From positions 1-39,525 of IMG/VR virus record IMGVR_UViG_3300042294_004878: DNA of 39,525 nucleotides. One strand, given 5' to 3'. The notes below the pieces were generated by a model. The model made no database searches, had not been told where the DNA came from, and saw only the letters and a list, made by a program, of their open reading frames with translations. Below are positions 1-39,525 of this stretch, piece by piece. The translations under genes and the position numbers were made by a program. Every line of letters begins with the position of its first letter. The first letter of the stretch is position 1. This stretch comes from a virus.

Positions 1-280
1 TAGTATACTCTAAATATTCTAAAACAATGTTTGTAACACCTAATCCAACACGTTTATCCTTTAATTCAGGATACATTTCATATAGTTCTTCGTTAATTCC
101 AATTTTTAATATTTGAATTGGAATTTGGACAGAACCATCATAATCAGCTACTGCTTCAATGCTTTGTTTTTTTTCAAACTCAGCTTGGTATTGTTCGGTT
201 TTAACCGAACCAACTTGAGCTTGGGCTGTCTTACAAGAAAACAGCCCTAGCATCAATAATATAGGTAAAAATCTTACCAT
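1..280 (-). CDS. Outer-membrane-type lipoprotein, CsgG-like (3' end outside window)
   Basis: Reading from the ATG at 280 gives 93 codons with no stop before the window edge, so the C-terminus is missing. The N-terminus (MVRFLPILLMLGLFSC) is a lipoprotein signal peptide with an LFSC lipobox; lipidation is expected at Cys16. The residues after the Cys (KTAQAQ) lack the acidic patch of Bacteroidota surface-export signals, so a periplasm-facing outer-membrane lipoprotein is more likely. Near the visible end, a stretch reading DKRVGLGVTNIVLEYLE resembles the start of the CsgG/curli-secretion channel fold (VG.GVTN.V...L), a family known in marine T4-like phages. That assignment is tentative because most of the protein is unseen. 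The ATG overlaps the stop of the preceding membrane-protein gene by 7 bases (ATGGTAA), so the two are probably translationally coupled. A spanin-like outer lipoprotein is an alternative. Confidence 0.55.
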   Translation of the reverse strand, partial: MVRFLPILLMLGLFSCKTAQAQVGSVKTEQYQAEFEKKQSIEAVADYDGSVQIPIQILKIGINEELYEMYPELKDKRVGLGVTNIVLEYLEYT

Positions 281-585
281 GATTCTTCTTGTGGTTTAGC
301 AACAGGAGCAGCGGGTTGAGTTGGTTTTTCAACTACACGCTCACGGATAACTGTAGGTCCTCCGTTTTCAACCTTTTGTTTATTGTCTTGAGTTTGTTGT
401 ACGTTTACAACTACAGGAGCAGGAGCTGCTGCTTCTGTTTTTGTTTCTTCTTTAGGTTCTTCTTCGTGACCTCCAAATAAAGTAACTCCTAACCAGGTGC
501 CTCCACCTGCTACAACTGTACTTAATGTTCCTACAATGGTCTTTCTAAGGCCTGACCAAGTGCCATCATTTGTTTCTTCTGACAT
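274..585 (-). CDS. Small single-pass membrane protein, Pro/Ala/Glu-rich tail
   Basis: A 103-residue protein of unknown function. After a short polar N-terminus, residues about 17-39 form one glycine-rich hydrophobic segment, long enough to cross a membrane. An acidic stretch (HEEEPKEE) follows, then a Pro/Ala/Val-rich, Gln-rich tail typical of an extended periplasmic linker. There is no lipobox or cleavable signal. It starts 3 bases after the stop of the T9SS-tailed protein and overlaps the following lipoprotein by 7 bases, so the three genes look like one translational unit. An inner-membrane protein followed by an overlapping lipoprotein resembles an Rz/Rz1 spanin pair, but the lipoprotein looks too long and CsgG-like. 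A holin role is also possible. None of these can be decided from sequence. Confidence 0.7.
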   Translation of the reverse strand: MSEETNDGTWSGLRKTIVGTLSTVVAGGGTWLGVTLFGGHEEEPKEETKTEAAAPAPVVVNVQQTQDNKQKVENGGPTVIRERVVEKPTQPAAPVAKPQEESW

Positions 586-588
586 AGC

Positions 589-2493
589 TTATTGTTTAAT
601 TAATTTATTATAAATAGGTGCTTCTGTGTCTAAAGATAAATTTACTATATAAACTCCAGGAGCTAATTTGCCTAGATCTTTTGAATATGAATATTGCCCT
701 TCAGGTAATTGACCATCTAAAATGGCAACTACTTTTCTACCTTGAATATCATAAATTCCTAAATGAGCATCTGTTGTTGTAGTTACGTTGAATGTAATTG
801 TAACATCTTCTGTAGCTGGGTTAGGGAAAATTAAAATTGAATTTGGGTTGATTACATCACCTACTGTAGATTTTAATACTTGTAAAATACCATTTGTTGG
901 TGTGATTTCAAGGTCTTTTGAGGATGCATTACCTGCAAATTTACGCGTTGTCCAAAGCGGACTTTCAAGCCATTCGTCCTGTGGTTGTTTAGCTAAAAAT
1001 TGCAAAGTAATCACTTCATCTTCGTTTGATAGTAAGTTTTCGTTAACTGAAGGATCATATCCACCCCAATTAATTTCTCCGTTTAAAACGTTAACATATG
1101 TTAACCATTTCATAGCGTTTGAAGTAGAATAGATACTTTTGAATTCCAATACATCTGTATCGTATTGTAAACCAAATTGTAAAGAATTCAATTCAGTACC
1201 ACCAGTTAACACTTTTACAGGAATGTTTACCAAGTTGCCTGCTTCAACAGACAATCTTGGTACATTCACTTCAATTTGAGAAGTTGGGAAATCATATTCT
1301 ACTGTATGATCAATTACGTGGTAGATTTGAGATTCAACACCTGGTGTAGGATCGATCAATAATTCAATTGGTGTCATACGAGCCATATGGTATCCTGTTT
1401 CGTTAGCATCTCCAGGAGCCAATACATAGAAAGTTACTGTTGAAGGTTGACCTGCTATGATTTCGTAGTTGAAATTGGTTACACCTGGGATTGAAGCCAT
1501 CAAGTTTGTAGATGAACCATCAATTGTAGAGAATTCAGTTGCGGTAAAGAATTTAACATCTTTAACGTTGTTTGGCCATTGTGTAAAGTTACCTGCTACA
1601 CGTCCAAATACACCGTAAGCATCTGTAATTGTAATGTTACCTGAACCGTTTACATCAGCATGGTAAAAATCAAATCCTGTCATAGTACCATTTCCAAGTA
1701 CCCATTGGTTAATTAATTGGGCATCTGTTGCTGAAATGATATTTCCAGTTGCCATTGTATCACCTTGGATGGCTAAACGAACATCCCAATAAGTTGTATC
1801 TAAGTTAACTGTAAATGTAAAGTTACCTGAGTTGTCTGTTGTATAAGCTGAATGTTGTGTCCAAGTAGAACCACCTGCAGGGCGTGTTTGGAGGGCTAAT
1901 GGTAAGTCTTTAGCTCCAGTACCTGTTACGTTTGTAAATGTACCAGCAAATGTAAATGTAGGTAAAGTAAATACACCACCATAACTGTGTAAGTTTAAAG
2001 TAGTATCTAAACCAGCATTAGTTGATGCATAAGGTGAAAATGTTTGAGTACCTGTCCAAGTTAATGGAGTAATTGATACTAAGTTGTTGAATACAGCAGG
2101 AGCAGCGTGTGTAAATGTAATTGCAAATCTTTCTCCACCAGCTAATGTGTATGTTGGAGAACCACCTGTGTATGTAAGAGTAATAGTAATGTAACCGTTA
2201 GCTGCATTAGTTATATACTGCATATCAAGGTTTGTTGTAGAACCAATCAATGCAACCGTTGCATTTGTAAATGCAATTTTGTCATAAAACACACGAAACT
2301 GAGTTGCTGTGAACTTCGTTAATGTGGTGTTTTGTAAGGTGATTTTTGCTAGTGTAGTACCTTGAGCAGTTGGTCCTACTTGATACTGGTCGGCAATTAA
2401 CCCGTAGATACCATTTCCTGGTGCTACTGGTACTTGTCCAAATAAATTAAATGTTACTAATGTAAGTAACAAAGGCAATAATAGGTTTTTCAT
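589..2493 (-). CDS. Secreted protein with T9SS type A C-terminal sorting domain, cohesin/dockerin-like segments
   Basis: A 634-residue secreted protein. The start chosen is the ATG at 2493, because it begins directly with a signal peptide (MKNLLLPLLLTLVTFNLFGQ, cleavage likely after Gln20); an ATG 33 bases upstream would put charged residues before it. Residues 30-175 look like a beta sandwich. Residues 244-300 hold a paired F-hand, dockerin-like segment, the second half reading ADVNGSGNITITDA with calcium-ligand spacing. Residues about 412-540 resemble a cohesin-type sandwich (VEAGNLVNIPVKV, then LQFGLQYDTDVLEF). Residues 552-634 match the Por-secretion tail: SILIFPNPATEDVTI, IYDIQGRKV, LAPGVYIV and a basic end. 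In Bacteroidota this tail directs proteins through the T9SS for anchoring or release at the cell surface. It follows the RNR genes after a 64-base gap with no clear hairpin. Its target or enzymatic role is unknown. Confidence 0.85.
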   Translation of the reverse strand: MKNLLLPLLLTLVTFNLFGQVPVAPGNGIYGLIADQYQVGPTAQGTTLAKITLQNTTLTKFTATQFRVFYDKIAFTNATVALIGSTTNLDMQYITNAANGYITITLTYTGGSPTYTLAGGERFAITFTHAAPAVFNNLVSITPLTWTGTQTFSPYASTNAGLDTTLNLHSYGGVFTLPTFTFAGTFTNVTGTGAKDLPLALQTRPAGGSTWTQHSAYTTDNSGNFTFTVNLDTTYWDVRLAIQGDTMATGNIISATDAQLINQWVLGNGTMTGFDFYHADVNGSGNITITDAYGVFGRVAGNFTQWPNNVKDVKFFTATEFSTIDGSSTNLMASIPGVTNFNYEIIAGQPSTVTFYVLAPGDANETGYHMARMTPIELLIDPTPGVESQIYHVIDHTVEYDFPTSQIEVNVPRLSVEAGNLVNIPVKVLTGGTELNSLQFGLQYDTDVLEFKSIYSTSNAMKWLTYVNVLNGEINWGGYDPSVNENLLSNEDEVITLQFLAKQPQDEWLESPLWTTRKFAGNASSKDLEITPTNGILQVLKSTVGDVINPNSILIFPNPATEDVTITFNVTTTTDAHLGIYDIQGRKVVAILDGQLPEGQYSYSKDLGKLAPGVYIVNLSLDTEAPIYNKLIKQ

Positions 2494-2557
2494 TTTAGTT
2501 TTAGTTAGTTTAACAAAAAAAAACAATTTAAAAAACCTATTTACCCTTATACATATG

Positions 2558-4285
2558 CTATCCTTCGCAACTAATACAATCAGCAGTACGTTGAAGATTA
2601 TCTCCTCTTAAAATACTTTCTGAACGCATGTAGTATAACGTTTTGATGCCTTCTCTCCAAGCTAATTTGTGTACCTCACTAATGTATTTAGGTGAGTCAG
2701 ATGGATCAAATGTTAAGTTAAGTGAAATTGCTTGATCAATATGTTTTTGACGAATACCATTTTGACGAATAACTTCATATGGATTAATTTCTTTGAATGT
2801 CAAGAATATTTCTTTTTCTTCATCCGATAAAATATGATCAGGTAATCCCATTACTGAACCTTTATCTTTAGCAATTTGTTCCCAAATACTATCGATGTTA
2901 AATCCTTTAGATTCAAGTAAACGCTCCAATGTTGGATTTTTCTTGATAAATGTACCTTTAGATGTTTTCAAGTTAAATACATTTGCAGGGATTGGTTCAA
3001 TTGAAGGTGAAACACCACCTGAAATATTAGCATTTGATACTGTTGGTGCAATTGCTAAATGGTGTGTATGTCTCAAGCCTGTTCCTTTACACCATTCTGG
3101 TTCTCCATATTCTTTTGCTTGATCACGAGATGCTTTTAAGGCTCCTTCCTCAATAAATTGAGACATGATTCGAGTGTAAGAATTTGCTTGTAAACCTGCA
3201 AACGGAATGCCTTTTTCTTGTAGGAATGTATGCCATCCTAAAACACCAATACCAATTGCTCTACCTTTAATAGCTGAACGATAAGTGTTTTCCATGAATT
3301 TAACATTCTTTGCTCTATCAATAAATTCTTGTAGTACACCTTCTAAGAACCAACATGATAACTCAGGTAAAGTCATACCATTTTCGAATTTATAGTCTTT
3401 CCATTCGTCCCAACGTGCTAAATTCAATGAAGATAAACAGCAAATAAATGAGTGTAATGGGTCTGTATAAAGTGCAATTTCAGAACAAATATTTGTCATT
3501 GAAACGTGCAAGTTATTGTTTTTGTATGCTTGAGGGTTGTTGTTGTTTACATTATCTTCAAACATGATGTAAGGTTCACCTGTTTCCAAACGTGTTTTAA
3601 GGATTTCTCCCCACAAACGCAAAGCACGTGGTTCTTTATCCTCTAGTTTATTCATGAAATCATCATCAATAACTACACATTGGTGCAAGTTCAAACATTG
3701 GCGATTAACATCTCCTTTTGGACGACGAATCATCAAAAATTCTTCAATATCTGGATGGTTAATGTGTAGGTTTACAGATGCTGCACCTCGTCTAACTGAA
3801 CCTTGGTTTGTTGCTAGGATAGTTGAATCATAGATCTTAGCCCATGGAACTACACCCTCAGATACTCCATTACCTGCAATTTCTTTACCTCTACCTCTAA
3901 TACGAGCTAAACCGATACCAACACCTCCACCTTGAGATGATAAACGCATCAACTCAGAGTTTGCTAATGCAATTCCTTCAATTGAATCGTCTGTATCGAT
4001 TCCAAAACATGAAATTGGCATACCACGTTCAGTACCTAAATTTGATAAAACCGGAGATGCAAGACACAACCAATTTTTTTCCATTGCTTCAAAGAAGAAC
4101 GGTACTAAATCTTTACGTTTTAGTCTACGCCCCGCTGCTTTACTTACTCGATTAAATGCTTTAAATACATTTTCTTCTGGGAGTAAGTATCCTTGTGAGA
4201 TGATAGAAGTACCAATCTCATCCATCCATTCAGGGTAGTCTTTACCCTTCACCCATTTACTTGTGTCTACGTTTAATTTGCTCAT
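2558..4285 (-). CDS. nrdA: Ribonucleoside-diphosphate reductase class I, alpha subunit, no ATP-cone
   Basis: The catalytic large subunit of class I ribonucleotide reductase, which makes deoxyribonucleotides for phage DNA synthesis. Active-site residues are visible: Cys93 in PISCFG and Cys282 or Cys283 in FICCLSSLNL (the redox pair), the NICSEI motif (Asn265, Cys267 thiyl radical site, Glu269), Tyr551-Tyr552 in TLYYMRSES (radical transfer), and a C-terminal Cys570-x-x-Cys573 that exchanges disulfides with thioredoxin or glutaredoxin. At 575 residues it is much shorter than E. coli NrdA (761). The first active-site Cys lies about 130 residues earlier, so the N-terminal ATP-cone that senses dATP is absent. 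It follows nrdB after 9 bases and should be co-translated with it. Confidence 0.96.
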   Translation of the reverse strand: MSKLNVDTSKWVKGKDYPEWMDEIGTSIISQGYLLPEENVFKAFNRVSKAAGRRLKRKDLVPFFFEAMEKNWLCLASPVLSNLGTERGMPISCFGIDTDDSIEGIALANSELMRLSSQGGGVGIGLARIRGRGKEIAGNGVSEGVVPWAKIYDSTILATNQGSVRRGAASVNLHINHPDIEEFLMIRRPKGDVNRQCLNLHQCVVIDDDFMNKLEDKEPRALRLWGEILKTRLETGEPYIMFEDNVNNNNPQAYKNNNLHVSMTNICSEIALYTDPLHSFICCLSSLNLARWDEWKDYKFENGMTLPELSCWFLEGVLQEFIDRAKNVKFMENTYRSAIKGRAIGIGVLGWHTFLQEKGIPFAGLQANSYTRIMSQFIEEGALKASRDQAKEYGEPEWCKGTGLRHTHHLAIAPTVSNANISGGVSPSIEPIPANVFNLKTSKGTFIKKNPTLERLLESKGFNIDSIWEQIAKDKGSVMGLPDHILSDEEKEIFLTFKEINPYEVIRQNGIRQKHIDQAISLNLTFDPSDSPKYISEVHKLAWREGIKTLYYMRSESILRGDNLQRTADCISCEG

Positions 4286-4294
4286 TTGTTGTTT

Positions 4295-5242
4295 TTATAA
4301 ATCGCTCCAGTCAGCGGTTGATTTTGAATAATCTGTTACTCTTCCTGCGAAGAAGTCTTGGTGTGTTTTACCACTTGTTAAATGTCCGAACCATTCCATT
4401 GATTTCAAAAGATTTGGATCAATATCATTATACAAAGGATTATAACCTAATTCAATTAATTTTTGATTAGCACGTTCTTTGATGAAGTTTTTCAATTGAT
4501 CTTTATTCAATCCTTCAATTTCACCCATTTCAAATGCTTTGTCAATAAAGTCAAATTCTAGTTTAACTGATAAGTCACAAGCATCATATATTTGGGCTTC
4601 CATTCCACTTTGCAATTCAGGCATTTCTTCCATCATTGTTCTGAATAACCAGCATCCTGCTTTTGAGTGAAGTGATTCATCACGTACAGACCATTCTACA
4701 ATCTGTCCAGTACCTTTCATCAAGTTACGTAGTTGGAAAGACATTAAAATAGCGAATGATGAAAATAAATTTACACCTTCAGTGAACGCAGAGAATATAG
4801 CTAATGAAAGTGCTTTTTCACGTAATGTATCTCCAGGCAATTCAACTAAACGATCAATTTTAGCTTTTGCTTCCTCATCTTCCATGAATGCCTCAAAATC
4901 ATCTAATCCAAGTTCTTCATTTAAACGAGCATAAGCTTCAGCATGGATTGATTCGAAATCAGCGAATGCACACGCCATAGCTTTGATTTCATGCTTAGGA
5001 AACCATACTGCCACCTTTGTTGCCCAATAATCGTTTACATACGTTTCTGTTTGAGCAAACGATTTCAAGATATTACCGATTAGATTTTTTTCTGATTCAC
5101 TTAATTTAAGCTTCCAGTCATTTAAGTCTGATGATAATGGAACTTCGTCTGCTAGCCAATGGGCTCTGTGTTGATCTTTGTAAAATTCGAATGCTGTTTG
5201 ATATTCGAATGGTTTGTAATGGGGTCTAAGTTCTGTAATCAT
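4295..5242 (-). CDS. nrdB: Ribonucleoside-diphosphate reductase class I, beta (radical) subunit
   Basis: The small subunit of class I RNR, which holds the di-metal centre and generates the radical passed to NrdA. The ligand set is complete by eye: Glu66 (QTETYV, in the place of E. coli Asp84), Glu97 and His100 with the radical Tyr104 in the pattern ESIHAEAY, Glu155 (FTEG), and Glu189/His192 (DESLH). Length (315) is normal for a phage beta subunit. The C-terminal tail, ending DWSDL, is the expected docking peptide for alpha. Its ATG overlaps the end of the helicase gene by 4 bases, and nrdA follows, so replication and nucleotide supply share one transcript. Confidence 0.96.
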   Translation of the reverse strand: MITELRPHYKPFEYQTAFEFYKDQHRAHWLADEVPLSSDLNDWKLKLSESEKNLIGNILKSFAQTETYVNDYWATKVAVWFPKHEIKAMACAFADFESIHAEAYARLNEELGLDDFEAFMEDEEAKAKIDRLVELPGDTLREKALSLAIFSAFTEGVNLFSSFAILMSFQLRNLMKGTGQIVEWSVRDESLHSKAGCWLFRTMMEEMPELQSGMEAQIYDACDLSVKLEFDFIDKAFEMGEIEGLNKDQLKNFIKERANQKLIELGYNPLYNDIDPNLLKSMEWFGHLTSGKTHQDFFAGRVTDYSKSTADWSDL

Positions 5243-6597
5243 GCGTTTAATTCAAAAAATTTATTTGCCAACATTCTTTTATCTAAATCGTCAAAGTTAT
5301 CGTTTGACTGTTTTTTTGGTGTAACTGTATCTGCTTCTTCATCGTAATGACTTCCAATTGCAATGTGGCCATTTGATGTGTTAACATCTACTTGAAAAGT
5401 CAAACCGTCCATCCCATATCTGTTTTTCATAATATGGAGACGTCCAGTTCCGTTAACTTTATCTTCTTTTTTTCTTGACAACGACATTGAAAGGTCGGTA
5501 ATCATCATTTTATCGTAACTACCAGCGGCTTTATCGCCTTCAATGATGTCATCTTTGGCTCCCGCGCGATTTACTTGCGAAACTGACCAGATTGGTATGT
5601 TTAATTCGCGAGCTAATCCCTTGGTGCTAGTATAAATATCATCAATTTCTCCCTTACGGTCAACATTTCTTTTTCTTGTTGAAAGAAGATCAATGTAATC
5701 TATGATGATAAGATCTGGTTCAATTCCTAAGTCTCTTACTTTTTGGATGTGCGCTTCTATGGTACCAATTGTGGTTTTTCCCATAGGAAATTCACGAATA
5801 ATTAACTCACCTGGTAATTCAGCTGTTAATGCTTCTACGTGTTCTTTATGTTTTTCTAATTGGTCAACAGGTGTACCAGTAAAGAAAGCGTCATATCGTC
5901 TTCCAGTATAAGCTTCACTTAACTCTAAAGTATAGTGAATGACATTATAACCCATTTGAACTGCAAAACCACCTAAAGCAACTAATGTCCAAGATTTACC
6001 TCCACCAGGATTACCAAAAATCAATCCTAAATCTCCATTACCTAAACCACCTTGAACCAATTCATTAATTTCAGTCCATGGTGTAGGAACAATTTTTCTA
6101 TGATCTTCACGGTAACGTGATTCGGTATCTTTTTTATATTCGTGGCCAATGTTTTTATCTTGTCCTGCTTTCATTGCTGATTCAATCATATATTTGATTG
6201 AGTCATAATCGCCTGCTTTTAACAAGTCAACACTATTTAATAATGCTTTCTTTAGCTGTTGATTTTTACAGAATGTAGAGAACTCTTCTTGTACATAAGC
6301 TAAATCTTCAATATCAGCTTTATAAGCTTCACGTAATTGTTCTTTAACGGATACTTTAAGTACTTCATTGTCCAATTTTTTCATTTCAACTTTTAAAATG
6401 TCCATTGAAATGGTTGTATGGTATTTTTCGTAGTACTTGATAATCTCATTTATAACCCATTTATGAGCCGGATTACTAAAGTATTCATCACTTAGTACGT
6501 CGTTTATGTTTTGTAAGAATTCTTTATGTGTCAATAAAGAAGATATCACTTTCATCTGGAATGATGGTCCGTATTCATCAATTGATTGTAATGTCAT
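5239..6597 (-). CDS. Replicative DNA helicase, DnaB/T4 gp41 family
   Basis: A 452-residue hexameric replicative helicase expected to unwind DNA 5'-3' at the phage fork. Residues 1-145 form a helical N-terminal domain of DnaB type. The C-terminal RecA-like ATPase has Walker A GNPGGGKS (195-202), Walker B LIIIDYIDLL (296-305), a sensor SQVNRAG (340-346) and the KNRYG motif (391-395) that supplies the inter-subunit arginine. No primase domain is fused and none is seen elsewhere in the window. A shared-motif promoter candidate sits at 6614-6627, overlapping the end of the nuclease gene upstream. The gene ends inside the nrdB start. Confidence 0.94.
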   Translation of the reverse strand: MTLQSIDEYGPSFQMKVISSLLTHKEFLQNINDVLSDEYFSNPAHKWVINEIIKYYEKYHTTISMDILKVEMKKLDNEVLKVSVKEQLREAYKADIEDLAYVQEEFSTFCKNQQLKKALLNSVDLLKAGDYDSIKYMIESAMKAGQDKNIGHEYKKDTESRYREDHRKIVPTPWTEINELVQGGLGNGDLGLIFGNPGGGKSWTLVALGGFAVQMGYNVIHYTLELSEAYTGRRYDAFFTGTPVDQLEKHKEHVEALTAELPGELIIREFPMGKTTIGTIEAHIQKVRDLGIEPDLIIIDYIDLLSTRKRNVDRKGEIDDIYTSTKGLARELNIPIWSVSQVNRAGAKDDIIEGDKAAGSYDKMMITDLSMSLSRKKEDKVNGTGRLHIMKNRYGMDGLTFQVDVNTSNGHIAIGSHYDEEADTVTPKKQSNDNFDDLDKRMLANKFFELNA

Positions 6598-6613
6598 TTG
6601 CTATAACTTTTAT

Positions 6614-6627
6614 TTAAATATAATAAC
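6614..6627 (-). promoter_or_regulatory. Candidate early/middle promoter motif upstream of helicase
   Basis: On the transcribed strand this reads GTTATTATATTTAA, 17 bases before the helicase ATG. The same 14 bases occur at 9612-9625 before the gp32-like gene. The TATATTTA core is close to the Bacteroidota -7 element TAnnTTTG. The promoter role is inferred from the exact recurrence and the position. Confidence 0.4.
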
Positions 6628-7659
6628 TTATTGTTGGTTTTCCAACAAATCTTTAAAGATATCTTGAACCCAGAATTCAGTATTTCGAATTAAGTTTCCA
6701 AGTTGATCTTCATTACACATTTCAACGAATGTGTGTGGGAAAAAGTTTAGGTGAGTATGCTCAACAAACTTGTCTATAAACATTTTGTCTTTATCACTCA
6801 TCATAGGATTGGATAAATCCATAACTCTATACTTATCCTCTAATAGATCCACATCATGTAGTACTCTTGCATACACAACGTGTTCTTTTAGTTTTGCTTC
6901 AGCAATATCGATCAAATCATCAAATGATAGATCTCTTGTTGATAGTTCGGGGAATTTCTTGAATAATCCTTTAGCCCCTAATCCTTTAATACCTGTTACA
7001 CCATCAGAGCTATCACCCATTAACAACTTATAAAGTAAGAAGTTGTTTGGTGTTACATTAAATTTTTCTTTTACAGTATCTGTTGTGTAATATTCTTTTT
7101 CAATTGGACGATAAACGATTACTTTTTCGGTTACCAACTGTAAATAATCTTTATCACTGGATACTATGAATGCTCTGTCTTCTGGTTTTGTAGGTAAAAT
7201 ATCACTTAAGTAAGCGATAATATCATCTGCTTCTACTCCAGGTAACGATACTGTTTTAACAGGTAGTGTTTTCAAATATTGAATGATTCGAACAATTTGA
7301 TCTACCTTTGAATCATCTTCTTCCTCTAAATTATCAAACAACTCATGTTTAGTTACTCGAGTAATATTTCTGTTTGATTTATATTCGGGAATAATGTTTT
7401 TTCTGTTGTTGGAGGAACCCACACCATCAAACACTACATAAACTTGTGTAGGTTGGATAGTGCGAATTAAAGCTCCCAAAGATCGAAAAAATCCTCCTAA
7501 ACCTCCAATATGGACTCCGTTTGAGTTAACTGCATTAATTGCACTAAAATTTCGAAAGAAGAGATTAAGTCCATCTATGAGCAAGTAGCGCTCTGATTGA
7601 GGGGTTTCTTCACCGTGTTCTTGTATGTTGTTTAAGAGGTTTAAGAGGTCTTTCTTCAT
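6628..7659 (-). CDS. 5'-3' exonuclease / flap endonuclease (T4 RNase H-like)
   Basis: A 343-residue structure-specific 5' nuclease that would remove RNA primers and flaps on the lagging strand. The PIN/FEN acidic residues are visible: Asp29 (LLIDGLNLFFR), Asp78 (VVFDGVG), Glu143-Asp145-Asp146 (GVEADDIIAYL), Asp169 and Asp171 (SSDKDYLQL), Asp216 and Asp219 in MGDSSDGVTGIKGLG, which starts the helix-hairpin-helix that grips DNA. The start at 7659 was chosen over an ATG 54 bases upstream because it lies one base after the stop of the recombinase gene and the extra 18 residues look unrelated to the fold. T4 RNase H is similar in length (305). Confidence 0.9.
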   Translation of the reverse strand: MKKDLLNLLNNIQEHGEETPQSERYLLIDGLNLFFRNFSAINAVNSNGVHIGGLGGFFRSLGALIRTIQPTQVYVVFDGVGSSNNRKNIIPEYKSNRNITRVTKHELFDNLEEEDDSKVDQIVRIIQYLKTLPVKTVSLPGVEADDIIAYLSDILPTKPEDRAFIVSSDKDYLQLVTEKVIVYRPIEKEYYTTDTVKEKFNVTPNNFLLYKLLMGDSSDGVTGIKGLGAKGLFKKFPELSTRDLSFDDLIDIAEAKLKEHVVYARVLHDVDLLEDKYRVMDLSNPMMSDKDKMFIDKFVEHTHLNFFPHTFVEMCNEDQLGNLIRNTEFWVQDIFKDLLENQQ

Positions 7660-7660
7660 A

Positions 7661-8746
7661 TTAATCTTCGTTTTCAAATAAGTCTGGTGTAGGTGCTTTT
7701 TCGTCCCATTCACTATTGTCTTCTTGTACAGTGTATGTACCTTGACCTAAAATATCGGCCCATTCACTTACGTGTGCATCTTTATATTTCTTGATAGCAT
7801 TTGGGTCATCTTTAATAAACCCGTGTACTGTAGAAACAATAGTACCCATTGTAGTGATTCCGTTAATGTGGTTTTTATCACAAGCAATTTTTGTACGCAA
7901 TGCAAATTCAACTTTCTTCTTGTCTTTAACAGCGTTAAGTTTAGAAGTACCAGCATTTGTAACGTTTCCAAAAGTTAAACACAATGAAACATCATAATAA
8001 AACGTATCTCCACCTTTGTTTGTCATTCTAGGTTGTGACATTGGAGTTAGAGCCGGAGCAACACCTACTTTGTTTACAATAAACAAGGTATTCGTGTATT
8101 TTGAGCTTTCCTTACGAGACATTACAATTTGTTGATTGATAAAGTTTCCGAATTGAGTTGCAATAGCTCCTGCGTTCCACATTGGGTTATTTTTACCTTG
8201 CTCAATTGACATTTGACATGGAATTGAACCAACTGAGTCCCAGATAAAGAGTAGATCGTATGGTAGGTTACCTTTCTTTTGTTCTGTAAGTAGATCGATA
8301 ATAAATGATGCGATATCTTCAATTGAATTTAATGAACTTCTATCTCGATAAATAAAGAAACCTGTTTGATCTAAAATTTCACCTGTTTCTTCATCAACTA
8401 CATCTTCCATTTCAAAACCCATTGTTTTCCAGTGGTTCCAGTCATGTTTCATTTCGGTAATAATCAATACAGGTAAAACTCCCATTTTTTGAGCATTAAC
8501 TGCTACCTCAATGGTCATAGTAGATTTTCCAGTGTTTGATTTTCCTCGAACCATTGAATTATGACCCATAGGAATACCAGGAATGGATAGTGCTTCTTGT
8601 AAAGCCGGAGAAAATGGAATCCATTTTTGCTCCTTGAATTTAACGTTTGACGCTAAACCCTTATTTGCTTTAAATTTGTCTAAACTGAAGGCGGTTTTCA
8701 ATTCCTTGTCGGCCGCCTCAGTTAGTGATTTTCTTCCTTTAGCCAT
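7661..8746 (-). CDS. uvsX: UvsX/RecA-like recombinase
   Basis: A 361-residue strand-exchange ATPase, expected to drive recombination-dependent replication and repair. Walker A is GKSNTGKS (68-75), Walker B is LLFIWDSVGS (165-174), and the loop after TLFIVNKVGV (220-229) corresponds to the DNA-binding L2 side of the core. It lacks the long basic C-terminal domain of bacterial RecA and resembles T4 UvsX in length (about 390). It sits 13 bases after the gp32-like SSB gene and 1 base before the 5' nuclease, as expected for a co-expressed recombination and replication cassette. Confidence 0.92.
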   Translation of the reverse strand: MAKGRKSLTEAADKELKTAFSLDKFKANKGLASNVKFKEQKWIPFSPALQEALSIPGIPMGHNSMVRGKSNTGKSTMTIEVAVNAQKMGVLPVLIITEMKHDWNHWKTMGFEMEDVVDEETGEILDQTGFFIYRDRSSLNSIEDIASFIIDLLTEQKKGNLPYDLLFIWDSVGSIPCQMSIEQGKNNPMWNAGAIATQFGNFINQQIVMSRKESSKYTNTLFIVNKVGVAPALTPMSQPRMTNKGGDTFYYDVSLCLTFGNVTNAGTSKLNAVKDKKKVEFALRTKIACDKNHINGITTMGTIVSTVHGFIKDDPNAIKKYKDAHVSEWADILGQGTYTVQEDNSEWDEKAPTPDLFENED

Positions 8747-8759
8747 GTTTTAACCTAAA

Positions 8760-9584
8760 TTAAAATGGCATATCATCATCCTCTTCAAACAAATCATCAA
8801 ATGCTTCTGCTTTTGATTTTTTAGCTGCTGGCTTAGCAGACAAGCTATAGTTTGTTTGAGGTTTTTCCTCTACAGTTAATAAACCATCTGATGGAAATTC
8901 TTCCTCTTTTTCTTCTTCAGGGTTTAACCATTCTTGAAGTGCAGCTTTGATATCATCAAACGGAAGTGGTTTGTAAATTTCTTTTGGGTTTACTTGATCA
9001 TCCAACCACAATTCCAATTCTTTATCATCTTCAGACAATGGTGACATTTTCATAGATGGTTGAATTGTTGTCTTGTTATAGACAGTACCTGTTGATTCAG
9101 GACCTACAGTAACCAATTTGATATCACGACCAGTCATGATGTCTGTAAAATCGCCTACTTCTTCATCAGCAGCCATTTGCAAGAATGCCTCGTAAATTTC
9201 TTTACCAAATTCCCACAAGTGAACACCTTCAGATTCTTGTCCACGAACGATTACAGGAGCAAAGATACGAACTTTCGGATCTAATTTCTTAGCCAAACGC
9301 CAGTTTTCTTTGTCGTTTGTACCACGAAGTTGTTTTGCAAATTCTGCAATTGGATCTTTCTCACCCCAATTCAATGGAGAAGCGATTACTTTTTTACTAC
9401 CAATACCATAGTAGAATTTCATTTCCGTAAATGGAAACTCTTTGTTGTATTTGAAAGGAACAACACGAACCGTTTGTTTACCAACTTGGGGCTTAAAGCG
9501 CTTTGTTTGGTTGTTTGAGCCACCACCTGATGAGGGTTGTTTTTGCATCGACTCAAGTTTCTTCTTGATTGCATCTAGATTCAT
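8760..9584 (-). CDS. Single-stranded DNA-binding protein, gp32-like, without zinc cysteines
   Basis: A 274-residue homologue of T4 gp32, which coats ssDNA and recruits UvsX and helicase factors. The N-terminus (MNLDAIKKKLESMQKQ) is a basic helix of the type used for cooperative self-binding. The core includes KVRIFAPVIVRG and a WEFGKEIYEAFLQ stretch typical of the family. The C-terminus is strongly acidic (AFDDLFEEDDDMPF), the usual protein-interaction tail. The whole protein contains no cysteine, so the His/Cys zinc site of T4 gp32 is absent; its place is taken by a segment around SPLNWGEKDP. It follows a 60-base leader with the promoter-like motif at 9612-9625. Confidence 0.88.
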   Translation of the reverse strand: MNLDAIKKKLESMQKQPSSGGGSNNQTKRFKPQVGKQTVRVVPFKYNKEFPFTEMKFYYGIGSKKVIASPLNWGEKDPIAEFAKQLRGTNDKENWRLAKKLDPKVRIFAPVIVRGQESEGVHLWEFGKEIYEAFLQMAADEEVGDFTDIMTGRDIKLVTVGPESTGTVYNKTTIQPSMKMSPLSEDDKELELWLDDQVNPKEIYKPLPFDDIKAALQEWLNPEEEKEEEFPSDGLLTVEEKPQTNYSLSAKPAAKKSKAEAFDDLFEEDDDMPF

Positions 9585-9611
9585 AAATATAACTATTTTA
9601 TTGTTTACAAC

Positions 9612-9625
9612 TTAAATATAATAAC
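9612..9625 (-). promoter_or_regulatory. Candidate early/middle promoter motif upstream of gp32-like gene
   Basis: On the transcribed strand this reads GTTATTATATTTAA, 28 bases before the gp32-like ATG, in one of the few real intergenic gaps of the replication module (9585-9644). It is identical to the site before the helicase gene. Promoter function is inferred. Confidence 0.42.
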
Positions 9626-9644
9626 CTTTATTGGGTAAGCCAAA

Positions 9645-10106
9645 CTATACTTCAACTATCTTGAAAATCTTTGTATTCAATTGTTTGATTTCATTGTGCT
9701 GGGTAAGCAAAATACAATTTCTGTAGTGCTGCCAGTTTACTGTGTAGTTTATATCAACCACTCCACCATTTAATTTTTTAATCAACTCGTTTAGAGCATT
9801 AATGGTATAAAGTGTGTTTGATTCTTTTTTTCTATGTACTAGAATTGTGTTTTCGGGGATATCGTTTACATTACCTTGATCAACGTTATATGTAATAACA
9901 TATTCGTTGTTGCTTTTAACGTGCAATACAAACATTTTATTATACATGATGGAATAACGTCTTGTTAGTTCACCAACTAACGCCTCTAAATCCTCAATCG
10001 CGGTAAACGTACAAAACAGTCTATTGTTCATCAATAAATTTTCAAATGTAAAATCATAATCATATTGATCATACATACGACGAGGGTGGTCCAAAGTACT
10101 ATACAT
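9645..10106 (-). CDS. Hypothetical protein between polymerase and SSB genes
   Basis: A 153-residue protein I do not recognise. It is soluble, with no signal peptide or membrane segment, and looks alpha/beta, with several aliphatic strands such as KMFVLHVKS, EYVITYNVD and NCILLTQHN. It begins 5 bases after the polymerase stop with the AAAAGTTATG start context seen at other genes here, and ends 60 bases before the SSB start, so it belongs to the replication operon. By position it could be a polymerase accessory factor or a translational regulator such as RegA, but no motif supports either. Confidence 0.75.
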   Translation of the reverse strand: MYSTLDHPRRMYDQYDYDFTFENLLMNNRLFCTFTAIEDLEALVGELTRRYSIMYNKMFVLHVKSNNEYVITYNVDQGNVNDIPENTILVHRKKESNTLYTINALNELIKKLNGGVVDINYTVNWQHYRNCILLTQHNEIKQLNTKIFKIVEV

Positions 10107-10111
10107 AACTT

Positions 10112-11362
10112 TTATTGAATTTCGTGGTAATTTTTACCGTCTTTTGTTTTAACTTGTAATTGATATTTATTAAATATTCCCAATATTTGAAGCATTACGT
10201 CAGGTTCATCTTTGTCATAATCAAATAAAAACGAATCGTACACATATAACACGAGTTTAGTATTTTTCCCGCGTAATACTCTAAATATATCATATAATAT
10301 ATTAACATTATTTGCTGTCTCCAAGTTTTGGAGTACATAATTTAAAAGCTTTTGTGGATTCATTTCATCCATCTCTACTCTTACAAACTCATGACCCGAA
10401 AGTGGACATATAATTTTTCCTCCATATTGGAATTCATCCCACAATCTATCTGTATAAGCTATTACTCGTTTGAAGAATTCCAAATTTTGATATTCTTTCC
10501 AAACTCCTCCGTAAATTTGCTTAAACGTGATCTCTTTTGCTTTGGCATAATCAACATCATACATCCTAGCAAACTCCCCATGAATATCAGAGCTATCAAA
10601 ATTGAAATTAAGTAGATGAGCCAAAAGGGTAGGGTGATAAGCAGAAATATCCATTTCAATAAACTTATCATTACGCGGGATAAAACATTTTCGTTCTCCA
10701 TTTTCTTTATTTAGGGCTGAAAAATTAATACCTCCAAAGGTATTTGAAGGTCTTGTTGTTAATGTGTTTAGGTTATATTGCGTGTAGATAAACTCGTTTG
10801 GTTGTTTATCGAAGTACTCCTCGAATAATATTGGGTCCACTTTGATACCCGCTCGTTCGAGTTGATTGAACACTAAGTCTGCCTTTTGGTAAAACGAATT
10901 CATTCTCATGTCGTTAAACTTAGAATGATTTTGTTCACATATCTCATAATGTTTTACGATCGGTACAATAGTGTTTAAGTTAGGTACTTGCGGATACCTA
11001 CTGTATAATTGCGTGTGAGCCGTTGTTAATTGAGGTATATACGTATGTGGGGAGGGTGAGGGTTGGTAACAGTGCTTAATAGGAAAATAATGTAAAAACT
11101 CTTTTCTATCCCTTACATAAATTCTTTCTATACTGTTTAGTACCTTTTCTACTTGTTCTATTGTAGAGTTTATTGTCTCACTATGGTTGATTGGAATAAT
11201 ATACCCTTTTGTGTCCCTTTTTGGTCTAAGATAAACAGCACATATGTCGTTTTCAACTGGGTGTAAGTTGTGGGAAGTGGGGATTACTTCAACATAAACA
11301 TCTTGGTGTTTTAAGTCTATGAGTAATTCAATATGGTTAGGATCTTCTATCAGCCAATACAT
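10112..11362 (-). CDS. Short family A DNA polymerase, exonuclease domain degenerate
   Basis: A 416-residue polymerase of the PolA family. Motifs in order: a thumb-type helix FNQLERAGIKVDP (165-177); the TTRPSN...GGINFSALN strand (202-218), like T.GRLSS..PNLQNIP; motif A with catalytic Asp238 (EMDISAYHPTLLA); motif B AKEITFKQIYGG (275-286), keeping Lys276, Phe280 and Tyr284; motif C with Asp376 (LYVYDSFLF), where the usual HDE has become YDS. Residues 1-110 keep the strand pattern of a 3'-5' exonuclease fold (CAVYLRP...GYIIPINHSE), but no DxE or YxxxD metal-binding residues are visible, so proofreading is probably lost. E. coli Pol I is 928 residues and T7 polymerase 704. Given its place next to helicase, SSB and RNR it may be the replicative enzyme; a family B gp43 outside the window cannot be excluded. 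Confidence 0.85.
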   Translation of the reverse strand: MYWLIEDPNHIELLIDLKHQDVYVEVIPTSHNLHPVENDICAVYLRPKRDTKGYIIPINHSETINSTIEQVEKVLNSIERIYVRDRKEFLHYFPIKHCYQPSPSPHTYIPQLTTAHTQLYSRYPQVPNLNTIVPIVKHYEICEQNHSKFNDMRMNSFYQKADLVFNQLERAGIKVDPILFEEYFDKQPNEFIYTQYNLNTLTTRPSNTFGGINFSALNKENGERKCFIPRNDKFIEMDISAYHPTLLAHLLNFNFDSSDIHGEFARMYDVDYAKAKEITFKQIYGGVWKEYQNLEFFKRVIAYTDRLWDEFQYGGKIICPLSGHEFVRVEMDEMNPQKLLNYVLQNLETANNVNILYDIFRVLRGKNTKLVLYVYDSFLFDYDKDEPDVMLQILGIFNKYQLQVKTKDGKNYHEIQ

Positions 11363-11385
11363 GCTGTAAAGATACTAATTGTCTT

Positions 11386-11985
11386 TTAGGAAGCCAAGTA
11401 ATATTTTAGAAATTTGTCTTGAAAATATTGAGTGAATCCATGCCATTTAAGATTTTGTTCAATAGATTGTACTGTTGCTTTATTTGAATTAAATACTTGG
11501 GTTTGGTTTCCTTGAATTACCCATAATACAATAACCGGAGTATAAAGATCCCAAGCAATTTTTTGGTCTCTATTTTTAAGTTTTTGATATGTATCTTTAT
11601 CTATTTCAAGATATTTTATTTCATTATTTCGTTTACAAAAATATCTAGTAAATTGACCATTTGCTTTATCTTGGTCTGTTGGAAGAGTTGAGTTAAAAAC
11701 CGGAAGAGCACGGATTTTTAATGGATTAGGATCTACATAATCCGTTGATTGTAAAGAAATAATTTCTTCAGGGGGTAAAGATTGGTTTTCTATTAATGGG
11801 TTAGGAAAAGAATCTGGAAGTTGTAGGAGGGAATTAGGGCCATCTTGTGGGGTTTTTCCAGTATATCGTTGTCCTGTAGAAGTTTCATAGTAATATCCTA
11901 TATATTCTTCTTTTGTACTAGAGTTAGTAAATTCTTTACCACTAGTATATAAATTGGTTTTTATTTGAGATTTTGGATAATACAT
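11386..11985 (-). CDS. Hypothetical virion-associated protein at end of baseplate operon
   Basis: A 199-residue protein of unknown function. The first half is low-complexity and polar, rich in Ser, Thr, Pro and Asn, and includes GYYYETSTGQRYTGKTP, a short motif resembling surface or fibre linkers. The second half is more compact (residues about 100-199), with a hydrophobic strand WDLYTPVIVLWVIQG. It starts 2 bases after the hub-lysozyme stop and is the last gene of the baseplate run before the polymerase, 23 bases on. A baseplate or tail accessory role is inferred only from position. Confidence 0.7.
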   Translation of the reverse strand: MYYPKSQIKTNLYTSGKEFTNSSTKEEYIGYYYETSTGQRYTGKTPQDGPNSLLQLPDSFPNPLIENQSLPPEEIISLQSTDYVDPNPLKIRALPVFNSTLPTDQDKANGQFTRYFCKRNNEIKYLEIDKDTYQKLKNRDQKIAWDLYTPVIVLWVIQGNQTQVFNSNKATVQSIEQNLKWHGFTQYFQDKFLKYYLAS

Positions 11986-11987
11986 TT

Positions 11988-14231
11988 TTAACTATTTGGT
12001 TTTTTGTAGTCCATCATATAAGACATTTTAGATACTCCTGGTTTAAATGCTGCTGATTTTTTGTTATATCTATATGTTAAATCAGCACATATTAATTTTT
12101 CTACATCTCTTACCCCACTATCATATACAGATTTTAAGTTATTAGCATATTTTTGGAAGAAACCAACACCATTCCAAGTTGCTCTATAATACATAAATTT
12201 AAGTCGACCATCATTTTCTACTAATTTCCCTACTGGGTGATTTCCGAAATAGGATTTGGAGAATTGGTTATATTGGTTAGTTATATATTTTTGAAGGTTC
12301 TTTTGAAGGGTATCATATCCTTTATCAGATTTTTTAGGCATATAATTCCATGACCAACCATTTGTTACTCTTGGGAATTTATTAACATTCCACATACCTG
12401 TAGAATTTTCTCTAGCAGTAGATTTATAATTCCCATACCCAGAAATGGCATCTACAGCATTCCAAAAAGCTACACCAGTATCATTTTTAGGACCTTTTCT
12501 TAAACCTTCAGTATTACCTGCATATCTATCAATACCATATAAAGTTTCCCCGGAATTTTTATAGATTGCAAAAGAACTTTTTAATTGTTTATATGTTTTA
12601 GATTTTGGATCTGAATCATAAGCGTGTGCTGGGTGGTAATATCCTCCTTCTAGGTAATCGACTATGGCTTGAACAAGGGTGTTATCTTTTGTTGAAGTTG
12701 CTTTAATAAGACCTTTAGCAGAACTAGACATTCCTTTAGCTGGTGGGAGTTCATTACAAGAAGAAATGGTTTTCGTTGTCCCTTTACCAACACTTGTAAC
12801 TGATTCTTGGATAGAAGAAACATCAATTCTAGCAGTGGATTTTTTTCCATGTTTAGGAATTAAAGTAGTTTCTACTTGGGTAGTCCAATCATTACCAGTT
12901 AAATTATGGGATATCCCAGTTATAATAAAACTAGATTTAGTACCATATACTTTAGGTAAAAATTCAGTATTTACTTCAAGTTTATTATATATTTTAAATC
13001 CAGAAATTCCATCTAATGTAAAACTTAATTTAAATGGAATAAACCCAATAGTTCCACCAGAAGTATCATTATCTGCTGCTTCTTTTGCTATTAAATATTT
13101 GTAGTATTCAGTTACAACAGATAAATTACGTTCTATAGCATCGGTATTTAAAGTAAAATTTCCACTAAGACCTGTAAATCCATAACGAGTAATATAACCT
13201 CCGGAAATAAATTCACTAACATAATTTACTTCTGCTTCATTATCATCAGGTGAAACTGAATTAATATTACCAGGGGTGAATTTTTCTTTGAATCTATCTC
13301 GTAAACCTACATTCCATTTTGAGAATGCAGTTGCTTCAGTTCCTTTAACATATCCCCCAGCGGTTGCACCTACTGTAACCATAGTTGCAAATTCAGGAGT
13401 GATTGCTGTTTTTAAATCAACATTTCTTACAAAATTTGAAATGTAATTATCTCCATTTTTATTATATCCATATAATTGAAGAGTATAATTAGTAGTGGGT
13501 TTATCAGAATGCCCAGGAATGGGGGTAGTATCTACAATATGAAGAGTATTAGTAGATTCGTCTATTATAGGTTCTAGGTTATTAATTCCACCTAAAGCTT
13601 TATTTAATCCAGTACATATAGAAGAAATAAATTCAAACAAATTAACATCTCCTCTATCATCGGGTTTTAAACATTCTAATATAAATTCAAAATTTAAAAA
13701 TATATTTAATGGATATGCTGAGTTTGGGTTATCACTTTCTCCATTGTCAATCTCTCTAAAAAAAGGAAGTTCAGGATAAACTTGAGTGTTTTTGTCAGGA
13801 TTGCCTGCATAAAAATTACTATTTCTAACAATACAAACTCTTGGATCTAATGATATTTGATTTGGTAAAGAATACATATAAGTTTCCCACTCATTAGTAT
13901 CTATTTCAAATACTTGAGGATTCGAATCATGATCATCTCCAATTTTTATTCTAGGAAGAACATTTTCTTTAATATATTCTAGTAAGTAACCAAATCTAAG
14001 GTAAAATTGTTTTGGTTTAGAATTAATACGACATGCATCTTTAGGGCCTGCATCTTTAATAGGATTGGTAATTTTAGCAGTGGTGCTTTTTAATTGTTTA
14101 TAAGTTACCTTAACACCAGTATATCCATTATCTTCATACTTTTTTCTGAGTTCTCTTGCATATTTAAAAGCAGCTTGCCCATTATTCCATTCATCTGGGG
14201 TGAAAGGGTGGATTGTTTTTGTTTCAGCCAT
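11988..14231 (-). CDS. Baseplate hub protein with C-terminal muramidase-like domain
   Basis: A 747-residue protein that appears to join a hub structure to a cell-wall hydrolase. Residues about 400-460 (FLPKVYGTKSSFIITGISHN followed by a WTTQVET strand) match the closing beta domain of gp27/phage hub proteins. After a Ser/Thr linker (465-515), residues about 516-735 look like a glycan hydrolase: VDYLEGGYYHPAH (Glu528 a plausible catalytic acid), SGETLYGIDRYAG (560-572), and a helical end with YYRATWNGVGFFQKYA (681-696). The EGG...GI pattern recalls GH108-type muramidases. In T4, gp5 carries lysozyme on the hub to breach peptidoglycan during injection; the same role is inferred here. The start context is AAGTTATGGC. 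It lies 10 bases after the 403-residue baseplate gene. Confidence 0.75.
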   Translation of the reverse strand: MAETKTIHPFTPDEWNNGQAAFKYARELRKKYEDNGYTGVKVTYKQLKSTTAKITNPIKDAGPKDACRINSKPKQFYLRFGYLLEYIKENVLPRIKIGDDHDSNPQVFEIDTNEWETYMYSLPNQISLDPRVCIVRNSNFYAGNPDKNTQVYPELPFFREIDNGESDNPNSAYPLNIFLNFEFILECLKPDDRGDVNLFEFISSICTGLNKALGGINNLEPIIDESTNTLHIVDTTPIPGHSDKPTTNYTLQLYGYNKNGDNYISNFVRNVDLKTAITPEFATMVTVGATAGGYVKGTEATAFSKWNVGLRDRFKEKFTPGNINSVSPDDNEAEVNYVSEFISGGYITRYGFTGLSGNFTLNTDAIERNLSVVTEYYKYLIAKEAADNDTSGGTIGFIPFKLSFTLDGISGFKIYNKLEVNTEFLPKVYGTKSSFIITGISHNLTGNDWTTQVETTLIPKHGKKSTARIDVSSIQESVTSVGKGTTKTISSCNELPPAKGMSSSAKGLIKATSTKDNTLVQAIVDYLEGGYYHPAHAYDSDPKSKTYKQLKSSFAIYKNSGETLYGIDRYAGNTEGLRKGPKNDTGVAFWNAVDAISGYGNYKSTARENSTGMWNVNKFPRVTNGWSWNYMPKKSDKGYDTLQKNLQKYITNQYNQFSKSYFGNHPVGKLVENDGRLKFMYYRATWNGVGFFQKYANNLKSVYDSGVRDVEKLICADLTYRYNKKSAAFKPGVSKMSYMMDYKKPNS

Positions 14232-14241
14232 AACTTAAATA

Positions 14242-15453
14242 TTATTTTGTATTTTTTGCTTGGTAAGATCTTTCATTTCTTGCTTCAGTTTCTTCTTTTG
14301 CGTCTTGAATCTCTTCTTTAGAATTATATGTAATAACAAATTCAACATTTATATTTTCTGCATTTATTACATTTGAATTTCCTTCTTCTGCTTCAGGGAC
14401 AAGAAAACTACCGGGGGTTGAAGGGGGGCTTCCATCAGCTGGGGTGATAGTGATAAGATTTCCTCTATATGCATCATTATTTAAATATTTCCAAACATAA
14501 AGCATGGAAGATATTGTATTTGCAGATTTATTTTCTTCTAAAACATCTGGAGTTGGTGGTAATTCATCTGGATTTTCTGTATTTTGGGTTGGTTCTGTTG
14601 CACTTGTTACTTTAATAAATTCTAAAGTACCTTTATCAACTGATAGATTGGTTTTTAATGATTCAATTATATCTCCTAAACTAATAATAGTTAATTCAAT
14701 ATCATAAGAACCATCAACATTAAAAGACCAATTAAAATTAGATACTTTACCAAGTATTCCATCATAATTTGCAGACCATTCTGCTCGTTTGTCTTCTATT
14801 TTAGGAAGAATATCTAAATACGATCCATTGCTTTCTTTTATATTAAAGAACATATCTTCAATTAATGTACTACGAAGAACAGTTTTTTGACCATATTTAT
14901 TGTCTATAAATAAACTATTTCCCCATTCAAGCAATACGGTATAACCTAAACGCATATACAACAAATCAAGAATTTCAAATTGTTGTCTGTTATTTGCTTT
15001 AAGTTTTACTGTGGCTTTTTTAAGGGAACCTCTATTTAAAGTTTTAATATCAGCACTTTCAATACCCGGCATTGGTGAAAAACCATATGACCCATAAGTA
15101 TAAGAACTGTTAAACTCACGTGGAAGAAAACCATCACGTTGTTTTAGTTTATCAAAGGGTCTTCCATTAACATCTACTAAGGATGCAGCTCCACCAAATA
15201 AAATGTTTCTTTTGGCTAAACCTAATCCTTTATTATCTTCAACTTCAGTTTGAGTAAAACCAATATCTGTTAATCTTTTACCATCTGTAACAGAAATTCC
15301 TGAGGCTAATTTTATCCAAGAGGTGTTTGAATTTAAAACATTCAATTGGTTATCACTTCTAAATTCTGTATTTACTCCACTGCCGTGAAGTGTTTGTCTT
15401 CGATTAATTTGATTTATCGTGTAAGAAGGTAATATTTCTCCTACTATAGCCAT
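14242..15453 (-). CDS. Baseplate structural protein, probable hub component
   Basis: A 403-residue structural protein. Its centre (SPMPGIESADIKTLNRGSLK, then a long amphipathic run ending LLYMRLGYTVLLEWGNSLF) is the pattern I associate with N-terminal halves of phage hub/gp27-like proteins; this is a family impression, not a motif proof. A beta-rich segment follows around GKVSNFNWSFNVDGSYDIEL. The C-terminus (about 280-403) is polar, with Pro/Glu/Asn-rich linkers. It lies 4 bases after the LysM/gp53-like gene and 10 before the hub-lysozyme gene, so together these two genes may supply what one gp27-gp5 pair supplies in T4. Confidence 0.65.
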   Translation of the reverse strand: MAIVGEILPSYTINQINRRQTLHGSGVNTEFRSDNQLNVLNSNTSWIKLASGISVTDGKRLTDIGFTQTEVEDNKGLGLAKRNILFGGAASLVDVNGRPFDKLKQRDGFLPREFNSSYTYGSYGFSPMPGIESADIKTLNRGSLKKATVKLKANNRQQFEILDLLYMRLGYTVLLEWGNSLFIDNKYGQKTVLRSTLIEDMFFNIKESNGSYLDILPKIEDKRAEWSANYDGILGKVSNFNWSFNVDGSYDIELTIISLGDIIESLKTNLSVDKGTLEFIKVTSATEPTQNTENPDELPPTPDVLEENKSANTISSMLYVWKYLNNDAYRGNLITITPADGSPPSTPGSFLVPEAEEGNSNVINAENINVEFVITYNSKEEIQDAKEETEARNERSYQAKNTK

Positions 15454-15457
15454 AACT

Positions 15458-15787
15458 TTATATTATTTGATTCAAATTATTAAACTGCGTTAATATTGTT
15501 TGTAGTCTAAGTGGTGAAGGGATTCTGATTTGAGCTCCAATAGCAGGGTAAATTGAGCCTGAATCTTGGTTGGAATTAGCACGATTAATAATCCACCAAA
15601 GATCAGGATCTCTATAATAGTTTAAAGCTAAAACATCATACCTATCACCTTGTGTAGTATACACATAAATGTCTTGGGGATCAAGGGGGATTGTAGGATA
15701 TTTTACATTTATATATCTTCTTTTTTTATCCTGATCAGATATTTCATTTGTAGGTTTTACTACAGGTATTTGAGTATATCTAGGCAT
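15458..15787 (-). CDS. LysM-type baseplate wedge protein, gp53-like
   Basis: A 109-residue protein with one LysM-like module: YVYTTQGDRYDVLALNYYRD followed by DLWWIINRANS, closing with the Pro-rich IGAQIRIPSPL. This is the arrangement of T4 gp53 and of LysM adaptor proteins in contractile tails, which link wedge, hub and tube. It is short enough to be essentially that domain alone, with a basic N-terminal extension. It sits 4 bases after the 846-residue structural gene, inside the tightly packed baseplate run. Confidence 0.8.
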   Translation of the reverse strand: MPRYTQIPVVKPTNEISDQDKKRRYINVKYPTIPLDPQDIYVYTTQGDRYDVLALNYYRDPDLWWIINRANSNQDSGSIYPAIGAQIRIPSPLRLQTILTQFNNLNQII

Positions 15788-15791
15788 ATTG

Positions 15792-18332
15792 TTATGGTTG
15801 TATTGTATTACTCATGAAACCTGATCCTCCTCCAAGACCAGTAATTGCTCCTGATTGGTCTCCTAAAGTAACAGATGGATCTACAGGTGCGCTAACAATT
15901 TGATTTGTTTGGATTTGATTTTGAAGGGCAATTCGAGCTTCTTCAAGTCCTGCATCTGTATTTCTACCATTAAAATTATTATTAGGGTCAATATAACGTT
16001 GATTACCTGGGTCGGCTAATACTGTGCTTAAAGCTTTACCTTCTCCTGCTGGGGTGAAGTCATTCTTCCAGGTTTGTTTGGATGGTCTAAATTTATGGAT
16101 TGGAGTAAAATTAAGTGAGACTTTAATCATATGAGGTAATTGTCTAACACCACCTATTACATTTCCATTTTGATCTAAAGAGGCATCTCTATTTATTTCC
16201 CAAGGGGATTCTTCAGGAATATCATACGTTAATGAAGTAATAATTCCTGGTTGGTCATTTATGTAGTCTCCTAGAGTAATATATGCAATGTTTCCTGCCA
16301 TATAGCCTGATGTTAAACTATCAAGATACTCAGGAGCAAGTGAGGAGGCAAGGAAATTTAACTTGTCATACATTATATTTAATTCATCTTTAGATAAAGC
16401 TACAACAGTAAACCCCATTTGAATCTTTCTATCAAAACCACCATATTTATAAAATTTTTCTCCACGACCCATATAACTTATAGCATTCCATTCAGCATCA
16501 TATGAATCTGAAAAGGTGTCAATAAATGCTCTAAAATGCATGTATTTTCTATAGGAAAGCCCTGTTATTCCATTTACAGGTTTATTCTGATCATCATTAT
16601 TTAATATACCAATAGAAAATTCAACTATATCATTTAATTCATCAATTCCTGGTTTACCATATCTGGATCCATCTTTAAATTCAGATTTGTAAATAGGGTA
16701 GGCATTAATCGAATCTAATGGTTTAGATATAACTTGACCTTCAGCTATACTACCTTCTAATGGAAAAGAACGATTTCTTTTATTACTTCCTGCTGAAAAT
16801 CCTGATTTTCCTGTAAGGTTAAATCGTTGATCAAAGTCACCAGATTTTGGGGTTTCAGGATTAAATGTATATCCTGAGGTTGAGGTGAGGAAGGAATTTG
16901 AAGATGGGGAAGTTGGGGTGGATTTTCTAAAGTCTTCTTTAGTTTGGGCATCAGTATTTAAAGGTTGAGCTGTAAATTGAGATTGATCCCAAGTACTAAA
17001 ATAAGAATTGTATACAGGTTGAAAAAGCCAAGGTTGGATATTGTCTTTTCCATCATATGTTGCAAAGTATGTAGAAGTACCAAAATATTGTTCTTCAGTT
17101 ATTGAAGGATTTTTCTTTGACTGGTATTGCCTATATACACTAGATTTGAGTTGTTTTCCATCAAATAATGTGTCTAAACCATATTGTAATAAATTTCCAG
17201 GGGAATGATTACGATATGTACCTTCGTAAGGATCAATCATAACATATCCCGTTCTTAATGGGGTTTGACCATCATTAGAAGTTGCAAATTTAATTTTAGT
17301 TCTTGAAAAACCTAATGCACTTCCAGGCCCTCCACCATAAGATAATAATACAGAACCATTACTTGCTTTTTCATTATCTGGGTTAAGTCCAAATTTATCC
17401 CATAATTTAAGGAGACGGTTTGAAAATGTACCTCCAATAATTGAAGTTAGATCTTCTTGTAAAGTTTCTAATTCACTTTCTAAATTATTTACTCTTTTTT
17501 TAAGACGTTCTTCTTTTATTTGATCCCATTTAACATCGGATTCATATTGTTTTTGTTCTTTTTCATTAAGTTGATTATTAAGTTGATCAACTTTATCATT
17601 ACCTAAAAAACTAAAGTTTAATGGTGTAGGGACAACCGGATTATATGCGTTTTGTTTACTTGATAATATTTGGGTTTGTTGGAGTTCTTCGGATTTTTTA
17701 AGAATATTTTGATTAATCTTATCAACTTTTCTTTGAACCGATTTAGGAGTAGATGATTCAATAGTTTGATTTTGATTTCTTTTATAAACAGCTGTTTGAT
17801 AATCTCTAATAGCTAACCCAGGAACTAATCCAGTTGGATCAATACCTTGTTTATTTAAAGTAGTACCAGCAAAACCCACTAAAGCTTGAGCTAAAGTTGA
17901 TGTGGGTAAATATACTCCTTCATTTAAAGCTCCACCTAAATATGCTGGGGTTGGTTGGTTAGCTTCTGTTTTGACTCCAACACGAGAAAGAATATTTTGT
18001 TTAGCAGCAAATAAAATACCACTAGGGTTACTAATATCTGAAAAATATTTTGTTAATCTAACAACATCTTCAGCTGCTGAAGTTGCAGATAAAATACCCC
18101 CACGAATAATAAAATCATTATAAAATGCAGGGTTTTTAAAATCTTCTTTAATTGGATTTTTTACATATGGTTGCTTGCTTGATCCACCACCAGGTCTATC
18201 ATTTCCAAAAGGAATACTTTTCTGGCCAAAAGAAGTAACAGTAGAAACACTTCCTACTTGCCCTTCGGCATTTCCTGAATAGAATTTAAAATCTTCAGGA
18301 TCGGTTAATAATTTAACAAGAAAAGAACCCAT
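15792..18332 (-). CDS. Large baseplate/tail structural protein with central coiled coil
   Basis: An 846-residue protein, not assigned to a named T4 gene. Residues 65-200 are helical and Ala/Leu-rich (GGILSATSAAEDVVRLTKYF). Residues about 245-298 form a strongly charged coiled coil (NQLNEKEQKQYESD, RVNNLESELETLQEDL). The middle is Ser/Asn/Gly-rich and probably extended. Residues about 560-770 are compact and include GYMAGNIAYITLGDYINDQP and SLTYDIPEESPWEI, then a strand HMIKVSLNFTPIHKF; this segment resembles tube-proximal baseplate or cap proteins of contractile tails. The last 80 residues are low complexity. Position between tape measure and gp53-like genes supports a baseplate role such as gp48/gp54, by inference. 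Confidence 0.65.
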   Translation of the reverse strand: MGSFLVKLLTDPEDFKFYSGNAEGQVGSVSTVTSFGQKSIPFGNDRPGGGSSKQPYVKNPIKEDFKNPAFYNDFIIRGGILSATSAAEDVVRLTKYFSDISNPSGILFAAKQNILSRVGVKTEANQPTPAYLGGALNEGVYLPTSTLAQALVGFAGTTLNKQGIDPTGLVPGLAIRDYQTAVYKRNQNQTIESSTPKSVQRKVDKINQNILKKSEELQQTQILSSKQNAYNPVVPTPLNFSFLGNDKVDQLNNQLNEKEQKQYESDVKWDQIKEERLKKRVNNLESELETLQEDLTSIIGGTFSNRLLKLWDKFGLNPDNEKASNGSVLLSYGGGPGSALGFSRTKIKFATSNDGQTPLRTGYVMIDPYEGTYRNHSPGNLLQYGLDTLFDGKQLKSSVYRQYQSKKNPSITEEQYFGTSTYFATYDGKDNIQPWLFQPVYNSYFSTWDQSQFTAQPLNTDAQTKEDFRKSTPTSPSSNSFLTSTSGYTFNPETPKSGDFDQRFNLTGKSGFSAGSNKRNRSFPLEGSIAEGQVISKPLDSINAYPIYKSEFKDGSRYGKPGIDELNDIVEFSIGILNNDDQNKPVNGITGLSYRKYMHFRAFIDTFSDSYDAEWNAISYMGRGEKFYKYGGFDRKIQMGFTVVALSKDELNIMYDKLNFLASSLAPEYLDSLTSGYMAGNIAYITLGDYINDQPGIITSLTYDIPEESPWEINRDASLDQNGNVIGGVRQLPHMIKVSLNFTPIHKFRPSKQTWKNDFTPAGEGKALSTVLADPGNQRYIDPNNNFNGRNTDAGLEEARIALQNQIQTNQIVSAPVDPSVTLGDQSGAITGLGGGSGFMSNTIQP

Positions 18333-18336
18333 AATA

Positions 18337-18726
18337 TTATTGAACTAAAGATGATATTTGATTTTTATACCCATTTCCAGGAGTTGAAGTATATTTTAAT
18401 TTATATGCAGGATCAGCTGTTACTGGATCATTTACATCTAGTTGTGAGGGTAATGGAAGAGGTGAAATTTCCCCATCTTGATAAGCATTCATTGCTTCAT
18501 TAACTTCAGAAAATTGTTCTCCCGTTACTGAATATCCTGGTTGGTCCTTGGAGGCATTATAATGTAAGGGGGATTGTTTAGTAGATAAAAGATTAGGGTT
18601 TATATCGGCTCCGTTGCTATAGCTAAAAGCAGATCCATTTTCTACTAGTCTAGCTCTGATACTTTGATCTTTTGATGGAGGTAGATTAGTAGAAGGACCA
18701 CCTTGGGGAGCAGATACTACAGGCAT
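18337..18726 (-). CDS. Small proline/serine-rich structural protein, paralogue of next gene upstream
   Basis: A 129-residue protein without a recognised domain. It is low in hydrophobic residues and rich in Pro, Ser, Asn and Gln. It aligns over most of its length with the 90-residue protein at 18738-19010: both have a TxQSxLH segment, PGYS, a YxDG stretch and then PLPSQLD followed by Asn and Val/Pro residues. It has extra residues at the N-terminus and a longer tail. Lying 11 bases after its paralogue and 4 before the large baseplate gene, it is probably a small tail or baseplate component, perhaps an extended peptide that packs onto larger subunits. Confidence 0.7.
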   Translation of the reverse strand: MPVVSAPQGGPSTNLPPSKDQSIRARLVENGSAFSYSNGADINPNLLSTKQSPLHYNASKDQPGYSVTGEQFSEVNEAMNAYQDGEISPLPLPSQLDVNDPVTADPAYKLKYTSTPGNGYKNQISSLVQ

Positions 18727-18737
18727 AATCTATTTAA

Positions 18738-19010
18738 TTATTGTGGTAAATTATCCAAATATTGTACAGGTGTATTACCGTTTAAATCCAATTGTGAAGG
18801 AAGTGGAATTTGGTTTGGAGTACCATCTTCATACCCATTATATTGAGTAGTTACTAAATTTGCATTAGCACCATTTAATGAATATCCAGGTGCACCACCA
18901 TCAGCATGTAATTTTGATTGTTGAGTTGCAAGTGGATTAATAGGTGGGTTAGCCCCATCATAAGAGCTTAAATTTGACCCTTGGTTTGTTAACATGTCTA
19001 AAAGTCCCAT
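18738..19010 (-). CDS. Small structural protein, paralogue of adjacent 129-residue protein
   Basis: A 90-residue protein with no known domain, sharing ordered motifs with the product of 18337-18726 (ATQQSKLH, APGYSLNG, YEDGTPNQIPLPSQLD). The pair probably arose by tandem duplication and has since diverged. It is the last gene of the tail module with its own ATATTTATAA motif, 16 bases before the ATG; the genes after it are packed within 3 to 12 bases and seem to depend on this or earlier promoters. Confidence 0.7.
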   Translation of the reverse strand: MGLLDMLTNQGSNLSSYDGANPPINPLATQQSKLHADGGAPGYSLNGANANLVTTQYNGYEDGTPNQIPLPSQLDLNGNTPVQYLDNLPQ

Positions 19011-19025
19011 AGTATTTTATTTTTG

Positions 19026-19036
19026 TTATAAATATT
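19026..19036 (-). promoter_or_regulatory. Candidate late promoter, ATATTTATAA motif
   Basis: Reads AATATTTATAAC followed by AAAAAT on the transcribed strand, 16 bases before the 90-residue gene. One of nine related copies before structural genes. It may drive the whole baseplate run down to about 11386. Confidence 0.45.
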
Positions 19037-19044
19037 AAATATTA

Positions 19045-21279
19045 TTAAATTCGGTAACTAGGTTTTCTACTTTCATCACCTACAGCATTAGGATCACTAA
19101 AAGTAGCTTCAACTAATTTTTTCTGATCAACGGATACATTTATTGGGCGATTGGCTAAAGCATTTATATCACGTCGTAATTCACTGAGTGCGTTTACAAT
19201 AGCGGATGTGTCCATATTTCCTCCACTTGATCGGGTTTTATTTCCAACAGAAGATGGATTTATATTTTCTCCATCTGAAGATTTTTTTCCTCCAAATAAA
19301 TCAGTGCCTGCTAAAATAGAATCTTCTTTATCTAATTGAATGGATCCTTTTTCTCCTGAAACTATTAGTCCACCTTTTGGGTTAATGGCTCCATCTTTAA
19401 TGGATCCTAATAAACCAAATCCAGCAGCTAATATACCAGCTGATGCTGCTAAACCTAAAGGAACACCTACTACAGGAATAGCGGCTAGTGAGGCGTATGC
19501 AGCATATGCAGCATATACAACAGCTAAGGATGCTATCCCTTTAAATAATTTTCCAACAGTACCTAGAGGGCCTATAAGATTAGATATACCTTTTCCTATA
19601 AATCCAAAAAAATCAAACAATAAACGAACAGGCATTAATATAGTATTTACTACATCTAACATTCCTATTAATCCATCAACCATTCCTAAAATAGCCGGAG
19701 CCATTGTAACAAATGTTTCTTTGATTTTTTCTAACTGTTGAGAAATTTGTTCTTGTTTTGATTGTTGAGCAACCATACCATCTAATTGTCCTTCTTGGAG
19801 CATTTTAGAAGCTTTTTCTAAACCATATTTTTCTTTAGCTGATTCAAATGCCTTTTGTTCATCTTCATTTAGAGCATGACCTACTGCTTTTAATGCTTCT
19901 TGTTCAACAAGTGTGTCTGCTAATTGATCAGCAGTCATACCAACAGCTTTAGCCATAGCTTCCTGTTGGATTCGATTCATTTGATTGAATTCTGCTGCTG
20001 AGCCCGCCTGTTTGGTTATTTCTTCGGCTACTGTTGCTAAATCATTATTTAAAGCAGCCTGTCTTGCTTTTTCTAAATTAATATCTTTACCTAAAAGTAA
20101 TTCAGCTGAGAGTTCATTTTCAATGGAAGATTCAAAGTTGAGTAATTGATCTGCTATATCAGCTACTTTACCTAAATCTCCACCCATTAATTTAGCAGCA
20201 ACCGCCGCTTTAGCTAAACCAGCAGCACCTCCTTGAATCGATAATTTGGTTCGATTAGAAGTATTAGCCATATCAGCCATAAGTTTTTTAGTATTTAATG
20301 CTACACCTTTTTGGTAAGACATTATTTTAGCAGAAGCCTGGAATGATTCAACATTTTCTTTTAAACTCCCACCAGTAGCCATTGAATATTTCTGCATGTC
20401 CAATATTTCTTCATTGGTCATACCTGCTTGTTCACGTAGCTTTGTAAATGTTTTTAAGTCAGATTCTGATAGTTTTCCAGCAGTTCCTAATTCACTATTA
20501 ACCGCAGTAAGTGATTCTTGGAGTGCTCTAGTATTTAATGCAGAATCTCCAGAAAGTGCTGCTATTTGGTTTAATTCATCACGTACGCCGGTTGCCTGGT
20601 CATATGTGAGATTCATTCCTTTGGCCATGTCACCTGTAGCCTTATCAGCTTCCATAATAACGGAAACCATAGTACCTATAACAGATGTTAATACATTAGC
20701 AGGGTTAAGTAAACCTGTGGAAAGTTGGGAACCCATGTTTCCAAAAGCGGCCCCTATACCTTTTACACCACTACCAGTTTCTTTTACTTTTTTTCGGGCG
20801 GCATCTAATGCTTGGTTAGCATCAAATACATCACCTAATATCGGAATTTTAGATATTCCTTTTAAAACTCCACCAACAACACCAAGTTGTTTGTTAACTT
20901 TTTCATAAGTATCAAGTTCTTCTTCAACTTTTTTAACAAATTCTTCTTCAACAGCAAATTTTTCTTTTGCTGCTTTTAATAAAGCTCTTTCTTTTGAAGT
21001 TAAATTTTGTTTGTTTTTTAGCTGGTCAGCGGAAGATTTAAGTTCTCTTAATGCTATTTGAGATTTTTCTTTAAGATCTTTAAGTTGTTTTTCATTCAGA
21101 TTTGAAATTTCTTCTTCTGAATTTTGTAATTTAAATGCAACACTTTGTAAGGTAGAATATGCCTTGGCAGCTTCGCCAATAGCAGTAGTTTGTCTTCCTA
21201 TTTCGTTATTTATTTCCCTAAGAATATCTCTTTGTTCTTTAAAAGAGCTATTATCTTGTTGACCTTGTGTTTTAGCCAT
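19045..21279 (-). CDS. Tail tape measure protein
   Basis: A 744-residue protein with tape-measure architecture. Residues 10-130 are charged and heptad-like (coiled coil), and long alanine-rich helices run through about 140-520. A strongly hydrophobic block follows at about 530-640 (LIGMLDVVNTILMPVRLLFDF, then Ala/Tyr-rich AAYAAYASLAAIPVVGVPLG), as in tape measures that enter the cell membrane. The last 100 residues are polar, with LVEATFSDPNAV near the end. A tape measure sets tail length and is ejected ahead of the DNA. It lies after the T4_baseplate-family/chaperone-like pair, where tape measures usually sit, and has its own late motif at 21292-21302. Confidence 0.85.
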   Translation of the reverse strand: MAKTQGQQDNSSFKEQRDILREINNEIGRQTTAIGEAAKAYSTLQSVAFKLQNSEEEISNLNEKQLKDLKEKSQIALRELKSSADQLKNKQNLTSKERALLKAAKEKFAVEEEFVKKVEEELDTYEKVNKQLGVVGGVLKGISKIPILGDVFDANQALDAARKKVKETGSGVKGIGAAFGNMGSQLSTGLLNPANVLTSVIGTMVSVIMEADKATGDMAKGMNLTYDQATGVRDELNQIAALSGDSALNTRALQESLTAVNSELGTAGKLSESDLKTFTKLREQAGMTNEEILDMQKYSMATGGSLKENVESFQASAKIMSYQKGVALNTKKLMADMANTSNRTKLSIQGGAAGLAKAAVAAKLMGGDLGKVADIADQLLNFESSIENELSAELLLGKDINLEKARQAALNNDLATVAEEITKQAGSAAEFNQMNRIQQEAMAKAVGMTADQLADTLVEQEALKAVGHALNEDEQKAFESAKEKYGLEKASKMLQEGQLDGMVAQQSKQEQISQQLEKIKETFVTMAPAILGMVDGLIGMLDVVNTILMPVRLLFDFFGFIGKGISNLIGPLGTVGKLFKGIASLAVVYAAYAAYASLAAIPVVGVPLGLAASAGILAAGFGLLGSIKDGAINPKGGLIVSGEKGSIQLDKEDSILAGTDLFGGKKSSDGENINPSSVGNKTRSSGGNMDTSAIVNALSELRRDINALANRPINVSVDQKKLVEATFSDPNAVGDESRKPSYRI

Positions 21280-21291
21280 CTAAATATTTTG

Positions 21292-21302
21292 TTATAAATA
21301 TT
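21292..21302 (-). promoter_or_regulatory. Candidate late promoter, ATATTTATAA motif
   Basis: Reads AATATTTATAACAAAAT on the transcribed strand, 13 bases before the tape measure ATG. Part of the recurring set in the tail module. Confidence 0.45.
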
Positions 21303-21316
21303 AAAAGTCAACACTT

Positions 21317-21709
21317 TTAACCATATTTAACTGGTTTTTTAGTGTTATGGGCTTTTTGAAGTAAGTCTGGGGTTTTTATAGTTCCATCGGAATTGATAAC
21401 TGTTTGTTTTCCTCCACTAGAAGATGATTTTCCTTCGGCTACTGCTGATTCTTCTTCATAATGTTTTTTAATTTCATTAAAAGTCCAACGACGAAGCCAA
21501 ATAGGCATATTATAAACAGTATTCCAATCGTATCCACCTTTACCGTAAAAAACTATTTGATGAATTTGATTAAATAAAGAAGCTCTAGCTTGGGGAGCGT
21601 TATCAGAGGTCAGGCCAAAAAAAGCTAACCCCAATTGGGATATTGACTCTATTGCTCCCGTTGCTGGGAAAAAATGTAAGATCAACATCTGGTTGAATTC
21701 CTCGAACAT
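21317..21709 (-). CDS. Chaperone-like ORF overlapping the T4_baseplate-family gene (start uncertain, possible frameshift product)
   Basis: An ORF in the +1 frame relative to the upstream gene, overlapping it by 107 bases. The conserved-looking part is residues 32-75 (RASLFNQIHQIVFYGKGGYD, then TVYNMPIWLRRWTFNEIKK), a pattern found in short tail-assembly or baseplate proteins of T4-like phages. The tail is Ser/Gly/Lys-rich. The ATG at 21709 may not be the real start, because the first 26 residues are read from sequence coding the end of the other protein. Alternatives are a TTG at 21634, or entry by ribosomal frameshifting at the seven-T run (21617-21623), which would give a fusion of about 337 residues, as for tail chaperones made as G and GT forms. 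Confidence 0.65.
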   Translation of the reverse strand: MFEEFNQMLILHFFPATGAIESISQLGLAFFGLTSDNAPQARASLFNQIHQIVFYGKGGYDWNTVYNMPIWLRRWTFNEIKKHYEEESAVAEGKSSSSGGKQTVINSDGTIKTPDLLQKAHNTKKPVKYG

Positions 21710-22331
21710 ATTCGCGTAATGCTCTTGAATCTTGGGCTAATAAATAATTATCAACAAAATTACGAATATCTTTTTTTTCACGATTTCCTTCAACTGAGGT
21801 AATCATATATTTTAATCGAGTGGTAAGTTCTGGTGATGCGTCTTTATTAATTTTCTTTAAACCTTCTAACTCACGATTAATATCTTGTTCGTCTTTATGG
21901 GTTAAAAGTTTAAATGTAACTGTATTGCTTGATTTTGGGAGAGTAAAAGTAAATTCATTTACACGATTTGTAAATAATTCTTCTTTCAAAGGTTTATTTT
22001 CTAATGTTGACAAATCTACATTTTGAGGTTCACCATTATATTCAAATGAATATTCTGAACCATATCCTAGGATACGAGAAGCAACCATAATTGCATTTTT
22101 GTCACCTATTAATAACTCATCAAAATTAATTTTTGATACAATTAATGATTTCATTAATTTGTCTAATACTGTACCATTCTTAATATATGATTGATTGGTA
22201 AGAATATCTTCTTCTTTAGCAGTCATATATTTCATTTCAATAGTACCTTTTGCTAATTCAGAATCTTCAGGATAAAGTAAACCTTTAGAAGGTAATTCAA
22301 CTATTTCAGTTGGTAATTTAAATTCACTCAT
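21603..22331 (-). CDS. T4_baseplate-family protein (gp26/gp51-like), possible tail assembly chaperone role
   Basis: A 242-residue protein. The N-terminal ELPSKGLLYPEDS and IEMKYMTAKEEDIL, followed by DKLMKSLI, match the T4_baseplate family (T4 gp26 and gp51, which build the baseplate hub), and the C-terminal IPIGVSFFWPDL is a usual ending of that family. The gene lies just before the tape measure and overlaps an out-of-frame ORF, the exact layout of lambda-type G/GT chaperones, so a chaperone function is also plausible. A variant late motif lies 31 bases before the ATG. Confidence 0.82.
   Translation of the reverse strand: MSEFKLPTEIVELPSKGLLYPEDSELAKGTIEMKYMTAKEEDILTNQSYIKNGTVLDKLMKSLIVSKINFDELLIGDKNAIMVASRILGYGSEYSFEYNGEPQNVDLSTLENKPLKEELFTNRVNEFTFTLPKSSNTVTFKLLTHKDEQDINRELEGLKKINKDASPELTTRLKYMITSVEGNREKKDIRNFVDNYLLAQDSRALREYVRGIQPDVDLTFFPSNGSNRVNIPIGVSFFWPDL
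21617..21623 (-). other. Seven-T run, candidate recoding site
   Basis: On the mRNA strand the zero frame reads AGC TTT TTT TGG CCT, four sense codons before the TGA. A +1 (or -2) slip here leads into GGC CTG ACC, the frame of the downstream ORF. A second run, TTT TTT CCC, occurs at 21667-21674. The recoding role is inferred from layout; poly-T may be chance in AT-rich DNA. Confidence 0.3.
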
Positions 22332-22361
22332 AATTTTTATTTATTATAACTTGTTGTCTTA

Positions 22362-22370
22362 TATAAATAT
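22362..22370 (-). promoter_or_regulatory. Candidate late promoter, variant motif ATATTTATA
   Basis: Reads ATATTTATATAAG on the transcribed strand, 31 bases before the T4_baseplate-family gene and next to the stop of the gene before it. A weaker match than the others. Confidence 0.35.
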
Positions 22371-22371
22371 A

Positions 22372-22743
22372 TTAAAGAGCAGAAATATTATCAGAATTTA
22401 CATTAAATGATAATACTCCTTCTACTTTTAATATTGCTTTACGTATGTCTTCCATTTTTGAACGATCAAAACCACCAGAGGCAATCCAAGGATGTCCATC
22501 AACTTTTACAGTCATGATCGATTGAAATTTTTCTGTATTTTGTTCACTATATTCCATAGGTTCTTTTACAGATGCTACTGTAACACCAGGGATTGAGCGA
22601 ATATCAGAAAATATTTCTTTTTGAGGGCGCTTTTTAATGTTGGTAATGAGCATACCTACCATTTTGAACTTGTCTTGGTATTCCTCATTTAGTCGCTTGC
22701 TAAGCTCCTCTTTAACTAACGTACGTAAGTTGTCTAGTTTCAT
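22372..22743 (-). CDS. Hypothetical small protein, possible ferredoxin-like alpha/beta fold
   Basis: A 123-residue protein of unknown function in the tail operon. After a charged N-terminal helix (residues 1-25), it shows a strand MVGMLITNI, a helix, a strand VTVASVKEP, then a second strand-helix-strand unit (SIMTVKVDG, FDRSKMEDIRKAILKVEG, VLSFNVNS), consistent with a small ferredoxin-like fold. There is no export signal. It lies between the tail tube gene, which is followed by a terminator, and the T4_baseplate-family gene, so it has its own late motif only 5 bases before the ATG. A tail completion or assembly factor is possible but unproven. Confidence 0.7.
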   Translation of the reverse strand: MKLDNLRTLVKEELSKRLNEEYQDKFKMVGMLITNIKKRPQKEIFSDIRSIPGVTVASVKEPMEYSEQNTEKFQSIMTVKVDGHPWIASGGFDRSKMEDIRKAILKVEGVLSFNVNSDNISAL

Positions 22744-22747
22744 ATGG

Positions 22748-22757
22748 TTATAAATAT
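22748..22757 (-). promoter_or_regulatory. Candidate late promoter, ATATTTATAA motif
   Basis: Reads TATATTTATAACC on the transcribed strand, only 5 bases before the ATG at 22743. If it is a -10-type element the message would be nearly leaderless. It lies just after the tube-gene terminator, which supports a fresh start of transcription here. Confidence 0.45.
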
Positions 22758-22762
22758 AGTAA

Positions 22763-22796
22763 AAGAAAATAAAAGCTCCAAATTTCTTTGGAGCTC
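22763..22796 (-). terminator. Rho-independent terminator after tail tube gene
   Basis: On the transcribed strand a perfect 9-bp stem AGCTCCAAA/TTTGGAGCT closes a GAAA (GNRA-type) loop and is followed by TTTATTTTC. It starts about 25 bases after the tube stop codon. Stem arms are at 22787-22795 and 22774-22782. Confidence 0.85.
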
Positions 22797-22820
22797 TTAT
22801 ATCTATTGTTTAACCTAATA

Positions 22821-23309
22821 TTAGTAGTTCAAGATACAGTAGTCAGGTTGTACAGTTACTTGGATATTTACTGGTGTTCCATCATCATCCCAATTGTAAT
22901 CGCCGAAGTTAACTTCTGTAATAACAGCTCCTTTAATAATCCATTCAGAAACGATATCACCTACAGGGCCGATTACGTTGAATGTGATATCTTTTTTATA
23001 GAAATCAGAGTATCCATCTCTACCTGTTACAGATTCGTGACCTAAACGTACCCATTCCATTACTGCTTGAGCTCCACTTGGTGTGATTGACTCATACATT
23101 GTAAATTGGATTGTGTTCCAAATAGTTTTTCCTTTTACATAACGTTGAACGTTAATATGGTTAAGAGGAACTGCGGTTTGTGTTAAAGATACAGCTCCTA
23201 CTCCTTTTACCAAATATGATGGAACACCATCCATATAAAGGATAAAACGGTTGCTTTGTTTAGGTTCAAACGCTGTGAAAAATATTTCGTTTGGATTTAA
23301 AATTGCCAT
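22821..23309 (-). CDS. Tail tube protein, gp19-like
   Basis: A 162-residue major tail tube subunit, which stacks into the inner tube for DNA passage. The pattern is that of the gp19 family: an N-terminal extended arm (MAILNPNEIFFTAFEPKQSN), then RFILYMDGVPSYLVKG, a strand-rich core with INVQRYVKGKTIW and a closing sheet that includes WIIKGAVITEVNFGDYNWDD. T4 gp19 is the same length (163). It follows two sheath genes and has its own late motif upstream and a strong terminator downstream, which suits a protein needed in many copies. Confidence 0.9.
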   Translation of the reverse strand: MAILNPNEIFFTAFEPKQSNRFILYMDGVPSYLVKGVGAVSLTQTAVPLNHINVQRYVKGKTIWNTIQFTMYESITPSGAQAVMEWVRLGHESVTGRDGYSDFYKKDITFNVIGPVGDIVSEWIIKGAVITEVNFGDYNWDDDGTPVNIQVTVQPDYCILNY

Positions 23310-23330
23310 TTGTTTTCTATTTTTATTTTA

Positions 23331-23340
23331 TTATAAATAT
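23331..23340 (-). promoter_or_regulatory. Candidate late promoter, ATATTTATAA motif
   Basis: Reads GATATTTATAATAAAAT on the transcribed strand, 21 bases before the tail tube ATG. Confidence 0.48.
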
Positions 23341-23355
23341 CTAATTTTTCAATTT

Positions 23356-25086
23356 TTATCCTGGGAATTCAGCTCCTGTAGGCATTAAAATGAAATCTAA
23401 CGAGATAAATTCAGCTGTACGTGTTGGTTGAATATAAATTTGACCTACTAATTGGTTTTGATCAATTACTGCTGGGCCGTTGTTTGTATCATCCATAACA
23501 ACTTTATAAGCGTATAATCCTTGTTTTTGTTGGATTCCTTCTAAGAATGGAGTTACTCTTGCGATAAATGAATTTCTAGTTGCAATTGTATTTTGTTCAA
23601 ACACTACTGTATCTGCAATTTGGCGAATATATGATTTCAATTCAATCATTAAACGACGTACGTTTACACGATCAAGAGCAGATTGTGATTTTTGTAATGT
23701 TTTCTGACCATATACTACAACACCTTGTTGAGGTAGTGTGGCGATAGGGTTAATATTATTGCTATACAACGTGTCACGATTACCTTGTGTCAATTTATAT
23801 TGAGCTTGAAGAACTGTGTTTAATCCACCGCGGTTTATACCTGCTGGAGCAAACCATGGAGCAGATACTCTATCGTTAAATGCATATACACCTGGGATTA
23901 CAGTTGAAGCTGGTACCCAAACATGTTTTCCTGTTGCTGGGTCAATGATACGAACCCAAGGCCAATATGCTGCGGCATATGAAGTATCACGGGTTTGAGC
24001 TTGTGTTACAACACCTTGTAGATTAGTATCAAATGTTGCTAAATCTACCACATACATACTATCACCTCTAGCAATTGTATTATTAATGATGTTAGTAACT
24101 TGTGCTGTATGAGTACCATTTAATAATCCTGGGGTAAATAAAAGATTAAATTGATATGCTTCAGGATTACCTAAAAGTGCAATCATATTATTATAATCAT
24201 TACCTACTAACCCTTGTGTATTAGATGAGTTTATAGTATCATAGAAATTAATAGCTGAAGAAGATAATATTGTTCCTGTAGCACCTGCAAAACATCCATC
24301 AAGTGAACCACTTCCAATAGCCGGAATAGAACCACTATATAGTGGGGAAGCAACAGCACCGTTAGCATTTAAGTAATTAGGTGTAGTATAATTTACTTCT
24401 TTTACACGAACATATTTGGACATATTTGGATAACTTCCAGATACTTCCATTTGATTTGTTTGTGAATTGTATTGTAGTTTTTGATCTCCAATTACAGCGG
24501 CAACATAACGAGTTGAATTTGGATCTAAATTTACATTGTTCCAAGATTCTAAAATAACTTTATTATTTACGTTATCATTTCCACGTCTGATTAGTACATT
24601 AAATGTACCTGATCCTGTATTTGGATTTGTAATTTCCCAACGAATATTATTAACTGATCCAGAAATAAGAGTACTGTTGGTAGTTGAACCTGAATTGTTC
24701 ATAATAACACCTTCAGAAATAGTTTCTAGTACAAATGGTGATAAACCAGATGTAGGTCCAGCAGAACCTGTTGGAATAAGACTACTTGTTGCTGAAGTGT
24801 ATGAACCAGATGTCACACGAGCAACTATTAATGAAGTTCCTCCATAATTAAAGTAATTGTAAGCAGCAATAGAAGTTAAGTAAGAATAAGAATTACCACC
24901 ACTAACAAATGTATCACCAAACATCATTACGAAATCTGAATAAGTGGTTACAAGTGTTGGTTTTTCAACAGGACCTTTAACTGTTGGGCCTATAATAGCA
25001 GCACCTGCTTGAACTGGTTGTCCAGTTAAGAATGTGTTGTCTATTTCGCTAATTGCTACTCCAGGAGAAGTTGTGAAATTTGCCAT
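23356..25086 (-). CDS. Tail sheath protein, gp18-like (second of two paralogues in transcription order)
   Basis: A 576-residue contractile sheath subunit. The N-terminus (FTTSPGVAISEIDN, then QPVQAGAAIIGPTVKG) and the C-terminal domain (LDRVNVRRLMIELKSYIRQI, FEQNTIATRNSFIARV, YIQPTRTAEFISLDF) are hallmarks of gp18-type sheaths. The middle (about 150-330) is a variable, Ser/Asn/Gly-rich surface domain. It shares long blocks with the 580-residue protein encoded just before it, so the two are tandem duplicates. T4 gp18 is 659 residues. It has its own late motif 12 bases upstream, and the tube gene follows. Confidence 0.93.
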   Translation of the reverse strand: MANFTTSPGVAISEIDNTFLTGQPVQAGAAIIGPTVKGPVEKPTLVTTYSDFVMMFGDTFVSGGNSYSYLTSIAAYNYFNYGGTSLIVARVTSGSYTSATSSLIPTGSAGPTSGLSPFVLETISEGVIMNNSGSTTNSTLISGSVNNIRWEITNPNTGSGTFNVLIRRGNDNVNNKVILESWNNVNLDPNSTRYVAAVIGDQKLQYNSQTNQMEVSGSYPNMSKYVRVKEVNYTTPNYLNANGAVASPLYSGSIPAIGSGSLDGCFAGATGTILSSSAINFYDTINSSNTQGLVGNDYNNMIALLGNPEAYQFNLLFTPGLLNGTHTAQVTNIINNTIARGDSMYVVDLATFDTNLQGVVTQAQTRDTSYAAAYWPWVRIIDPATGKHVWVPASTVIPGVYAFNDRVSAPWFAPAGINRGGLNTVLQAQYKLTQGNRDTLYSNNINPIATLPQQGVVVYGQKTLQKSQSALDRVNVRRLMIELKSYIRQIADTVVFEQNTIATRNSFIARVTPFLEGIQQKQGLYAYKVVMDDTNNGPAVIDQNQLVGQIYIQPTRTAEFISLDFILMPTGAEFPG

Positions 25087-25098
25087 TGTATTTTTTTA

Positions 25099-25108
25099 TT
25101 ATAAATAT
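25099..25108 (-). promoter_or_regulatory. Candidate late promoter, ATATTTATAA motif
   Basis: Reads GATATTTATAATAAAAAAAT on the transcribed strand, 12 bases before the second sheath ATG. Confidence 0.48.
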
Positions 25109-25132
25109 CTAAGATTCCCTTAAAATATGCTA

Positions 25133-26875
25133 TTAAGCAGGAAATGTTGCACCAGTAGGTAATATATTGAAATCAAGTACGATATATTCAACTGTTCTAG
25201 TAGGTTGTAGATAAATTTGACCTACCATTTGATTATTATCTACAACTGAAGGTGGGTTATTAGATTCATCCATTATAACTCTAAAAGCATTTAAACCTTG
25301 TTGTTGTTGAACAGATGCTAAATATGGGTTGATAATGGATAAGAAGTTATTTCTTGTAACAGCATTATTTTGTTCAAATACAAACGTATCAGCTACTTGA
25401 GAGATATAGTTTTTAAGTTCGATCAATAAACGACGTACATTAACGCGATCTAAAGAACTTGATTTTTTCTGTAATGTTTTTTGTCCAAATACTACTACAC
25501 CATTTGTTGGGAAAGTAGCAATTGGGTTTACATTTGATTGATATAATGTATCTCTATTACCTTGAGTTAATATACGTTCTACTTGAGTAGCAACAGGAAT
25601 TAATCCTCTATTAATACCAGCAGGTGCAAACCAAGGAGCAGCAACATTATCGTTAAATGCATATACTCCAGGAATCATAGTAGAAGCAGGTACCCAAACT
25701 TGATTTGCTGTGTTTGGGTCTATTGTTTTAACCCAAGGCCAATAAGTTGCAGCATATGAAGTATCATATCCTGAGGTATTTGTAAGTACTGAATTTATTG
25801 GGGTGTTGTATTTTGAGGAATCAAATACTACCATCATGTCACTTCTATTTTGAGCAACTGTGATCATAGAAGTAATTGCTCCAGGAGCTCCACCTGCTAT
25901 ATCAGACATTAATCCAGGAGCAATTAGTAAGTTATAGTTAAATGCATCCTTATTAGCTAATAATGAAATTGATTCAGTATAAGCATTTGCTGAAAGACCC
26001 TGAATGTTATCTCCTGAGGTTATACTTTCATAATATTTGTTAGCTCCACCGTAAAATAATTTACCAGTAGCGGCACCAAAAGAACCACTTGCATTAATTG
26101 GAATTGAACCAGTATATTGTGGTTTTGGATTTCCAACATTATCAAAATAATTTGGTGTTGGTTGGTTTACAGTTTTTACATAAACATAAGATGAATTATT
26201 TGCATAACTTCCTGAAGTTTGGATATAATATTCTCCATTATCGGATGCTACATTTTCAACTTGATTACCAATTATTTTTTCAATGTAATTTGGTGAATAT
26301 GGGTCAAGTGATAGTGGACCCCATGTTTCTACAATTGAAGGGAATACTGTACTATCATTTCCTTGACGAAGTAATAATGTAAATGTACCTGAGCTAGTAT
26401 TAGCGTTGGTAATTTGCCATCTAAAATTTTCTGAAGATCCACTTAATAATGTGCCTACTGCTCCAGAAGGGCCAGTACTGTTCATAATTTCACCTTTTGA
26501 AATAGTAGCCAATTCAAATGGGCTAGTATTATAAGGAGCACCAGCACCGTGTGCAGAAGCAGAAATAAATGATGAAGTAGCAGATGTAAATGATCCTGTT
26601 ACAACACGTGTAACTAAAAGAGATGGACCTCCATTATTGAAATAGTTATACGCTGCAATTGAAGTAAAATAAGTATAGGTGTTACTTCCACTTAGGAAAG
26701 TAGCACCAAACTTATTTAAATAATCACTGTATGAAGTTACTAGGGTAGGAATACCTACTTTACCTTTAACGGTTGGTCCAATGATAGCAGCACCTGCTTG
26801 TACAGGTTGTTGAGTGATAAATGATTGATCGTTCTCTATTGCTAATACACCAGGTGAGACAATTGTTTCTGCCAT
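25133..26875 (-). CDS. Tail sheath protein, gp18-like (first of two paralogues in transcription order)
   Basis: A 580-residue sheath paralogue. It keeps the same N-terminal (VSPGVLAIENDQSF, QPVQAGAAIIGPTVKG) and C-terminal (LDRVNVRRLLIELKNYISQV, YLQPTRTVEYIVLDF) blocks as its neighbour. Differences concentrate in the exposed central domain (about 90-330), where linkers and insertions differ. Both copies are intact, with no frameshift, so both are probably made. They may form a mixed sheath or serve different assembly states; sequence cannot say which. A late motif lies 18 bases upstream. Confidence 0.93.
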   Translation of the reverse strand: MAETIVSPGVLAIENDQSFITQQPVQAGAAIIGPTVKGKVGIPTLVTSYSDYLNKFGATFLSGSNTYTYFTSIAAYNYFNNGGPSLLVTRVVTGSFTSATSSFISASAHGAGAPYNTSPFELATISKGEIMNSTGPSGAVGTLLSGSSENFRWQITNANTSSGTFTLLLRQGNDSTVFPSIVETWGPLSLDPYSPNYIEKIIGNQVENVASDNGEYYIQTSGSYANNSSYVYVKTVNQPTPNYFDNVGNPKPQYTGSIPINASGSFGAATGKLFYGGANKYYESITSGDNIQGLSANAYTESISLLANKDAFNYNLLIAPGLMSDIAGGAPGAITSMITVAQNRSDMMVVFDSSKYNTPINSVLTNTSGYDTSYAATYWPWVKTIDPNTANQVWVPASTMIPGVYAFNDNVAAPWFAPAGINRGLIPVATQVERILTQGNRDTLYQSNVNPIATFPTNGVVVFGQKTLQKKSSSLDRVNVRRLLIELKNYISQVADTFVFEQNNAVTRNNFLSIINPYLASVQQQQGLNAFRVIMDESNNPPSVVDNNQMVGQIYLQPTRTVEYIVLDFNILPTGATFPA

Positions 26876-26893
26876 TGTAAATAAATTATTTTA

Positions 26894-26903
26894 TTATAAA
26901 TAT
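26894..26903 (-). promoter_or_regulatory. Candidate late promoter, ATATTTATAA motif
   Basis: Reads CATATTTATAATAAAAT on the transcribed strand, 18 bases before the first sheath ATG. Confidence 0.48.
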
Positions 26904-26921
26904 GGTGTATTTACAACTAGA

Positions 26922-27185
26922 TTACTCTGCAGCTGTAATTTCGCCTGTTTCTGGATCGATAGTACATTTACCGTAGGTATCGAATACATTTTTGGTAAAT
27001 TCTTTTTCTTGTTCGCCCAATTCTTCTAAAAATGTTTTAGCACTTTCGTGGCGTTTTTCTAGTTGAAGTTTAACTAGTTCAATTTCACCTAACTCACCAA
27101 TTAGAGCACGGGATTTTTGTTGGATTTCTTTAAGGGTTGCTTGTTCTTCTTCTGTTAAGAACTTTTTTTCTGAAACGATTGACAT
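26922..27185 (-). CDS. Small charged helical protein
   Basis: An 87-residue protein of unknown function. Residues 8-70 are almost wholly helical and charged (EEEQATLKEIQQKSRALIGE, then LQLEKRHESAKTFLEELGEQ), a likely coiled coil. A short beta-like end reads KCTIDPETGEITAAE, resembling the small helical proteins often found between phage structural genes. It lies between a terminator hairpin (27223-27241) and the first sheath gene. A scaffold or assembly role is possible; nothing more specific is visible. Confidence 0.7.
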   Translation of the reverse strand: MSIVSEKKFLTEEEQATLKEIQQKSRALIGELGEIELVKLQLEKRHESAKTFLEELGEQEKEFTKNVFDTYGKCTIDPETGEITAAE

Positions 27186-27222
27186 AAATTTAATTTATTA
27201 AGGTTTAACATATACTATATAA

Positions 27223-27241
27223 AGGCCCCTTTACGGGGCCT
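27223..27241 (-). terminator. Terminator hairpin between two small structural genes
   Basis: A perfect 7-bp GC-rich stem AGGCCCC/GGGGCCT with a 5-base loop, followed on the transcribed strand by TTATATAG. The T tract is weak in this direction and stronger on the plus strand (AATATTTTTT), so the structure could act both ways or as an RNA-stabilising 3' end. It lies about 30 bases after the stop of the 110-residue gene. Confidence 0.65.
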
Positions 27242-27269
27242 AATATTTTTTACAAAAATCTAAAATTAA

Positions 27270-27602
27270 TTAGATAACGTTGTAAATACAATCTGGTTGT
27301 TTTTCTTCCAAATCTGCTTTTACATATTGATCTAAAGATTCGATCAATGCAGAATATGGGTTTTCCAAAGATGAAGTTGGTAAAATATCCAAGTTCATGT
27401 TGTTGTAATAAAGGTTATCTACTGTGTAGTATCCTGGGTTCATTGGGCCAGGCATTGGTGTACTACCAGAAGTTACTAATACTACTTGTGCTTGCAAATT
27501 CAATACGTCACGGTAAGGAAGATTTGGGCACATTAAAATTTCCGGGTTAACGGCAAATGTACCGTTTGATAATCTAAAAGATCCTGTTACTTGTAAAGCC
27601 AT
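27270..27602 (-). CDS. Small structural-type hypothetical protein
   Basis: A 110-residue protein I cannot assign. It starts ALQVTGSFRLSNGTFAV and is beta-rich, with a Pro/Gly/Asn loop (TPMPGPMNPGYYTVDNLYYN) and an acidic helical end before CIYNVI. It has no signal peptide. It has its own late motif 20 bases upstream and a hairpin after its stop, so it seems to be transcribed as a single gene, which fits an abundant virion component. It follows the methyltransferase and opens the tail module. Confidence 0.7.
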   Translation of the reverse strand: MALQVTGSFRLSNGTFAVNPEILMCPNLPYRDVLNLQAQVVLVTSGSTPMPGPMNPGYYTVDNLYYNNMNLDILPTSSLENPYSALIESLDQYVKADLEEKQPDCIYNVI

Positions 27603-27622
27603 TTTTAAATATTTTTATTTGT

Positions 27623-27632
27623 TTATAAATAT
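27623..27632 (-). promoter_or_regulatory. Candidate late promoter, ATATTTATAA motif
   Basis: Reads ATATATTTATAAACAAAT on the transcribed strand, 20 bases before the 110-residue gene, in the 47-base gap after the methyltransferase stop. Confidence 0.48.
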
Positions 27633-27649
27633 ATGAGGGTTTGGGAAAA

Positions 27650-28213
27650 TTAAAAGTTTTGTACTGGAAGATAATATTTTTGGGAATTAAAATAAGTATT
27701 TTGAGGTGGATTAACTTCATATTCGATATAAGTTACATCAGTTAAATCAAATACATTTTGTTGAGCCGGTAAATTATTCCACCATGTAAATTTTGCTCCT
27801 GGTTTGATTAATTGGGGAACATATTGAATAAATTCTTGATAATGGATATCACCATAAGTATCAAAAAATATTCCATCATATGTTGATAATATATCTACAC
27901 AATCATACCAATCCGAAAATATTAAATTTACATTAGGTTTATCTGTGGCCCATTCTTGTGCACGAGCAAATATTTCAGGATGTATTTCTATAATAGTATG
28001 TGATGCAGGATTGAGTTGTTGGATATATGTTGATGAAATACCCATTCCAAAACCAACTTCTAATATATCACCTTGATTGTGACACACAATTTCTGCATGG
28101 GCTTGCATTAATGGTGCTTCCCAATCCATCATTACTTGTTCTACGTCAAACACTGCAATGCTTGATGAAAATGCAATTTGATGTGGCTCGAATACAAGTG
28201 TGGTGTTTTTCAT
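27650..28213 (-). CDS. SAM-dependent methyltransferase, guanidinoacetate/arginine methyltransferase-like
   Basis: A 187-residue class I methyltransferase. Motif I is ILEVGFGMG (50-58), the ribose-binding acid is Glu76 (IIEIHPE), and the post-II segment includes FSDWYD (99-104). VMMDWEAPLM (27-36) and YDGIFFDTYGD (112-122) align with the guanidine-binding segments of guanidinoacetate N-methyltransferase and fungal Rmt2 (VMERWETPYM and FDGILYDTY), where Glu and Asp hold the guanidino group. This suggests a guanidino or arginine substrate rather than DNA. The ATG shares one base with the TAA of the 228-residue fibre-module gene (TAATG), so the two are coupled. Substrates could be an arginine of a virion protein or a small metabolite. 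It is unusual among fibre genes. Confidence 0.8.
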   Translation of the reverse strand: MKNTTLVFEPHQIAFSSSIAVFDVEQVMMDWEAPLMQAHAEIVCHNQGDILEVGFGMGISSTYIQQLNPASHTIIEIHPEIFARAQEWATDKPNVNLIFSDWYDCVDILSTYDGIFFDTYGDIHYQEFIQYVPQLIKPGAKFTWWNNLPAQQNVFDLTDVTYIEYEVNPPQNTYFNSQKYYLPVQNF

Positions 28214-28899
28214 TATTGATATGTTATTTCTAATTCAGGTGTACCATTAATTGATATTACATATTGAGTATTTAATGATGGTGCTGTATCATTACGGTCT
28301 TGGTAAGTAAGTAAAGCCATACTATATACAGAAGGGTGTGTATTAGCAACAGTAATGGCGGCAGAACTTAAACCTAATTCATATAATCCAGTGTTGTTTA
28401 TAGTATCAGTAGCATATTCATCAAGATTTCCTTGTTGATATACTAAAGAATAATTTGCATTATTTAACGTTGGGAAATCAAATGTATTCCCGCCTAAATC
28501 CAAAACATATACTTCATTTGGTGTTGCACCTGTATCAATACCATTTACATTAAATTTTAATTTTGCACTTAATATTGTATATGCCGAATAACTACTTAAA
28601 TTAAATTGTAGATTAATTCTAGTATTAGTATAAGATGTACCTGTTCTTGCAGGATAAGCACCGCTGCTTAATGCTAAAAATGTTGTTGAATTATTAATCG
28701 AACTAAGTGCATTTACAACAGTAGTCCAACTAGTAGTACTTATCGCAGTATAATATCCATATTTTGTAGCACTCAATGTTGCCGTTTGGATAGGCGGTCC
28801 AGCTGATATTCCGTTTACTTTTGCAATGGATGCTTTAGTAATTCCATTTACTTTTGAAATAGAACTCCATGATACTCCGCTTAAGTTAACTATTGCCAT
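28213..28899 (-). CDS. Virion appendage protein, beta-sandwich type
   Basis: A 228-residue protein. The N-terminus has short repeats (SISKVNGITKASIAKVNGIS) that resemble the attachment segments of phage structural proteins. The remainder is beta-rich, with NTRINLQFNLSSYSAYTILS and AKLKFNVNG, resembling DNRLRE-type or carbohydrate-binding jelly rolls. There is no signal peptide. It lies one base after the 1302-residue fibre gene and overlaps the methyltransferase start. Probably an adhesin or fibre-associated protein; the ligand is unknown. Confidence 0.65.
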   Translation of the reverse strand: MAIVNLSGVSWSSISKVNGITKASIAKVNGISAGPPIQTATLSATKYGYYTAISTTSWTTVVNALSSINNSTTFLALSSGAYPARTGTSYTNTRINLQFNLSSYSAYTILSAKLKFNVNGIDTGATPNEVYVLDLGGNTFDFPTLNNANYSLVYQQGNLDEYATDTINNTGLYELGLSSAAITVANTHPSVYSMALLTYQDRNDTAPSLNTQYVISINGTPELEITYQ

Positions 28900-28900
28900 A

Positions 28901-31900
28901 TTATAACTCTATCCAAGTATTATCTGGTTGGAATCTAATGATAGCTGTATTTTGAGGGCTTGTTGCACTCCATACATTATGTCCAACTAATCGTACTATG
29001 TCTCCAGAAACTGCAGGTGCAACTTCAGTAACCTTACCTGCATTTGTACTTACATATAGTGGTGCACCAGGTGAAGCAGGAATAGAAATTTGATCATGAT
29101 TACTTTTTAATGCAATAATACCATCAATTAATACATCAACAGTCTCACCAATGCCTGATGTGGAATTTAATGCAATACCTAATAATGTAACTGATTTTGC
29201 GGCTACATCCGCATCTGCAATACCCCATTCTCCATCGGTAGTTAAAAATAATAATGTACCAACAGTAGAAATTGCCTCAGCACATAAACCATCTGAAATG
29301 ACTGTACCGTTGAAATAATTTGCTTGAGAAGATAACCATCCAGAAGTAGAATTTGATTTTATTCGCAACATGCTAGTTGTTGAGACTGCTCCGGAGTTTA
29401 TTTTATATGTCCCTACACCACCCACTCCAACTCGGGTATATGCTAATTCAGGTGCAAATTCGTAGCGATAATTACCGCTACTATCTTGTCCTGTAATACT
29501 ACCTTTAACGTTAGTAGAACCATTTACATCTAATGGAAAAGCAGGGCTGGTTGTGCCAATACCTACATTACCTGTAGATGCTTGTATACGCATTCTTTCA
29601 GTGCTACCTCCTGAAAAGAATCTTAAATGGTGTGTGCCTGTACCATCATACCCAATATACATTCCATCATTTAATGCACTTGAGTTTGAGTTGCGCATAA
29701 CTCTAAAATTAACATATACATCTGTATTGTCAATCATTCCATAATTTCTCATGAAATCTGTAGAGTTTAAGCTATCTAATGTATCAGCATTTCCTGCACT
29801 TGAAGCATAGCTAACACTTTGGTTAGCAATGTTACCTGAGTGAACAATTGATCTCCATGGGTTCAATGTACCCGTATCACCGTTTCGAGTTCTTAAGAAG
29901 AAACTATTACCATCTCCATATGAACCGTTGAGCCACATATCATATGATCCACCGGTACTAAATCTGGCAATAGGACCTGTTGTAGGAGCGTTTACAGCAT
30001 AAGTAAATCCTGTAGAGTTTGTTGCCATTGTATCGGCATTCAATGTAAACCCTTGATAATACATAAGATTATCAAAGTTTGCTCTTGGTGCATTAGATGA
30101 ATCCCATACAGTTGCATCAGTTCCACCTCCATAACTATTTTTACCAACATAAAGAGTACCGTTATTCCAACGAAATTGCCAACCATAAGCATTATTATGG
30201 AATCCTGTTGTATTAGAACCGGGGTCTATCATTAATGATACATTACCATTATTAGCCTCAAACTCAATACCACCCCAACCGTTTCTACTACCTACTATTT
30301 TCCAAGCACCATATGTTGCATCATTAGGGTAAATATGAGCATTGTTAGGTGATGCATACAAGCCATGATTTCCTGGGAGGAAAATCCAAGAATTAATAGA
30401 AGCATAGTTACTACTTCCTTGTGAAATAGTAAATCCATTAGCTAATCTATATGATGCTGCAGAAGCACCACCATTGATTTCTAATTTATATCCTGGGTTA
30501 GTAGTACCAATACCTACGTTACCACCACCGGTAATGGTCATTTTTGTAGATTGTGCAGCACCTGTTGCTCCATTATCAAAATATAGAGCACCTCCATCTT
30601 CTAACCTAAATACACCTACACCATTACTTGCATTATTTCTTTGAAGTGCAATAAATGGTTCTGCATTTGAAGTTGTTCTTAAGATTATACCATCTGAAGT
30701 AGATGCGTTAATTTGAAGTTTTGAAGATGGGTTAATAGTGCCAATACCTACATTTCCAGATGAAAGAAAATACGCTGTTGGAGCATTCCATCCGCCTATT
30801 GAAACGCCATTATATCCCTCAATATTAATCATACCAACAGATACGCCGCCTGACCAACTTCTTCCGAAAGAATGAATTACACCTGTCCAATCACTACCTT
30901 GATAGAATCTAATAGCATTGTATGATGTAGATGTTAATTGCATTTCAATACCACTTTGAGATTGACCAAAAGTGTAGAGTCCAGGTATATATAAACCCTG
31001 TGTGCTTGTTACACCACTTACATCAAGTTTATATCCAGGGCTAGTAGTGCCAATACCTACGTTACCATCATTAGTCATTACTAACTTAGTAGATAAGTTT
31101 GATGCACCACCAGCAGTCGTACCAGTACCTGTAGAAATATCTAATCTACCATCATTGAAATTTATTATGGCAGATTTATATGAACTGTATTTATTAACCC
31201 AACCTGAAGATTGGCTATATATGGTATTAAAAGCTATATAAGAATCATTAGCATCTCTAAATAATACTCCAAATGAACCAGCATTAAATGAATTATATGA
31301 TGAATTTGTTGCAGTATATGAACCGGCTCCTAATTGTAATATACTAGATGGACTAGTAGTACCAATACCTACATTACCACTACCATCAATAAGTAATCTA
31401 TACTCACTATCAGTTCTATTATAAACAAACCATTGATTTGAATTATTTGCCTGAACTTCCCATCGATCACCGCTGGCAGGTTTAAATTCAATACCTGCAG
31501 AATTGGCTGATGATCTTACTCTAAGTTGGGTGTAACTAGCATTAAGAATATCTAATCCAGTTCCACCGGAATCTAAAGATGGGCTAGTAGTACCAATACC
31601 TACGAGACCATTATTTCTTATAAAAAATCCAGTTCCTGCATTGGTATATGTAGCAAAAGAATAGTTTGTTCCTGAATTTGCTGATGTGTCTATATATACA
31701 CCATATGGGGATGTACCTGTATTTGTAAATGTAGCTATCCATTCATCGTTGGCTGCTCCTGTAACTACAAGTTTTCTTCCCGGGCTAGTTGTGCCAATAC
31801 CTACAGCACCCGCAAAATATGCGTTACCATTACCTCTAATTGAAGCAAATGAAGAACCTGCAGAATTAACTACATTTAATGCTATTTGACTTTCAACTGC

Positions 31901-32809
31901 AGACGTAGGCTCAATTGTAACCCAACCTATACTCGATTGATTTGTATTTACTAATACTTCTGCACCTTGTGTTCTTATAGCACCAACAACATGAAGTTTT
32001 TGTGTTGGGTTAGTAGTGCCAATACCTACGTTGCCTGCCGACGTGATGCGCATCTTTTGTGTTGCAGCAGTCCAAAAGTCCATGTTACCTGTGCCAGTAT
32101 AGATGTTTAATCCTCCGTCTCCGGCCCAGCTGGTGGTATTTTGGTTTCCTAACCAAATATAAGCATCTCTTGATCCTGCTATAAATTCTAACTGGGTGAT
32201 TTGGTCAGCAGAAGTACTAGAGTTTCTAAAAGTAGCCATTAAATTACTACCTTGTACATGAAATTTATGTGCTGGGTTAGTAGTACCAATACCTATGTTA
32301 CCTGATGTATCAATATATAATCTAGAATTTCCGTTGGTTTGTAAGCTTAAAGGAGTTGCATTGCTTGAACCTACAATCCCAACGTTTGAAGAAAGACCAG
32401 TATATAAATGATATGTACTAGAATTTTCAATAAATAACAATTGGTTACCTGAGCCATATATATGAAGTTTTTGACTAGGACTAGAAGTACCAACCCCAAC
32501 ATTACTTCCAGTTACAACCAATACATTTTGACCATATTGGCCCATTACTACAGTATTGTCTGCAAATGCTTCAATTACAGGTAAACCTGCAATAGTGTTA
32601 ACTGAAAATAATGAATTTGATAAATCATCAGATACAGAAAATAACGTACCGTTATTTCCATTAACGGTAAATAAATCGGTTCTACCAGTTGAACCCGAAC
32701 CCTGCAACGTGAGTGAACCAGATGCATCTTGGGCTAAAGTTTGTGTATAATTCAATGAGCTTGTAAAGCTCATCAAACTGGAACCGGGGGTGATTATAAT
32801 ATCTGCCAT
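28901..32809 (-). CDS. Long tail fibre with GIGTT(S/N)P repeats
   Basis: A 1302-residue fibre. After an N-terminal segment with FTVNGNNGTLFSVSDD, typical of phage fibres, about ten units follow, each with NVGIGTT(N/S)P then a short K(L/F)xV(x)G strand, separated by 60-110 residues of variable beta-rich sequence. A later section holds a NADTLDSLNSTDF motif after PWRSIVHSGNIA, common in phage fibre shafts. The C-terminus (about 1165-1302) changes to a compact domain with LLFLTTDGEWGIADADVAAK and APLYVSTNAGKVTEV, reminiscent of DUF2190-like trimeric barrels, in place of an S74 peptidase chaperone. It probably makes receptor contacts. Confidence 0.87.
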   Translation of the reverse strand: MADIIITPGSSLMSFTSSLNYTQTLAQDASGSLTLQGSGSTGRTDLFTVNGNNGTLFSVSDDLSNSLFSVNTIAGLPVIEAFADNTVVMGQYGQNVLVVTGSNVGVGTSSPSQKLHIYGSGNQLLFIENSSTYHLYTGLSSNVGIVGSSNATPLSLQTNGNSRLYIDTSGNIGIGTTNPAHKFHVQGSNLMATFRNSSTSADQITQLEFIAGSRDAYIWLGNQNTTSWAGDGGLNIYTGTGNMDFWTAATQKMRITSAGNVGIGTTNPTQKLHVVGAIRTQGAEVLVNTNQSSIGWVTIEPTSAVESQIALNVVNSAGSSFASIRGNGNAYFAGAVGIGTTSPGRKLVVTGAANDEWIATFTNTGTSPYGVYIDTSANSGTNYSFATYTNAGTGFFIRNNGLVGIGTTSPSLDSGGTGLDILNASYTQLRVRSSANSAGIEFKPASGDRWEVQANNSNQWFVYNRTDSEYRLLIDGSGNVGIGTTSPSSILQLGAGSYTATNSSYNSFNAGSFGVLFRDANDSYIAFNTIYSQSSGWVNKYSSYKSAIINFNDGRLDISTGTGTTAGGASNLSTKLVMTNDGNVGIGTTSPGYKLDVSGVTSTQGLYIPGLYTFGQSQSGIEMQLTSTSYNAIRFYQGSDWTGVIHSFGRSWSGGVSVGMINIEGYNGVSIGGWNAPTAYFLSSGNVGIGTINPSSKLQINASTSDGIILRTTSNAEPFIALQRNNASNGVGVFRLEDGGALYFDNGATGAAQSTKMTITGGGNVGIGTTNPGYKLEINGGASAASYRLANGFTISQGSSNYASINSWIFLPGNHGLYASPNNAHIYPNDATYGAWKIVGSRNGWGGIEFEANNGNVSLMIDPGSNTTGFHNNAYGWQFRWNNGTLYVGKNSYGGGTDATVWDSSNAPRANFDNLMYYQGFTLNADTMATNSTGFTYAVNAPTTGPIARFSTGGSYDMWLNGSYGDGNSFFLRTRNGDTGTLNPWRSIVHSGNIANQSVSYASSAGNADTLDSLNSTDFMRNYGMIDNTDVYVNFRVMRNSNSSALNDGMYIGYDGTGTHHLRFFSGGSTERMRIQASTGNVGIGTTSPAFPLDVNGSTNVKGSITGQDSSGNYRYEFAPELAYTRVGVGGVGTYKINSGAVSTTSMLRIKSNSTSGWLSSQANYFNGTVISDGLCAEAISTVGTLLFLTTDGEWGIADADVAAKSVTLLGIALNSTSGIGETVDVLIDGIIALKSNHDQISIPASPGAPLYVSTNAGKVTEVAPAVSGDIVRLVGHNVWSATSPQNTAIIRFQPDNTWIEL
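29540..32500 (-). repeat. Tandem-spaced GIGTT repeats in the 1302-residue fibre
   Basis: About ten copies of a short coding repeat (plus strand core ccaatacctac) spaced roughly 200-960 bases apart. The 15-mer agtgccaatacctac occurs unchanged at 30737, 31046 and 32015, and also in the other fibre gene. It encodes VGIGTT, but conservation extends to wobble positions. Confidence 0.85.
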
Positions 32810-32819
32810 TTAGTATATT

Positions 32820-33164
32820 TTATTCTATTGAGCCTGTTGGCATTGGTTGTGTCCAAAATGGTGTTGCTAGTAAATCCAGCATTGGTTGGTATAAATATTC
32901 AGGATATTCAGATGAATATATATCTGGTCTACCATATGTTCCTGCTTCTACAATGTATGATTCTGTTTGGTGGGTTTCCGGGTCATAGTAACTAGCAGTG
33001 TAACTTGCAGTTACTACTGTCACGTCATATTTCACAAATGTTTCTGTTTTATCTACACTATAGCGTAGTGTATCAATACTAGCTTCCAAAACTTGATTAA
33101 AGTTTATAGAACCTGTAAGGTTTGAAGGTAGAACCAACCATCTTCTATTTTCGAATGTATCCAT
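32820..33164 (-). CDS. Hypothetical small protein in fibre module
   Basis: A 114-residue protein of unknown function. It begins MDTFENRRWLVLPSNLTGSI, a compact start seen in small phage fibre-linker proteins, and continues with beta strands rich in Thr, Tyr and Val (FVKYDVTVVTASYTASYYDP). The C-terminal part is aromatic and Pro-rich (YSSEYPEYLYQPMLD). It lies 10 bases before the long fibre gene, so a connector or chaperone for that fibre is plausible. A late-motif variant lies 5 bases before its ATG. Confidence 0.68.
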   Translation of the reverse strand: MDTFENRRWLVLPSNLTGSINFNQVLEASIDTLRYSVDKTETFVKYDVTVVTASYTASYYDPETHQTESYIVEAGTYGRPDIYSSEYPEYLYQPMLDLLATPFWTQPMPTGSIE

Positions 33165-33168
33165 CTAT

Positions 33169-33178
33169 GATAAATATT
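33169..33178 (-). promoter_or_regulatory. Candidate late promoter, variant AATATTTATC
   Basis: Reads ATAATATTTATCATAG on the transcribed strand, 5 bases before the 114-residue gene and overlapping the upstream stop codon. It could give the long fibre extra expression. Weaker match than the tail-module copies. Confidence 0.33.
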
Positions 33179-34334
33179 ATGGTAAATTAAAACGTGTTTT
33201 ATATTTGTTGTAGTTTTGTGTTACTTCGGCTGCTGTAATTGCTCGATTATATACTTTTACAACTGCTAATGCTCCATTAAAATAATATCCTCCTGAATTA
33301 TAAGAGCCTATAAATTGGTTTCCTTGATTTGTGTTTAAAGTATATACAAGTGAATCTGATGTTTTAGCGGTTCCATTTACATAAGTAATTCTTTGGCCTG
33401 ATTTGAATGTGCCAACGACATGATTCCACGCATTGTTTGTCATAGTATTAGTAGGTGTATATTGGCTATTTCCGGCTTGCCTCCAAACAATATTACTACC
33501 TTCCATGAATAAACTATATTGTGTATTTACTGCACCTTTTTCAAACCAAAAACCGTTTTGACTTATTGCATATGGTTTAACAATAACTTCAACAGTTACT
33601 TCAGATACATCAAAAACATTTGATGATGGTATATTAATAAAATCATCTGTACCATCAAAGTACATTTGAGCATTTGAATCAAATGATACGTTTGATAAAT
33701 TTATAGTTGAATTTCCTACTATAGGTAATAAACCTTGTGTTGCTGAACGAGTACCTGTTGTAAATTGGGTTGGATATATTTGATTTTCTAGTTGAAAATC
33801 TTTTACGTAAATAGTGTTATTAGTATTTATATAAATAAAACAATAGGTTTGAGTATTTGAAGAGGCAACAGCATTAGCATAAGCATATAATCTTTCCCAT
33901 CCTGTACCTGTATGTGTGTTATAACTTTGGGCTACACCCCAGTTGTAGTCGCCTCCATAATACTCTAGCTGTAAAGTTGGGCCTGCAACTGTAGAATACA
34001 CCCAAGCTGACCATGAGTAATAGTTTCCAGTTGTTAAAGGTATAGACCAGTATACTCGGTTTTCATAATATACACCACTTGAAGTGCCTCGGTTAATTGC
34101 TAAAACTTTTTCTCCATTAAATAAAGCTACAGCACACGTTCCTCCTGATCCTAGTTGAGGGTTTGAGCCAGCTCCATTTCCTATAGCTAAACTATCTAAA
34201 GTAGGGTCAGTTATTTCTGTTGAAAAACGATTAGTAGTAGGCTTTCCTTTATACGAATTCACAGTATCTCCAGTGTCATACATGAACACCGAACCCGATG
34301 TCACTACTTTTCCATATCCATTTGCTACTGCCAT
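33177..34334 (-). CDS. LamG/concanavalin-type adhesin (second of tandem pair)
   Basis: A 385-residue appendage protein. Residues about 85-185 look like a carbohydrate-binding jelly roll (NYYSWSAWVYS, GWERLYAYANA, YVKDFQLENQ). Residues about 205-375 form a LamG/concanavalin A-like fold: AQMYFDGTDDFINIP, VTVEVIVKPY, NAWNHVVGTF, ITYVNGT and GYYFNGALAVVKVYNRAIT, the last being the typical closing strand of Laminin_G_3 domains. It shares an N-terminal DTGDT.NSY.G.PTTN block, the linker YPTQFTTGTRSATQGLLP and the ending NYNKYKTRFNLP with its neighbour. The two genes are separated by 3 bases. Glycan binding at the host surface is inferred. Confidence 0.85.
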   Translation of the reverse strand: MAVANGYGKVVTSGSVFMYDTGDTVNSYKGKPTTNRFSTEITDPTLDSLAIGNGAGSNPQLGSGGTCAVALFNGEKVLAINRGTSSGVYYENRVYWSIPLTTGNYYSWSAWVYSTVAGPTLQLEYYGGDYNWGVAQSYNTHTGTGWERLYAYANAVASSNTQTYCFIYINTNNTIYVKDFQLENQIYPTQFTTGTRSATQGLLPIVGNSTINLSNVSFDSNAQMYFDGTDDFINIPSSNVFDVSEVTVEVIVKPYAISQNGFWFEKGAVNTQYSLFMEGSNIVWRQAGNSQYTPTNTMTNNAWNHVVGTFKSGQRITYVNGTAKTSDSLVYTLNTNQGNQFIGSYNSGGYYFNGALAVVKVYNRAITAAEVTQNYNKYKTRFNLP

Positions 34335-34337
34335 ATC

Positions 34338-35591
34338 TTAACTTAAATTGAAACGTGATTTATATTGTTGGTAGTTTTGTTTGACTTGGTCTGCTGAAAG
34401 GGCTACATTGTATATTTTTGTAATTGGTATTTCTCCATTAAAAAATCCTCCTTTTGGGTTACTACCTGTACCTAAAACTACGGAAGGGCTTGATCCATAT
34501 CCAAATAAATTTGAGGGCATTACTGTTGATTGGGATCCATTTCTAAAACTAGGATTAACAGGAACTTGGTTTCCGTCAACAAATATTTGGTAATTACCTG
34601 TTTGTAATATAAAGACTACATGATGATAGTTCATATCCGAAAGGAGTGAGGAACCATTTGTATATGCAAATGATAGGTTTGTAGTGCCACTTCCTTCATT
34701 ATAAAATGATATACTTTCATTACCCCAATAACCTGTAAAATTTCCTAAAACAATATAACCATGTGGGGTTTCTCCTTCCATCCAACCTAATAATATTTTG
34801 TCGGATGAGGTGATTATGTTAGTTTTAAAAACTATTTCAATACTTAGTGTAGTGGTGTTTATATTATATAAATAACTTCCTAAATCTACATAATCATCTG
34901 TTCCATCAAAATACATTTGAGCATTTGAATTAAATGATACGGTTGATAAATTTATAGAAGTATTACTAATTAAAGGTAATAAGCCTTGAGTTGCTGAGCG
35001 AGTACCTGTTGTGAATTGGGTAGGATAAGATTTTTGTTCTACTTGAAGTCCATCCCACCAAATTAAAGCTCCATTTGTTGATGTAGCAACACGAGCTTGA
35101 ACATATGCTGTTGACCCATTAGTAAAAGTCATAGATATTGAGATACGTTGCCATTGGCCCGTTGCTGTAAAATTTCGAGCATCTAATTCAATATAATTCC
35201 CTGAACTATTAGCTCCAAATATCCAAATTTGTAGATTTACTCCAGCCCTAGCTAATGCATATACACTTACAGTCCATGTTTGACCAGATGAAGCAGCTGA
35301 AATATTGTTTCCTGGGTTATTGTAGGTACTACTATATGAATCCGCTCCAAATGAATATTCTTTTAAAGGGATTCCTCTAACTGGGGAAGGAGCAACTGAG
35401 GTGTCTCTCCCCCAGGTTGATGTATTTCCAGAAGATGCCCAGGTGTATAAATCTAAAGGATTAAAACTATTAAGATTACCAACAGTGTTTGTAGTAGGTT
35501 CTCCACGATAAGAATTTGAAGTATCACCTGTATCGTATGAAAATACAATATTACTATCTAAAGATGGGTTTGGTCCTACTGATGTTGGCAT
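34338..35591 (-). CDS. LamG/concanavalin-type adhesin (first of tandem pair)
   Basis: A 417-residue paralogue of the following gene, with the same plan: a short N-terminal DTGDTSNSYRGEPTTN block, a jelly-roll module (about 95-195, with GQTWTVSVYALAR and GQWQRISISMTFTN), the YPTQFTTGTRSATQGLLP linker and a LamG domain (about 215-405: AQMYFDGTDDYVDLGSYL, HHVVFILQ, YQIFVDGNQ, GGFFNGEIPITKIYNVALS). The last residues, NYQQYKSRFNLS, match the partner. Duplication followed by divergence in the binding loops suggests a broader or changed receptor range. It follows the 71-residue gene after one base. Confidence 0.85.
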   Translation of the reverse strand: MPTSVGPNPSLDSNIVFSYDTGDTSNSYRGEPTTNTVGNLNSFNPLDLYTWASSGNTSTWGRDTSVAPSPVRGIPLKEYSFGADSYSSTYNNPGNNISAASSGQTWTVSVYALARAGVNLQIWIFGANSSGNYIELDARNFTATGQWQRISISMTFTNGSTAYVQARVATSTNGALIWWDGLQVEQKSYPTQFTTGTRSATQGLLPLISNTSINLSTVSFNSNAQMYFDGTDDYVDLGSYLYNINTTTLSIEIVFKTNIITSSDKILLGWMEGETPHGYIVLGNFTGYWGNESISFYNEGSGTTNLSFAYTNGSSLLSDMNYHHVVFILQTGNYQIFVDGNQVPVNPSFRNGSQSTVMPSNLFGYGSSPSVVLGTGSNPKGGFFNGEIPITKIYNVALSADQVKQNYQQYKSRFNLS

Positions 35592-35592
35592 A

Positions 35593-35808
35593 TTATATAA
35601 ATCTTTCTACTTCTACTATATTAAGTGTTGGGTTCATTTTTAATTGAGTTTCCCATTCATCAAAATATTCTTTGTTTATCATTTCAGGGAATAATTTAAG
35701 TCCTAATTGTTCTATAATAGTAGTACCATCTAAAGTAACTACTACTTTATTCCACGTATCTCCATTTCTAGAGATAATTAATTTCATTGGTTTTAATTGA
35801 ATATTCAT
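35593..35808 (-). CDS. Hypothetical 71-residue protein in fibre module
   Basis: A small basic-to-neutral protein. It has beta strands (MKLIISRNGDTWNKVVVTLDG) followed by a helix (FPEMINKEYFDEWETQLKM) and a last strand LNIVEVERFI. It is soluble, with no known motif. It sits tightly between the fibrinogen-like and LamG genes (gaps of 4 and 1 bases), and its composition looks coding. Perhaps a small fibre-assembly chaperone, by position only. Confidence 0.65.
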   Translation of the reverse strand: MNIQLKPMKLIISRNGDTWNKVVVTLDGTTIIEQLGLKLFPEMINKEYFDEWETQLKMNPTLNIVEVERFI

Positions 35809-35812
35809 AATA

Positions 35813-36553
35813 TTACTTTATATAAACTGCCCCATATTGGTGATAATCATTTCCTGAGCCGTCCCAATAATAAGCATCTTGGTAATAATTACTAGGACCA
35901 CCACCCCAAACATTTCCACTCCAACAGGCTCCATACCAGAATGCCGAATTACTGTAAAAGGTTGAACAGTTTCCTGATCCATATGCATCTTGATCATTAT
36001 CATAAGTTGTTAATGAAAATCCACTAGCGGCATGATAACTATACATTCCTGGGGATCCTGTACCCGTTTCATCACTAACAGCAACAGGATTAGAAAAAGC
36101 AAAAGTACTAGTAAATCCATCAAATCTCCAACGGTATCTTTTTGTATGAGCACCGGTATTTCCTAATGCAGTTCCGTTAGTATTTGATACAAATTGTACT
36201 ACCTCAACTTTTCCTGCATTTGCTCTACCTCCTAAAAATTGCCAATATGATGTTCCTACAAAAATATTATAATTTGCTAAACCAGATAATCCTGAAGTTC
36301 CAGCAACTATTGTATTTGTTCCAGGGTTAGTTCCTGCACGGTAATTACATGTACTTACAGCATTATTATATGAAAGATTAGTGATCCCACCTGTATCTTT
36401 ACGGTTTGCCATAACACAAACCCATCCTCCACCTAAATATTCTTGATCAATATAAGCAGTTATATAGGAATTATTGTATTTGATATTATAGAACCCAGAT
36501 GGACCTACAATATCAGAAACAGATGTATAAATTGGACCATAGTTTAGTGCCAT
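35813..36553 (-). CDS. Fibrinogen-like (FReD-type) adhesin
   Basis: A 246-residue protein whose C-terminal half shows features of a fibrinogen-related domain: GFSLTTYDNDQDAYGSGNC, SAFWYGACWSGNVWGGG and YYQDAYYWDGSGNDYHQYGA, corresponding to the calcium-site DxD, the paired Cys around WWY..C and the closing aromatic block. Earlier WVCVMANRKD and FLGGRANAGKVEVVQF fit the same fold. FReD domains bind acetylated sugars and other glycans, so a receptor-binding tip is likely. It lies 3 bases after the large fibre gene, with start context AAGTTATGGC. It may be a detachable tip for that fibre. Confidence 0.75.
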   Translation of the reverse strand: MALNYGPIYTSVSDIVGPSGFYNIKYNNSYITAYIDQEYLGGGWVCVMANRKDTGGITNLSYNNAVSTCNYRAGTNPGTNTIVAGTSGLSGLANYNIFVGTSYWQFLGGRANAGKVEVVQFVSNTNGTALGNTGAHTKRYRWRFDGFTSTFAFSNPVAVSDETGTGSPGMYSYHAASGFSLTTYDNDQDAYGSGNCSTFYSNSAFWYGACWSGNVWGGGPSNYYQDAYYWDGSGNDYHQYGAVYIK

Positions 36554-36556
36554 AAC

Positions 36557-39525
36557 TTATTCCTTGTCAAATTCAGTAACTAATTTTTCTACATCTTTAC
36601 GTTCTGCAAACACTGTATAGAAACAGTTTATAATTCCTGCTTCAGAACCTACCGTAATATAAGTATCTGTTATCTCTTCTACCCACAATTCTTGTTTTCT
36701 TCCAATTGCGGTTAAATTCACTGTAATTGAATTTTCATCAACTAGTGCGTGCCAGTAGTCTGGGAGTTCTATACGGCTGGTATTCGTTAATTTACCACGA
36801 ACATATACTGAATGTTCAGGGCCTTCAAGTACACCATATTGTAATTTTTTTCCTTCTTTGGTTGGGTGATCGATGAGGAAGGATTTGGTTGTGGCACGGA
36901 ACGTTCCAACTACTTCTAGTTTAGCTCCTGGGTTTGTTGTGCCAATACCAATATTGCTACTAGTTTCGTAAATTACACTATTTGTAAGTGTATTTGCATC
37001 TTGCCATTTTGGAATGTAATTTGCTGTACCCGAACCATCTACTACACCTCCGGCAGTTTCAATTACGTTTCCGCTTGAATCAACTGCGAGATTGTAAGCA
37101 ACTGTGCCTGTGTTTGTACCGGAGCCATATGCATGTAATCTAAGTGCACCTGCTGAAGAAATTGTCATTCTAGCAGCACTATTAGTAGTGATTACTAATG
37201 GATATGCACCTTCACTATATAATACTCTAGAATAATTACCATAGCCAAAACCGCCACCTGATGAGTTGTCTATTCCTATATAAAATACACCTCCTGAATT
37301 TTGGGCTTGAAATAATGCATAATTAGATGTACCTTGAACTAATATTCTAGCATTACTAGCAGCAGTATCATATACATGAAATTTATACGATGGGCTATTA
37401 ATACCAACACCTACGTTACCACCATTAGTTACTATAAATCTACCTCCACCTATACCAGGTGCGTCTATAGAAAATGCACCGGTACCACCAATACTAATTG
37501 CATTGTATGCAGAATTAGTATCAATTCTAACACCATCAAAGTTTCCTGATGAAACAGACAATTTTCCATACATTGTAGTAGTACCAATACCTACTTCACC
37601 GCCATCAGTAATACGCATTCTTTCAGAACCATTAGTACCGAATGACATGTAATTGCCTGATCCATATTGAACAAAATATGTTGGTTTACCTGAAAGTTCA
37701 AATCTGTTTGTTACAGCATCCCAATGTCCGATGTTTATAACACCTGTGCCATCAGTGATTCGCAATGAATCTGCTGAAGTAGACGTAGTTGTTTGAACAG
37801 TCAATCGTGCACCAGGATTAGTAGTGCCAATACCTACATTATTTGCAAAGTAGTGATATGGATTAGGAGATGATGTGCCTATGCTATATTCCATGTAGCC
37901 ACTATTACTTTGTCCTATAAATGCATAATCTCCTCCGGAGAAGTCACCATTGATTGCATCATAGTATGTACCTGCAGCTCCAGTACCTGTGTTTGCAATA
38001 AACCACGCAGTATAAGAAGAATCTGAACTAAATATTCGGGCTGTTGCTGATGATATATCTAATACATGGCTTGGACTAGTAGTGCCAATACCTACGTTGC
38101 CATTATTAAGTACCCTAAATCTATTAACCCAGTTAGCATGCCCAACGGTTGCTGAAGAATAATATCCGATGTCTACTAATGGATTTGTTCCGCTGGAATA
38201 ATCTCCTACAAGTCTGAGACCAGCTGTTGTTTGGTCCATTCCTATTCCACTCCATCCACCATATGTGTTTATGAATAAAGGATTATTTGGAACAGTATTA
38301 CCAAATGATAAAGCTAATGTTGAATTGGTTCCAACAATATCAAGTTTAGCACCAGGATTGGTAGTGCCAATACCTACGTTACCTCCGTCAACAATGCGCA
38401 TTCGTTCGCTACCTTGCGTGCCAAATGTCAATCCATAATATCCTGCTAAATTTACAGGATTAGATCCGCTTGATTTTCCTAAACCATAATGTGGATAATC
38501 TCCGTATGCATCTCCAACATTGAATCCTATCTTACCATATGGTTCTACAGTTTCAATATTACCATTTACTGCTAATTTTTCACTTGGATTAGTTATGCCA
38601 ATACCTACATTACCTGATTCATCAATGATCATTCTCATATATGAACCAACAGAATAACTATCAGTTGTACCAAAATACATTTTAGTACCATATGCACCAT
38701 CAGATCTTATATAAATACCTGCGTGTGCATTTGCTCCACCGCCTGCGTCACTTGCACCAAATGTTATAGCATTACCATAATTATCTGAAGTAGTTCCTGG
38801 GTCTAAATGTATGGTTCCTACTGTAGTTCCTGGATTGGTTGTATTCCAATTAGCAGATCCACCTTCGATATAAAGTTTAGATCCAGGGTTAGTAGTGCCA
38901 ATACCAACGTTGCCATCATATTGAATAGTCATTCTAGGTGTACCACCTGTACCGGTACCATAATGGTGAGTATAAAAATGTATATTTTGGCTATAATTTC
39001 CATTATATGGAGCCGGTGCGTTTACGCTTTCAATTTGAAGACCATTATATCCATCTGTGCCTGGTGAACTATATGAAGTACCAATATATTTAGATCCTGC
39101 TTCTAGATATCCATTTGCAGTAGATCCTAGGGCTATATTTCCATTAACTTGGAGTTTTTGTCCTGGACTAGTAGTGCCAATACCTACGTTACCGCCATCT
39201 GGTTGTAAGGAAATGGCACTAACATTATTGGTCATTTTTAATATACCAACATTTGATGAATTAGTTGCTTGGAAATATGTTGTTCCGTTATACCAATATG
39301 TTGAATAACCAATAACATACATTTCATTTCTAAAGCCAGAGGTACCATTTACATCTAATTGATATGCAGGGTTAGTAGTGCCAATACCTACTTTACCAGA
39401 TTCATCAATAGTCATTCTCACACCGACACTTACACCATAGTAATGAGTTACAAAGTTTAGCTTTTGACTATAATTTCCACCAAGAGCAGTAGATTCAATA
39501 GACATACCTGCAATAAACTGATTTG
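36557..39525 (-). CDS. Large tail fibre with GIGTTNP repeats (5' end outside window)
   Basis: At least 988 residues. The frame stays open to the right edge, and the codons before the ATG at 39505 (NQFIAG) continue a repeat seen further on (NGLQIES...GNYSQ.IHF.THHYG), so that ATG is internal and the true start lies beyond 39525. About ten GIGTTNP units follow, each with a K(L/F)xV strand. The last 100 residues form a separate conserved-looking domain (LEGPEHSVYVRGKL, IELPDYWHALVDENSITVNL, ELWVEEITDTYITVG) like the C-terminal domains of T4-like marine phage fibres. Probably a long fibre reaching the host surface. The FReD-type gene follows 3 bases later. Confidence 0.87.
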   Translation of the reverse strand, partial: NQFIAGMSIESTALGGNYSQKLNFVTHYYGVSVGVRMTIDESGKVGIGTTNPAYQLDVNGTSGFRNEMYVIGYSTYWYNGTTYFQATNSSNVGILKMTNNVSAISLQPDGGNVGIGTTSPGQKLQVNGNIALGSTANGYLEAGSKYIGTSYSSPGTDGYNGLQIESVNAPAPYNGNYSQNIHFYTHHYGTGTGGTPRMTIQYDGNVGIGTTNPGSKLYIEGGSANWNTTNPGTTVGTIHLDPGTTSDNYGNAITFGASDAGGGANAHAGIYIRSDGAYGTKMYFGTTDSYSVGSYMRMIIDESGNVGIGITNPSEKLAVNGNIETVEPYGKIGFNVGDAYGDYPHYGLGKSSGSNPVNLAGYYGLTFGTQGSERMRIVDGGNVGIGTTNPGAKLDIVGTNSTLALSFGNTVPNNPLFINTYGGWSGIGMDQTTAGLRLVGDYSSGTNPLVDIGYYSSATVGHANWVNRFRVLNNGNVGIGTTSPSHVLDISSATARIFSSDSSYTAWFIANTGTGAAGTYYDAINGDFSGGDYAFIGQSNSGYMEYSIGTSSPNPYHYFANNVGIGTTNPGARLTVQTTTSTSADSLRITDGTGVINIGHWDAVTNRFELSGKPTYFVQYGSGNYMSFGTNGSERMRITDGGEVGIGTTTMYGKLSVSSGNFDGVRIDTNSAYNAISIGGTGAFSIDAPGIGGGRFIVTNGGNVGVGINSPSYKFHVYDTAASNARILVQGTSNYALFQAQNSGGVFYIGIDNSSGGGFGYGNYSRVLYSEGAYPLVITTNSAARMTISSAGALRLHAYGSGTNTGTVAYNLAVDSSGNVIETAGGVVDGSGTANYIPKWQDANTLTNSVIYETSSNIGIGTTNPGAKLEVVGTFRATTKSFLIDHPTKEGKKLQYGVLEGPEHSVYVRGKLTNTSRIELPDYWHALVDENSITVNLTAIGRKQELWVEEITDTYITVGSEAGIINCFYTVFAERKDVEKLVTEFDKE
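36900..39400 (-). repeat. Tandem-spaced GIGTTNP repeats in the truncated fibre
   Basis: About ten copies of the coding repeat. The 15-mer agtgccaatacctac occurs unchanged at 37823, 38081, 38363, 39173 and 39377. Together with the copies in the other fibre gene this gives at least eight identical stretches that could support recombination within and between the two genes. Confidence 0.85.

Follow-up and report, generated by a model that had tools for sequence, protein, structure and literature searches.

Phage-encoded cargo of the type IX secretion system (T9SS) has been reported before. Use of the host system, possibly for superinfection exclusion, was proposed for T9SS type A cargo encoded by Cryophage (Bellas et al. 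2020, PMC7468147); this cargo comprises endoglucanase, GH39 and PA14 proteins in a variable region, and the accessible part of the report describes no cohesin/dockerin cassette. T9SS sorting domains were also noted in crAss-like phages (2019, PMC6949934), where they are tied to BACON domains, with cohesin and dockerin not mentioned in the accessible part of that source. These two reports contradict the view of the initial annotation that a phage protein of this type lacked precedent. The protein described here, P0001, has in common with Cryophage a phage-borne T9SS type A sorting domain, and with crAss-like phages the presence of such domains in Bacteroidota phages. While phage T9SS cargo is already known, no earlier account of a cohesin/dockerin T9SS cassette was found in the literature outside subscription papers and preprints.

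The same cassette is present in Flavobacterium phage vB_FspM_immuto (MW353175), where it spans gp13-gp19, likewise with replication genes nearby, and where its products are annotated merely as cohesin, lectin C-type or hypothetical. The immuto counterpart of P0001, at about 31% identity, is a pair of proteins: gp14, a separate dockerin-type protein, and gp15, which consists of a cohesin and a T9SS tail. In immuto-type phages, separate dockerin-type proteins precede the cohesin-tail protein. That gp14 and gp15 are separate in immuto and fused in P0001 suggests that they interact. Immuto is a cultured phage of Flavobacterium sp. LMO8. The genus Flavobacterium possesses T9SS.

Like cellulosome scaffolds, P0001 has a cohesin module and a dockerin-type calcium loop; unlike them, it has no carbohydrate-active enzyme, bears a T9SS tail for export and has a dockerin match below the cut-off. 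Cellulosome membership was rejected, as the partner proteins carry lectin-like domains and no enzyme domain is listed for them.

The analysed stretch (the window) is the 39,525-nt IMG/VR record IMGVR_UViG_3300042294_004878. Its relevant features are as follows.

2-280, minus strand: LIPO gene, truncated at the contig end so that only the first 93 of the 240 aa of an exported protein are encoded
274-585, minus strand: TM gene, encoding 103 aa with a single predicted membrane helix and a P/A/E/Q-rich C-terminal stretch
592-2493, minus strand: P0001 gene, 634 aa
592-831, minus strand: T9SS type A sorting domain (TIGR04183/PF18962), P0001 residues 555-634
892-1275, minus strand: cohesin domain, P0001 residues 407-534
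1309-1953, minus strand: TTR/CarboxypepD-like plus dockerin-like module, P0001 residues about 181-395
P0001 residues about 22-180: N-terminal beta-sandwich
P0001 residues 1-20: predicted signal peptide, MKNLLLPLLLTLVTFNLFGQ, from our own hydrophobicity test
2558-4285, minus strand: nrdA, a phage gene for the large subunit of ribonucleotide reductase, directly upstream of P0001

The span 589-2493 initially given for the P0001 gene is right, with the ATG at 2493 and the stop codon at 589-591, and the gene lies on the minus strand. The record is a tailed-phage fragment with tail sheath, tail tube, baseplate hub and ribonucleotide reductase genes, as well as gp32-like, UvsX-like and DnaB-like genes. 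nrdA also adjoins a P0001 relative in four other contigs (L002, L010, L023 and L025); this adjacency indicates that P0001 is embedded in a phage genome. The independent contig L002 is 98.5% identical to the first 11.4 kb of the window and continues beyond its left end. Two similar genes stand in tandem on the minus strand (23356-25086 and 25133-26875); tail sheath families are matched by the first, of which the second is an apparent paralogue. A small methyltransferase-like gene (27650-28213, minus strand) was recognised by eye among the tail genes, and two long fibre-like proteins (28901-32809 and 36557-39505, minus strand) contain many NVGIGTTSP-type repeats.

The T9SS tail, initially placed at residues 552-634, was recovered by both curated models. 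TIGR04183 covered all 72 of its positions on residues 555-634 with 41.7 bits (E 8e-11, cut-off 23), and PF18962 scored 44.5 bits (cut-off 27), so P0001 stands above the curated sorting-domain cut-off for T9SS type A cargo. The HMM comparison proposed as a check was thereby run, and the absence of a significant hit, which was to count against the claim, did not occur. In a six-frame search of the whole record, the P0001 tail was the single sorting-domain match. Both models also matched 52 of the 52 P0001-family representatives, and the family profile found the sorting-domain chains 8glk (E 1.8e-4) and 8glj (E 1.7e-3) in the PDB. Judged from these sequence comparisons, the tail is no chance match. 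The described elements FPNP (556-559), YDIQGRKV (581-588) and LAPGVYIV (610-617) are present; the supposed basic end consists only of LIKQ. Purifying selection acts on the tail (dN/dS about 0.24), somewhat less strongly than on the rest of the protein (0.10-0.20). No match was obtained for P0001 with PHROGs profiles. A tblastn search of the phage collection with the tail alone returned nothing, a result that gives no measure of tail prevalence in cultured phages. A 294-aa lysozyme-type protein of a related phage contig (L152:1009-1893, minus strand, record G003) also carries a T9SS-like tail (29.9 bits) and has no signal peptide; the tail fold may be reused there without export, so a T9SS-like tail on a phage protein is not in every case a sign of export.

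The signal peptide reported initially is likewise predicted here, as a hydrophobic N-terminus followed by Q, by our own heuristic and not by SignalP. A glutamine that immediately follows the signal peptide is known in Bacteroidetes as the Q-rule (PMC5837995). It was found in 75 of 76 proteins of the P0001 family, 77/79 lectin-type partners, 77/78 OMP, 39/40 SprT-like, 68/74 LIPO and 48/59 QCVY proteins, and in none of the non-exported controls (endolysin, YkuD-like, thyA, nrdA). The exported members of the cassette thus mostly obey the Q-rule, which shows that they are adapted to host export. Since the tail is conserved and selected, a signal peptide is predicted and the co-encoded proteins follow the export rule, export of P0001 by the host T9SS, as proposed in the initial annotation, is the best-supported reading and a likely one.

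That annotation had overlooked a cohesin domain and a sub-threshold dockerin match in the same protein. PF00963 (Cohesin) matched residues 407-534 above its gathering score (33.3 bits, cut-off 24.1) and was found in 47 of 52 family representatives; the family profile also matched the cohesin entries 6kg8 and 6kgc in the PDB. Dockerin_1 (PF00404) on residues 253-292 reached 21.8 bits, just under its cut-off of 22.9, and the family profile found the dockerin 4uyp (E 9e-4). The TTR/dockerin-like module is common to P0001 and the co-encoded lectin-type proteins (hhalign 99.9%, E 1.5e-34). The first of its two expected calcium loops is degenerate and the second, DVNGSGNITITD, is canonical. Of the 62 distinct fused forms, 55 have a dockerin-type calcium loop, as do 53 of 84 partner proteins, versus 1 of 730 shuffled sequences. 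Profile comparison gave no alignment between the N-terminal sandwich and the C-terminal cohesin of P0001. Two AlphaFold models built from shallow alignments were both poor (mean pLDDT 44.6), and fold searches served as support only; the search with the low-confidence P0001 model returned cohesins at the top, with the aligned part of the protein not indicated.

Scans of viral contigs with P0001, LIPO and immuto gp15 gave about 100 loci, a few contigs contributing more than one. With the tail profile, 77 distinct proteins were recovered: 62 fused forms of about 635 aa and 15 short forms of 243 aa that comprise the cohesin and T9SS tail. The cassette is ordered as P0001-type gene, TM, LIPO, OMP (a long exported protein), QCVY (an exported protein of ~150 aa) and dockerin-type protein, frequently followed by an exported SprT-like protein; the P0001-type gene is followed by TM-LIPO-OMP in 79 of 83 testable loci. 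Lectin_C was found in 45, LamG in 18 and GEVED in 5 of the 66 dockerin-type partner proteins. The C-terminal domain of OMP appears barrel-like by eye, without Pfam or PDB support. In L002, an exported protein with an HESLH motif (15192-15644, plus strand), SprT-like below threshold, is a possible secreted metalloprotease of the cassette.

LIPO, whose complete gene lies at L002:11475-12197, showed features of the CsgG superfamily by eye ahead of any search. The top matches of its low-confidence model were CsgG (4uv2), FlgT (3w1e) and an LPHT-ring entry, with PelC lower. An hhalign comparison with CsgG-like proteins was weak and collinear (37%, E 4e-4), shuffled columns scoring far lower. PF03783 (CsgG) matched neither LIPO nor the phage records, even at E 10, and CsgG family membership was not assigned; PHROGs gave LIPO only marginal, scattered matches. 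A CsgG/FlgT/PelC-like fold is suggested by the low-confidence model, and, given the PF03783 result and the weak fold and profile matches, a channel role for LIPO is only a proposal. QCVY is related to LIPO (95%) and is the shorter of the two.

From the observed domains, conservation, gene order and signal-peptide pattern, we infer secretion of P0001, cohesin-dockerin pairing and a role at the cell surface. P0001 would cross the inner membrane of the infected Bacteroidota cell by Sec, its signal peptide being cut at a host-type A/G|Q site. The C-terminal tail would then direct passage of the outer membrane through the host T9SS, after which the protein may be anchored or released at the surface. 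There its cohesin would bind co-encoded C-type-lectin, LamG or GEVED proteins through their dockerin-like modules, an assembly that is plausible on the domain evidence and still tentative. The outcome would be a phage-made carbohydrate-binding coat on the infected cell that may change receptor access, giving superinfection exclusion or reducing the loss of progeny to debris. Overall, P0001 probably acts as the scaffold of a surface cassette carried by the phage and is exported by T9SS, with changed receptor access as the likeliest use. The fuller version, in which a phage-specific assembly of T9SS-borne cohesin scaffold and dockerin-linked lectins coats the cell with the help of its own CsgG-like outer-membrane export factor, is rather doubtful.

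Several observations count against the scaffold reading. None of the 66 dockerin-type partner proteins has a T9SS tail, which leaves the exit of the lectins from the periplasm unaccounted for. The Dockerin_1 score just below cut-off and the degenerate first loop also weigh against it, as do the L152 tail on a protein with no signal peptide and the poor structure models. If the scaffold reading is true, a virus systematically redecorates its host via a phylum-specific secretion machine, and T9SS and the Q-rule would enter phage-host biology. Many Bacteroidota phages share the conserved cassette, in some cases on contigs longer than 200 kb, and with immuto phages of Flavobacterium in culture, the surface-cassette question is directly testable.

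Surface remodelling or exclusion is the likeliest role, and its main rival is a module for outer-membrane disruption and release, in which TM and LIPO would act like a spanin pair or pore while P0001 and the lectins loosen the envelope at lysis. The surroundings of the cassette fit such a module: in the interval from 6 genes upstream to 8 downstream, 60 of 104 loci have a GH19-type endolysin gene and 74 of 104 a holin-like gene, the LIPO and TM genes overlap by 7 bases, and the pore would agree with the top fold matches of LIPO. However, other cassette copies adjoin nrdA or thyA, neither a coiled coil nor a classic spanin feature was recognised, immuto LIPO has no lipobox cysteine, and cohesin, dockerin and lectin domains are not known to act in lysis. 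We therefore regard this explanation as unlikely. Near the endolysin gene of L002, a conserved 196-aa protein (16530-17120, plus strand) has an L,D-transpeptidase-like SEGC motif by eye.

Lectin-like domains occur in phage fibres, and the lectin-like and Ig-like domains of the cassette could instead decorate the virion and bind polysaccharide, the T9SS-like tail being merely a beta-sandwich, as the L152 lysozyme with its tail and no signal peptide would allow. Host-type signal peptides on P0001, the lectins and other exported members do not fit cytoplasmic assembly, and in the window the cassette and the tail genes lie at separate places, making this quite improbable. More doubtful still is an auxiliary metabolic function, by which P0001 would aid binding or degradation of extracellular polysaccharide by the infected cell. 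Cohesin/dockerin and lectin-like modules would suit it, and other phage T9SS cargo includes an endoglucanase and a GH39 (PMC7468147), but an enzymatic domain was found neither in P0001 nor in the scanned partner proteins. For the same reason, the breakdown of surface polymers listed among the possible roles in the initial annotation is unsupported.

A host gene or assembly chimera, conceivable from the position of the P0001 gene near the contig end, is contradicted by the same arrangement in L002, by the occurrence of the family in numerous phage contigs as well as in a cultured phage, and by the 395 Bacteroidota genomes searched, in which a full match to the P0001 N-terminal part was confined to one phage-like contig of 254 kb and only the dockerin region gave weak matches. 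Pattern scans, which reach close relatives only, found a LIPO relative in 1 of 84,980 genomes and no P0001 relatives in genome contigs. The LIPO relative lies on a 254-kb contig in a MAG, with the same cassette and phage-like genes, and this contig appears to be a phage. A 284-aa phage protein with a signal peptide and a T9SS tail, unrelated to P0001, was also observed (L153:683-1537, G008:C291); its contig is phage-like, 254 kb long and binned in a Bacteroidetes MAG.
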